Both the position numbers and the translations under genes were made by a program. Of a stretch of DNA of 46,998 bases, positions 1 to 46,998 are shown piece after piece; the stretch's first letter is position 1, and each line of letters starts with the position of its first letter. This DNA is from Eisenbergiella porci. GTDB taxonomy: Bacteria; Bacillota; Clostridia; Lachnospirales; Lachnospiraceae. Where the stretch lies: contig NZ_VUMI01000045.1 of the NCBI RefSeq assembly GCF_009696275.1, forward strand, positions 1-46,998, read 5' to 3'. A model generated the notes under the pieces. The model did not search any database, was not told the DNA's origin, and saw nothing but the letters and a program-made list of their open reading frames with translations.

Positions 1-126
1 ACCTATCGGGTTATCAGTTGTTGCTCATCCCTGCCGAGATAAGCCCGACGCTTTTAGCATCACATGGCCATAAGTCTATGAAGTATTACCCTCATAGCGT
101 GATGTTTGTGCGTCAACGTGTCGCAC
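1..126 (-). mobile_element. Group II intron, 5' end (incomplete)
   Basis: On the minus strand the virB4 reading frame breaks after ATC TTT G at position 127, and the next bases are GTGCGACACG, the conserved 5' end of group II introns (GUGYG). The first bases can fold as GTGCG...CGCAC. The rest resembles the start of domain I, but the window ends before the exon-binding loops and any reverse transcriptase can be seen. The intron lies in the sense orientation of virB4, so splicing could restore the message. Its 3' end is at 46906-46998. Confidence 0.85.
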
Positions 127-2323
127 CAAAGATGTTCTCCACTTCCCGGCTGGAGAGCAGGTCCTTCACATTCTGGGTGATGCCGGTGGGGATGCCTCCC
201 CATTTGCGGAACCGTTTCCAAATCTCCACGGAGTAGGCCGCCGTCTGCTCCTCCTTCAGGAGCAGATGGAACTCGTCCATGAAATACCGGGTGGCCTTGC
301 CCGCGCTGCGGTTCTGGGTCACGCGCCCCCACACCTGATCCTGCACCACCAGCATCCCGATCTTCTTCATCTGCTTGCCCAGGTCCTTGATGTCAAAGCA
401 GACGATGCGGTTGGTGATGTCCACATTAGTGCGGTGGTTGAAGATGTTCAGGGAGCCGGTGACATAAATTTCAAGGGCGGTCGCCACATGGCGGGCCTCC
501 TTCTCCTCCTGCTTTAAGAGCGCCTCGTAGAGGTCCTGCAAGAGGGGCATATTCTCCGGCCTGGGGTCCTCGAAATACTTCTGGTATATCTGGTGGACGC
601 AGCGGTCGATGACCGTTTTCTCCACCGGCTGGAGGCCCTCCTTGCCGCCTACCACCAGCTCGCACAGGGAGAGGATGAAGTCGGCTTTCAGGGCCACGGG
701 GTTGTCCTCCTCGGAGTAGTTCAGGTTGATGTCCATCGGGTTGACATACTGGCTGCTGGACGGGCTGATCCTGATGATCTGCCCGCCGAACCGCTCCACC
801 AGCGGCGCGTACTCCGCCTCCGGGTCGCAGATGATGACATCATCGTCCGACACAAGGAAGGCGTTGGCGATCTCCCGCTTGGCGGCGAAGGACTTGCCGG
901 AGCCGGGAGTGCCAAGGATCAGCCCGTTGGGGTTTTTAAGAGCCTTCCTGTCCACCATAATGAGGTTGTTGGAAAGGGCGTTCAGGCCGTAGTAGAGGGA
1001 CTCCTTCCGGTCCTGAAACAGCTCCTGCGTGGTGAACGGGATGAAGATGGCGGTGGAGCTGGTGGTAAGGCCCCGCTGTATCTCGATGAGGTTCTGCGCC
1101 AGCGGCAGGGAGGACATCAGCCCCTGCTCCTGCTGGAAGTCCAGCCGCCGCAGGACGCAGTTGTGCTTCTGGGCGATGCTCTGGGACTGGAACACATTGG
1201 TCTCCAGCTCCTGCTCGGTGCGCCCGGTGTTCATCACCAGGAACGTCACCATGAACATCCGCTCGTTCTGGCTCTGCAATTCCTTCAGCAGCGCCTTGGC
1301 GTCCCTGCCGTAGGTGGCGAGGTCGGAGGGGATGATGTCGATGTCGTACCCGGCGCGGACGGCCTTCTTCTGTTCCTCGATCTTGCTGCGGTCCAGCTCC
1401 GTGATGGTGTGCTTCACCGTCTTGATGGCCTTGTTCTGGTCGATGGACTGGATGTGCATGGTGACGATCTGGCTGGAGTCGATGTCCAGGATGTCCGCCA
1501 GCATACGGTCGCTGATGTCCGAGGCCGTGATGGACAAAAACGACATGGCCCCGTACATATCCCCCGCCTGGAAGGTGCGCCGGCCGTTGAAGGCAAAGGC
1601 GGCGGGTGCGATGAAGTCCTTCACGGAAAGCCCGGACTCCACCAGCCACTTCCACTCGAAGGCGAAGGGGTCACGGTCCCCCATGTGGAACATGGAGTGC
1701 ATCAGGCGCAGGCGCTCCTTCCCGTTCAGCACAGCGGCGGTCACGCCGATGCGCTTGAAGTTGTTGAGCAGGTCCGTCTCCACATGGTCCAGCCGGGGCT
1801 TCGCCTGCCGCATGGAGGCCGCCTCGATGCCGAAGGTCAGGTACTTCGCCTTTGTCAGGCCGTTGTTGCCCCTGGCAAGCTGGCTTTTCAGCATCTGGCT
1901 GTACTCCGCCCGGACGCTGTCAAAGGCGTCCCCCGCAGGCGGGATGCGGACGGACTTCTCGAAGCTCTCCGCGTCGGTCGCCATGTTCATGAAGGACAGC
2001 TCAAAGTGGATGGAACTGTCGAAGAAGTTGAGGAAGCTGCACCACTCCTCGAAGATGGCCGTCTTGTCCTCCTGCTGGGCCAGCTGGTAGTTGATGTCGT
2101 TGAACTGGACGGTCTTGGTGTAGTAGTTGTCCGTCACACGGCAGATGCCGTCCGGGAACATCCTCTGGAACGGGATGGACTGCTGGGCGGTGCGGGGAGT
2201 GCCGTCATCCCTGCGGGCCTTCTCGATGATGGCCCTAATCTGTTTTTTCTCCGCTTTTGTCAGGCTTGCGGGGAGAGCGATCGGCTCCGCTTTCCCGCGC
2301 CCGCCTTTCTGCGTTTTGAACAA
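127..2323 (-). CDS. virB4: VirB4-family conjugation ATPase, exon 1 (residues 1 to about 732)
   Basis: Energizing ATPase of the type IV secretion channel, acting at the inner face of the membrane. Walker A GTPGSGKS is at about residues 471-478, and the Walker B-like segment RYFMDEFHLLL near 676-686. I place the start at TTG 2323, nine bases after GGAGG (2333-2337); this gives an 89-bp overlap with prgI. An ATG farther upstream would extend the frame into prgI and has no ribosome site. The frame runs to ...VENIF and is then cut by the group II intron. The missing C-terminus (NSDF..., 46905-46670) is at the other window edge; joined, the protein is about 810 residues, normal for the family. Neighbours PrgI, TrbL and Maff2 confirm the mating-channel context. 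Confidence 0.93.
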
Positions 2324-2678
2324 TGGCCTGTACCTCCTTTTCCACTTGGTCCTGCCGCATGAGGGCAGAGTAATAGTTGTTGGTCGCATAGGGACGGACC
2401 TTCGGGCGGATGAACTTCGCCTGGATGAAATGCCGCGCCACCGCCTCCAGCGGCTGGCCGTCCTTCTCGTACATGGCGAGGAAGAACAGCGGGAGCATGA
2501 GGACGATCATCCCCATGACGGCGAGGCTGGTGTTGCCGGAGCGTTTCATCAGGAAGAACGCAGGGACGCCGATGAGCGCCGCCGCGCCGAAGCAGACGAG
2601 CTGCCGCTTCGTCAGCCCAAAGAACACCTTGGTCTTTACCCGCGTCAGGTCGCGGGGGATGGAAATATACGCTGCCAT
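2235..2678 (-). CDS. PrgI family conjugation membrane protein
   Basis: A 147-residue protein with the PrgI layout: a short N-terminal segment (AYISIPRDLTRVKTKVFFGL), two closely spaced membrane helices (about residues 28-46 and 51-70), then a cytoplasmic tail. PrgI-family proteins are small VirB3-like partners encoded next to VirB4 in Gram-positive type IV secretion systems. The start ATG at 2678 follows AAAGGAGG. The stop of the VirB6-like gene is 18 bp upstream, and virB4 starts inside its 3' end, so VirB6-like, PrgI and VirB4 are probably made together. Family assignment is strong; the direct partner is inferred from gene order. Confidence 0.9.
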   Translation of the reverse strand: MAAYISIPRDLTRVKTKVFFGLTKRQLVCFGAAALIGVPAFFLMKRSGNTSLAVMGMIVLMLPLFFLAMYEKDGQPLEAVARHFIQAKFIRPKVRPYATNNYYSALMRQDQVEKEVQAIVQNAERRARESGADRSPRKPDKSGEKTD

Positions 2679-2696
2679 GATGACCTCCTTTCCCGG

Positions 2697-3563
2697 TCAA
2701 TGGGCGTTCAGTACGCTTCGGGCAAGGCCCCCGGTCTTGAACAGGGTGAACACCAGCAGGACCGTGTACCCCACCACGCCCCAGAGGGAGCCGACTATAT
2801 CCGAAGTGAACGAGATGGACTGTATCAGCACAGCGTAGATGCCGACACAGATGATGATGAGGAAGCCCTGGAAGCCCAGGGCGAACAGGGAGCGGAGGTA
2901 GTTCTGCCCGGTCTGGCTCTGTTCCCGGTTCCCGAAGGTAGAGAGCGGGATGGGCGCGAGGCTTGTCATCAAATACACCTCTATCATACGGCCGTAGACG
3001 ATGACGAAGATCACGATGGAGAGTATCCAGAGGGTGAGCTGTATCACAAAGCTCATCAGGTAGATGCCCAAAAGCGTACCCACGCCGTAGGTCGAGAGCG
3101 TGGCCTCCATCGCGGCGATGGCCTCATCGCTGACCGATGTGGACGCGCCGATGATGCCCCCGCTCTGGGAGATCACGCTCTGGCAGACATCAAAGACCGC
3201 CATCACGATGTTGAAGCAGTTGGAGATGAGCGTGACAGCCACGAAGGTCTTGAATATCCACTTGAAGATGATCCATGTCTCGAAGTTCGAGAGGTTGTTA
3301 TGCTCAATGATGAGCTGGATCAGCTCGTAACAGGCAATGAAGGTGAGGATCAGCCCCGCTATGGGGATGATGACGGTCTCCGATACGCTGCGTATCATGG
3401 AGAAGATGCCAGGGGAGAAGCTCGCCGGGGTCATGCCCACATCCATGGCGATCTCCCCCACGCGGGAGTTGACCGAATCGAAAACACCTGTGAGGTTGCC
3501 CATGATCCCGCTGATCAGAAGCTCTTTGAGCCATTCCGCGATTGCGTCAAGAATACTGCCCAA
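2697..3563 (-). CDS. VirB6/TrbL-like polytopic conjugation protein
   Basis: A 288-residue membrane protein with several hydrophobic segments: about residues 57-85 (IIPIAGLILTFIACYELIQL), 100-125, 160-190 and 245-280. An N-terminal amphipathic part starts MGSILDAIAEWLKELL. Size, topology and place between Maff2 and PrgI fit the VirB6/TrbL-like component of Clostridia conjugative elements, part of the inner-membrane channel. The best start is TTG 3563 behind AAAGGACAAGG; no ATG is better placed. A GC-rich hairpin (3595-3622) lies between the upstream Maff2 gene and this start. VirB6 function is inferred from topology and neighbours because sequence conservation in this family is low. Confidence 0.8.
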   Translation of the reverse strand: MGSILDAIAEWLKELLISGIMGNLTGVFDSVNSRVGEIAMDVGMTPASFSPGIFSMIRSVSETVIIPIAGLILTFIACYELIQLIIEHNNLSNFETWIIFKWIFKTFVAVTLISNCFNIVMAVFDVCQSVISQSGGIIGASTSVSDEAIAAMEATLSTYGVGTLLGIYLMSFVIQLTLWILSIVIFVIVYGRMIEVYLMTSLAPIPLSTFGNREQSQTGQNYLRSLFALGFQGFLIIICVGIYAVLIQSISFTSDIVGSLWGVVGYTVLLVFTLFKTGGLARSVLNAH

Positions 3564-3594
3564 ATCAAATACCTTGTCCTTTCATCTGGTGGGG

Positions 3595-3622
3595 CAGGGC
3601 GGCAGGGCGCCGCCCCGCCCTG
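3595..3622 (-). other. GC-rich hairpin upstream of the VirB6-like gene
   Basis: Perfect 8-bp inverted repeat CAGGGCGG/CCGCCCTG with a 12-nt loop and no following T-run, so it is not a classical terminator. Similar stems without T-runs precede both Maff2 genes. An mRNA-stabilizing or processing role is inference. Confidence 0.5.
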
Positions 3623-3651
3623 GTTACAGCGGGCCTTGTCCTGCCTCCGTG

Positions 3652-3870
3652 TCAGGCGGTGAACAGCCCGGAGAGCAGGGGGACCAAGGTGATACCGATG
3701 AGGGCGACGCCTCCGCCCGCCATCAACTGTTTCATGCCCTGGCTCTTGGCTCCGGGGTTGTCGTTGCCGTAGCCCTCCAGAAGGTTGATCGCGCCCCACA
3801 CGCCGAGGCCGGCGCCCAGCGCCACAACGAGGGTCTGCAGCACATTGATCGCACTGTTGAAAAATGCCAT
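3652..3870 (-). CDS. Maff2 family small membrane protein, copy 1
   Basis: A 72-residue protein (MAFFNSAINVLQTLVVALG...) of the Maff2 family, with two hydrophobic stretches: about residues 9-28, and 50-70 ending VPLLSGLFTA. A conserved polar loop (EGYGNDNPGAKSQG) lies between them. Size and topology recall VirB2-like pilins, and these genes lie beside VirD4 and VirB6-like genes, but pilin function is inference. A good ribosome site (AAGGAGGACAAAAAT) precedes ATG 3870. It differs from copy 2 at one residue (N9 here, G9 there), so the pair is a recent tandem duplication. Confidence 0.88.
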   Translation of the reverse strand: MAFFNSAINVLQTLVVALGAGLGVWGAINLLEGYGNDNPGAKSQGMKQLMAGGGVALIGITLVPLLSGLFTA

Positions 3871-3894
3871 ATTTTTGTCCTCCTTAAAGTCGGT

Positions 3895-3915
3895 GGGCGG
3901 GAGATGCCCCCGCCC
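3895..3915 (-). other. Hairpin in the leader of Maff2 copy 1
   Basis: GGGCGGG (minus strand) pairs with CCCGCCC across a 7-nt loop, about 14 bases before the ribosome site. An equivalent stem, GGGCGG/CCGCCC, lies at 4323-4344 before copy 2 although the surrounding bases differ. There is no T-run. Conservation of pairing between copies suggests a functional mRNA element. Confidence 0.5.
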
Positions 3916-4079
3916 GGAAACAGGTCTGCTTGGTTACGAAAACACGGGATTCCCCCGGTTTTATGCGGCTTTCCCAGTCTGGCCCGCTGAATGGATGCCT
4001 GCCATTGTAAGGGTGGGGGCAGCTCCATTTCCGGCAGGCCAGGGGGAGAACCGCCGCCCTTATGGGCGGGATGCCAGCG

Positions 4080-4298
4080 TCAGGCGGTGAACAGGCCGGA
4101 GAGCAGGGGAACGAGGGTGATGCCGATGAGGGCGACGCCTCCGCCCGCCATCAACTGCTTCATGCCCTGGCTCTTGGCTCCGGGGTTGTCGTTGCCGTAG
4201 CCCTCCAGAAGGTTGATCGCGCCCCACACGCCGAGGCCGGCGCCCAGCGCCACAACGAGGGTCTGCAAAACACCGATCGCACTGTTGAAAAATGCCAT
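4080..4298 (-). CDS. Maff2 family small membrane protein, copy 2
   Basis: A 72-residue two-helix membrane protein, identical to copy 1 except for Gly at residue 9. Start ATG 4298 follows AAGGAGGACAAAGTT; a longer frame reaching upstream crosses the hairpin leader and is not supported. It is the first gene after virD4 and its terminator (4493-4516), and is separated from copy 1 by about 210 bp. Possible roles are a VirB2-like channel or pilus subunit, with two copies raising dosage. The role is not shown by sequence alone. Confidence 0.85.
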   Translation of the reverse strand: MAFFNSAIGVLQTLVVALGAGLGVWGAINLLEGYGNDNPGAKSQGMKQLMAGGGVALIGITLVPLLSGLFTA

Positions 4299-4322
4299 AA
4301 CTTTGTCCTCCTTCAAGACAGT

Positions 4323-4344
4323 GGGCGGAGCCTTTGCCCCGCCC
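4323..4344 (-). other. Hairpin in the leader of Maff2 copy 2
   Basis: Minus-strand GGGCGG pairs with CCGCCC across a 10-nt loop, just upstream of the GGAGG of copy 2. It is the counterpart of the stem at 3895-3915 and has no T-run. Confidence 0.5.
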
Positions 4345-4492
4345 GGTTCGTGGAATGGTTTTGATGGTGCAAAAGGGCGCCCGCCGTCCCGCACAGTCAG
4401 CCCGCCTGTTGGATGCCTGCCGTAAGGTGAGTGGGGGCAGCTTCATTACAGGCGGGCGCTGTTCCGTGCAGGGAGGGAACGCCCGGACATGG

Positions 4493-4516
4493 AAAAAGCC
4501 CCGCAGAGGGGGCTTT
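4493..4516 (-). terminator. Intrinsic terminator after virD4
   Basis: Minus strand AAAGCCCC-CTCTGC-GGGGCTTT followed by TT: an 8-bp stem, 6-nt loop and U-run, 13 bp after the virD4 stop. It sits between virD4 and the Maff2 genes of the same module, so it either limits read-through or is itself regulated. Confidence 0.75.
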
Positions 4517-4528
4517 ACGGCGTGACGC

Positions 4529-6280
4529 TCATCCGTCCGCGTCGATCACTTCAAATTCGTCCTTCGCCCGCAGCTTCAGCCGGTGGTCCAGGAACTTCTC
4601 GATGTCGAAGCGGTTCTTCTCGTCACAGTCCGCCGTGTACTGGAAATTGGGGTGCTTCGTCAAGTCGTACTTGTCCGACAAAAACGGCCTCACGCCCCGG
4701 ATCTGGAGGATGCACTTGCCGCCGTCCAGCACCGCCAGCTCGTCCACGCTGGCAAGCTCATGGCCCGTCCGCTGGTAGTTCACGCTGTGGGACTCCTGGC
4801 TGCCCTTGCTCACCCCGGTGTTGAACATATCTATGGTCTCCTTGCCCAGGGCGGCGGAAAGCTCCTTCAAGGTGGTCGGCTCACTGCCGCCGAGGAAGAT
4901 GCGGGTGTCCATGTTGCCGATGATGGTGTCGGCGTTGTCCTTGTAGATCGCCTTTAGCTGGCTCTGCGCCTGCAAGACCAGGCAGGCCGATATTTCCCGG
5001 CTTCGGATGGTCGCCACCAGCTTCTCCAGGTTCGGTATCTGCCCGATGTTGGCGCACTCGTCAATGAGGCAGCGCACATGGACCGGGAGCCGCCCGTGGT
5101 ACTGGTCGTCCGCCTTCTCGCACAGCAGGTTGAAAAGCTGGGTGTAGATCATGCTGATGAGGAAATTGAAGGTGCTGTCCGTGTCGCTCATGATGAGGAA
5201 CAGGGCGGTCTTCCGGTCCCCCAGGGTGTCCAGCTCCAGCTCGTCATACCGGGTGATCTCCCGCAGTTCGGCGATGTCAAAGGGAGCCAGCCGAGCGCCG
5301 CAGGAGATGAGGATGGATTTTGCTGTCTTGCCGGCCGCCAGCTTATAGAGCCGGTATTGGCGGACAGCGAAGTGGTCCGGCTCTTTCTTTTCCAGCGCCT
5401 CAAACATCTGGTCGATAGGGTTCTGGAACGTCTCATCGTCCTCCCGGACTTCCATAGCGTTCAGGAAGGTGATGAGCGTCCCGAAGTTCTGCTCCTCCAC
5501 GGGCGCGATATAGTGGATATAGGCGATGAGCGCCGTGTAAAGGAGCTTCTCGGCTTTCTCCCAGAACTGGTCCCCGCCCTTGCCCTCGCCCTGCGTGTTC
5601 ACCATCAGCGTTGTCACCAGCTTCAGGATGTCCTTCTCCGAGTGGATATAGGCGAAGGGGTTGTAGTGCATCGACTTCTTGAAATTGATCGTGTTAAAAA
5701 TCTTGATGCGGTACTTGTTCCGCACCAGGACGGCCCCGCATTCCTCGACGATCCCCCCTTTTGGATCAGTGATGACATACGAACTATGGCACTGTAAAAG
5801 GTTGGGCTTGAGCCAGAACCTGGTCTTGCCGCTACCGGAGCCGCCAACGATCAGCACGTTCTTGTTCCGGGCGGTCTTGGGGTCCTTGGGACGGCTGTTC
5901 ATGGTGAGGCTCTCCGTCCGTGTCAGGATGACATTGTTCTCAAACACGGGGTCCGCGAACGGCTCGATGTCCTTCGGGCCGCCCCATCTGGCGCTCCCGT
6001 ATTCCTCCCCGTGGCGGTATTTCTTGGCGTTCTTGCTCCGCACATACACCACCAGCCGGAACGCCGCGCCGATGGCAAGCCCGATGCACAGGTCGAAGGG
6101 GTGGAAGCTGGGCATGGGGTTCCCCCACGCCGTACCCATCGAGGTGAAAAAGCCGAGGAGCTTTGTGGAGATGTCCGTACCCTCCGCGATACGCCACGCT
6201 TCCCCGATATTGGAGCAGAACAGCCCGATGATGGCATAGGGGATGTTCAGGATGATGAGTTTCTTTGTTTTCTGGTTCAT
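4529..6280 (-). CDS. virD4: VirD4-family type IV coupling protein
   Basis: A 583-residue coupling ATPase that brings the relaxosome to the conjugation channel. It has two N-terminal membrane helices (about residues 8-26 and 62-82), Walker A GGSGSGKT (about 144-151), and Walker B-like RCLIDECANIG (about 402-412) followed by the LEKLVATIRSREIS segment typical of VirD4/TraG proteins. Length is usual for the Gram-positive branch. The start overlaps the PcfB stop by 4 bp (ATGA), so the two are translationally coupled. A terminator follows at 4493-4516. Confidence 0.95.
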   Translation of the reverse strand: MNQKTKKLIILNIPYAIIGLFCSNIGEAWRIAEGTDISTKLLGFFTSMGTAWGNPMPSFHPFDLCIGLAIGAAFRLVVYVRSKNAKKYRHGEEYGSARWGGPKDIEPFADPVFENNVILTRTESLTMNSRPKDPKTARNKNVLIVGGSGSGKTRFWLKPNLLQCHSSYVITDPKGGIVEECGAVLVRNKYRIKIFNTINFKKSMHYNPFAYIHSEKDILKLVTTLMVNTQGEGKGGDQFWEKAEKLLYTALIAYIHYIAPVEEQNFGTLITFLNAMEVREDDETFQNPIDQMFEALEKKEPDHFAVRQYRLYKLAAGKTAKSILISCGARLAPFDIAELREITRYDELELDTLGDRKTALFLIMSDTDSTFNFLISMIYTQLFNLLCEKADDQYHGRLPVHVRCLIDECANIGQIPNLEKLVATIRSREISACLVLQAQSQLKAIYKDNADTIIGNMDTRIFLGGSEPTTLKELSAALGKETIDMFNTGVSKGSQESHSVNYQRTGHELASVDELAVLDGGKCILQIRGVRPFLSDKYDLTKHPNFQYTADCDEKNRFDIEKFLDHRLKLRAKDEFEVIDADG

Positions 6281-6756
6281 CGCTCACGCTCCTGGTTCTT
6301 CTCCCGCACCTTGGAGGGGATGGACTTGGCAAGCTCCTTCAGGTGCGCCAGGGCTTTCAGGACGCTGGGCCGCTTCTCTTTCTGGGACAGCTTCACGGAA
6401 TACTCCTTGAAGGCGGCGGTCAGCACATCGGCGTCCTTTGCCTTGAAGAACACCATAAAGCGGGGCGGCTCCTGGGACACATCCTTTCGGATGGCATAGT
6501 CCACGCCGTACTTGTTCAGCACCCGCTCAAAGTCCTTGATGCCGCTCTTTGCGATGTCGATCTGCTGCGCCCCCTGGTCCTTGCGGATCAGCTTCTCCAC
6601 GGTCATCTTTCCGTGGTCGCCCTCCGCCGCCCTGCCGGCCTTCACCCGCGCCCGGTGCTGGCAGTATTTTCGGAACGCCGCCACCAGTGTCCGCCCGGTC
6701 AGCTTGCTGGTGCTTATCATCAGGTTTACGGTCCTGTTCTCTACTTCCTCCTGCAA
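6277..6756 (-). CDS. PcfB family (DUF3801) conjugation protein
   Basis: A 159-residue basic protein matching the PcfB/DUF3801 pattern, with the N-terminal VNLMISTSKLTGRTLVAAFRK segment and a central DIAKSGIKDFERVLNKYGVDYAI segment. In pCF10, PcfB is an accessory factor associated with the relaxosome and coupling protein. The 4-bp overlap with virD4 agrees with a direct VirD4 partnership. There are no membrane segments; the C-terminus is highly charged (REKNQERER). The start ATG at 6756 follows GCAGGAGG about 20 bases upstream, so a start slightly inside is also possible. Confidence 0.85.
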   Translation of the reverse strand: MQEEVENRTVNLMISTSKLTGRTLVAAFRKYCQHRARVKAGRAAEGDHGKMTVEKLIRKDQGAQQIDIAKSGIKDFERVLNKYGVDYAIRKDVSQEPPRFMVFFKAKDADVLTAAFKEYSVKLSQKEKRPSVLKALAHLKELAKSIPSKVREKNQERER

Positions 6757-6813
6757 ATCTCATTCCCCCTTTCTGCGGAAACGGCACTGGCACTGGAGGT
6801 ATGCGCCGGGGTC

Positions 6814-7314
6814 TCAGATGTGGAACGCCGGGAAGTCCTTCCCATCGGCGTAGAGGGTCACGGTATGGTCGGCAAAGTAGACCACGGCGGCGATCACATC
6901 CTCCGCAGAGAGGGAAACGCCGTCCCCGTCCTCATCGTACTTGTAGACGATCACGGGGCCGAGCAGATACCGCTCCCTGCCCAGGTTCAGGACGCGACGC
7001 CCGTCAAAGACGATAGCCAGCCCCGCCACATCCAGGGCATCGTCCGACACGACCTCCAGGCAGTCGTACTTGCCTTTGCTCTCGATCTCGTCCCAGCACT
7101 GGGTCTCCTGCATGACCTCCGGGGTCTTGTCCGGGCGCATCACCATCACGATGGAGTCCGCCTCGGCCTCCGTGACGGCGGCCTCCTCCGCCGCGTCGTG
7201 CAGATAGTCCTCCAGGGAGTCCACCAGCTTTTTGTAGCCGGGCCTGTCCGCCCTGTCGGGCATGGACAGGTTGATGTTCACATCACCGTTGAAGTGAAAG
7301 TGGATACTGTTCAT
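6814..7314 (-). CDS. Conserved element protein of unknown function (166 aa)
   Basis: An acidic, soluble 166-residue protein starting MNSIHFHFNGDVNINLSMPD. I do not recognise a named domain. Start ATG 7314 is chosen because AAAGGAG lies ten bases upstream; a longer frame would run through a terminator and into parB. No membrane segment or signal is visible. The N-terminal half looks like a short beta strand followed by helices (YKKLVDSLEDYLHDAAEEAAV); the C-terminal half has the pattern of a small beta-rich domain. It sits between parB and pcfB in the transfer module, with a terminator directly in front of its ribosome site. Confidence 0.75.
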   Translation of the reverse strand: MNSIHFHFNGDVNINLSMPDRADRPGYKKLVDSLEDYLHDAAEEAAVTEAEADSIVMVMRPDKTPEVMQETQCWDEIESKGKYDCLEVVSDDALDVAGLAIVFDGRRVLNLGRERYLLGPVIVYKYDEDGDGVSLSAEDVIAAVVYFADHTVTLYADGKDFPAFHI

Positions 7315-7338
7315 AAGCGTAAAACTCCTTTTTTTCAT

Positions 7339-7365
7339 AAAAAATGCGCCCCGCAAAAGGGGGCG
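7339..7365 (-). terminator. Intrinsic terminator between parB-like gene and the 166-aa gene
   Basis: Minus strand CGCCCC-CTTTTGC-GGGGCG followed by CATTTTTT, starting 2 bp after the ParB stop. The T-run ends only about 14 bp before the next ribosome site, leaving no room for a promoter, so the downstream gene needs read-through. Confidence 0.75.
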
Positions 7366-7367
7366 TG

Positions 7368-8270
7368 TCACCGCTGCTGGTCCCGCTGCCGCCGCCTCTG
7401 CCACTGCTCCAGCAGGCGGAGGATGGTATCGCTCATCTGCCTGGGCGTGTAGGACTTGGGGAAGAACTTCTGGAGGTCGCTGGTCCTGAAAGCGATCTGC
7501 CCCAGGTCGTCCTTCTTCACCTCGTCCATGATGCTGCACATATCGTCCAGGGTGCAGCCGCTCTCCTGGCTCTTTTTCTTCATGCGCTGGGCCTGCGACA
7601 CAGAGGGTGCGGCCTGGGCGTAGTCCATCGCCTCCAGGAAGTTCCGCTGTTCCTCCGGCTTCAGGTAGGACAGCTCCACGGCGGGCGTCATGGAGATTTT
7701 CTTCTCGTCCACCATATCCAGGATTTCGGGGATCAGTTCTGTCAGGCGGATAAAGCGGCGCACAGAGTCCTTGCTCGTACCGGCTTGTTCCGCGATGATG
7801 TCCCTGGATTTTTTCCCGTCCAACTTGTGCGCGTCTTGCTCACAAGTTAGGTCGGTCCGGCTCCCCTGATGCTTCAAAGCCTCCAGCTTCATCTTGTAGG
7901 CTTTTGCCCTCTCGCTGGGCAGGATGTTCTCCCGCTGGAGGTTGGAGTCCACCATCATGATGACGGCGGCGTCATCGTCCAGTTCCCGGACAATGACGGG
8001 GATGGTGTCCAGCCCTGCCAGTTCTGCGGCGTGGTGGCGGCGGTGGCCGGAGATGATCTCATACCCGCCGTCCTGGTCCGGGCGCACGATGAGGGGATTG
8101 GCAACGCCCATCTGCCGGATGCTCTCTACGGTCTCCGCCATAGCATCGTCATCCAGCACCTTGAAGGGATGCCCTTCAAAGGGGTGCAGTTGGGAGAGGG
8201 GCATCCGCTGGACGGTCTCCGTCACGGCCTCAGCCGGTGCCTCCGCCTCTTTTTTCTTTGCTCTTGGCAT
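7368..8270 (-). CDS. ParB/RepB/Noc-like partition protein
   Basis: A 300-residue protein with an N-terminal ParB nuclease-like/CTP-binding domain. The hallmark GHRRHHAAE is at about residues 75-83, preceded by PLIVRPDQDGGYEIIS. A central helix-turn-helix region (DIIAEQAGTSKDSVRRFIRL, about 155-174) and a basic C-terminus ending QRRRQRDQQR follow. ParB-like proteins bind centromere-like sites for segregation or condensation; in conjugative elements they may stabilize the excised circle or regulate transfer. No ParA is visible. The start ATG 8270 follows GAGGTGAACACAA. Two strong terminators stand upstream and one directly downstream. Confidence 0.88.
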   Translation of the reverse strand: MPRAKKKEAEAPAEAVTETVQRMPLSQLHPFEGHPFKVLDDDAMAETVESIRQMGVANPLIVRPDQDGGYEIISGHRRHHAAELAGLDTIPVIVRELDDDAAVIMMVDSNLQRENILPSERAKAYKMKLEALKHQGSRTDLTCEQDAHKLDGKKSRDIIAEQAGTSKDSVRRFIRLTELIPEILDMVDEKKISMTPAVELSYLKPEEQRNFLEAMDYAQAAPSVSQAQRMKKKSQESGCTLDDMCSIMDEVKKDDLGQIAFRTSDLQKFFPKSYTPRQMSDTILRLLEQWQRRRQRDQQR

Positions 8271-8310
8271 TTGTGTTCACCTCGCTTTCTCAATGTGGGT
8301 TTATGGGAAA

Positions 8311-8360
8311 AAGAAAAAAGGCGTGTACCCCAGCCCCCCAGCGGGGCAGGATACACGCCT
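8311..8360 (-). terminator. Intrinsic terminator upstream of parB-like gene (inner)
   Basis: Minus strand 9-bp stem AGGCGTGTA/TACACGCCT, extended inside by a CCCC/GGGG pairing, then TTTTTCTTTTT. It lies about 25 bases before the parB ribosome site, so parB is expressed only through it or from a promoter I cannot see. Confidence 0.8.
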
Positions 8361-8380
8361 ATGTACCAGTCTGCGGACGC

Positions 8381-8432
8381 AAAAAAAGAGCGGATACCGA
8401 CCGCTGGATTTCTCCAACGGCGATACCCGCTC
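8381..8432 (-). terminator. Intrinsic terminator upstream of parB-like gene (outer)
   Basis: Minus strand GAGCGGGTATCGCCG... pairs with ...CGGTCGGTATCCGCTC over about 18 bp with minor mismatches, then TTTTTTT. It is in tandem with the terminator at 8311-8360, giving a very strong stop between the recombinase block and the transfer module. Confidence 0.8.
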
Positions 8433-8548
8433 TATGAAGTCTTGCTTTGTTTGATTGTGGGCGTTCTACCCTCCTTGCGCCGCCCTGCGCTCTTGTTATC
8501 CTCTGTTTTGGGTCAAAAAACAGAACCAACACCACAAAACCCGCATTT

Positions 8549-8836
8549 TTAGGGGCTTTCTGCGTTTAGTTCTAAAATAACACAATCATCTTTTACGATG
8601 ATGCAGTCGATCTTATTGGCCCGCACCATCTCAATCAGCTCCTGGACTTTGGGTCGCTCAAAGTTTGTCCCGCTATACCCGTTGTCGATAAATTCAAGGA
8701 CTTCTGCATGGGCGGACTCCGGCATGGAAGAAACAAATTCGTTCAGCGCAAGGTGCTGGTTTTCAATGCTCATACTGTCGTATTTATAATCCTCCAAGGA
8801 AAGGCGGATATAAAGGGCAATCACATATTTCTGCAC
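8549..8836 (-). pseudogene. Truncated large serine recombinase (N-terminal fragment)
   Basis: A 95-residue frame with the N-terminal resolvase fold of large serine recombinases. The catalytic serine region is ALYIRLSLEDY near residues 7-17, with the FIDNGYSGTNFERPKVQELI segment after it. The homology stops after CIIVKD, where intact relatives continue with LSRFGRN, and an unrelated tail (DCVILELNAESP) follows. All of the recombinase and zinc-ribbon domains are missing. GTG start at 8836 overlaps the upstream recombinase by 16 bp. The break near 8575 marks a junction between the recombinase block and the ParB/transfer module. It might give a dominant-negative fragment, but loss of function is simpler. 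Confidence 0.8.
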
Positions 8837-10479
8837 TGGCTCAGCACCTCCTCACAATGTTCAAATTCACTTTGGAAACGGAAACGAACCGTAATCCGCT
8901 TTTCTCTTGAGACCTCTATACGGTCAATCAGGCGGTCAATCAGGGCTGCCGTCAGATGGCGATCTTCCTTGATATGCTGTGCATCCTGGGACAGCATTTT
9001 GTACTGTTCCAGCTGCTTGGCGATGATTGCAAGCCCTGCTTTCAGCTGTTCGATTTCCTTGCTGATGGCCTCGATTTTGGCTTCGTACTTCTCTTTGAAG
9101 GTAAAATACTCGTCTTTTGACAGATGGTTCTGGATCAGGCCCTCATACAATCCGCGCTGGTAGGTACGCAGCTGCTGGATTTCCTGTTTTCGGCTGGAAA
9201 TTTTAGCCTGTATGTTTTTCTGCTCTTCGGCTTCTTTGGTGAGGTTTTCCAGGCCGAGAGAGTATTGCCCCAGCGTGGTATCGAGTTGTTCCTGTATCAT
9301 ATCGGCCAAGGCATCCAGCAGCTCTTTTTCAAAGATAAAAGCACCAGGACAAACGCCCTTTTTGATACGGTTATTGCTGATACAGTGATAGACATATACC
9401 TCCTGTGATTTTCTGCGGACGCATTTTTGCCGATGAAGGCTATGACCACAGTGGGCGCAGAAGATCTTGCCTCTCAAAAGATTAGGAGACCAGGAATGTA
9501 TCTCCCTGTCTTTTGCCTGCTGTGCAGCCTGGTCCAATGCTTTCTGAACAGCGGCAAACAGCTCCCGGCTGATGATGGCTTCATGGGTGCCGCGTACTGT
9601 TGTCCATTCATCGGCGCTGGCTCTGACCTGCTTGTGGTCAATGATTTTAGATACCCCTTGCACCAGATCTCCGGTATAAACCTCTGCGCGGAGAATTTTG
9701 GCAACGGTGCGGGTTTGCCAATGCCCATTGCCCACCAGATTCTCATGGGTGATCTCTCCCAAGGTTCTCTTGTAGTGGCTGGGAGAGAGATACCCAGCCT
9801 CGTTCAAGCGTACCGCGATAGTGTTTAATCCTGCGCCCTCGGCGGCCCATTGAAACATGGTTTTGACTACCTCGGCAGCCACCGGGTCAACAATCAGCTT
9901 GTGGCAGTCATTAGGAGCTTTCAAATATCCATAGGGTGTACGCCCGCCAACATACTTGCCTTCTTTCATGGCCTGCCGCTGCTGGGCTTTGATTTTTCTG
10001 GCAATATCCATCGCATAGGCTTCGTTAATCATGTTCCGCAGCGGGATGATGATCCCATCGTGGGCATTGTCCGGGGAAGAAGAATCGTAGCGGTCATTCA
10101 CGGCAATAAACCGGACTTTCTGCGTAGGAAAGTAACGCTCAATGTAGTAGCCGGTGTCTATGACATTTCGCCCAAGGCGGGAGAGGTCTTTTACAATGAC
10201 ACAGTTGATAAGACCCGCTTCAATATCGGAGAGCATCTGCTGGAAGCCGGGACGGTGGAAGTTCGTACCCGTTGCGCCATTGTCAATGTAGGTCTGTACC
10301 ACAATAATCTCCGGGTTCTGCTCCAGATACCGGGCGATAATCAGCTGCTGGGTTTCAATAGAGGCGGTGTGAGTATGCTTATCCTCAACGGAAAGCCGCA
10401 CATAAACTCCGGCGCGGCAAGAGGTATCTATCTCCGGTGCAGGAAGCACCACAGCTTCTTTTCTGCTTTTTCTTGCCAC
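8821..10479 (-). CDS. Large serine recombinase, apparently intact
   Basis: A 552-residue site-specific recombinase. It has an N-terminal resolvase domain with the catalytic serine in VYVRLSVEDK (about residues 25-34) and IVKDLSRLGRN (about 96-106). A central recombinase domain follows (RTPYGYLKAPND..., about 180-290), then a zinc ribbon beginning IFCAHCGHSL (about 340-400), a coiled-coil region (about 410-500) and a basic tail. This layout fits TnpX/TndX-like integrases that excise and insert Clostridia elements. GTG start 10479 is preceded by AAGGTGG and lies 4 bp from the upstream recombinase stop. Of the three recombinases here it is the only one with a full uninterrupted frame, so it is the best candidate for moving the element. 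Confidence 0.9.
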   Translation of the reverse strand: MARKSRKEAVVLPAPEIDTSCRAGVYVRLSVEDKHTHTASIETQQLIIARYLEQNPEIIVVQTYIDNGATGTNFHRPGFQQMLSDIEAGLINCVIVKDLSRLGRNVIDTGYYIERYFPTQKVRFIAVNDRYDSSSPDNAHDGIIIPLRNMINEAYAMDIARKIKAQQRQAMKEGKYVGGRTPYGYLKAPNDCHKLIVDPVAAEVVKTMFQWAAEGAGLNTIAVRLNEAGYLSPSHYKRTLGEITHENLVGNGHWQTRTVAKILRAEVYTGDLVQGVSKIIDHKQVRASADEWTTVRGTHEAIISRELFAAVQKALDQAAQQAKDREIHSWSPNLLRGKIFCAHCGHSLHRQKCVRRKSQEVYVYHCISNNRIKKGVCPGAFIFEKELLDALADMIQEQLDTTLGQYSLGLENLTKEAEEQKNIQAKISSRKQEIQQLRTYQRGLYEGLIQNHLSKDEYFTFKEKYEAKIEAISKEIEQLKAGLAIIAKQLEQYKMLSQDAQHIKEDRHLTAALIDRLIDRIEVSREKRITVRFRFQSEFEHCEEVLSQCRNM

Positions 10480-10482
10480 AAA

Positions 10483-12111
10483 TCATCCCACCTTTCTTTG
10501 GCTTGTTTGCTCTGCCAGTTGAATTAGCTGGATTGCTTTCTGGTATTCATCCTGATATGTAAAGGTGATCTCCAGTTCCTTTTTCCCAATCACCTTGATG
10601 CTCTGTATCATGTGAACCACAGCTTTGCGGTCCAGGGTCTCCATCGTAGAAAACTGTGTGAAGTGAGAAATCCAGCGGTTCCGTTCACTCCGGTTCTCCA
10701 GAACATCAGCCAGCTTTTCCTTTAAGACTCGGATACTCTCTTTTGCATTTTCTGCAATTCTCGTGTATCTGGCCTTATAGTCGGTATATTCCTCTTTGCT
10801 GATGGTGCCGGTAATCAGGCTTTCATACAGTCGGGCCTTAAATTCAAGCGCCTGTTCCACCTGTTGCTCATTGGCGGCGATGTGGGAGGCGTATTCATTG
10901 GCAAGCGCCTGATTGATACTGCTCTGGTCGATACCGTCCAGGATAGCTTGCAGACAGCTCACATTGTCGATGTAGCCTTTTAGACTGTCCTTGACGCACT
11001 CTACAAGATCGCTTTCCTTGAGCATTACCGGATTGGCGCAGCCATGCTTTTTCCCAGTGGGACAATAATAATAGTGGTATTCCTTGTCTTTAGCCCGGTT
11101 CGTTTTCCGCGTCATGCGGCTCCCACAGCACCCGCAGATTAAGACACCGGAAAACAGATACACCGTATCCTGCTTGGGAGAAGTCCGGGTATCCAATCTG
11201 CGGATACGCTGGACAAGTTCAAAATCCTACTTGGCAATCAGCGGCTCATGGGCGTCAGGAACGCGAATCCATTCAGAGGATGGCCGCTGCTCCATCTGCT
11301 TGATTTTGTAGTGTGGCGTGCCTTGCTTCCCCTGTACCAATGTGCCGATGTAGGTTTCATCCCGCAAAATACGAATAATCGTTGTAGCAGACCACTTGCA
11401 ATCCTCTTTGTCGGCATAGCCGTGTTTGGCATAGGGAAAACCATTATTTTTCTTATAGGCCAGGGGGGAGAGGATGCCCATTTCGTTCAGCACGGTGGCG
11501 ATCCGCAGGGCGCTTGTCCCATCCAGGCGCATACGGAAGATGTCCCGGACAACGCGGGAAGCATACGGGTCAGGTACAAGCAGATTTTTGTTTTCCTCGG
11601 ATTTCATATAGCCGTAAACGGGAAAGGCTCCAACAAAATCTCCGTTACGCCGCTTTATATCCAAAGAGGTACGGGTCTTGATGGAAATGTCCCGGCAGTA
11701 GGCTTCGTTCATAATGTTCTTGACGGATACGGTCAGATCGTCACCGCTGCCTTCATGGGCGGTGTCGATGTTATCCGTGATGGCAATAAAACGGACCCCA
11801 TAAGTGGGGAACACCCGGCGCAGATAGCGTCCGGTTTCAATGTACTCTCGTCCCAGGCGGGAGAGGTCCTTTACAATGACGCAGTTGATCTTGCCATCGG
11901 TGATGTCCTGCATCATTTCCTTAAACGCCGGACGGTCAAAAATGATACCGCTATAACCATCGTCGTTTTTTTCGGATACGATTTGAATGTCCGGGTTTCG
12001 TTCAATAAAGTTCTCAATCAGCTTTCGCTGGTTGGTAACGCTGTCGCTCTCGCTGGAGCGATCATCGGTGTATGACAGACGAATGTAAGCTGTCGCCTGA
12101 TATTTTGGCAT
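10483..12111 (-). pseudogene. Large serine recombinase interrupted by one amber codon
   Basis: From ATG 12111 (AAAGGAG nine bases upstream) a resolvase domain (AYIRLSYTDD, then IVKDLSRLGREYIE) and recombinase domain run 294 residues to ...HEPLIAK. An in-frame TAG follows at 11227-11229. The same frame then continues DFELVQRIRRLDTRTSP into the zinc ribbon (ICGCCGSRM), coiled coil and C-terminus down to 10483. Joined, it is about 542 residues, a normal length. Gln is the likely original residue (CAG to TAG). Either the gene is dead, or the amber is read through; the isolated N-terminal part would keep the catalytic domain. It is the first gene of the three-recombinase operon. Confidence 0.82.
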
Positions 12112-12233
12112 GAAAAAGCACTCCTTTCCTCCCGGAAGCTCCCGCAAGAAAAGAGTGGATTTTGAGGTTTTCAGTTTTCATCCTTTTCCATGCACATCGT
12201 AACACACTTTTGAAAAAAGAGCGAGGATGTCGA

Positions 12234-12458
12234 TTACCTTAAAATCCCTTGCAGGCATTCCTCTAATGTGACCCCGTTGCTGGCAAATGCGGCGTTTACT
12301 ACAAAATCGCCGCAGCGAAAGCGATAGGGGTTTTTGATTTGGTGAAGAAAGGCCGCTATCCGTTCCTCTTTGGGAAGGTCTTTGTCTACCGTGACTTCAC
12401 GGATGTCAACCAATTCATCGGTTGTCGTTTTTGGCCAGCATTGCGTCAACTGGCTCAT
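12234..12458 (-). CDS. Small conserved protein (DUF6870-like)
   Basis: A 74-residue soluble protein, MSQLTQCWPKTTTDELVDIR... with the core NPYRFRCGDFVVNAAFASNG. It resembles a small family I recall as DUF6870, common beside recombinases in Firmicutes elements; function is unknown. Start ATG 12458 follows AAAGGAGAACCCTT; an upstream extension to 12530 lacks a ribosome site. It stands alone between the recombinase operon and a 500-bp noncoding stretch. Confidence 0.7.
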   Translation of the reverse strand: MSQLTQCWPKTTTDELVDIREVTVDKDLPKEERIAAFLHQIKNPYRFRCGDFVVNAAFASNGVTLEECLQGILR

Positions 12459-12530
12459 AAGGGTTCTCCTTTCTTTGAAGTCGGTTTCAAAATCACATGA
12501 ATGAGCTGGCAACCGGAGCTGCCAGCTCAT

Positions 12531-13006
12531 GGTATCTGACTTTGAAAAGAAAGGACTGCACCCAAATAATGCCTTGTTGTTGCTAACAGCAAATGGACAC
12601 AGCCTTTCAGATTATTTCCGTTGCTTTCGTCACATTTGCCACGCGCCCCTGACGATAGGGACATTCCTGGTCTCCGCTGGCGCGGCTGTCATAACTCCGC
12701 AGCGTCGTTTTACTCGTGCGCCGCAGGGTTCCCCTCCAAGTCTTTAGGAGGCCGTGAGGAAGTATCTTTAAGCCCCCATGCAGTCATCGCGCCCCGAAAT
12801 GCCGCTTTCGGGTATCAGGCTGGCGTAGATCGCTCGGAACAGTCCTGTTCATCACCTCCTGGGCTGTCCATCTTCGCGGCGCGCCTGATTCGCTCGTACA
12901 TGGGTTATGTACCGGAAATGCCGTCTATTCAGTTGTCAATGTACCAATGAAGGTGATAAGTTGTCCTTCTAATGGTAGTGAAGAAAACGGCGACATTTTG
13001 GCCATG
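12531..13006 (-). other. 476-bp noncoding stretch with strong potential RNA structure
   Basis: No convincing gene. On the minus strand it holds stem-loops such as CCCGAAA-GCGGCA-TTTCGGG and CCTCC-TAAAGACTT-GGAGG. It also holds an AGGAGGTGAT that matches the 16S anti-Shine-Dalgarno over ten bases (near 12860), directly followed by a 22-codon frame starting MNRTVPSDLR. A plus-strand frame of 109 codons also crosses it but has no ribosome site and looks like a by-product. It may be the leader or an untranslated RNA between the sigma-like gene and the DUF6870-like gene. Confidence 0.45.
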
Positions 13007-13432
13007 TTAATTAAAGTTTTTGAAATTTTTTCCCAGGCATTTCAAACCGCGCTTTATGCTCTTATACACCCAGCTGAGATCAACATCTTCCGCCTGGGCG
13101 ATTTCCTTGACGGTCATGCCCAAGTAGAACCGGGCATAAATCCACTTGGCCTGCTTGTCCGGCAACTCCATCACCGCAGCGTAGAGCTGATCGCGCAGCT
13201 GCCTGTCCTCCAGGATTTCTTCCGGGGTCGGCGGGTGCTGCACAATGGCCTTCTCAATGCCATTATCGCAGTCCAAGGAGTAGTGCGCTTTGTAGTTATA
13301 CATCTGGCGCAGGTAGCGTGCTTCCGCTCGTTTGTCGGCCAGGAACACAGCTTGTACTTCGTCGGTTACTTCCAGATAAGTGTCCGTTTTATAAATATCG
13401 GGATATAGTTCCCGAAGATTGATTTTCTGCAT
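13007..13432 (-). CDS. Sigma-70 region 4-like transcription factor
   Basis: A 141-residue protein. The C-terminal half fits a sigma region 4 helix-turn-helix: LPDKQAKWIYARFYLGMTVKEIAQAEDVDLSWVYKSIKRGLK. The N-terminal half (MQKINLRELYPDIYKTDTYLEV...) has no clear region 2. Such small sigma-like regulators are common in Tn916- and Tn1549-type elements and may activate excision or transfer genes; this is inference here. Start ATG 13432 follows GGAGG, which lies beside the right arm of a 14-bp hairpin (13442-13484), suggesting control of translation or transcription. The following 500-bp noncoding stretch separates it from the recombinase block. Confidence 0.8.
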   Translation of the reverse strand: MQKINLRELYPDIYKTDTYLEVTDEVQAVFLADKRAEARYLRQMYNYKAHYSLDCDNGIEKAIVQHPPTPEEILEDRQLRDQLYAAVMELPDKQAKWIYARFYLGMTVKEIAQAEDVDLSWVYKSIKRGLKCLGKNFKNFN

Positions 13433-13441
13433 TATGTACCT

Positions 13442-13484
13442 CCATTTCGGTTCACGGGTCTAGTTGACGAGTGAGCCGAAATGG
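13442..13484 (-). promoter_or_regulatory. 14-bp inverted repeat abutting the sigma-gene ribosome site
   Basis: Minus strand CCATTTCGGCTCAC and GTGAACCGAAATGG form a 14-bp stem (one mismatch) around a 15-nt loop. The second arm runs into the GGAGG of the sigma-like gene. It could be an operator for a dimeric repressor or an RNA hairpin masking the ribosome site. Confidence 0.6.
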
Positions 13485-13536
13485 GGCGGAGAACGGCACC
13501 GGCATAATTCGGGGCTATTCCACAAAAATCGACAAG

Positions 13537-13571
13537 CAAAAACGCCAGTCTCCCGAAGTGAGAAACTGGCG
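13537..13571 (-). terminator. Intrinsic terminator upstream of the sigma-like gene
   Basis: Minus strand CGCCAGT...ACTGGCG stem, extended by TTCT/GGAG pairing, then TTTTTGC. It isolates the sigma-like gene from the ABC cargo operon upstream. Confidence 0.7.
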
Positions 13572-13740
13572 TCAAGCTCATTTTTCTTGTGGCTACCGAT
13601 TAACCGGCATGATGATGCCGGTGGAGGAGTAGAAAGAGCCGAGGCGTAAGCAAGGCTTTTTTTGATGAACTACATATTACTGCTCTCACGGCGGCTCCCT
13701 CCCTGGGCCGCCGGTCCTGGTATCACTCTCCTTCAGGCAT

Positions 13741-13778
13741 GAAGAAAGCGGCGGCCTTGATCGTTCAAAGCCGCCGCT
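13741..13778 (-). terminator. Intrinsic terminator downstream of the second permease
   Basis: Minus strand AGCGGCGGC/GCCGCCGCT stem with internal TTGA/TCAA pairing, then TTTCTTC. A second 8-bp stem (GCGACGGC/GCCGTCGC, 13809-13836) lies between it and the permease stop. Together they end the cargo operon. Confidence 0.7.
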
Positions 13779-13882
13779 GGTCGTTTGGGCGTGTCAAAGG
13801 GCTGCTGCGCGACGGCTTTTTTTCTTTTGCCGTCGCCCGGCAGATTAAAGAAACATTATTGACAAGAATTTATGTTGAGCCA

Positions 13883-16150
13883 TTACAACTCATTGATGGT
13901 TTCGGTGATTGCCATGCTCTGCATACGTTTGGCAGGGCCATGGACTGCAACGATACATGAAAACATAACCAGCAAGATTATAATTCCAATAGTGCTGAAT
14001 GGGATATTCCAAAAACCACCAAAATGACTAATGACAATCTTCACATAAATCAAATAGTGAAGTATCAACCCAAGTGCAGTTTCGGCAATTGTGCCGCAAG
14101 CAGCGTATGTTACTGCCTCTGCCGTTATCATCTTTGTAACCTGCCTGCTTTCCATCCCGACAGCACGCATTGCACCGTATTGCTTCACCTTTGCAGACAC
14201 ACTCATTGAAATGCTGTTCATAATATTCAACACGGTTATCAGAGAAATGATTGCCAGGAAACCGTATGCCGCAATTCGGAATACCCAGTAGGAGCCAGAA
14301 ACTTCGTTCTTTTCTTCCCTGTCATCGAAAAATTGATATCCATCAGACAAATCACGAATCTGCTCTACTTCCGATTCGGAAATATCACTTTTTGTTATTA
14401 CGCTCACTGTAGCATAATCCTGCTCCCCTGTTAGATTCCGATAGGTTTCTTCTGAACACACCACAACGGTCGCGCCGCTGACGCTCCCAACTCCTTCGGA
14501 TGCAACACATGCTACTTCAACCTCGTTATTTCCAATCTTTATTTTATCCCCCACATTCAGATGTCCGGCATCATTATAGACCGCCATCACGTAATCAGAA
14601 TCCCCATAAACACTTGATAAATCTCCACTTATCATTGACCCTTTGAAGCTGTCCAGCATAAAATCCCCATAAGAAAACAGGTCAATCTTCCCTGCGTTGC
14701 CGTTAATTTCAACAGGATAATCTATATCAAACATCATGCCAAAAGTAGACTCTACACCTGATATTTCTGAAATATCTTCTAACAACCTTCTATCTATGGA
14801 ATTTGATTCGTCTTCGCTCGCAATCGTAATATCCGGCGTGAAATCACTCACTGACGGAAGCAATTTATGCACAACATCAAGGCAGGCGGAAAAAGCCAAG
14901 AACAGTACGATTGTAAGGGCAAAGGAGCCTGTCATCAGAAACAGGTTTTTCTTAGACGCTGTCGCATGGTGGATTCCAAGGGAGGTTTCTACTTTAAAAA
15001 GCTTCGTATTTGCCGCATGGACCACTTTTTTCGATGATTCTGAATTTCCGGATACGGCTGCTACCGGGGAAACTTTTGCTGCATGTTTTGCAGGGGACTG
15101 CGCCGCAATAAATACCGTAACTACGCCCACAACAGCTCCGCAAAGAATGCCGCTTATGCTTACCGAAAAAAGAGGCATATCCACCCATTCTCCTTTTACA
15201 AAGAACCGCAATACCGCACATGCTATCCAACAAGTTACCGTCCCTAATGCACATCCAATCGGGATAGCGGTTTTGCACCAGTTCAATGCCTCAAGCCTTA
15301 CAAGCCGTACAATCTGCTGTTTGCTTGCCCCAACACACCGCATCATTCCAAAAAACTTTGTCCGCTGCGCCACATTACTGTTCATGCAACCTGAGATCAT
15401 TAAAACACCGGCAATCAATATGATTACAAAACAAGTAATTGCCAGAGGATAAAGATCGCTTACCCTTTCATCGGTGCTGGCTCCCAGCAAACTTAAAACT
15501 GCCGTGTTCTCCTTAACATTTTCATCCGTAAGGTTATATTGCTCTTTCATTTCAGCAATCGTTTTCTTCAAGCCCTTCTCTTTCTCGAACCGGATATAAA
15601 ACTGAGACGATGCTTCCACGCCATTCAAGCTGCGTACTTCATCAAATGCCTCTCTGTTCATGTACACGCAGCTACCTTCAATGATGTCGTTAAACTCTGT
15701 ATCATCCTCATAAAATCCAGAAACGGTGTATTCAAGAACCCCCGCAGGCGTATTTAAGGCAATCCTGTCCTTCACCTTAATTCCAAAAAGCTCTTTTGCG
15801 TCAGCACTGAGCGCAACTTCTTTCCCACTCTGAGGATAAGCACCTTCCGTTGGATAATTCATAATGTCTGTAACGTATGCTTCCTCAGCGCCATATAAAA
15901 CCGCATTTTTGCCATTTATATAATAGCCCTGATCAGCATCACCATTGATCACATCATACCATGAGAAAACCCCAACATTAGCATTTCCGCAAATCTGTTC
16001 TGCTTTATCTTCCGGTACATTTTGAAGGGCAATGTGCCAGTTCCCATGATTATGGCGCATTGCAGTTGTCTGCCCTTCCGTCCACATTTCCGGCATGGAA
16101 AAAATTGCAGTTACGAGGAAGACAGCAAGAATAATACAAATTCGTGTCAT
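13883..16150 (-). CDS. ABC transporter permease (FtsX-type), copy 2, with amber codon near its N-terminus
   Basis: A 755-residue frame with the FtsX/MacB layout: N-terminal helix, a large extracytoplasmic domain of about 190 residues, three helices (near 240-350), a second domain, and three C-terminal helices ending AITETINEL. It is probably an exporter or detoxification permease for envelope-active compounds. The true start appears to be ATG 16210, overlapping the ATPase stop by 4 bp and behind GGAGG; its peptide [17 protein letters not shown] matches copy 1. Codon 18 is TAG (16157-16159) where copy 1 has Gln. The listed frame restarts at ATG 16150 without a ribosome site and would lose the cytoplasmic leader, so the gene may be damaged. 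Confidence 0.8.
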   Translation of the reverse strand: MTRICIILAVFLVTAIFSMPEMWTEGQTTAMRHNHGNWHIALQNVPEDKAEQICGNANVGVFSWYDVINGDADQGYYINGKNAVLYGAEEAYVTDIMNYPTEGAYPQSGKEVALSADAKELFGIKVKDRIALNTPAGVLEYTVSGFYEDDTEFNDIIEGSCVYMNREAFDEVRSLNGVEASSQFYIRFEKEKGLKKTIAEMKEQYNLTDENVKENTAVLSLLGASTDERVSDLYPLAITCFVIILIAGVLMISGCMNSNVAQRTKFFGMMRCVGASKQQIVRLVRLEALNWCKTAIPIGCALGTVTCWIACAVLRFFVKGEWVDMPLFSVSISGILCGAVVGVVTVFIAAQSPAKHAAKVSPVAAVSGNSESSKKVVHAANTKLFKVETSLGIHHATASKKNLFLMTGSFALTIVLFLAFSACLDVVHKLLPSVSDFTPDITIASEDESNSIDRRLLEDISEISGVESTFGMMFDIDYPVEINGNAGKIDLFSYGDFMLDSFKGSMISGDLSSVYGDSDYVMAVYNDAGHLNVGDKIKIGNNEVEVACVASEGVGSVSGATVVVCSEETYRNLTGEQDYATVSVITKSDISESEVEQIRDLSDGYQFFDDREEKNEVSGSYWVFRIAAYGFLAIISLITVLNIMNSISMSVSAKVKQYGAMRAVGMESRQVTKMITAEAVTYAACGTIAETALGLILHYLIYVKIVISHFGGFWNIPFSTIGIIILLVMFSCIVAVHGPAKRMQSMAITETINEL

Positions 16151-16206
16151 CCGGCTCTACCGTCTGTGTACCTTTGCCGAAATCGGGATAAGGCTTAAAT
16201 AGCTCT

Positions 16207-16890
16207 TCATTCACTGCACCTCCCCATGTCAGTCAGCACGCCATCCGACACCCGCAGGATGCGGTCAGCAGTCTGAGCGATGCTCTGGCTGTGCGTAATC
16301 ATCACGATGGTCTGCTCATACAGCCGGGAGGCTTCTTTCAGCAGGGCAATCACTTCGCTGGTATTCTGGGTGTCCAGGTTGCCGGTGGGTTCATCAGCCA
16401 GGATCAGAGCCGGGCGGGAAATCAGCGCACGGCCAATCGCCACACGTTGCTGCTGGCCGCCGGAAAGCTGGCTGGGCAGATGGTTGCGCCGTTCTTTCAA
16501 GCCCAGCACCGTCAGCAGTTCTTCCAGATACTTTTTGTTGGGCTTTTGGTAGTCCAGCAACACCGGGAAGATAATGTTTTGCTCCACCGTCAGCTCTGGG
16601 ATCAGGTTGAAACTCTGGAAAATGAAGCCGATATTCCGCCGCCGGAATACCGTCAGGTTGCGTTCCTTCATCGAGAAAATATCCTTGCCGTCGATGAACA
16701 CTTTTCCAGAAGTGGGGGTATCCAGCGCGCCGATCATGTTCAGCAGCGTACTTTTACCGGAGCCAGACTCACCGACAATCGCAACGAACTCACCCTTGGG
16801 AACGGAGAAAGTCGCCTGTTTCAAAGCGTGGACCGTAGCTTCGCCGGTCCCGTATGTTTTAGAGATATTCTTGACCTCTAACAAATTCAT
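16207..16890 (-). CDS. ABC transporter ATPase (MacB/BceA-like), copy 2
   Basis: A 227-residue ATP-binding subunit with Walker [10 protein letters not shown] (residues 40-48), signature LSGGQ (142-146) and Walker B LILADEP (162-168). It would power the partner FtsX-type permease at the membrane. The stop overlaps the permease start (ATGA). It differs from copy 1 at only four residues (S158T, L/V, M/F and S/R in the tail), although the paired permeases are strongly diverged; together with identical leaders this shows recent duplication or gene conversion of this segment. It has its own upstream operator and promoter (16949-16978). Confidence 0.93.
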
Positions 16891-16948
16891 ATCAGATTAC
16901 ACCTCTTTCTGTCTTGGTATAGAAAGAGTAGCACGTCAACCCTACTGC

Positions 16949-16978
16949 ATTATGACAGCGACCCTACAATTTTGTAGG
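16949..16978 (-). promoter_or_regulatory. Probable response-regulator operator and promoter of ABC module 2
   Basis: The palindrome CCTACAA-TT-TTGTAGG (16963-16978) lies eight bases upstream of a minus-strand -10 box CATAAT (16949-16954), so it covers the -35 position. This is the geometry of an activator-dependent promoter. It is identical to the site before ABC module 1. The cognate regulator is probably the OmpR-type regulator at 21379-22086 (inference). Confidence 0.6.
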
Positions 16979-17765
16979 AATTACAATTAAAAAACAGCGG
17001 CCTTGATGAAACCATCAAGGTCGCTGCCTGTATAGCTGAATTATTTGAAAATTGATGTGCCTGATCTTCGGTGATATAGCCGTATTTTACCATTTGTCTA
17101 ACCACATATTTCTGCCGTTGCTCCGCCAAGGCCGGGTTTTCTGTTAAGGAGTACACAGAGGGGGCATTGGGAATACCCGCCATAAGGGTACACTCATAAT
17201 TCGTCATCTCAATGGGCGCTTTATTCAAATATCCTTTACAAGCGTCACCAATGCCGTAATAGCCATCCCCAAAATATATGGAATTGACATACAGCTCCAG
17301 GATTTCGTCTTTCGTGTAGGTGTGTTCCAACTGGAACGCCACAAACATTTCTGCCACCTTACGAATAAAGCTCTTTTCCTGCGTAAAATACATATTTTTG
17401 GCAAGCTGCTGCGTAATTGTGCTGCCGCCTTCCCGCAGGCTCCAGGTGGTCAGATTATTCCATGCAGCCCGACCTATGGCAATCAGATCAATTCCAAAAT
17501 GCTGTTCAAAACGGTGATCCTCAACGGCTACAACGGCATTCAGATACATTTTGGGAAGTTCTGATAACTCCGTATAGCTCGAATCAGACTGGATTTCCTC
17601 TACTTTGCTTTCAAGACTTTGCTGGGTCAGCGCCGCCTGATACATCTGATAACCACGGCCAATCAATACGCAACCCGCCATAACCGCAACGGCTGCTACA
17701 AGGAGCAACAACCGCAAAATGGTTTTTCTCATGGCACGTTTTTTCCTGTGTTTGTACCGGCTCAT
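16950..17765 (-). CDS. Monofunctional peptidoglycan glycosyltransferase (GT51)
   Basis: A 271-residue protein with an N-terminal membrane anchor (about residues 14-35) and the GT51 transglycosylase motifs of class A penicillin-binding proteins. EDHRFEQHFG (catalytic Glu about 82), GGSTITQQLAKN (113-124) and KVAEMFVAFQLE (136-147) are visible. It would polymerize lipid II outside the membrane; no transpeptidase domain is present. In an operon with a two-component system and ABC pumps it likely helps resist a wall-active compound. The last 25 residues are encoded by a terminator and the next operator, so the C-terminus is probably frameshifted; one frame over, TAA occurs just before the terminator. 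Start ATG 17765 or an overlapping GTG at 17777. Confidence 0.85.
   Translation of the reverse strand: MSRYKHRKKRAMRKTILRLLLLVAAVAVMAGCVLIGRGYQMYQAALTQQSLESKVEEIQSDSSYTELSELPKMYLNAVVAVEDHRFEQHFGIDLIAIGRAAWNNLTTWSLREGGSTITQQLAKNMYFTQEKSFIRKVAEMFVAFQLEHTYTKDEILELYVNSIYFGDGYYGIGDACKGYLNKAPIEMTNYECTLMAGIPNAPSVYSLTENPALAEQRQKYVVRQMVKYGYITEDQAHQFSNNSAIQAATLMVSSRPLFFNCNSYKIVGSLS
16986..17026 (-). terminator. Intrinsic terminator overlapping the GT51 reading frame
   Basis: Minus strand CAGCGACCTTGATG-GTTT-CATCAAGGCCGCTG then TTTTTTAATTG: a 14-bp stem with one mismatch and a U-run. It lies inside the 3' end of the transglycosylase frame, which suggests that the natural gene ended earlier. Confidence 0.75.
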
Positions 17766-17773
17766 AATTCCTG

Positions 17774-19591
17774 TCACAGTTCGTTGATGGTTTCCGTCAC
17801 CGAGATTGTCCGCATTCGTTTGGCCGGAGAATATGCGGCAAGCACCGCCGCAGCAATGACAAACAGTACGATGACGGCCAGCGATCCGATAGGCAAAGTC
17901 CAGGACGCATACGGAAATTGATCCGTGATAAGGAAGTCGTAGATTACTTTACTGAAAGGCAGACCAACCGCACAGCCGATGATACAGCCCCAAAAGGCAT
18001 AGGTAAATGCTTCAGCCAGAATCATTTTGGAAAGCTGGCGGCCATCCATGCCTACTGCCCGCATAGAGCCATATTGCCTAATACGGGCCGATACGCTCAT
18101 GGAGATGCTGTTCACGATGTTCAACACAGTAACCAGCGTGATAATGCCAAGGAAAGCATAGACGCAGGCAACAAAGGCAAAATAAGTGCCAGATGTGCGT
18201 TCATCCCGCTTATCGTTCATGGTATAACCACTTTCCTCCACGATTTCACGAATGGCGGCTACATCTTCATCCGTTGCGTCGGAAGTAGTCTGAATCATAA
18301 TAAGCGAATAATCGGTGATACCCGTTAGCCGAGTAAATGTCTCGTCAGATGTAATCAGAGTGATCTTGCCACCTGTGAGACCATCCCCGCTGAATGGGTC
18401 ATATTTCAACAGCCCGGCAATCGTGATCTGCTCGTCCCCTATGAGAATGGTATCTCCCACGGCCCAGGGACTATTCTGATCCCAAGTTGCAAGGACAAAC
18501 TCGCTGTCACCATAAACCTCTGACAAGTCGCTTCCCCAGCGGAGTGTACCGTCTTTTTGGAGAGCCTTCAGGTCAAAATCGTCAAAGGAAACCAAATCCA
18601 AAGTGCTGGAAAGGGTCGTGTCACCATCCAGACCGGCAGCCACGTCGAAGCTGCTTCTGCGACCATAGACTTGTTTCACGCCCTCCATTGCTGAAAGCGT
18701 CTGTACCAAATCGCTGTCAATGGAATTGCCTCCGTCACTACTTGAAATATCAATATCAGAGGTGGCAGCCGATTGCGGCATCAGGTGATCGACAAAATCA
18801 ATTAGAACAGAAAAGCTCAAAAACAGAATGATACTCAAAGCAAAGGAGCCAGTCATCAAAAACAGGTTTTTCTTTGCGGCCACAGCATGGTGAATACCCA
18901 GCGCCGTTTCAATCCTGAGAAAAATTGTATGGACAGCGTGATGACCTGCTTTTGCTTTTTCGGAATTTCCAGAAACTGCCGCAACGGGAGAAACCCTTGC
19001 AGCGTGTTTGGCTGGGGTTCTCGCCGCCAATAGGACAGTAATCACACCCACCAAAATACCGCTGACAATTCCAATGCCACTGATACCAAACAGCGGAATG
19101 TTTGAAAATTCTTCCCCAACAAGAAATCGTAGAGCAGCACATAATACCCAGGAAGTTAAAATCCCAAGGACAAGACCAATGGGAACGGCGGTTTTACACC
19201 AATTTAAGGCTTCCAAGCGGACAAAGCGGATAATCTGCTGCTTACTCATACCGATACAGCGCATCATGCCAAAGAACTGGGTGCGCTGCGCCACACTGCT
19301 GTTAATGCTGCTGGAAATCATCAATACCCCGGCAATCAGAACCAGCAGAAACATTCCAGCCGCCGTAATCATCAATGTCTGCCCCATTGCGGTGTCCATT
19401 AGACTGTCGATAAGCGAAAACTCCCCATGCTTATCTGACAGTCTGGATTGTTCCATCCGAGCGCCCATTTCCGCCATGCTGAAAATAGCCGTGACCATAA
19501 ACACGGCGAAAATGATGCAGAGCAGCGTCATGCGGTTTTGCCGCCGGTGAACCCTTGCTGAAATCGGGATCAGGCTTAAATAACTTCTCAT
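17774..19591 (-). CDS. ABC transporter permease (FtsX-type), copy 1, with short first loop
   Basis: A 605-residue FtsX-type permease. Start ATG 19591 overlaps the ATPase stop (ATGA) and lies eight bases after GGAGG. Its N-terminus [18 protein letters not shown] matches copy 2, and conserved blocks such as SPVAAVSGNSE and the terminal SVTETINEL are shared. The first extracytoplasmic domain has shrunk to about 25 residues (between AIFSMAEMG and MGQTLMITAAG) against about 190 in copy 2. The second domain and C-terminal helices are complete. It may export or sense a different ligand, or represent an in-frame deletion still tolerated. It ends at the GTGA overlap with the GT51 gene. Confidence 0.88.
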   Translation of the reverse strand: MRSYLSLIPISARVHRRQNRMTLLCIIFAVFMVTAIFSMAEMGARMEQSRLSDKHGEFSLIDSLMDTAMGQTLMITAAGMFLLVLIAGVLMISSSINSSVAQRTQFFGMMRCIGMSKQQIIRFVRLEALNWCKTAVPIGLVLGILTSWVLCAALRFLVGEEFSNIPLFGISGIGIVSGILVGVITVLLAARTPAKHAARVSPVAAVSGNSEKAKAGHHAVHTIFLRIETALGIHHAVAAKKNLFLMTGSFALSIILFLSFSVLIDFVDHLMPQSAATSDIDISSSDGGNSIDSDLVQTLSAMEGVKQVYGRRSSFDVAAGLDGDTTLSSTLDLVSFDDFDLKALQKDGTLRWGSDLSEVYGDSEFVLATWDQNSPWAVGDTILIGDEQITIAGLLKYDPFSGDGLTGGKITLITSDETFTRLTGITDYSLIMIQTTSDATDEDVAAIREIVEESGYTMNDKRDERTSGTYFAFVACVYAFLGIITLVTVLNIVNSISMSVSARIRQYGSMRAVGMDGRQLSKMILAEAFTYAFWGCIIGCAVGLPFSKVIYDFLITDQFPYASWTLPIGSLAVIVLFVIAAAVLAAYSPAKRMRTISVTETINEL

Positions 19592-20271
19592 TCCCGGCAC
19601 CTCCCAAAATCAGTCACCACGCCATCCGACACCCGCAGGATGCGGTCAGCGGTCTGAGCGATGCTCTGGCTGTGCGTAATCATCACGATGGTCTGCTCAT
19701 ACAGCCGGGAGGCTTCTTTCAGCAGGGCAATCACTTCGCTGGTATTCTGGGTGTCCAGGTTGCCGGTGGGTTCATCGGCCAGGATCAGAGCCGGGCGGGT
19801 AATCAGCGCACGGCCAATCGCCACACGCTGCTGCTGGCCGCCGGAAAGCTGGCTGGGCAGATGGTTGCGCCGTTCTTTCAAGCCCAGCACCGTCAGCAGT
19901 TCTTCCAGATACTTTTTGTTGGGCTTTTGGTAGTCCAGCAGCACCGGGAAGATAATATTTTGCTCCACCGTCAGCTCTGGGATCAGGTTGAAACTCTGGA
20001 AGATGAAGCCGATGTTCCGCCGCCGGAATACCGTCAGGTTGCGTTCCTTCATCGAGAAAATATCCTTGCCGTCGATGAACACTTTTCCAGAAGTGGGGGT
20101 ATCCAGCGCGCCGATCATGTTCAGCAGCGTACTTTTACCGGAGCCAGACTCACCGACAATCGCAACGAACTCGCCCTTTGGGACGGAGAAAGTCGCCTGT
20201 TTCAAAGCGTGGACCGTAGCTTCGCCGGTCCCGTATGTTTTAGAGATATTCTTGACCTCTAACAAATTCAT
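19588..20271 (-). CDS. ABC transporter ATPase (MacB/BceA-like), copy 1
   Basis: A 227-residue ATPase with Walker [10 protein letters not shown] (40-48), LSGGQ (142-146) and Walker B LILADEP (162-168). It is the first gene behind the operator at 20330-20359, after the two-component genes. It overlaps its permease by 4 bp. Near identity to the ATPase at 16207-16890 means either ATPase could serve either permease. Confidence 0.93.
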
Positions 20272-20329
20272 ATCAGATTACACCTCTTTCTGTCTTGGTA
20301 TAGAAAGAGTAGCACGTCAACCCTACTGC

Positions 20330-20359
20330 ATTATGACAGGAACCCTACAATTTTGTAGG
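20330..20359 (-). promoter_or_regulatory. Probable response-regulator operator and promoter of ABC module 1
   Basis: Same palindrome CCTACAA-TT-TTGTAGG (20344-20359), eight bases from CATAAT (20330-20335, minus strand). The palindrome overlaps the last codons and the TAG stop of the sensor kinase gene (the peptide end IPTKL is encoded by it), so coding and operator functions share the same bases. Confidence 0.62.
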
Positions 20360-21382
20360 AATCAAAAAGTTGATCGTAAAGGTTGTTCCAACCCCAAGTG
20401 TGCTATCCACCTCAATCGTTCCATTGTGTGCTTCTATAATGGCCTTTGCCAGCGGCAGGCCCAACCCGATCCCTTGCGTATCTTTTGAAAACCGGCTGCG
20501 GTAAAACCGCTTGAAAATGTGGGGCAGATCTTCCGGGTGAATGCCGCTGCCATTATCGCTTACAATGATCTGAATGACAGACGCAAAGGCTCTCCATGAA
20601 ATGGAGATTGTTGCACCTGGCTTTGTATGGTCGATGGCATTCTTCACCAAGTTGCTGACTGCCTCTACTAACCAGGTTTGGTCGCAGAAAAGGGTGATTT
20701 CGTCATCGCCAGAGAGTATGAGCGATTTTTCCTGTTGCTGTACTTGATAGGCAAAATGCTTTTTAACATACTCCATCATATCTGCAATATACTGGCGAGA
20801 TTTTTCCAGAGTGATCGTCCCTGCATCCAGCTTGGTGATTTTCAAAAGATTTTGCACAAGATTTTCAATCCGATCCAATTCCTGCTCAGAGAGTGAGGCA
20901 AATTTCCTCAGTTCCGGGTTATCGTTCACTTCCTGTTGTATCAGGCCATTATAAATGTTAAGCGCAGCAAGAGGCGTCTTTAACTGATGGGAAATATCGG
21001 AGATGGTATTCTTCATAAAGGTTTTGTCGCGGCCTTCGTTCTCAGCATGAGCGTTCAAAATTGCAACCAGGGAATTGACCTCATGGAACAGCCGGTATAA
21101 GTCGCCTTCATCATCACACTCGATACGTGCATTTCTGTTGCCTGCAATGTATTCCCGAATTTGCTCTATGGCTTCATTCATAACTTTGCTTTGTTCTCGA
21201 AAATACAAATACAGGGCGATAAGAACAAACAGTATCATCAGCACGGCGGCTACTGACACATAAAGGACTATATTCTCCAAATCCAGAATAATAAAGATAA
21301 TTGCAGTTGCGGTGAATACTGCCATTATCAGTAATAGACACAGAAAAAGGCAGTTGATTTTTCGATTGACCAGTATTTTCAT
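20345..21382 (-). CDS. Two-component sensor histidine kinase
   Basis: A 345-residue kinase with two membrane helices (about 12-32 and 38-60) joined by only a few residues, so almost no external sensor. A HAMP-like linker, the phosphoacceptor His132 in DISHQLKTPLAA, an N box (LVKNAIDHT), and G boxes SDNGSGIHPEDLP and GIGLGLPLAKAII follow. The short loop fits kinases that sense through the membrane or through a partner transporter, as in Bce-type systems. Start ATG 21382 overlaps the regulator stop by 4 bp. The stop TAG lies inside the operator of the downstream ABC module. Confidence 0.93.
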   Translation of the reverse strand: MKILVNRKINCLFLCLLLIMAVFTATAIIFIILDLENIVLYVSVAAVLMILFVLIALYLYFREQSKVMNEAIEQIREYIAGNRNARIECDDEGDLYRLFHEVNSLVAILNAHAENEGRDKTFMKNTISDISHQLKTPLAALNIYNGLIQQEVNDNPELRKFASLSEQELDRIENLVQNLLKITKLDAGTITLEKSRQYIADMMEYVKKHFAYQVQQQEKSLILSGDDEITLFCDQTWLVEAVSNLVKNAIDHTKPGATISISWRAFASVIQIIVSDNGSGIHPEDLPHIFKRFYRSRFSKDTQGIGLGLPLAKAIIEAHNGTIEVDSTLGVGTTFTINFLIPTKL

Positions 21383-22086
21383 AACACACCCCTATCTGTT
21401 TCGTTCCATTTGTATCCCATGCGGCGAACCGTCACAATTTTTTGAGGATCGGCAGGATTATCTTCGATTTTCGTGCGAAGCCGCCGGATATATACAGTCA
21501 GGGTGTTATTATCAATGTATTTTTCATCACAATCCCATAGTTTACCCAAAATCTGTTCAGGTGAAAGAACGATATTGGGGTTTTCCATGAATAGGCACAG
21601 CAGCTTATATTCGCTGGCGGTCAAGCTAACTGCAACACCGTTTTTAGTAACTTCCTGTTTGAGAAGCTGAACCTCTATGCCATTCGATTTCAATGAAGTG
21701 TTGTTGTCTTGTGCCTGATTATAATTTTCGCTGCGACGGAGAAGGGCATTGACCCTCGAAAGAAAAACAGCCAGCTTGAACGGTTTAGTAATATAGTCAT
21801 CACCGCCAATATCGAGGCCCATAATAATATTTGTTTCCTCGTCGGCAGCAGTCAAAAACATAATCGGGACTTTAGAAGATGCCCGGATTTTTTGGCAAAG
21901 ATCGAAACCGGAACCATCCGGCAAAGTTACATCCAAAACCGCCAAATCATAATTGCCGTTTGCCCATAGTTGTTTCGCCTCCGCGATTGTACGAGCAATC
22001 GTCAACTCATATCCTTGCTTTTGAATTGCGAATGACAATCCATTGATTAAACTTAAATCATCTTCTACAAAGAAAATGTGCTTCAT
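21379..22086 (-). CDS. OmpR/PhoB-family response regulator
   Basis: A 235-residue regulator. The receiver has acidic residues D9 and D10, phosphoacceptor D52 (LAVLDVTLPDGSG), T79 and K101 (YITKPFK). The C-terminal winged helix includes LTASEYKLLCLFMENPNIVLSPEQI and the recognition-helix and wing region DNNTLTVYIRRLRTKI. It is coupled by ATGA overlaps to the small HTH gene upstream and the kinase downstream. It probably binds the CCTACAA-TT-TTGTAGG palindromes in front of the two ABC modules, and perhaps a half-site in its own promoter. Confidence 0.94.
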   Translation of the reverse strand: MKHIFFVEDDLSLINGLSFAIQKQGYELTIARTIAEAKQLWANGNYDLAVLDVTLPDGSGFDLCQKIRASSKVPIMFLTAADEETNIIMGLDIGGDDYITKPFKLAVFLSRVNALLRRSENYNQAQDNNTSLKSNGIEVQLLKQEVTKNGVAVSLTASEYKLLCLFMENPNIVLSPEQILGKLWDCDEKYIDNNTLTVYIRRLRTKIEDNPADPQKIVTVRRMGYKWNETDRGVL

Positions 22087-22277
22087 TTGACTTCACCCTC
22101 CTTACTGCGAGTGCTTTTATATCTTTTGTCAGCTGGTTTTTGAGAATCTTTGGGTATCAGCCAGACAGTTCCCATTTTTACTGCGCCGGGGATGCGCCCA
22201 TCGGTACAATAGTAATTTACCTGTCGAACTGAAACTTTCCATTTTTCACTTGCCTCTTTGAGCATCATGTAATCCAT
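22083..22277 (-). CDS. Small helix-turn-helix protein (MerR/excisionase-like)
   Basis: A 64-residue protein beginning MDYMMLKEASEKWKVSVRQV, with CTDGRIPGAVKMGTVWLIPK after it, the pattern of a MerR/Xis-type winged helix that reads one DNA site. It is the first gene of the cargo operon and overlaps the response regulator start by 4 bp. Start ATG 22277 lies seven bases after GGAGG; a GTG two codons upstream is less well placed. It could be a co-regulator of the cargo operon or an excisionase; position in the two-component operon favours the former. Confidence 0.78.
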   Translation of the reverse strand: MDYMMLKEASEKWKVSVRQVNYYCTDGRIPGAVKMGTVWLIPKDSQKPADKRYKSTRSKEGEVK

Positions 22278-22302
22278 CTTCACACCTCCAGCAATCTATT
22301 CT

Positions 22303-22339
22303 ATTATATTTCTATCGCTCGAAGAATACAAGCCTACAA
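22303..22339 (-). promoter_or_regulatory. Promoter of the HTH/two-component/ABC operon with operator half-site
   Basis: Minus-strand -35 TTGTAT (22326-22331) and -10 TATAAT (22303-22308) are 17 bp apart. Directly upstream lies TTGTAGG (22333-22339), one arm of the palindrome found before both ABC modules, suggesting autoregulation. Confidence 0.72.
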
Positions 22340-22378
22340 CCATGCTCCCAAAGAGAAAATCGGTATAATCGTACTGGT

Positions 22379-22423
22379 AAACCGGAATGATAAGGTTATT
22401 CCTCAAATCAAACCGGAACGATA
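22379..22423 (+). promoter_or_regulatory. Direct repeats upstream of the Xre-type regulator
   Basis: AAACCGGAATGATA (22379-22392) and AAACCGGAACGATA (22410-22423) are 31 bp apart, three helical turns. They lie between the divergent HTH operon and the Xre gene, the usual place for an autoregulator's operators. A related ATCGGTATAATCG lies at about 22360. Confidence 0.55.
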
Positions 22424-22446
22424 CAATATTATTGAGGTGAACGATA

Positions 22447-22803
22447 ATGCCGATTGATGATTTGGCTGCCTTGGGGGAGGCACTCCGCGCAGCAAGAAAA
22501 GAAAAAAATCTGACGCAGGAACAGTTGGCTGATGAAGCCCATGTTTCTACCAAACAGATTGCCGATATTGAGAAAGCAAGGAGAAATCCTTCTTATCTAA
22601 TCTTGAAAGCATTGGCAAAGGTGGTTCATCTTTCTCTGGACTCGCTTATGTACCCGGACCTCACGTCGGACGAAGCAGGACAGAATGAGATGAAGCTGCT
22701 GTATATGAACTGTCCGCCGGAGATGCGAGAAACCTTATTGCACCACACGCGAGGATTTACCGAGGAGCTAAAGGAACTTTCCAAGAAACTTGAAACAAAG
22801 TAG
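22447..22803 (+). CDS. Xre-family transcriptional regulator
   Basis: A 118-residue protein and the only convincing plus-strand gene. An Xre helix-turn-helix covers about residues 9-66 (LGEALRAARKEKNLTQEQLA..., with STKQIADIEKARRNPS as recognition part). A helical C-terminal part (about 75-118) probably dimerizes. Start ATG 22447 follows GAGGTGAACGATA. It ends with TAG and a good terminator. It faces the cargo operon across a shared 170-bp intergenic region with direct repeats, so it may repress that operon or control transfer as in other mobile elements. Confidence 0.9.
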   Translation: MPIDDLAALGEALRAARKEKNLTQEQLADEAHVSTKQIADIEKARRNPSYLILKALAKVVHLSLDSLMYPDLTSDEAGQNEMKLLYMNCPPEMRETLLHHTRGFTEELKELSKKLETK

Positions 22804-22847
22804 GCCAGTGAGCGAAATTTGAAGGTTTCGTCACTGGCTTATTTTAT
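22804..22847 (+). terminator. Intrinsic terminator of the Xre gene
   Basis: GCCAGTGA...TCACTGGC with an inner CGAAA/TTTCG stem, followed by TTATTTTATT; it begins directly after the stop codon. Confidence 0.8.
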
Positions 22848-22873
22848 TCCTGCGGGAAAGAGGCAAGCAATGC

Positions 22874-23009
22874 CGGTGTTAATACACACCGACCCGCAGA
22901 GCGCAAAATCCCTCCGTGATTTTCCCCTCCGCTTTGCTTGTTGAGGGCAGCGCCCCCAAGCCCCTTTGAACGCAGAATTTCATTCTGCGGCTGCGCGTTC
23001 TGCGAACGC
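22874..23009. other. Cluster of five short inverted repeats beside the relaxase gene (oriT candidate)
   Basis: Within 136 bp: CGGTGT-TAATAC-ACACCG (22874-22891), AAAATC/GATTTT (22905-22923), GGGC-AGC-GCCC (22945-22955), CGCAGAAT-TTC-ATTCTGCG (22971-22989) and GCGTTC-TGC-GAACGC (22995-23009). The stretch is noncoding and lies directly next to the relaxase 3' end. Dense inverted repeats near a relaxase are typical of transfer origins, but I recognise no specific nick sequence. Confidence 0.4.
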
Positions 23010-23026
23010 TTTTGACCATGACCGGC

Positions 23027-24442
23027 TCACCGCTGGCCGTAGTCTTTTTCCTGTTCTTTTTTCTGTTCCTCGTCCATTTTCAGCAGCCGGTCCACATTGG
23101 CTTTTGCCACTAAAAGTTTCCGCATTTCCTCGCGGGAGCGCCGGTACTCGGCGTAAGTTTTCTTCTTTTCCTCCAGCAGCTTGGCATACTCGGCTTGCAG
23201 ATCTCTGACCTTGGGCAGTTTCTTCACGCCCAGCTCATCAAAGGCATTTTTTGCAGCCTGATGGAGCAGGATTTCTTCCTCATGTTCCTCTCGGAATTTC
23301 CGGGAATACCCGGCCTTCCGGTAGGCCACATAGGTGTCACGGGTCTTGGCATAGTTGACGATATGAGTACGTAGGACGGCGATCTCCGCCATGCGCTTTT
23401 CAGCCGCTTTGATCTGCGCCGAAAGCTCATTGTGATGTGCCGTGGCAGCCGCAGCCTTTTCTTCCAAAACCGCGTACTCCAGCAGGTTATGCTCTGACAG
23501 GTAATTCATGGTCTGCGCCATTTGCTTCAGATTGAAAACTTTGGCCCAACGCGCATAGCCAGCACCTTTTCCGGCCTGCAATTTTGCCTGAATATCCACC
23601 AGCAGATTGACCTTGGGTGGCTCCGGCTGTACGGTGGATTTTTTACGGGGCGTGTGCTGTTTTTCTCCGGCCAGCACCGCACGGATTTCTGCTTCACTGT
23701 ACCCGGCTCCCAGCTTGTCATCCATACGGGCTACATTCTTCCAGCCGGGGGCTTTGAGCCGGATTGCTTTCCCACGCCGGGATACCTCACAGCCCATTTC
23801 CGAGAGCAGCTTCAGCAGCGCGTCAAAGTCTGCGGGCTTTTGTTCCAGCGCCCGGTCAATCATCACCCGCAGCTGTTCCCGGTGGGAGGGTTTGGCCTGC
23901 TCGCCCAGCCACTTGTTGTAGCTCTTTCCATGGGGCTTTGGGTTCTCCACAATGGACAGTCCGTTCTCAATGCAGATGGTATCGCTTAACCGGCGGACCG
24001 CTTTGGTGCTGCCCCAAAAATTACGGAACTTGCGGTCACAGTCCGTATTGACCGCCGACCAGATGATGTGATTATGAATGTGCGATTTGTCTATGTGAGT
24101 GCAGACCACGAAGGCATGATTGCTTTTGGTAAACCGCTTGGCAAATTCCACGCCCAGCCGATTGGCTTTCTCCGGTGTGATCTCTCCGGGTCTGAACGAC
24201 TGGCGCACATGATAGGCGATTACATCGTCCGCGCCGCGTACCCGTCCGGTAGCGGCGATGTACTGCCGTTTCGCCAACAGAAACTCGGCATCAGCGGTCC
24301 GGCTGTCACAGCCGTAGCCGGTAATCAATTTTCCGTTGTCGGTCTTTTGTGGATTTGCCACATAATCAATGATGTCGCTGATTGCCTGACTTTCGGTGCG
24401 GCCCTTGCCGATATGCAGCGGCATGATGCGTGTGGTTGCCAT
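23027..24442 (-). CDS. Relaxase (MobA/VirD2-type mobilization nuclease)
   Basis: A 471-residue relaxase that would nick oriT and lead the strand into the recipient. A catalytic Tyr candidate is Tyr27 in IIDYVANP. The metal-binding motif HIDKSHIHNH (116-125) gives the three-His signature. The C-terminal half is a long charged helical region (about 310-470, rich in KKEQEK) for partner contacts. Start ATG 24442 follows AAAGGAGG; a longer frame to 24514 crosses a terminator hairpin. That terminator (24461-24494) lies directly before the ribosome site, so expression may be conditional. Upstream genes include MobC-like and accessory proteins. Confidence 0.93.
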   Translation of the reverse strand: MATTRIMPLHIGKGRTESQAISDIIDYVANPQKTDNGKLITGYGCDSRTADAEFLLAKRQYIAATGRVRGADDVIAYHVRQSFRPGEITPEKANRLGVEFAKRFTKSNHAFVVCTHIDKSHIHNHIIWSAVNTDCDRKFRNFWGSTKAVRRLSDTICIENGLSIVENPKPHGKSYNKWLGEQAKPSHREQLRVMIDRALEQKPADFDALLKLLSEMGCEVSRRGKAIRLKAPGWKNVARMDDKLGAGYSEAEIRAVLAGEKQHTPRKKSTVQPEPPKVNLLVDIQAKLQAGKGAGYARWAKVFNLKQMAQTMNYLSEHNLLEYAVLEEKAAAATAHHNELSAQIKAAEKRMAEIAVLRTHIVNYAKTRDTYVAYRKAGYSRKFREEHEEEILLHQAAKNAFDELGVKKLPKVRDLQAEYAKLLEEKKKTYAEYRRSREEMRKLLVAKANVDRLLKMDEEQKKEQEKDYGQR

Positions 24443-24460
24443 AGGGGGGAACCTCCTTTC

Positions 24461-24494
24461 CAAAAAGAAAAGGACAGCTGTGTAAGCTGTCCTT
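24461..24494 (-). terminator. Intrinsic terminator directly before the relaxase ribosome site
   Basis: Minus strand AAGGACAGCT-TACAC-AGCTGTCCTT then TTCTTTTTG. The stem is 10 bp with a 5-nt loop. Only four bases separate the T-run from the relaxase ribosome site, so there is no space for a promoter. Confidence 0.8.
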
Positions 24495-24497
24495 TGG

Positions 24498-24926
24498 TTA
24501 ATCTGAATTTTCAACAGGCTGCTGTGCTTTTAAGACTGCAATCCGTTTGGTGTCCACAAAATGAGTTGCATACCATTTCTCAATTTCCGGGTTTCCGCTT
24601 TTGCTGAACCGCAGCGGAATCACCGGCTTGTGTCCCTGCCCATTTTTCTTTTTTACACCCCATTGCTTGTAGTAACAGAAGGAGGGTTTTAAGCCGGTTT
24701 TCTGTGCGTACACCCGCATCTGGTGCATGATGAATGAGAGCTTGCGCAGATTGACAGTGCAGACCCGTTCCAAATAATCCACCCGTCCAAACCGCCAGTC
24801 CTCATATTTCTGTTTTGGCAGGACACCGACCTCCATCAGCACATCCACCGGAGCCGCATAACCACGGCGCTGGCATTGATGATAGACCGCTGAATGTACT
24901 TTTCCAATCAGTTCTTTTTCAGTCAT
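24498..24926 (-). CDS. Conserved mobilization-region protein (142 aa), unknown function
   Basis: A basic 142-residue protein (MTEKELIGKVHSAVYHQCQR...), with no signal or membrane helix and many aromatic and basic residues (FCYYKQWGVKKKNGQGHK). The N-terminal part reads as a small helical domain (APVDVLMEVGVLPKQKYEDWRFG) that resembles regions I associate with proteins encoded just before relaxases in Clostridia elements. A relaxosome accessory or DNA-binding role is plausible but unproven. The start overlaps the YhcG-type nuclease stop by 8 bp, and no ribosome site is visible, pointing to coupled translation. The relaxase follows after a terminator. Confidence 0.7.
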   Translation of the reverse strand: MTEKELIGKVHSAVYHQCQRRGYAAPVDVLMEVGVLPKQKYEDWRFGRVDYLERVCTVNLRKLSFIMHQMRVYAQKTGLKPSFCYYKQWGVKKKNGQGHKPVIPLRFSKSGNPEIEKWYATHFVDTKRIAVLKAQQPVENSD

Positions 24927-25959
24927 GGCTATTGTCTTTCTTTTCGTGCCAGCTTTTCAAGACGGCCTCCACCTGAGCGATCAGCTGTTCTTTGTCCGGC
25001 ATATAGAGAACATACCGGGATGCGAAGATATTGTTGGACAGACCGCCCAGGGCATATTCCGCCGCGATGCTGTCTTTTTCCGTACAGAGGATAATACCGA
25101 TAGGAGGGTTGTCGTCATGGTCATTGACTTCCGCCGCATAGTAGTTTAAGTACATATTGAGCTGACCGGCAGCCTCTGGTGTCAGTTTTTTCGTTTTCAG
25201 TTCAATCAGCACATAAGCGCGGAGGATTTTGTTGTAAAACACCATGTCCACATAGTAGTGGGTGTTGTTCAGGGTTACACGCTGCTGGGTTCCGACAAAC
25301 ATGAAGCCTCGCCCAAGTTCCAAAAGGAACTTTTCAATCTGTGCGACAAGAGCCTTTTCCAAATCGCTTTCCAACATGGGTTTGTTCTCCGGCACACCCA
25401 AGAACTCGAACACATAGGGATCACGGATGATGTCAGCTGGCTGGCTGATCTCAACCCCTTTCTGAGCCAGAGAAAGAACCTTTTCTTTATTCGCATCTCC
25501 GCTGGAAAGTAGCAGCCGTTCATACAGCGAGCTGTCAATCTGCCGTTTCAACTCCCGAACTGACCAGCCCGAATTGATAGACTCCTTCTCATAAAAGCTG
25601 CGCTTGTTCTCATCGGTAATACTCAAAAGCTCGCAGTAATGGGACCAGGACAATTTGCCAGACACTGTCTGGCATTTTTCATAGGCAAGATAAAATGCCC
25701 GCATATTTTGTAGATTAGAACGAGAAAAACCTTTGCCGAATTCCCGTGTTAGTTCTTTGGAAAGTTCCTTTAAGGTTTGTTTTCCATAGTCTGCGCGAAT
25801 CTGATTTTGCTGTTCATATTCTACGATAATCCGTCCAATGTTCCAGTAGGTTGTCAAAAGCTGTGTATTGACCTGCTGTGCAACATTTTTTCTGGCGTTT
25901 TCCAGCAGTTCCCGGATCTCCAGAATCATGGAGCTGCCTGGTGTTAATTGTTTTTCCAT
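24919..25959 (-). CDS. YhcG/DUF1016-type PD-(D/E)XK nuclease
   Basis: A 346-residue protein with the two-part layout of the YhcG/DUF1016 family. An N-terminal helical domain (about 1-170) carries YWNIGRIIVEYEQ and FGKGFSRSNLQNMRAFY. A C-terminal PD-(D/E)XK nuclease domain has Asp238 in YYVDMVFYN and Glu253-Leu-Lys255 in LIELKTKK. Members are widespread in accessory DNA and restriction loci; the cellular substrate is not settled. ATG 25959 follows AAGGAGGG and a good promoter (26017-26045). It overlaps the next mobilization gene by 8 bp, so it is expressed with the relaxase region and may protect the element or attack competing DNA (inference). Confidence 0.9.
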   Translation of the reverse strand: MEKQLTPGSSMILEIRELLENARKNVAQQVNTQLLTTYWNIGRIIVEYEQQNQIRADYGKQTLKELSKELTREFGKGFSRSNLQNMRAFYLAYEKCQTVSGKLSWSHYCELLSITDENKRSFYEKESINSGWSVRELKRQIDSSLYERLLLSSGDANKEKVLSLAQKGVEISQPADIIRDPYVFEFLGVPENKPMLESDLEKALVAQIEKFLLELGRGFMFVGTQQRVTLNNTHYYVDMVFYNKILRAYVLIELKTKKLTPEAAGQLNMYLNYYAAEVNDHDDNPPIGIILCTEKDSIAAEYALGGLSNNIFASRYVLYMPDKEQLIAQVEAVLKSWHEKKDNSHD

Positions 25960-26016
25960 ACACGCCCTCCTTATCTAAAACTGTCCGCACATGGCGGCAG
26001 AGTACATTCATTTATT

Positions 26017-26045
26017 AGTATATCCTATTTTTTGAGGAAAGTAAA
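26017..26045 (-). promoter_or_regulatory. Promoter of the YhcG nuclease/relaxase transcript
   Basis: Minus-strand -35 TTTACT (26040-26045) and -10 TATACT (26017-26022) are separated by 17 bp, about 60 bp before the nuclease start. The surrounding DNA is AT-rich. Confidence 0.6.
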
Positions 26046-26064
26046 ATAGCACCAGCAGCGTATT

Positions 26065-26376
26065 TTATTCATAAACCAAATCCTGAATGGCAAATTTCAA
26101 GTCCTGCACCTTGCCCAGCAGCCAGATGGCGGCCATTGGCAGACCATAGGGACTGATGAGAAACGCCATTACCAGCAGGATGATGCCGTTTTGCGGGGAG
26201 TAGGTAATCAAAACTGCCACGCCCAGCAGGGCAACCACCATGCTGATAAGCCCCAGCACCAGACCGGAGATATAGACGATTCCCACACAAATCCAGACGA
26301 ACAGGGTCAGCGCCAGGATCACCGGAGCTACCAAAATCTTCAACAGCAGCTTCAGCAAAAATACCAATGCTCTCAT
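26065..26376 (-). CDS. Small hydrophobic membrane protein (CD1845-like)
   Basis: A 103-residue, almost wholly hydrophobic protein, MRALVFLLKLLLKILVAPVI..., with three or four membrane helices and a short polar tail (GKVQDLKFAIQDLVYE). It resembles the CD1845 family of C. difficile conjugative elements; its function is unknown. Start ATG 26376 is seven bases after GGAGG and overlaps the upstream gene stop by 4 bp. Confidence 0.75.
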   Translation of the reverse strand: MRALVFLLKLLLKILVAPVILALTLFVWICVGIVYISGLVLGLISMVVALLGVAVLITYSPQNGIILLVMAFLISPYGLPMAAIWLLGKVQDLKFAIQDLVYE

Positions 26377-26678
26377 TCTCGTTCCTCCTCCCATCGTTCC
26401 CGAAAGCTCTGACAGAGAATTTCCGCCTGTCTCTCATCTTCTTCCGTCACTTCCCGGCATCCTTTCGTCAGCCGCAGTTCCTGATAGCTGCGATAATCGG
26501 ATAACAGCACCTCGAACAGTTCGTCCGGCGTCCGGCTGAGAAGTCCATCCACACAGTAGCGGGAATCACCGTTCCATGTGACGCGGAGATACCCTTCTCG
26601 GCAAGGGAGGACTTCTTCCTCCAGATCACAGTCCAGATAATCCCGGAACATCTCCAGCACTTTTTCAAAGGTTTTCAT
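26373..26678 (-). CDS. Small acidic protein of unknown function (101 aa)
   Basis: A 101-residue acidic protein, MKTFEKVLEMFRDYLDCDLE..., with two Cys in the first half (residues 17 and 26) and a charged helical tail (VTEEDERQAEILCQSFRERW). I do not recognise a domain. Start ATG 26678 follows AAAGGAG at ten bases. It is the first gene behind the promoter at 26719-26747 and is coupled to the CD1845-like membrane protein by ATGA. A cytosolic partner of that membrane protein is a guess from coupling only. Confidence 0.7.
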   Translation of the reverse strand: MKTFEKVLEMFRDYLDCDLEEEVLPCREGYLRVTWNGDSRYCVDGLLSRTPDELFEVLLSDYRSYQELRLTKGCREVTEEDERQAEILCQSFRERWEEERE

Positions 26679-26718
26679 CTATACTCAACTCCTTTGCGGC
26701 AATCTATTTTCTATCCAT

Positions 26719-26747
26719 ATTATCCTGCCGGTACAGCCAAAAGGCAA
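26719..26747 (-). promoter_or_regulatory. Promoter of the 101-aa/CD1845-like operon
   Basis: Minus-strand -35 TTGCCT (26742-26747), 17-bp spacer, -10 GATAAT (26719-26724), about 40 bp upstream of the start codon and just after the MobC terminator. Confidence 0.6.
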
Positions 26748-26757
26748 GGATACGGGC

Positions 26758-26811
26758 AAAAAGAAAAAGCGGAGGAAGGCGCGGCGAAAAGAACGCCGTT
26801 CCTCCCTCCGC
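26758..26811 (-). terminator. Intrinsic terminator after the MobC-like gene
   Basis: Minus strand GCGGAGG...CCTCCGC long stem (about 18 bp with internal mismatches, inner CGGCG/CGCCG), then TTTTTCTTTTT. It ends the transcript that carries the giant methylase/helicase, DUF3849 and MobC-like genes. Confidence 0.8.
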
Positions 26812-26831
26812 AGATGGGGTAAATGTCCCTG

Positions 26832-27176
26832 TTACGAAAGTTTGGAGAGCCGGGTCAGTATCTCCTTTACGCCCTCCCATAGCTGTTCCTGCCGCTGGGA
26901 TATGTCCTCCAGATCGGCATCAAAAATCCGCCCGGTTTCATGCACCTTGCGGGTCAGCTGGTTTAAGTTATTGCTGGAATAACGCATGAGAGAAACCAGT
27001 TCTTTCAGCTCCGGCAAATCCAGCTGCACCACATAGCCGTCTACAGCCATTTTCCGCAGATAGGCGCTCAGGTTTTTTGTGCCAAACTGCGCCATTTTTT
27101 GCTGGATCGCATCCATCTCCGCAGCGGAGACCCAAAACAGGACCGGCACATCCCGTTTGCGTTTTTGGCTGCTCAT
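26832..27176 (-). CDS. MobC-like relaxosome accessory protein
   Basis: A 114-residue protein with the MobC pattern. A basic N-terminus leads into a ribbon-helix-helix-like segment (VLFWVSAAEMDAIQQKMAQF, then NLSAYLRKMAVDGYVV). A helical region RYSSNNLNQLTRKVHETGRI follows, the conserved core of MobC proteins that help relaxases open oriT. It overlaps the DUF3849 stop by 4 bp (ATGA) and ends just before a strong terminator. The relaxase is about 2.4 kb downstream in a separate transcript. Confidence 0.85.
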   Translation of the reverse strand: MSSQKRKRDVPVLFWVSAAEMDAIQQKMAQFGTKNLSAYLRKMAVDGYVVQLDLPELKELVSLMRYSSNNLNQLTRKVHETGRIFDADLEDISQRQEQLWEGVKEILTRLSKLS

Positions 27177-27991
27177 CGCTCCGGCTCCCGTTTCTTTGGG
27201 GCGACGGGATTGCGGGCAGGCGGTTCCTGCTTGAGTTTTTCCCGCACCGAAGTCCGGGGCGGCTGCACTTTTTCTCCCTGAGTGTGGCTGCGCTGCTGTT
27301 CCTCCCGTACCAGATCAATAAAGCCGTCCAATACCGCCGGGTGGCTGTTCAGGACATAACCGCACCGGACGGTATTGGAATTGTAGTTGGGGATGGTCTT
27401 GGCCCATTCCTTGTTGCGACGGGAATAGCGGCCATCCCAGTCCTGAAGCTGGACTGTGTTGGCCAGAACCAGTGCAACCCTGTCTATGCCGTAGGTTTCG
27501 ATCACACTCTTGGCGGCATCGTGGCTGAGATACATCCCGTCGAAGTGTTCCCGCACCGCCGCTTCAATGGCCTCTTTACACTGAAAATTTGCATGGTTGG
27601 AGGCTCGGTACTGCTCTAACTCCCCATGCTCTCTGGCGTAGGCGGCGGAGTGGGGGTAGATGGCGGCCTTCCGCAGCTCTGCTTGGGCTTTGCAGGCATC
27701 ATCCGCCCGGTTCTCAATGCTGTCCCGGATCACATCCATGTAACCGGTCTCCAGCTTTTCAAAGTAGCGGTACACATCGGCCAGCGGCGTGGGAGAATCC
27801 AAAAGTGCCTGTGCCTGTGCATCGGTCAGCTCCAGTTCTTCCATGGCCATCACAATGTCCTCCCGGACAGTGTACTCATAGGCGTGGTTCAGAACCTCTG
27901 CCGGGGGCTGGCTTTTCAGCCAGTCCCGGTATTTGTCCTGTTCAGCGGCCATCTTCTCATAGAGGGCCGTATTCAGATCGTTGGTATTCAT
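27173..27991 (-). CDS. DUF3849-like protein
   Basis: A 272-residue soluble protein, MNTNDLNTALYEKMAAEQDK..., matching my memory of the DUF3849 family found next to the giant helicases of Clostridia elements. The first half is helical. The middle part RVALVLANTVQLQDWDGRYS and AKTIPNY is the most conserved looking. The last 50 residues are low-complexity and basic (PPRTSVREKLKQEPPARNP). Start ATG 27991 is nine bases after GGAGG and one base after the giant gene stop; its own stop overlaps MobC. Function is unknown; DNA transfer or protection is suggested by context. Confidence 0.8.
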   Translation of the reverse strand: MNTNDLNTALYEKMAAEQDKYRDWLKSQPPAEVLNHAYEYTVREDIVMAMEELELTDAQAQALLDSPTPLADVYRYFEKLETGYMDVIRDSIENRADDACKAQAELRKAAIYPHSAAYAREHGELEQYRASNHANFQCKEAIEAAVREHFDGMYLSHDAAKSVIETYGIDRVALVLANTVQLQDWDGRYSRRNKEWAKTIPNYNSNTVRCGYVLNSHPAVLDGFIDLVREEQQRSHTQGEKVQPPRTSVREKLKQEPPARNPVAPKKREPER

Positions 27992-27992
27992 A

Positions 27993-30900
27993 TTATCGCA
28001 CCTCCTCATGTTGTTTCGGTTTCTTTTCAGGGCTGCGGGGCGGCACCGGGCGCTTCAAGCTGTCCAGCACCGAGGGCCGCGCGCTCTTGGCAACCACGGT
28101 TTCCGGGGTAGAACATCCTTTGCTGTCGATGTTCAGCAGCGTGTCCAGTTCCACCAGACGGGCGGACTTGACCCGCAGATCGTCCTCAAAGGGGAACGGC
28201 TTGCCCACTTCCTCCTTGGCAGCGGCCTGCTGCTGGTAAAGGTTGTCCAGCTGGTTTTTGACCGCTTCCAAACGCTGGGGCATCTGCGCCAGCGCGTTGT
28301 CGATACGGGTGAGGTTTCCGCGCGGGTCTGTGCCAAGGGCCGCCCGATGGGTCATTTGTCCTTTCAACAGGAGCGTATATTCCTGTTTCCACGCTTCAAA
28401 TTCCACCGACATGGCAAAGCCCCGGTAGCTGCCAATCTGCACCGGATCGGATGTTTTGACCTCCTTGCAGGCATCCAGCAGGGCTGCACCGGCATTTTCT
28501 TTGTCGGTCAGTACATCGCCCCGGATTTCCATACCGGCAAAGCTGTCCTCCGGGTGGGGGTGGGCAGCCAGCGTCTCCAAATCGGCTTCAAAACCCTGGA
28601 TATACCCCTTGTTGGTTTCGATTTCCTGCGGGAAGTATTTGAGCAGCTGGTCCTCCAGGCGGTACTGCTTGCTCTGATGGTCGGCTTTCATCAGCTTTAG
28701 CTTGGCAACCTCCACATCCAGGTCCATGCGCTCCTTGATACGGGGGTCTCCGGCGCACAGGGCCTTGATCTCAGCAAAGGAAAGTGCCGTTTCGTCCACA
28801 TCGTCGCAGCTTCTTACCGGCGATTTAGAGGTCATAATCTGGCTGATGAATTTCTGCTTGTTTTCCACCGTCTGCCACAAATAAGTGTCAAAAGTCCCCT
28901 CAGTAACATAGCGGTACACATGGACAAGAGGGTTTTGGTTGCCCTGACGCTCAATACGGCCCTTACGCTGGGCAAGGTCTCCCGGCCGCCAAGGGCAATC
29001 CAAATCATGCAGCGCCACCAGGCGGTCCTGGACGTTGGTACCTGCACCCATCTTAGCGGTGCTGCCTAATAGGACGCGCACCTGCCCGGTACGGACCTTG
29101 GAGAACAGTTCCTTTTTCCGAACCTCTGTGTTGGCTTCATGGATAAAGGCGATCTGGTCGGCGGGCATCCCCTGGGCAATGAGTTTATGACGAATATCGT
29201 CATATACCGTAAAGACCGGTTCCGGTTCCTCCAGCGGGACCGCTTCTTCCAGCGCGTGAAGCAGCGGATTGTCCAACTGCTTGGCCGCCTTTTTGGAGGG
29301 CGCTGCCTGGGGCGTAGAAATATCGCAGAACACCAGCTGGGTCAACTTATCTGCGTCCCCATCCCGCCAAATCTGCATGATATTGTCCACACACTGATTG
29401 ACCTTTGTGCCGGATTCGTCCGGCAGCAGCTGGTTGATGATCCTTTGGTCCAGTCCCAGCTTGCGGCCATCCGAGGTAATTTTGAGCATATTATCCTGGG
29501 ACGGATCAACGCTGCCGCTGTGGACCTTGGAGGCGCGCTCGGAAAGAGCCTTGACCATTTCCTGTTGATGTTCGGTAAGCTGCGCCACGATATTGTGGTA
29601 TTCCACTTCCGGGGTAGGAAGATTCAACTGGTCGGCGGTCTTGATGTCCGCCACTTCTTTGAACAGGTTCATCAGCTCCGGCAGGTTAAAGAACTTGCTG
29701 AATCTCGTTCTTGCCCGGTAGCCGGTGCCTTCCGGTGCAAGCTCCAATGCTGTGACGGTCTCCCCAAATCGGGAAGCCCAGCAGTCAAAGTGGGTCATGT
29801 TCAGTTCTTGCAGGCGGTCATACTGGAGATACCGCTGCATGGTGTAAAGCTCGGTCATGGAGTTGCTCACCGGTGTGCCGGTGGCAAAGATCACGCCACG
29901 GTTTCCGGTGATCTCATCCATATAGCGGCACTTGGCAAACATATCGGAGGATTTCTGCGCGTCCGATGTGGATAACCCTGCCACATTCCGCATTTTGGTG
30001 TATAAAAACAGGTTCTTGTAGTTGTGGGCCTCGTCTACGAACAATCGGTCCACACCCAGCTGCTCAAAAGTTACCACATCGTCTTTTCGCCCCTCGGCTT
30101 GCAGCTTTTCCAGTCTCGCTTCCAGAGACTTACGGGTACGCTCCAGCTGCTTGACCGTGAAACGCTCGCCGCCGCTGGCCTGCACCTCTGCGATGCCCTC
30201 AGTGATCTCGTTGATCTGGTCATAGAGAAGCCGTTCCTGACGCTCCCGGCTGATGGGGATACGCTCAAACTGGCTGTGTCCCATGATGATGGCGTCATAG
30301 TCCCCGGTGGCAATACGGGCGCAGAACTTCTTGCGGTTATGGGTCTCAAAGTCCTTTTTGGTGGTGACTAAGATATTGGCGGAAGGGTAGAGCCGCAGGA
30401 ACTCCGACGCCCACTGCTCGGTCAGGTGGTTTGGAACCACAAAGAGGGATTTCTGACACAACCCCAGGCGCTTACTCTCCATGGCGGCAGCCACCATTTC
30501 AAAGGTTTTGCCCGCGCCTACCTCATGTGCCAGCAGCGTATTGCCGCCGTACATTACATGGGCGATGGCGTTCAGCTGATGCTCCCGCAGGGTAATGGAC
30601 GGGTTCATGCCGCCAAAAACAATATGGCTGCCGTCATACTCACGGGGGCGGGTGGAGTTCATTTCCTCATTGTACTGGCGCACCAGCGTCTGACGGCGCT
30701 CTGGATCTTTCCAAACCCAATCGCGGAAAGCATCCCTGATAGCTTGCTGCTTTTGTGCAGCCAGGGTGGTTTCTTTGGCATTCAGCACACGGCGCTCTTT
30801 CCCGTCTGCGTCCTCTATGGTGTCATAGATACGGACATCCCGCAGGTTTAAGGAATCCTCTAAAATCTTGTAGGCATTGGCACGGCTGGTTCCGTAGGTG

Positions 30901-33900
30901 GTGTAAGCTGCCACATTGTTCTGGCTTATGGAGCTTTTGCCGGTGATCTGCCACTCCGCTGTAAACGGGGTGTAGTTGACCTCGATATTCCGCTGCATAT
31001 AAAACGGCGTGTCGAAGGTCTCGTACATAAACTGCTGGATGTACTCTTTGTCGATCCAGGTCGCGCCCAAACGCACCTCGATTTCCGACGCATCCAGGTC
31101 TTTGGGCTGTGCGGCGGTAAGGGCTTCCACGTTGGCAGCAAAGGAAGGGTCCTGCTGTGCTGCCCGCTGTGCCTGACGCAGCTTGCGGCGCACATTGCCG
31201 GACAGGTATTCATCTGCGGTCACATAATGGGGAGTGCCGTCTTTCTCCACCTGCCCCGGTACACGGAAGATCACGCCTTGCAGTTCGGCAGCCAGCTCGT
31301 CCCCGGTTTTTCCGGTCAGCTCCGACATATACGCCATATCCACACAGGCCCTCTCCGCGATGGACACAGCGAGAGCTTCGCTGGCGGTGTCCACGGAAGC
31401 CACCGCCTCATGGGGCTTGATGGTGCGCTTGGTGAACATATCCGCCTTGCGCTCCAGCTTGCCGTCCTCGTCAATGACTTCCAGCGCACAGAGCAGATAA
31501 TAGCTGGAATCGTCGGCAAAGGCCAGCCGGTTTGCCCGGTCATTGATAAGTCCATACTTGGCGGAGAAATCATCATAGAGCCGGTTCAGTTCAGCTTGTT
31601 TGTCCCTGATGGCGCGGTCCGGGACCGCTGCATCCATCTGAAGGTCGATCAGCTCCTGCACACAATCCCGCAGCCCCACCAGCCCCTTTACACGGGCTTC
31701 GGCGGTGGCGTTCAGGTCAGGGCGCACCATGCGGCTGTTTTCACGGAAATATACAGCGCCGTCCACCACGGTATAGGAGTAGTTTTTTACATTGGGATCG
31801 GCGGGGATGGAGGTGTCGATGGCTTCACCTTCGCCCAGCTCCGGCAGCTCGGCTTCCTGATAAGTGCCGCGAATGTACTTCACGGCATCATGTAGCTGAT
31901 CGGAAAGCTCCAGCCCCTCGATAGGGTTCACGGTGTAGTCCATACCATGGGCTGTGCTTTCCGGCTCCTGTCGGCCCAGTACCATTTCCGGGTGGTCGAT
32001 AAAATAACGGTTGATGGCGAATCCATCTTCGGTCTGTCCGGTCTGTGTCCACTCCGGTACGATGTCCAGTGGGCGGTCACGCTTTTGCAGGAAGATGATG
32101 TCCGAAACGACCTCGGCACCGGCGTTCTTTTTGAACGCGTCATTGGGCAGACGGATGGCTCCCAGCAGCTCGGCGCGCTGGGCAAGATACCGGCGCACGG
32201 TGGAATCCTTGGCGTCCATGGTATAGCGGGAGGTCACAAAGGCCACCACGCCGCCGGGACGCACCTGGTCTAACGCCTTGGCGAAAAAGTAGTTGTGGAT
32301 GCTGAAATTCAGCTTGTCATAGGCTTTATCCCGGACCTGATACTGGCCGAACGGCACATTACCGATGGCGAGGTCATAAAAATCCCGTCTGTCGGTAGTT
32401 TCAAACCCAGCCACGGTGATGTCGGTCTTGGGATAGAGCTGTTTTGCAATCCGCCCGGAAATCGGGTCCAGCTCCACACCGTACAGGCGGCTGTTTTGCA
32501 TTTCCTCCGGCAGCATACCGAAGAAATTGCCCACACCGCAGGACGGTTCCAGAATGTTGCCGGTCTCAAATCCCATGCGGCCTACGGCTTCATAAATTGC
32601 CCGAATCACCGTAGGGCTGGTGTAGTGGGCGTTCAGGGTGGAACCTCTGGCGGCAGCATATTCTTCCGGGGTCAGCAGCTCTTTCAGCTGTGTATATTCC
32701 GCAGCCCATGCGGGCTTCTCCGGGTCAAAGGCATCGGCAAGACCGCCCCAGCCCACATACCGGGAGAGGATTTCCTGCTGTTCCGGCGTTGCCTGTCCGG
32801 TGGTTTCCTCCAGATATTTCAGCAGCTTGATTGCCTCGACATTGGCCTGAAACTTGGCTTTCGGGCCGCCTTCACCCAAATGATCGTCGGTGATACGGAA
32901 GTTTTGTGCGTTACGGCGCAGGTTGGCTTTGTATTCCTCATAGGAGGCTTCCTCGGCGGCTCTGGCATTGGGGAAGGTCTGCCACTCGCCGTTGACTTGG
33001 ATAGAAATGGGATGTTCGTCCAGCACTTCATCCAAAGTCTTTTCCGGCTCCGCGGCAGGTGCGGGTGGCTCCGGCTCGTTGGTTCGCAGGGTCTGAACGA
33101 CCACATCATAGGGCAGATGGTTCTTGTCGCCCGGATAGACGGCCACAGTCTCGGCGTGGTAAGCCGGGGTTTCAGCAGCCGGTTCCGGGCGTTCCCGTCC
33201 AAAACCGTCCAGCTGACGGGCGTACAGCCCGCGCAGCAAAGGCGCAACCTCGTCCCAGTGGAAGAACAGCATGGCCAGACGCTTTTCATCTGCATCCAAC
33301 ACTTCCAGCTCAATACCTTCAGGCATCGTGCGGTAATCGGCGGTCTCGCCGGTCTCCAGCTCCATCGTTTCCACGATGTTGAGATAGGTCCGACTCAGCC
33401 ACAGGGCGATCTCTCGATTGCTCTTGCCGTTGCGAAGAAGCTCGGAAAGCTCCGCCTTGTCCGCCTCACCAATCAGGCCATGGGCCAGCACATCCCGCAG
33501 GTCCTGATCTACCGTATCCAGATTTGCAGGCAGGAACTCGGTATAGAAGTCGTTGCGGTTATCCTCCCGCAAAAGCTGCTCAAACTGTTCCCGGCTCTCG
33601 GCCCGGTAGATGGGGTAGCTCATGCCGGTGGGCAGCAGCTGCACCGTGTCATCCCGCAGCTCCGTGATTCGGTGGGCGAGGTCATCCAGATAGACAATAT
33701 CCCCCACATGATAGGGAGGGACTGTTGGATCATAAGAAGTCCGTTCCCGGACCGTGCCACGGGCCGTAGCATATTCCTTGTCTGATACAGGAACACGCGA
33801 ATTGCCGGGGGAAGGCTGTTCCTGCTGGTCTGCTTGGGCGGTTTCTCTGGATATGGCATCCACATCTCGCATGACCTGCTGAATAAAGGGGTCGTTGTCC

Positions 33901-36824
33901 AGCTTTTCCGGGTCCACCACATGGCCGTCCACAATGCCGCGCTGGGCCAGGGCCTCCCGGATGGCGATGGGGTCTACATCGTCCAGATTGTCCTGTTCGA
34001 CCTGGGTGTAGAAGCGGTCCTCCTTGATGAGCTGAGCAATCCGGCGCTGCACCTTGGGCCAGGGCAGCGCCGTTCCTTCGGGGCTTTCCGGGCGGACTGC
34101 AAATGGGGTTTTATCGTCGCCGCCGTCAAATTCACGAGCCAGCCATGCGGCGGTGTCTTTTTCCCGCGCATGGTCTTTCATGTAGCGGACAACAGCGTGT
34201 TTGCTCTCGATTTTGCCATTCCAGTCCTGGATAGCTCGGTCAATGTCATTGTCCGAAAGTGGGCGCAGCAGCTCATGGAGCTTGGGATAGGTCTCGTCTA
34301 TGACTTCCCGATGAAGGCGCTGCCGGAACTCCGGGGTGTCAGAATAGAGGCGAAGCAACCCCATATTACCGGACCCCAGGACAGCACGGCGAATAGCGGC
34401 GTTGCCCTCGATCACGGCGTTTTCATGGTCACTGTGACCGCAGGCGTTGCGGTATGGCACATCCTCCATAACAGCGGCAAGCACCATGGGCTTGTATTGC
34501 TCATGCAGTTCCCGAATCGTAGGAATGGGCTGTTCCGGCACATCCTCCCGCAGAACATCGGCAGGCTCTGTGTCTGGCTGCCGGGCTTGTATGGCATCTT
34601 CTTCGGCCAGCGCTTTTTCTGTCTGGATTTTGTCATACTCCGCCTGTTCCTGTTCGGTGAGATAGCGTCCCTTTTGAATCAGGCCGGTAATCCGTTTGGC
34701 AACTTTCTCCCATGTGAAATGCACATCCGGGCAGCCGTCTTTTTTATAGTGCAGACCCTTTCCGTCGTGATCTTCATTACTGCCCATAGCGCCGGACAGG
34801 GCGTGAGAGTGACCGCCGATGCCGTACTCAGATTTCAGGAAATCCACCTTTTCCTTATCCGTATGGGGATTTTTGAAAAAGGTGAAAATGCGGCCCTTGC
34901 CGCCCTCAATACCGCTGCCGCCGGTCGTGGCTGCGTCGATCTCGTCCTCTGTGATGAACTGCTTGACCGCAGGAACATCCTGCATTTCAGAAGAAAAACT
35001 CTTGCGGGGCAGGGACAGGTCTTGCAGGCTTTCCCAAATCTCTCTGGGCTTGTGGTAGTGGAATCGCAGCAAATCCCGATCCTGCTGGTAGGCCGTCCAG
35101 AAAGCGGCGTATTCTTCCGCAAGGGTCTGGCGGAACTCCGGGCTATTCAGCTGTTCAGCAAGCCATGCGGTTTCTGCCGGGAATCCATTTCCCTGGATGC
35201 TCGACAGGCAGGCAAGATACCCGGAATCCCTGGCATCCTCGCTGAAATCGTGGTACAGGTTCCAGAACTTTGTGGCAAGAAGGGAGCGTTCATAGCCCGC
35301 CGCTTCTGCAAGCTCCACATTGGTGGCAAACTGACCTTCCTGCAAAAGCTGTCCGATACGCTCGGCGGCGCTCTCCCAAGATATGACCTGGGCAGACTTG
35401 TCGTAACGGGCAGACTTCCCATGGGAAAGACGGATACCGTCCTCGGCATACCATGCGGTGACGCTGCCGATCCCGTTGCCGCCATGGTACAGATTTTTCA
35501 GGGTATCCGCGATTTCGGCGGTGGACTTCTGCTTCTCAAAGACCGCCACAATGCGTTCCCGCTGGCGGTCCGTGTTGCCGCCCAGCCGCAGCACATGGTC
35601 GATGTCAGCTTGGACAAAAGAAAAAGCAGAGGATGTTTTCACATTCTCTGCTTCGTCGATGATTCGGATTTGTTCGTTTTCAGAGAGGAAGAAACTCAGC
35701 TGTTGATAAGCTCCGCCATCAGTATTTCCTCTGCCTGGGCTTTGCAGGTGTTCATCAGGCCCACCCACTTCATGGGGTCGCTGGCTTTCATCTGCTCCGT
35801 CGCGCCCGCTGCCGCCGCCAGCTGAGGCATCATCTGCTCCAGACGGCTCTGCGCCGTCTCGTCGATCTCGATGAGGTGCGGGTACAGCTTCTCGCTCATC
35901 AGCAGGTGATTGTAGATCAGGGGCCGATGTTCCTTCAGGTACGCTTTCCGCATCCTGCCGTACTTGCCCAGGGGCTTCGTCGGCTGTTCGCTCAGTTTCA
36001 GGTCGGGAATCAGGTAATCTCCGTTCTGGATATAGGTCATGGGATTGTTCATGTTGGGTTCTCCTTTCCGCGAGTTGTTCGCGCTCATAATTTCGGATGG
36101 TGACGCCGATCTGCCGCAGCACCTGCTGATTGAGCTGGCTGACCGCTGTTCCCAGCGCCCCAATAGTGGCAGGGGTGTTGAAGTCGAAAATCGCCATAAA
36201 ATCTTCGTGGCTGAAATACTGTTCCGGCTCCAGTCCACAGCGGGACATGAGGGCGTAGGAAATGCTGACGGCAGCGGCGGCCTTAAACTGTACTTCGATG
36301 TTAAATTCATCATATTCCTCAAGAAACGAACCGTCAACGATATAGCGGAAGTCCTGCTGATGCTCATTCCAGTATTCGTCCGCCAGTTTTGCGGCCACAT
36401 CTGCAAGCTGTTGGGCGAGGTCATCGCCGCTGACTTCGTAGGTACGCTCCAGCATGGCCGTTACGGAATCCATGTGCCGTTCCTCCAGCTGCCACAGCCA
36501 GGGGGTACGGGAATGTTCACGGGTTCCGGTGTCGGCAATATCGAACACATAGCGCAGGCGGGTGCGGTCCCCGGAATCGTCCACCAGAGCGATACCCTTG
36601 GAGCCGCGCCGCACATACCGGCCCATCTTTTCATTCCACAGGTCGTACTCTGCACAGGCGGTAGCGTCCGGGCGCTGGGCATAGATCATCAGCTGCTCAT
36701 GGAACGGGTACTTGTAAAGGCGGGAAGCAGTGGTGAGAAACCCTGCCCATTCCTGCCAGCTCCCCGTGAGCTGCGTTGCCACCTTGTCCGCCATCTGTGC
36801 ATATAGTTCAGCTTTGGTTGGCAT
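27993..36824 (-). CDS. Giant ArdC-like/DNA methylase/SNF2-type helicase fusion (2,943 aa)
   Basis: Domains in order: an ArdC-like N-terminal domain (about 1-85, LMIYAQRPDAT... and GRYVRRGSKGIAL); a low-complexity linker (about 258-376) overlapping tnpV; several helical repeats; and an N6-adenine methyltransferase with motif I EPSCGVGNF (about 1424-1432) and NVPFG in place of NPPY (about 1487). A superfamily 2 helicase follows, with HEVGAGKT (about 2098), DEAH in VDEAHNYKNL (about 2260), and QRKGRIERQGN (about 2616), then a coiled C-terminal region. Such proteins are large antirestriction or establishment factors of conjugative elements (inference). ATG 36824 follows AAAGGAGG; a terminator lies directly upstream. 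Confidence 0.93.
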   Translation of the reverse strand: MPTKAELYAQMADKVATQLTGSWQEWAGFLTTASRLYKYPFHEQLMIYAQRPDATACAEYDLWNEKMGRYVRRGSKGIALVDDSGDRTRLRYVFDIADTGTREHSRTPWLWQLEERHMDSVTAMLERTYEVSGDDLAQQLADVAAKLADEYWNEHQQDFRYIVDGSFLEEYDEFNIEVQFKAAAAVSISYALMSRCGLEPEQYFSHEDFMAIFDFNTPATIGALGTAVSQLNQQVLRQIGVTIRNYEREQLAERRTQHEQSHDLYPERRLPDSRPETERTADEAPGQVRQDAESVPEGTSAPDLQSPADEREAVPAPHRDRRDGAEPSGADDASAGGGSGRDGADESQRPHEVGGPDEHLQSPGRGNTDGGAYQQLSFFLSENEQIRIIDEAENVKTSSAFSFVQADIDHVLRLGGNTDRQRERIVAVFEKQKSTAEIADTLKNLYHGGNGIGSVTAWYAEDGIRLSHGKSARYDKSAQVISWESAAERIGQLLQEGQFATNVELAEAAGYERSLLATKFWNLYHDFSEDARDSGYLACLSSIQGNGFPAETAWLAEQLNSPEFRQTLAEEYAAFWTAYQQDRDLLRFHYHKPREIWESLQDLSLPRKSFSSEMQDVPAVKQFITEDEIDAATTGGSGIEGGKGRIFTFFKNPHTDKEKVDFLKSEYGIGGHSHALSGAMGSNEDHDGKGLHYKKDGCPDVHFTWEKVAKRITGLIQKGRYLTEQEQAEYDKIQTEKALAEEDAIQARQPDTEPADVLREDVPEQPIPTIRELHEQYKPMVLAAVMEDVPYRNACGHSDHENAVIEGNAAIRRAVLGSGNMGLLRLYSDTPEFRQRLHREVIDETYPKLHELLRPLSDNDIDRAIQDWNGKIESKHAVVRYMKDHAREKDTAAWLAREFDGGDDKTPFAVRPESPEGTALPWPKVQRRIAQLIKEDRFYTQVEQDNLDDVDPIAIREALAQRGIVDGHVVDPEKLDNDPFIQQVMRDVDAISRETAQADQQEQPSPGNSRVPVSDKEYATARGTVRERTSYDPTVPPYHVGDIVYLDDLAHRITELRDDTVQLLPTGMSYPIYRAESREQFEQLLREDNRNDFYTEFLPANLDTVDQDLRDVLAHGLIGEADKAELSELLRNGKSNREIALWLSRTYLNIVETMELETGETADYRTMPEGIELEVLDADEKRLAMLFFHWDEVAPLLRGLYARQLDGFGRERPEPAAETPAYHAETVAVYPGDKNHLPYDVVVQTLRTNEPEPPAPAAEPEKTLDEVLDEHPISIQVNGEWQTFPNARAAEEASYEEYKANLRRNAQNFRITDDHLGEGGPKAKFQANVEAIKLLKYLEETTGQATPEQQEILSRYVGWGGLADAFDPEKPAWAAEYTQLKELLTPEEYAAARGSTLNAHYTSPTVIRAIYEAVGRMGFETGNILEPSCGVGNFFGMLPEEMQNSRLYGVELDPISGRIAKQLYPKTDITVAGFETTDRRDFYDLAIGNVPFGQYQVRDKAYDKLNFSIHNYFFAKALDQVRPGGVVAFVTSRYTMDAKDSTVRRYLAQRAELLGAIRLPNDAFKKNAGAEVVSDIIFLQKRDRPLDIVPEWTQTGQTEDGFAINRYFIDHPEMVLGRQEPESTAHGMDYTVNPIEGLELSDQLHDAVKYIRGTYQEAELPELGEGEAIDTSIPADPNVKNYSYTVVDGAVYFRENSRMVRPDLNATAEARVKGLVGLRDCVQELIDLQMDAAVPDRAIRDKQAELNRLYDDFSAKYGLINDRANRLAFADDSSYYLLCALEVIDEDGKLERKADMFTKRTIKPHEAVASVDTASEALAVSIAERACVDMAYMSELTGKTGDELAAELQGVIFRVPGQVEKDGTPHYVTADEYLSGNVRRKLRQAQRAAQQDPSFAANVEALTAAQPKDLDASEIEVRLGATWIDKEYIQQFMYETFDTPFYMQRNIEVNYTPFTAEWQITGKSSISQNNVAAYTTYGTSRANAYKILEDSLNLRDVRIYDTIEDADGKERRVLNAKETTLAAQKQQAIRDAFRDWVWKDPERRQTLVRQYNEEMNSTRPREYDGSHIVFGGMNPSITLREHQLNAIAHVMYGGNTLLAHEVGAGKTFEMVAAAMESKRLGLCQKSLFVVPNHLTEQWASEFLRLYPSANILVTTKKDFETHNRKKFCARIATGDYDAIIMGHSQFERIPISRERQERLLYDQINEITEGIAEVQASGGERFTVKQLERTRKSLEARLEKLQAEGRKDDVVTFEQLGVDRLFVDEAHNYKNLFLYTKMRNVAGLSTSDAQKSSDMFAKCRYMDEITGNRGVIFATGTPVSNSMTELYTMQRYLQYDRLQELNMTHFDCWASRFGETVTALELAPEGTGYRARTRFSKFFNLPELMNLFKEVADIKTADQLNLPTPEVEYHNIVAQLTEHQQEMVKALSERASKVHSGSVDPSQDNMLKITSDGRKLGLDQRIINQLLPDESGTKVNQCVDNIMQIWRDGDADKLTQLVFCDISTPQAAPSKKAAKQLDNPLLHALEEAVPLEEPEPVFTVYDDIRHKLIAQGMPADQIAFIHEANTEVRKKELFSKVRTGQVRVLLGSTAKMGAGTNVQDRLVALHDLDCPWRPGDLAQRKGRIERQGNQNPLVHVYRYVTEGTFDTYLWQTVENKQKFISQIMTSKSPVRSCDDVDETALSFAEIKALCAGDPRIKERMDLDVEVAKLKLMKADHQSKQYRLEDQLLKYFPQEIETNKGYIQGFEADLETLAAHPHPEDSFAGMEIRGDVLTDKENAGAALLDACKEVKTSDPVQIGSYRGFAMSVEFEAWKQEYTLLLKGQMTHRAALGTDPRGNLTRIDNALAQMPQRLEAVKNQLDNLYQQQAAAKEEVGKPFPFEDDLRVKSARLVELDTLLNIDSKGCSTPETVVAKSARPSVLDSLKRPVPPRSPEKKPKQHEEVR
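35696..36052 (-). CDS. tnpV: TnpV family protein nested inside the giant gene in another frame
   Basis: A 118-residue protein, MNNPMTYIQNGDYLIPDLKL..., matching TnpV, a small protein of Tn4451-like and related elements, with the conserved LGKYGRMRKAYLKEHRP and NHLLMSEKLYPHLIEID segments. Function is unknown. ATG 36052 has GGAAAGGAGAACCCAAC upstream. The whole gene lies in the +1 frame relative to the giant gene on the same strand. There, the giant protein reads as low-complexity DRRDGAEPSGADDAS-type sequence, which suggests tnpV is the constrained frame and the linker is overprinted. Confidence 0.82.
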   Translation of the reverse strand: MNNPMTYIQNGDYLIPDLKLSEQPTKPLGKYGRMRKAYLKEHRPLIYNHLLMSEKLYPHLIEIDETAQSRLEQMMPQLAAAAGATEQMKASDPMKWVGLMNTCKAQAEEILMAELINS

Positions 36825-36851
36825 GGTGTTCTGTCCTCCTTTCGGTTTTTG

Positions 36852-36888
36852 GGTAAAAGAAAAGCAGGAAACCAAAATGATTTCCTGC
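36852..36888 (-). terminator. Intrinsic terminator directly before the giant gene
   Basis: Minus strand GCAGGAAA-TCATTTTGG-TTTCCTGC then TTTTCTTTT. It ends the AT-rich nuclease transcript, and its T-run is about 12 bp from the ribosome site of the giant gene, leaving no room for a promoter. Confidence 0.8.
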
Positions 36889-36929
36889 TTGTTCTAGTTT
36901 GCCGTATTGAAAACTACAATTAAATATTT

Positions 36930-37655
36930 TTAGATTGGCGCAATGTAAACTTTTACACATACCCTGTCAGCTCCAAGCGATTCAAGATCTGAAATTAACC
37001 CATACGGATTACTCAGTAAACTTCCTTTGTCATAAATAAAACACACTAGGGTTCGACATCTATCTCCATATCGAGCAATGTCAATTGCAAGTTGCTCACC
37101 AACCTCCTTGTCCCGTAGCCCATCTCTAGTCATCTTTGTTTCGATATATGTTTCGTACTTTGGCAAATAAAAATCCGTTCTTGAGTTTCCTCCTGCATAG
37201 CTTGGAACATAATCCTCTGGACGGACATCATCAATAAAGAGGCGTAATATACCTTGAAGTAAATCTTGAACATCATACTCATCTTTAATTTCTAGCGTAT
37301 TTCGATTTCCATGCCGATTTAAGATAGAACGCGCACATCTATGAAAATTTGTACATATTTTTTCGAGTGTTGTATCAATGTTTTCAGAAGATACTACAGG
37401 TGGTATATCAGCGAATGCTTTTAGAATACCAATTAAGCGATCACATTTTTTCACATCATTTCCATTTGCATTTTTTGCAATATCAGAAAATTCTAGAGTC
37501 TGCGGGTCATCTGGGAATTGCTGACGCAGCAATCTTTCACCGTAAGTTAACCATTCCGCATACCTGTCTCCACTCACAATCGTTATGATTTCAGTGTGAC
37601 TACAAGTTTTCTTAATTTCAATACCTTCTTCAATCAATTCTTGTATTGTTTTCAT
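36930..37655 (-). CDS. AT-rich cargo gene: PD-(D/E)XK restriction-like nuclease
   Basis: A 241-residue protein. The N-terminal part (about 1-145) is helical with no recognised domain. The C-terminal part holds a nuclease-type signature: RTDFYLPKYETYIETKM gives Asp161 and Glu172-Thr-Lys174. RDGLRDKEVGEQLAIDI (Gln188) and the core strand TLVCFIYDKGS follow. This resembles restriction-endonuclease-like domains seen in defence proteins (I recall the DpnII/MboI-like group). No methylase partner is adjacent. The gene and flanks are visibly AT-rich beside GC-rich neighbours, a sign of separate acquisition. Start ATG 37655 is set by AAGGA at eleven bases; a nearby upstream ATG (37667) is possible. 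Confidence 0.75.
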   Translation of the reverse strand: MKTIQELIEEGIEIKKTCSHTEIITIVSGDRYAEWLTYGERLLRQQFPDDPQTLEFSDIAKNANGNDVKKCDRLIGILKAFADIPPVVSSENIDTTLEKICTNFHRCARSILNRHGNRNTLEIKDEYDVQDLLQGILRLFIDDVRPEDYVPSYAGGNSRTDFYLPKYETYIETKMTRDGLRDKEVGEQLAIDIARYGDRCRTLVCFIYDKGSLLSNPYGLISDLESLGADRVCVKVYIAPI

Positions 37656-37813
37656 AATATATACCATCCTTCTTGAACATCTTATAAATATAGCACTAAT
37701 CGCTAACATTATTATACTTAATTTAGATGAAGAAGTATAGTTGTTGTTTCAAGAATTGAAGCCAATTGTAAAATGACTCAGCCTCCCATCAAATGGCTTT
37801 ATCACCTATCAAT

Positions 37814-38029
37814 TTACTGGTCAAAATCCGGATACAGCTCCAGCTCGGCAAAGTCCTCATCGGTCATCGCACAGAGCTTCGTAAGGGTGCTGTCGGTCAG
37901 CTCTCTCAGTTCCGTTTCCTCCGGCGAAAGCTCGCCGCGCATCTCACACAGGCTGTCGATCAGCCCGGTGCGGCTGCCGGTATTGTAAATGCACATCAGG
38001 TTTATTTCTTCAAAAGTGAAGTTTCCCAT
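37814..38029 (-). CDS. TTRAP-like transposon-transfer assisting protein
   Basis: A 71-residue acidic protein, MGNFTFEEINLMCIYNTGSR..., with the pattern of the TTRAP family (SRTGLIDSL, ETELRELTDSTLTKL, and the tail LELYPDFDQ). Members are found in Clostridia conjugative transposons and named for a presumed role in transfer; biochemical function is unknown. Start ATG 38029 is eight bases after GGGAG and follows the CHC2/ArdC stop directly. Confidence 0.8.
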   Translation of the reverse strand: MGNFTFEEINLMCIYNTGSRTGLIDSLCEMRGELSPEETELRELTDSTLTKLCAMTDEDFAELELYPDFDQ

Positions 38030-38031
38030 AA

Positions 38032-40965
38032 TCAAATCTCCCTTTCTGCGCTCTTTTTTTGCGCTGTCTTTTTGTGTTCTGCCTTGGGCTGGCTTTTCAG
38101 CTGGTTCACAACGGACTTTTTCCTGTCTCGTTCCTCACGATGAACGGCTTCTGCCAAATCCATGAGGGAGATGGGCTGACCGCTTCGGGCCTGCTGTTCC
38201 AACTCTGCCACCGTAGGCTCTTTTGCGCCATTGTTGATGATACCGTCGATCATGCCGTAATCGTCCTCCACGGCCATCTCCGCATTTTTCAGCGGATTTT
38301 CCGGCAGGAATCCGGAGATCTGGGTAAAGCCAACGCTGTCGCAGTAATGACAGGATACCTTGCCGTCCTGCTTGATGGCAACGATGTCGCTGACGCTCAT
38401 GGACGGGCTGTGAAAATCCACCGGCTTTTGCAGGTTGAACTGTTCATACAGCGTTTCCAGCTGCTCCATGGTACTGCCGGAACTGTTCAGCGGGGCTGTG
38501 TAGATTAGGTCATAACTGTTCCGATTTACGGAAAGGTTATGGGATTGCAGCCAGTCCAGATTCATAAAGCGCACATTCTGCGGGTCGTCACGGCTCACCT
38601 GATAGATGGCAAAGCAGTCTCTATTCTGGGAGAGAAATGCCTGTTCTCGTTCCTGCTGATGTTCCTGACGCTCCATGACCTTTTCATGGAACTGAGGGCT
38701 TTTCTCCCATTCCTCACGGTCCACACCGAAAAGACCGCCATGATCCATGATCTCCTGCGGGTCAAACACCATGCTTTCCGTGTTATCTTCATGGAGAACA
38801 TAGACGGTCAGACCGGCAGCGTCCAGTTCCAGCGCCCGTTCTCTGGTGACAGGCAGCATCCCGTCATAGAGATAGCCATATTCCTGCATATCGGAGACAG
38901 ATACCTCACTGTCGGGCATGGGGTATTCATCCAAAGACTGCTTCTGAGCATCCGGCAGCTGGGTGGGCGTATTTACAGAATCTTCGGCCTGCTGGCTGAC
39001 CTGTTCCTGCATCTGCTGACAGGCGGCATCCTGCAAGGTCTCGACCATGGACAGCGGAACTTCCCGGATGGACGGAGAATCCATATCCAATCCCGTACAA
39101 ATCTGCTGGACAGACGCAGAACGGGACAGCTCCGGGGCATCCAGCTGGCCGCCGTCCAGTTCTTCCATGGTTTCCTTGTCATAGAGAGTGTAATCCCAGC
39201 CGGTATCGCATGGCTGGATATGCAGATAGGTCGCATCGTCCAGAAGAAATAAGGCTTCCTGCGGTATATCCACCTGTTTCGGCTCCTGTTTGGCGGTCAG
39301 GTCAATGCCGCGCTCCTTGCAGATTTCCTTGTAGTGGCGCTCGATGTCGTTAATCAGCTCACAGGAGGTCTTGTTGATGGTTTCCAGACTGGCCCGCAGC
39401 TCCTTCAGCTTCTTGCCCTTGGACCAGGAAGCGATGTAGCCGAAGCTGTTTTCCCCGGTCTGGATACCGAAATACTGACAGACCGCGTAGGAAATGCTTT
39501 CCGCCTCCACTTCCTCAGTGTTGCGGTTCTTGGCGGCCTGTTTCACCGCCGTCAGATCTTCCTCCACTTCCAGACGCCACTCAAACTGATTCTCGTCCAC
39601 ATAGCGCCAGTCTTCCTCGGCAGCGACCTGTTCCGCCTCCGCTTCGGTGGCAAAGTCCAAGCGGAAGTCCTGCTTGATGCCGCCCTCGCTCACCATCACG
39701 ATCTTCCAAGTCGGCTCCGCTTCATACTTTTTGGGGTCGTGGAGCTTGCTGTGCGCGGTCTCATGGACGGCAGCGGAAACGGTCTGCACCTCGCTCATGC
39801 CTTCCCGGATGGCGATCCGCTGCTGCTCGGAGGAAAAATAGCCGTCCATGTTCTCGGCCATCGTCTCAAACTCGATGGGAACCGGGGTGGAGCGGCGCAG
39901 CGCCTCCAGGAACGCCTCATAGTGCGGCACCGTCCCGGACAGGCTGGAGGCCAGCTCCGGCAGGGGCTTGCCGTCCGTCTGGCTTACATCAAACACCCTG
40001 ACCGGACGGAACATGGGGATTTCAATTTCCTTTTCCTCCATGACCGCCTTGCCGTCCGCGTCCAGGATGGGCGCATGGGTGTCCGGGTCGCGCTTCATTT
40101 CCTCGATCTTCTTTTTGTAGGGCGTGGGGGCGATGATAGTGATACCATGCTCACCCTTTTTCACATGGCGCTCAAACTGGTTTTTCCACTTGTTGAACCC
40201 GGCCACCAGGGTGGCGTCCGGGCGCTGCATATAGATGAGCATGGTGTTGTTGACGGAGTAGCGGTGAAACTTGGACATGACGGACAGGTAGCGCATATAC
40301 TTTTCACTCTCGAACAGCTCCTTGATACCCTGTTCAATGCCCGCCGTGATTTCCTGCAACCGCTCCCGATTGGTGGGCTTATCAGCCATGATTTTCACTC
40401 TCCTTTCCAAATTGGCGATTTCTGATTGATGTTCGGCAATCCACAGTCTTTGTTCATCGGGGGCGTCCTCCAGAAAAAAATCCAGCAGATAGCCCACATA
40501 GTCCTTTTTCTGGATTGCTTCCATGAACCGGGGGTGTGGATGTTCCTCCGGTGTTTTGGGGGAATATTCCGTTTCCCACTTCCTGAGCAGATGGAAGTAG
40601 TCGGCCAGAACCCGAAAGGCATGGTCCCGGTCCTCCTTGAATTTCTGCGCCTCGGTTTTTTGCCGGACATAGTGCCGGGGAGGAGCCTGACTGTCATAAG
40701 CCAGGCCAAAATCCTGCGCCAGCTTCTCGGCGGCTTCCTTGGGGAACAGGTTGTAGAGCCGGGCGGTGAAGTCGATCACATCGCCAGTGGCCCCGCAGCC
40801 GAAACAGTAGAAATATTCCTCGTTCAGCTTCATGCTGGGATTTTTGTCATCGTGAAAGGGACAGCAGGCCATGCCGTTCCGTCTGACCTCAATCCCGTAC
40901 ATTTCGGCGGCTTCTCTGACAGTGATGGATTGCTTGACGGTTTCAAAAAGATTTCCGGCCATCAT
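38032..40965 (-). CDS. CHC2 zinc-finger primase-like/ArdC-like fusion protein (977 aa)
   Basis: Residues 1-100 form a CHC2 zinc finger as in DnaG primases (Cys35, His38, Cys54, Cys57; CCPFHDD and YCFGCGATGDVIDF). From residue 193 a second protein seems to begin: MADKPTNRERLQEITAGI, an ArdC-like domain (MLIYMQRPDATLVAGF, ERHVKKGEHGI). A zinc-metallopeptidase motif HETAH lies near 400-404, and a YodL-like C-terminal half rich in acidic sequence follows. A full ribosome site (AAAGGAGA) stands before ATG 40389, so a 784-residue form can also be made. Role: priming or protection of the incoming strand (inference). Start ATG 40965 overlaps the upstream stop by 4 bp. Confidence 0.87.
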   Translation of the reverse strand: MMAGNLFETVKQSITVREAAEMYGIEVRRNGMACCPFHDDKNPSMKLNEEYFYCFGCGATGDVIDFTARLYNLFPKEAAEKLAQDFGLAYDSQAPPRHYVRQKTEAQKFKEDRDHAFRVLADYFHLLRKWETEYSPKTPEEHPHPRFMEAIQKKDYVGYLLDFFLEDAPDEQRLWIAEHQSEIANLERRVKIMADKPTNRERLQEITAGIEQGIKELFESEKYMRYLSVMSKFHRYSVNNTMLIYMQRPDATLVAGFNKWKNQFERHVKKGEHGITIIAPTPYKKKIEEMKRDPDTHAPILDADGKAVMEEKEIEIPMFRPVRVFDVSQTDGKPLPELASSLSGTVPHYEAFLEALRRSTPVPIEFETMAENMDGYFSSEQQRIAIREGMSEVQTVSAAVHETAHSKLHDPKKYEAEPTWKIVMVSEGGIKQDFRLDFATEAEAEQVAAEEDWRYVDENQFEWRLEVEEDLTAVKQAAKNRNTEEVEAESISYAVCQYFGIQTGENSFGYIASWSKGKKLKELRASLETINKTSCELINDIERHYKEICKERGIDLTAKQEPKQVDIPQEALFLLDDATYLHIQPCDTGWDYTLYDKETMEELDGGQLDAPELSRSASVQQICTGLDMDSPSIREVPLSMVETLQDAACQQMQEQVSQQAEDSVNTPTQLPDAQKQSLDEYPMPDSEVSVSDMQEYGYLYDGMLPVTRERALELDAAGLTVYVLHEDNTESMVFDPQEIMDHGGLFGVDREEWEKSPQFHEKVMERQEHQQEREQAFLSQNRDCFAIYQVSRDDPQNVRFMNLDWLQSHNLSVNRNSYDLIYTAPLNSSGSTMEQLETLYEQFNLQKPVDFHSPSMSVSDIVAIKQDGKVSCHYCDSVGFTQISGFLPENPLKNAEMAVEDDYGMIDGIINNGAKEPTVAELEQQARSGQPISLMDLAEAVHREERDRKKSVVNQLKSQPKAEHKKTAQKKSAEREI

Positions 40966-41246
40966 CCATCAGACTTTGGTTTTGGTGTGGGCGGCCTGTA
41001 CCCGGCAGCCTTGGCCCGTTCGCTGGCGGCTTTGCGGCGCTCAGCGCTGTACGGCTCCCGGACCGACACACAGCGTTTGGGAACTGTAAAATTGTGCTTA
41101 TCTTTTTTGCAGACCTGTTCCGGGTGCTTTTTGGAAAGGCGGGTCAGCTTCTCCATCAGTTTCCGGTCATGGGTATAGACCTCGGCGGTGTCCTCGGCCT
41201 GATTGTAGAGGAGAATGGTTTCCTGTTCATAAAGGGAAAGTTTCAT
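40962..41246 (-). CDS. Small basic protein of unknown function (94 aa)
   Basis: A 94-residue protein, MKLSLYEQETILLYNQAEDT..., with an alpha/beta N-terminus (TAEVYTHDRKLMEKLTRLSK) and a strongly basic, Pro-rich C-terminus (YRPPTPKPKSDG). I recognise only that similar small proteins lie between topB and CHC2 genes in Clostridia elements. The basic tail suggests nucleic-acid binding. It is coupled on both sides by 4-bp ATGA overlaps, to topB and to the CHC2/ArdC gene. Confidence 0.75.
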   Translation of the reverse strand: MKLSLYEQETILLYNQAEDTAEVYTHDRKLMEKLTRLSKKHPEQVCKKDKHNFTVPKRCVSVREPYSAERRKAASERAKAAGYRPPTPKPKSDG

Positions 41247-43342
41247 CGTTTGCCGCCTTTCTGCCGGTCAAATTCCAGCTTGAAATTAGCGTACTTTCCA
41301 TCGTCCTCCAGCACCACGGTGGCGTCGTAGGTCTTGCCGGTTTTCTCGGAGTACAGGCCAGTCACATGGGCGCGGCCATCTTTAAGCAGCGCCGTCACGA
41401 TGGCCTTGGTGGGCTGCTTGCGCTTCAGTTCCCACCACTTGTTGTTTTTCCAGATGGCGAATTTGCAGCCCTCGTTCTGGCAGAAGAAACCTTTTTGCAG
41501 CTCCGCCACATCACCGCCGCAGCGGGGGCATTTGCCCACCACTTCGCGGGGCGGCGTAAACAGGTACTCGGTCCCCTTGATGACCTGATAGGTTCCCACC
41601 AACTCCCGGAGCATGGCACTGATCCCGGCCATGAAGTCCTCCGGGGACAGCTCGCCGCACTCGATCTCGCTTAAACGGTGTTCCCATTCAGCAGTCAGCA
41701 AAGGCGATTGCAGCTGCTCCGGCAGCACGGTGATAAGGGACACCGCATCATGGGAGGGCAGGATCTGCACGGTTTTCTTGCTTCTTTTCCGTTCCAGGAA
41801 GCCGGTGGACACCAGCTTTTCCAGAATCCCGGCGCGGGTGGCCGGGGTTCCCAAACCTTTACGCTCTGCCTCGTCCGGCATATCCTCCTTGCCCGCGTTC
41901 TCCATGACCGATAGAAGGGTGTCCTCAGTAAAGTGTTTGGGTGGGGTGGTTTTGCCCTCCTTAACGGCAGCGCCGGAAAGGGGCAGCGTCTGACCTTCGG
42001 CCAACTCAGGCAAAGCCTTGTCCTCGGCTTCTTTGTCCGGCTCCGCGTTTTTCAGCACGGCGCGGTAGGCAGCGTCCAGCGTCCGCCAGCCGGGGCGCTT
42101 CACGGTTTTTCCCTTGGCGGTAAATTCTGTACCGGCACACTCCACCGTAACGGCGGTTTCCGCATAGGTATGAGGCTCTGCCACAGCGCACAGCAGACGT
42201 TGTGCCACCAATTCCAGTATCATCCGTTCGCCCACTGGCAGGCCGGACAGGTCGGCGTCCTGAAGATTGCGGGTAGGGATCACCGCATGGTGGTCGGTCA
42301 CTTTTTTGTCGTTAATAACCGCACCGGCATCGCAGGAAATGGCGATCCCTTTGCGAAACGGCATGGCGTTGGCAACCAGATTGACCAGCACAGGCAATCC
42401 ATCCGCCATATCCGAAGTCAGATAGCGGCTGTCCGTGCGGGGATACGTGCAGAGCTTCTTTTCGTATAATGCCTGAAGATAATCTAAAGTCTGTTGGGCT
42501 GTATATCCCAGCAGACGGTTGGCGTCCCGCTGGAGGGTAGTCAGGTCATAGAGGGCGGGCGGCTTTTCCGATTTGTACTTGCGCTCCACCTTTTTGACCG
42601 TCACATCCGCACCCTGGCAGGCGGTTTTCAGCTGCTCGGCGGCAGCCTTGTCCGCCATGCGCTCCCCGGATACGGTAAGACCGGGCAGCTCCAGTGAAAC
42701 CGTGTAGAACGGCACCGGCTTGAAGGTGTCGATCTCAGCTTCCCTCTGGACAATGAGCGCCAGCGTTGGGGACATGACGCGCCCGATGTTGAGGGTGCGG
42801 TGGTACAGCACCGAAAACAGTCTTGTGGCGTTGATGCCCACCAGCCAGTCTGCCTTGGCGCGGCAGAGCGCCGCATCCCGCAGGCCGTCATAGTCCGCAC
42901 CGGGGCGCAGGTTTGCAAAGCCCTCCCGGATGGCGGAATCCTCCATACTGGAAATCCAGAGCCGCTGCATGGGCTTTTGACAGCCCGCCAGCTCATAGAC
43001 ACTGCGGAAGATCAGCTCACCCTCGCGCCCGGCATCGCAGGCGTTCACCACCTCGGTCACATCCGGGGCGTTCATCAGCCGTTTCAGCACATCAAACTGT
43101 TTCTTTTTGTCTTTGCCCACTACCATCTGCCAGTGTTCCGGCAGGATGGGCAGATCATCATAGCGCCACTTGGCGTAGTCCGGGTTATACACATCGGCAT
43201 CGGCCAGCCCAGCCAGATGTCCCACGCACCAGCTGACCCGCCAGCCGTTTCCCTCCAGATAGCCGTCCTTGCGGTCAGTCGCGCCGATCACGGCGGACAA
43301 GCTCATTGCAACCGAAGGTTTCTCAGCGATTACGAGTTTCAT
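41243..43342 (-). CDS. topB: Type IA DNA topoisomerase (topoisomerase III)
   Basis: A 699-residue enzyme that passes single strands to relax or decatenate DNA, useful for plasmid-like or transferred DNA. The Toprim domain has Glu7 in IAEKPSVA and CDAGREGE (102-109). The catalytic tyrosine is Tyr300 in CTYPRTDSRY. SPTLALIVQREAEID and KGLGTPATRAGILEKL are further family motifs. The C-terminus has a zinc-ribbon-like CPRCGGD...CQNEGC and a second DNA-binding repeat. Length is usual for the family. It overlaps the small Cys-rich gene by 20 bp upstream and the 94-aa gene by 4 bp downstream. Confidence 0.96.
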   Translation of the reverse strand: MKLVIAEKPSVAMSLSAVIGATDRKDGYLEGNGWRVSWCVGHLAGLADADVYNPDYAKWRYDDLPILPEHWQMVVGKDKKKQFDVLKRLMNAPDVTEVVNACDAGREGELIFRSVYELAGCQKPMQRLWISSMEDSAIREGFANLRPGADYDGLRDAALCRAKADWLVGINATRLFSVLYHRTLNIGRVMSPTLALIVQREAEIDTFKPVPFYTVSLELPGLTVSGERMADKAAAEQLKTACQGADVTVKKVERKYKSEKPPALYDLTTLQRDANRLLGYTAQQTLDYLQALYEKKLCTYPRTDSRYLTSDMADGLPVLVNLVANAMPFRKGIAISCDAGAVINDKKVTDHHAVIPTRNLQDADLSGLPVGERMILELVAQRLLCAVAEPHTYAETAVTVECAGTEFTAKGKTVKRPGWRTLDAAYRAVLKNAEPDKEAEDKALPELAEGQTLPLSGAAVKEGKTTPPKHFTEDTLLSVMENAGKEDMPDEAERKGLGTPATRAGILEKLVSTGFLERKRSKKTVQILPSHDAVSLITVLPEQLQSPLLTAEWEHRLSEIECGELSPEDFMAGISAMLRELVGTYQVIKGTEYLFTPPREVVGKCPRCGGDVAELQKGFFCQNEGCKFAIWKNNKWWELKRKQPTKAIVTALLKDGRAHVTGLYSEKTGKTYDATVVLEDDGKYANFKLEFDRQKGGKR

Positions 43343-43535
43343 GGTTTTTCTTCCTCCTCTCCTGACACCACGCGGTCAGTTCTCTGTGACAAAATCCCAC
43401 GCAGGGCTGACCATAATTCCCGCAGCCGTAACAGGGGTGGCTTTTGGGTAAAGAGGGAGGACGGGAAGTGTCCTTCCCGCCCTCCGGCCTGCGTGTCATC
43501 ATGCGTTCATAGGGGCTGTCGGTAAAGCGGGTCAT
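43323..43535 (-). CDS. Small Cys-rich protein (70 aa)
   Basis: A basic 70-residue protein with a compact Cys/His cluster, HPCYGCGNYGQPCVGFCHREL, that could bind zinc, and a tail ending RRKKNHETRNR. No named family recognised. The start overlaps the DUF4366 stop (ATGA), and the gene overlaps topB by 20 bp, so it is held tightly in the operon, which supports it being real. Confidence 0.7.
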   Translation of the reverse strand: MTRFTDSPYERMMTRRPEGGKDTSRPPSLPKSHPCYGCGNYGQPCVGFCHRELTAWCQERRKKNHETRNR

Positions 43536-44299
43536 GCCTTTTGGTCCTCGCTTTCCTCTGTACCGCCCCCGTCGGTATCCGGTTCCTCAGATACCTCGTC
43601 CTCCAGCTCGATTTCTTCCTCGTCCGGGACTTCCTCGCCATCGTCGTATTCATAATCGTCCGGGTCATGGGTGGCTGCCTGGGGCTTTTTCTTGATGAAT
43701 TTCAGATAAATCACCGCGCCGATGCCGCCCATCGCCAAAAGCACGACCAGCAGAATCGCAGGGTTCATTCCCGGTGTTTTTTCCGGTTCCTCCGGCGCTG
43801 GGGGTTCCGTGGTTTCCGGCACCGGCTCCTTGCCGGTGCATCCGCTCATGTCTTTTGCGCACACCGGACAGGCTGTGTTGACCGCACCTGCTTCACATTT
43901 TTCCTTGCAGTTGCAGACAGCGGGCGGTTCCTCCTTTGTCTGTCCGTCCTCCGTCAAAGCGGCAAGATCCGCATCGTCCACCTGGTTCAAGAAGTGAACG
44001 GCGGTTTCCTTGTCCTCGTTGGCCCGGTCAATGAGGATATAGAAGTAGTTGCCTGCCTTGGTGGTGACGGTGATGAGCTGCTTGTTGCCGCCGAAATCAT
44101 CTACCAGGGCAGCGTTACCATCTGGGGTCAGGGCCGGACTGTCCTCGGTTTCCTCCACCACCACATTACTGTCTTTGGTAGTATCTTCTGCCGGAGGCTG
44201 CTCCGTCCCCTGGGCAAAGGCCGTAACGGAGAAGCTGGCCATCAGCACCAGAGCCGCACACAGGGCCGAAAAAGTCTTGAAAATTCTTTTATTCTTCAT
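43532..44299 (-). CDS. DUF4366-like secreted/membrane-anchored transfer protein
   Basis: A 255-residue protein with a signal peptide (about 1-30, ALVLMASFSVTAFA), an external domain with a Cys-rich segment (CNCKEKCEAG then ACPVCAKDMSGC), a Pro/Glu stalk, and one membrane helix (about 178-200, NPAILLVVLLAMGGIG). A very acidic cytoplasmic tail follows. It matches the DUF4366 proteins of Tn1549-like elements, usually next to DUF4315 and the CHAP hydrolase. A role as a surface part of the mating channel is likely. ATG 44299 follows GGAGGAG; a frame reaching 44377 only antisenses its neighbour. Confidence 0.85.
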   Translation of the reverse strand: MKNKRIFKTFSALCAALVLMASFSVTAFAQGTEQPPAEDTTKDSNVVVEETEDSPALTPDGNAALVDDFGGNKQLITVTTKAGNYFYILIDRANEDKETAVHFLNQVDDADLAALTEDGQTKEEPPAVCNCKEKCEAGAVNTACPVCAKDMSGCTGKEPVPETTEPPAPEEPEKTPGMNPAILLVVLLAMGGIGAVIYLKFIKKKPQAATHDPDDYEYDDGEEVPDEEEIELEDEVSEEPDTDGGGTEESEDQKA

Positions 44300-44546
44300 G
44301 GTCGATCTCCTCCTGTTCGGTGTAGTCAGCAGAGGCAGCGGCCATGCCGGGGATCGTGCTGCCGGACAGCATAGCATTCAGCTGAGCCGGGGTCATACGC
44401 AGGGCGCGCACCATCTGGACGATCTCCAGGTTCTCCGCCTCGGTTTTCTGCGCTTCCAGGGTTTTCAGCTTGTCCTGATACTCCGCGATCTTCTCGCGGA
44501 CCTTCGCAATCTCCTGGTCAATGCGCTGGATTTTGTTCTTAGCCAT
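44289..44546 (-). CDS. DUF4315 family small coiled-coil protein
   Basis: An 85-residue protein, MAKNKIQRIDQEIAKVREKI..., with a heptad-rich coiled coil (about 5-40) and a C-terminal RMTPAQLNAMLSG segment, the DUF4315 pattern. It is always near the CHAP hydrolase and DUF4366 in such elements; function unknown. ATG 44546 follows AAGGAG at nine bases; its 3' end overlaps the DUF4366 start by 11 bp. Confidence 0.85.
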   Translation of the reverse strand: MAKNKIQRIDQEIAKVREKIAEYQDKLKTLEAQKTEAENLEIVQMVRALRMTPAQLNAMLSGSTIPGMAAASADYTEQEEIDHEE

Positions 44547-44576
44547 AATCAATCACTCCTTCTTGAAAAATTTCTG

Positions 44577-46310
44577 TTACCAGTTCATCAGGCCATAGCC
44601 CTTGATACACTCGTAATTCAGGTCATAGCTTCTGATTTTGCAGGCATCGCCGCTGTTACCTTCCACGGTGTAGACTCGACTACCGTCCGTGCCGACCACA
44701 AGACCTACATGATCCGCAGACCCATCAAGGTCCCAATCGAAAAAAATGGCGTCGCCGGGGGCAATATTGGCGTAACCGCGACCTCCCCACTGCCCATGAG
44801 ATTGAAACCACGGGATTCCTTGGGACTGACAGCCTGCAAAGCGTGGTTCGGACAGTCCCATCTGGCCGTAGCACCAGGACACAAAGCAGGCGCACCACTC
44901 CACGCGACTGTTAAAGCCGTACCAGCTCCAGTAGGGCTGACCGCCCACATTACCCACCTGACTTTTGGCAATGTCCACCACAGCCTGATTGCCGGGGCGA
45001 GTGCCGTTGACAAACTGAACACCGGTCAAGCTCTCGGAATCACTGGTGTTTGTGGAACCGCCGCCGAAAATCAGGGGCTTGTTGCCCAGCGTCTGCCGGT
45101 ACACCTGGTACATTTCCAGCTGTTCTGGGGTCAAAAGTTCCGAGGCAACAGACGAAATGGATTTACTGGTGAGCTTTACATTTAGAATGTAGTAGTTGTA
45201 GGGAACCTGAACGGTGTAGCTATTGCCCTGGCTGTCAGTTCGGGTTTCCGTCCGATAACGCACTTCCACTTCCTCGGTGAGCGTCAGTTCGTACTGTGCG
45301 TCAAATACACGCTCCAGCTCCGTCTGGGCGCTCTGCCGGGTATAGCCCTGCAACACAGCGGACAGGTAAGCTGCCAACTCATGGGGGTCATGCCCGATCA
45401 TGTCCAGGTCATAGCGGTACTCGTCATACCCTGGGTGGCTGCTCTCGATATTGTCAATCTCGGATTGCAATTCCGCTTCTTTGGCGGCGTAATCAGCCTC
45501 GACCGCCAAAAGCTCCGGGTCATCCGACGGATAGGTGGTGCCGGACACCACAGAACCGATGCTCTGTCCCAGCATGGAACAGGAGGAAACGGTGTTCATC
45601 AGCAGACAGACCACCAGAAAGAGTGCCAGCACGATGCCGAACCCTTTCTTGTGGCGCATGACAAACGCCCCTGCCTGCTGTACCTTTTCCTTAACGGTTT
45701 TCGCGGCCTTGCCGGTCTTTCCGGCAGTTTTGGCAGTACCTCCAGCAGCCTGACCGGCGTGCTTGGCGGCGGCATACTCCTTTTTAATGGCCTGTTTCTG
45801 CTGCCAGCGGGAAAACGGATTGCTGGAAAGCTGGGGGTTGTCCCGCAAAGACTTCTGATACAGGGCGTTTATATTGGCCTTTGCCAGCCTTTGCTCTGCC
45901 TGGGCTGCCTTGCGGTAGGGTTTCAGCTTGTGGCTGCGATAGCCCTCCCGGACCAGCCGTGCGCCGGTCTCGGCAGCTTCCTCGGACTTGTGGGCGCTTT
46001 CCTCGCCCACATTGTCCTGTTCAGTCTCCCGGATTTCCTTGTGGAGTTTTCCCAGCGCCGCATCTCCCGGAGTATCCCGCACCGCATGGGACAGCTTGGA
46101 CGGCGGCTTTTTCTTATCCTCCAGCACCAGTTTGGTGGTCACTTTGCCAGTCTTGGGGTCAACCGTTTTTTGCCGCACCTGTTTCTTGGGGATTTTCGCC
46201 TGCGCCCTGTCTGCTTTGGCGGCGGCCCGGTCTGCCTTGCGGATGGGCTTTTCCAGCGCCGGGTCAGAGCGTTCCTCATCCGTAAAGCGCAGGCGCGGTT
46301 CTTTATTCAT
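44577..46310 (-). CDS. CD1107-like conjugation protein with CHAP/NlpC-P60 peptidoglycan hydrolase domain
   Basis: A 577-residue bitopic protein. It has a long basic cytoplasmic part (about 1-220, rich in KADRAQAK-type repeats), one membrane helix (about 224-242, FGIVLALFLVVCLLMN), a coiled external stalk, and a C-terminal hydrolase. The hydrolase has a catalytic Cys in EWCACFVSWCYG and His in SADHVGLVVG. It would open peptidoglycan for the mating channel, like VirB1/Tcp hydrolases. Start ATG 46310 overlaps the upstream gene by 8 bp. Full length for the family. Confidence 0.9.
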   Translation of the reverse strand: MNKEPRLRFTDEERSDPALEKPIRKADRAAAKADRAQAKIPKKQVRQKTVDPKTGKVTTKLVLEDKKKPPSKLSHAVRDTPGDAALGKLHKEIRETEQDNVGEESAHKSEEAAETGARLVREGYRSHKLKPYRKAAQAEQRLAKANINALYQKSLRDNPQLSSNPFSRWQQKQAIKKEYAAAKHAGQAAGGTAKTAGKTGKAAKTVKEKVQQAGAFVMRHKKGFGIVLALFLVVCLLMNTVSSCSMLGQSIGSVVSGTTYPSDDPELLAVEADYAAKEAELQSEIDNIESSHPGYDEYRYDLDMIGHDPHELAAYLSAVLQGYTRQSAQTELERVFDAQYELTLTEEVEVRYRTETRTDSQGNSYTVQVPYNYYILNVKLTSKSISSVASELLTPEQLEMYQVYRQTLGNKPLIFGGGSTNTSDSESLTGVQFVNGTRPGNQAVVDIAKSQVGNVGGQPYWSWYGFNSRVEWCACFVSWCYGQMGLSEPRFAGCQSQGIPWFQSHGQWGGRGYANIAPGDAIFFDWDLDGSADHVGLVVGTDGSRVYTVEGNSGDACKIRSYDLNYECIKGYGLMNW

Positions 46311-46668
46311 ACCATTCTCCCAGCATGAGGGCGGACATCATGTAGTTCAGCTCCACATAAACAGCCATTCCCACAGGGTCATTGAGATTGCGCCGGGTCA
46401 GATGGGCATAAATCTGTGCCAGCACATCTGCAAGGATTTGGGCGGGATAACCCTCCAGATAGGTAAATCCGGCCTGGAGACCGCCCCAGATTTCCACCAG
46501 GCGCATCAGCCCGGCTTCGCCCTCCTGATTCAGAACCGCCGCCTGGTTCGCAGCCGCACGGCACTCGCTGACCACATCCGCCATTGTGGTCAGCAGCTGG
46601 GTGCGCTGGGCATCCAGCGCACGGTCAAAAAACATCATGTGGTGATTGGGTAACGAAATCGCTTTCAT
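46303..46668 (-). CDS. Conserved transfer-module protein (121 aa)
   Basis: A 121-residue soluble, helical protein, MKAISLPNHHMMFFDRALDA..., acidic to neutral. No domain recognised; a small protein at this place, between virB4 and the CHAP hydrolase, is typical of Tn1549-like modules. It starts one base after the virB4 stop, behind the AAGGAGG embedded in the virB4 end, and overlaps the next gene by 8 bp. A type IV secretion accessory role is inferred from position. Confidence 0.78.
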   Translation of the reverse strand: MKAISLPNHHMMFFDRALDAQRTQLLTTMADVVSECRAAANQAAVLNQEGEAGLMRLVEIWGGLQAGFTYLEGYPAQILADVLAQIYAHLTRRNLNDPVGMAVYVELNYMMSALMLGEWYE

Positions 46669-46669
46669 C

Positions 46670-46905
46670 TTATTTGTCCTCCTTTTGCAAATCCAACGGT
46701 TTGGTGGTCATTATGGCGTAGAGTTCCGTATTTTTCGGGAAGTGGTCCACGAAAGGAAGGATGGTGGAGCCGTAGAACAGCAGCCCTTCACCCTCGCCGG
46801 AGTGGGTTACATAGGAAAGCTGGTGGGGGCTGATCCCAAGCTGTTTGGCTAAAATCTGCCGGTCGCCCTGTGCCTGCGAGAGCAGCACAAGGAAGTCCGA
46901 GTTTT
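46670..46905 (-). CDS. virB4: VirB4-family conjugation ATPase, exon 2 (C-terminal 78 residues)
   Basis: The frame NSDFLVLLSQAQGDRQILAK... holds the conserved VirB4 C-terminal motif (GDRQILAKQLGISPHQLSYV) and ends ITT-free at KPLDLQKEDK. Upstream, TAA in the same frame lies in intron sequence, so there is no start codon of its own (a frame from an internal GTG/CTG at 46888 is only a fragment). Joined to exon 1 (ending at 127) through G+AA it restores Glu and a normal VirB4. If unspliced, the protein would lack its last 78 residues and gain GATR. Confidence 0.85.
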
Positions 46906-46998
46906 ATAGTGATAGGTAAGCCCCTGATATCATCTCAGGCTTTTCCCCCACTTCACACCGTGCATGCGACTTTCACCGCACACGGCGTTCCATCGGTT
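46906..46998 (-). mobile_element. Group II intron, 3' end with domains V and VI (incomplete)
   Basis: Minus strand: a 34-nt domain V (46988-46955) with an 8-bp basal stem (ACGCCGTG/CACGGTGT), TGCG/CGCA upper stem and GTGAAAGT loop. Domain VI follows (AAGCCTGA...TCAGGGGCTT), with a bulged branch-point A candidate eight bases from the 3' end, which reads ...CTAT (AY rule). The catalytic triad position reads CGC, not the commoner AGC. The intron body and any reverse transcriptase lie outside the window. Confidence 0.87.

Follow-up and report, generated by a model that had tools for sequence, protein, structure and literature searches.

Does the virB4 gene that is cut at both ends of a contig from Eisenbergiella porci represent one gene divided by a single intron, or parts of two genes from different elements? 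The window, that is, the whole stretch of 46,998 nucleotides analysed here (NZ_VUMI01000045.1), begins and ends in group II intron sequence, and each of the intron pieces adjoins a part of virB4. The genome of the window (G000) consists of 149 contigs, among which the window is C90. The features on which the answer depends are the following, with the basis of each assignment in brackets:

1-126, minus strand: 5' end of the intron, first 126 nt, starting with GTGCGACACG, followed by the contig end (group II intron)
127-2389, minus strand: virB4 exon 1 of ICE-Y, 754 codons plus one nucleotide, ending ...VENIF plus G (CD1110 family)
127-8590, minus strand: left part of ICE-Y, ending at the GA core at 8590-8589 (Clostridium porci C14 and G283:C108)
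8589-8836, minus strand: 5' part of the third serine recombinase gene of ICE-X, broken at ...IIVKD (homologue on C81)
8589-46905, minus strand: right part of ICE-X, with virB4 exon 2, CD1108 protein, topoisomerase, helicase, relaxase, cargo and serine recombinases (alignment with C81)
46669-46905, minus strand: virB4 exon 2 of ICE-X, rest of the Glu codon plus 77 codons and stop (reading frame)
46906-46998, minus strand: 3' end of the intron, last 93 nt, domains V and VI, followed by the contig end (RF00029)

Both edges of the window are true junctions between virB4 and an intron, and both intron pieces are in sense orientation relative to the gene. At the left edge, exon 1 (read from 2389 to 127) matches the NCBIfam model conju_CD1110 with 1000.8 bits, above its cut-off. 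A plasmid origin was considered and rejected, because no near match to this exon was found among 72,556 plasmid records. Directly 3' of exon 1, at position 126, GTGCGACACG corresponds to the GUGYG-type 5' end of mobile group II introns. At the right edge, domains V and VI (46990 to 46906) match Rfam RF00029 with 57 bits (E 1.1e-8) and fold with a z of -4.0; counted from the 3' end, the eighth and the twelfth nucleotides are unpaired A residues, and the terminal AU fits the 3' AY of mobile group II introns. Exon 2 begins with AAAACTCGGAC at 46905, encodes NSDFLVLL... and is 91% identical to the exon on C81. The first-pass annotation had described a virB4 that stops at ...VENIF with GTGCGACACG next to it, interrupted by a sense-oriented group II intron, and both descriptions were borne out. 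It had also placed the missing C-terminus at the right edge after domains V and VI; these domains are indeed there, but the exon 2 beyond them is that of ICE-X.

The insertion site was compared at 94 loci. The family of the window contributed 91, of which two belong to the same genome as the window, and viral or phage records contributed the other three. The search of the family covered 348 genomes, 65 of them matching at E 1e-100; since about two candidates per genome were scored, it does not list every virB4 gene, and the set of 94 omits at least three family matches (G222, n=1; G185, n=2). At 84 of the 94 loci the gap between the two virB4 parts is one codon, and these genes are empty at the site. 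The codon is Glu in 81 of them, Gly in two and Asp in one. The intron splits this codon after its first base, and G joined to AA gives Glu. As the 84 empty genes have exactly one codon there, the insertion took place without loss or duplication of the target, in agreement with the earlier claim on the restored Glu codon. Two loci have 2,789 nt exactly at the site, L112 (genome G289) and L091 (MT836027.1, a record labelled as bacteriophage, yet carrying ICE genes). A third complete intron at the site, also of 2,789 nt, was found in L211 (G625), outside the 94-locus count. At four loci (L070, L089, L090 and L151) the site could not be read across.

Some of the 84 empty genes carry further inserts elsewhere in virB4, and several other insertions were observed in the relatives. 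L143 and L148 have additional group II introns near residue 705 of virB4 (RF02004, 103 bits each), and L070 has one near residue 684 (44 bits). In L097 (2440-2831) an in-frame insert of about 137 residues lies within the Walker A motif of VirB4, between GTPG and SGKS; this insert (CFDGETRIL...IVHN) is presumably a small intein. L150 has a gap of a similar kind. Four of the 94 loci (L074, L077, L141 and L142) have the site intact and an insert of 337-340 nt slightly upstream, non-coding and located between IPTG and ITQN. Taking GGT and ATCAC as their borders would give a T at the end of the exon and a G at the end of the insert, the pattern of group I introns. At the Rfam gathering score none of the four matched, and for the insert of L077 there were only chance-level snoRNA matches (E 5.2 and 7.7).

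All three complete introns (L091, L112 and L211) encode a reverse transcriptase of 627 aa and match the domain I model RF02004 with 175.7-178.4 bits. The protein of L091 matches Pfam RVT_1 and the NCBIfam model group_II_RT_mat (341 bits); at 0.001 it gave no match to Pfam GIIM. Compared with the window intron, that of L091 has a 5' end about 86% identical and a 3' end 95% identical. In the window itself only 126 nt are present at the 5' edge, a stretch outside which the domain I core lies. A search of the genome for the intron body with PF08388 gave five matches (C72, C4, C122, C100 and C84), apparently among contigs of which none is shorter than 3 kb, and the body was not found: the genome-wide search with the 93-nt intron 3' end matched none of these five contigs, and direct inspection of C4 (whole) and C100 (end) showed that the window intron is not there. 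Since the body was not seen in this genome, the reverse transcriptase, EBS1 and splicing competence of the window intron are deduced from the relatives. We infer from them a length of about 2.8 kb with its own reverse transcriptase/maturase. The earlier expectation of an intron of about 2 kb with a reverse transcriptase has its counterpart in the three relatives, where the intron is longer, as given above.

The same relatives allow a comparison of targeting. At the putative position of EBS1, a shared alignment column, the virB4 introns have CGAAAAT and the related virD4 intron of L049 has GGTTGTT, each complementary, one G-U included, to its own exon end. A scan for EBS1 returned further complementary stretches also in L091, L112 and L090; because of these, the argument for EBS1-IBS1 rests on the shared alignment position. 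Comparison of relatives, the sole source on this point, supports a putative targeting of the virB4 site through EBS1-IBS1. The occupied exon 1 sequences of the two genomes carrying the intron (that of the window and that of Clostridium porci) end in ATCTTTG or ATTTTGG, whereas the equivalents in the two empty virB4 genes of the window's genome are ATCCTCG and ATTCTGG, and the target sequence may therefore matter. A good target is not sufficient, since ATCTTTG is also present in 49 of the 84 empty genes and in two of the three empty C. porci genes.

The intron of the window is one of many copies. Its 93-nt 3' end recurs with 100% identity at seven contig ends of the genome (C66, C67, C81, C90, C101, C104 and C123), each time next to a different virB4 exon 2, and its 5' end, 100% identical over 111-126 nt, is present at five contigs (C90, C10, C131, C107 and C135), adjoining five different virB4 exon 1 sequences. 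The claim that the two edge pieces of the window are the halves of one virB4 does not hold in view of these seven exon 2 and five exon 1 sequences. In two more virB4 genes, those of C118 and C59, nothing interrupts the main site, although the former has one in-frame TGA; this count leaves out four weak, more distant matches (23-34% identity). In Clostridium porci there are five intron 3' junctions (exact 19-nt pattern), four 5' junctions and three virB4 genes empty at the site, a tally that leaves four weaker matches (28-49%) unclassified. Taking both genomes together, the nine 5' ends (111-126 nt) and twelve 3' ends (93-126 nt) are all 100% identical, whereas the exon DNA beside them has a median ungapped identity of 71.5% for exon 1 (36 pairs, 58.7-100%) and 69.4% for exon 2 (66 pairs, 55.2-100%). 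Identical intron ends beside diverged exons indicate a recent spread of the intron and not joint descent with the host genes.

Other conjugation genes of the same genome are interrupted as well. On C112 (L053, at the contig end) and C124 (L054, at the contig start) virB4 is cut by a different group II intron between DPEAE and Y, with a match to RF02012 of 55 bits. On C131 (L055) virD4 appears split twice by group II introns around an exon of 24 residues, on C107 (L056) virD4 is split once, and on C135 (L057) a TrbL-like gene is split once.

The interior of the window shows that two elements meet at position 8589. The left part of ICE-Y contains ParB-like, PcfB-like, VirD4, TrbL-like and PrgI-like genes and virB4 exon 1. 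VirD4 was identified as CD1115 (NCBIfam, 545.3 bits), and a protein of ICE-X as CD1108 (242.8 bits), both above the cut-offs. The ParB-, PcfB-, TrbL- and PrgI-like genes are presumed to be such from gene order, and CD1110 VirB4, CD1115 VirD4 and the CD1108 protein are taken here to be markers of Tn1549/CTn-like ICEs. In the ICE-X part, the relaxase (PF03432) and the recombinase (PF07508/PF00239) were recognised by domain and the topoisomerase and helicase were named by eye. Window positions 8589-12939 and 22862-46330 are found as collinear pieces in C81, an ICE that has serine recombinases at its end, with gaps and at 80-95% identity; over most of its length the cargo (about 12.9 to 22.9 kb) differs from C81, with one piece of 453 nt at 71%. 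The GC content is 0.59-0.60 in the first 8 kb of the window versus 0.46-0.59 between 28 and 46 kb.

At 8589 the third recombinase gene of ICE-X is broken. Its homologue on C81 (17815-16289, 508 aa) is uninterrupted and continues past IIVKD, and the rest of the broken gene is C66:60118-61526, which is 95% identical to C81. The sequence adjoining upstream of C66:60118 is not that of ICE-X and is taken as the right end of ICE-Y. At the start of C66 the intron 3' end is followed by a virB4 exon 2, and helicase-like and topoisomerase-like ICE genes occur in the first 20 kb, the portion annotated; C66:127-60117 would be the right part of ICE-Y. Because the first part of the recombinase is in the window and the remainder is on C66 beyond the sequence of ICE-Y, ICE-Y lies inside ICE-X. 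The element is also present elsewhere. C. porci C14 (L210) matches window 1-8601 with 99.95% identity and diverges at the same place, beside a different serine recombinase, and 5,132 nt at the start of C66 recur with 99.98% identity at a contig end of C. porci. In G283:C108 (L173), 95% identical to window 5982-8614 with recombinase/att sequence as the last bases, the left end of a similar ICE lies within a recombinase gene, at the same VKD motif.

Several details of the nested elements may be added. Integration of an ICE at the conserved VKD motif of the serine recombinase genes of other elements was seen in three different target genes, and the apparent shared core is GA (window 8589-8590; C66:60117-60118; L173; L210). 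The first of the three adjacent serine recombinase genes of ICE-X (10483-12147) looks like two ORFs. The cargo at 13883-22086 was named by eye as ABC transporter ATPases, permeases and a two-component system, with two near-identical ATPase genes at 16207-16890 and 19588-20271, and is possibly related to antimicrobial peptides. In ICE-Y, a segment of 268 nt occurs twice with 92% identity (3651-3917 and 4079-4346), in or beside small genes between virD4 and the TrbL-like gene.

The co-divergence of N- and C-terminal parts gives another view of which exons pair. The set comprised 81 of the 84 empty genes (L136, L143 and L148 were left out, their N-part being barely readable), and 80 in a shortened comparison. 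Seven intact genes have an N-part 85-88% identical to window exon 1. Their C-parts share 67.5-74.0% with the right-edge exon, which is less than the lowest C identity (76.9%) among the 62 intact reference pairs of the 85-90% N band. To the exon of C66 the same C-parts are 77.5-88.3% identical; the exon of C101 (78.9-85.5%) fits exon 1 as well as that of C66. In leave-one-out panels of seven the own C-part was chosen in 970 of 1,600 cases (61%), and in four of 39 non-redundant intact pairs with N identity of 83-92% the C identity is only 59-65%. On its own, co-divergence is modest evidence for pairing; as a sole pairing test, the correlation of exon identities was rejected as too weak (61%). 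The likely partner of window exon 1 is the exon of C66, and that at the right edge is part of a different element. The other pairings suggested by this comparison would be C10 with C104, C107 with C67, C135 with C81 and C124 with C123. C131 with C101, and C112 with the right-edge exon, are the least certain of the proposed pairs; exon 1 of ICE-X is probably on C112.

We consider it very probable that an intron of about 2.8 kb encoding a reverse transcriptase has recently retrohomed, in a site-specific manner, into many ICE virB4 genes, and that the two ends of the window are two copies of it, with ICE-Y nested in ICE-X. The intron would enter the conserved ENIF-E-NSDF codon of virB4 in many Tn1549/CTn-like ICEs, both here and in C. 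porci. Its RNA would recognise the last bases of exon 1 via EBS1-IBS1 and insert at one phosphate, the retrohoming presumably consisting of reverse splicing and reverse transcription, and VirB4 would presumably be produced from spliced mRNA. ICE-Y, with its virB4 exon 1, would have integrated into the serine recombinase gene of ICE-X, to which exon 2 belongs, and the two window ends would be separate copies of the insertion event. With such an arrangement, transfer of the ICEs would depend on splicing of virB4.

Three other readings were weighed against this one. The window could be one circular or tandem ICE with a single virB4 split by one intron: both pieces are on the same strand, the phase is kept, and joining them would close a typical ICE gene order. 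This is very unlikely, given that the recombinase gene is interrupted at 8589 and resumes on C66 and that the C. porci contig carrying window 1-8601 continues differently (first 20 kb). Besides, the closest of the five intron-flanked exon 2 sequences of C. porci (exact match) is only 76% identical to the right-edge exon (55 residues), and both the GC contrast between 1-8 kb and 28-46 kb and the exon co-divergence argue in the same direction. The circular single ICE was rejected on the recombinase break, the remainder on C66 and the arrangement in C. porci. Even less credible is an assembly artefact, whether at the 8589 junction or in the shared intron ends. The contigs do break 93-126 nt into the intron, and 126 would equal k-1 for k = 127; but two other genomes also have this left end of ICE-Y within a recombinase gene and at the VKD motif, and complete contiguous intron-virB4 cases are found in three records.

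That the intron copies are decayed and the interrupted virB4 genes dead, with the ICEs relying on the two empty genes, is improbable, but less so than the foregoing. C118 and C59 are uninterrupted at the site (C118 with the in-frame TGA), and splicing of virB4 is a prediction from sequence. Against decay, all intron ends seen are identical, domains V and VI are well folded, relatives with the intron at the same codon encode the 627-aa reverse transcriptase, and ICE-Y has recently moved between distant hosts. This last point comes from the identity of ICE-Y across the two hosts (99.95-99.98% over the compared parts of 8.6 and 5.1 kb) and from its left end at different sites, compared with 70% DNA identity between a guaA-like gene (named by eye, the single gene compared) beside the ICE of C81 and its best match in C. 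porci. It suggests that the interrupted ICE-Y can still spread. ICE-Y could have carried and spliced the intron, or used the VirB4 of a helper ICE, or the intron could have arrived later in each host; as VirB4 from a helper could transfer ICE-Y, its spread does not prove splicing.

Recent retrohoming into nested ICEs, the preferred reading, would mean that one intron has swept through seven different virB4 genes of ICEs in one genome and reached a distantly related species as well. Such introns break assemblies, and ICE genes then appear cut short or wrongly fused; in the window, reading the pieces as one gene was plausible but joined two nested elements. The copies also offer a natural system for the study of how ICEs tolerate introns in essential transfer genes. 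A speculative extension, which we regard as rather unlikely, is that one intron lineage in most virB4 genes of a cell, through its maturase and spliced RNA, forms a shared trans-acting circuit that couples or damps the transfer of unrelated ICEs. If so, every interrupted ICE in the cell would rely on one common splicing factor, and free copies of the intron RNA could attack each virB4 mRNA.

Group II introns have been described in several conjugative systems. According to the accessible part of the work on Streptococcus suis ICEs (PMC12479173), site-specific intron families target the DPEXE motif of VirB4, a helicase and the coupling protein; several introns occur per strain, identical introns are shared across ICE families, false pseudogenes result, and splicing is stated as required for VirB4. 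The introns reported here are likewise site-specific, located in virB4 of ICEs and identical at their ends in different ICEs, but their main site, ENIF-E-NSDF, is about 230 residues downstream of the DPEXE site given in that text. The second virB4 intron of the window's genome (C112 and C124) does match the DPEXE motif. Ll.LtrB and Ef.PcfG, as described in the available portions of two studies (PMC5072309, PMC6003770), are relaxase introns for which homing into a co-resident relaxase gene is reported; splicing and mobility of Ef.PcfG were measured, and conjugation was 3- to 4-fold lower for Ll.LtrB. Like the present case, they involve near-identical introns that occupy one conserved site of a conjugation gene in different hosts, with more diverged exons; the host gene is the relaxase there and VirB4 here.

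Group II introns are also described in the parts seen of the reports on pAW63 (PMC1196294) and on a vanB2 Tn1549 variant (PMC4143159). As here, they lie in conjugation genes (orf14-like, VirD4-like) or in a Tn1549-type ICE, but the genes are other ones, or the position is described there with no gene named; the Tn1549 insert has 2,588 bp and a protein of 610 aa versus 2,789 nt and 627 aa here. Group II introns have been counted among the mobile elements of the gut in a study whose accessible text contains no virB4 case at ENIF-E-NSDF (PMC6907783). An intron at this site was absent from the titles and abstracts of the literature searched, a collection that lacked most subscription papers. Among the 5,000 best plasmid records listed, the closest reverse transcriptase is ltrA of Enterococcus faecium plasmids (62.4% over residues 4-627 of 627); in the one record inspected, NC_017961.1, its neighbours are mobT and a hypothetical gene, and it is not in virB4. 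The intron of the window is, as judged from the accessible text of the S. suis work, a further case of an ICE virB4 intron, at another VirB4 site than the one named there, and it is remarkable for how many different ICEs it has entered in a single genome, without being a new kind of thing.
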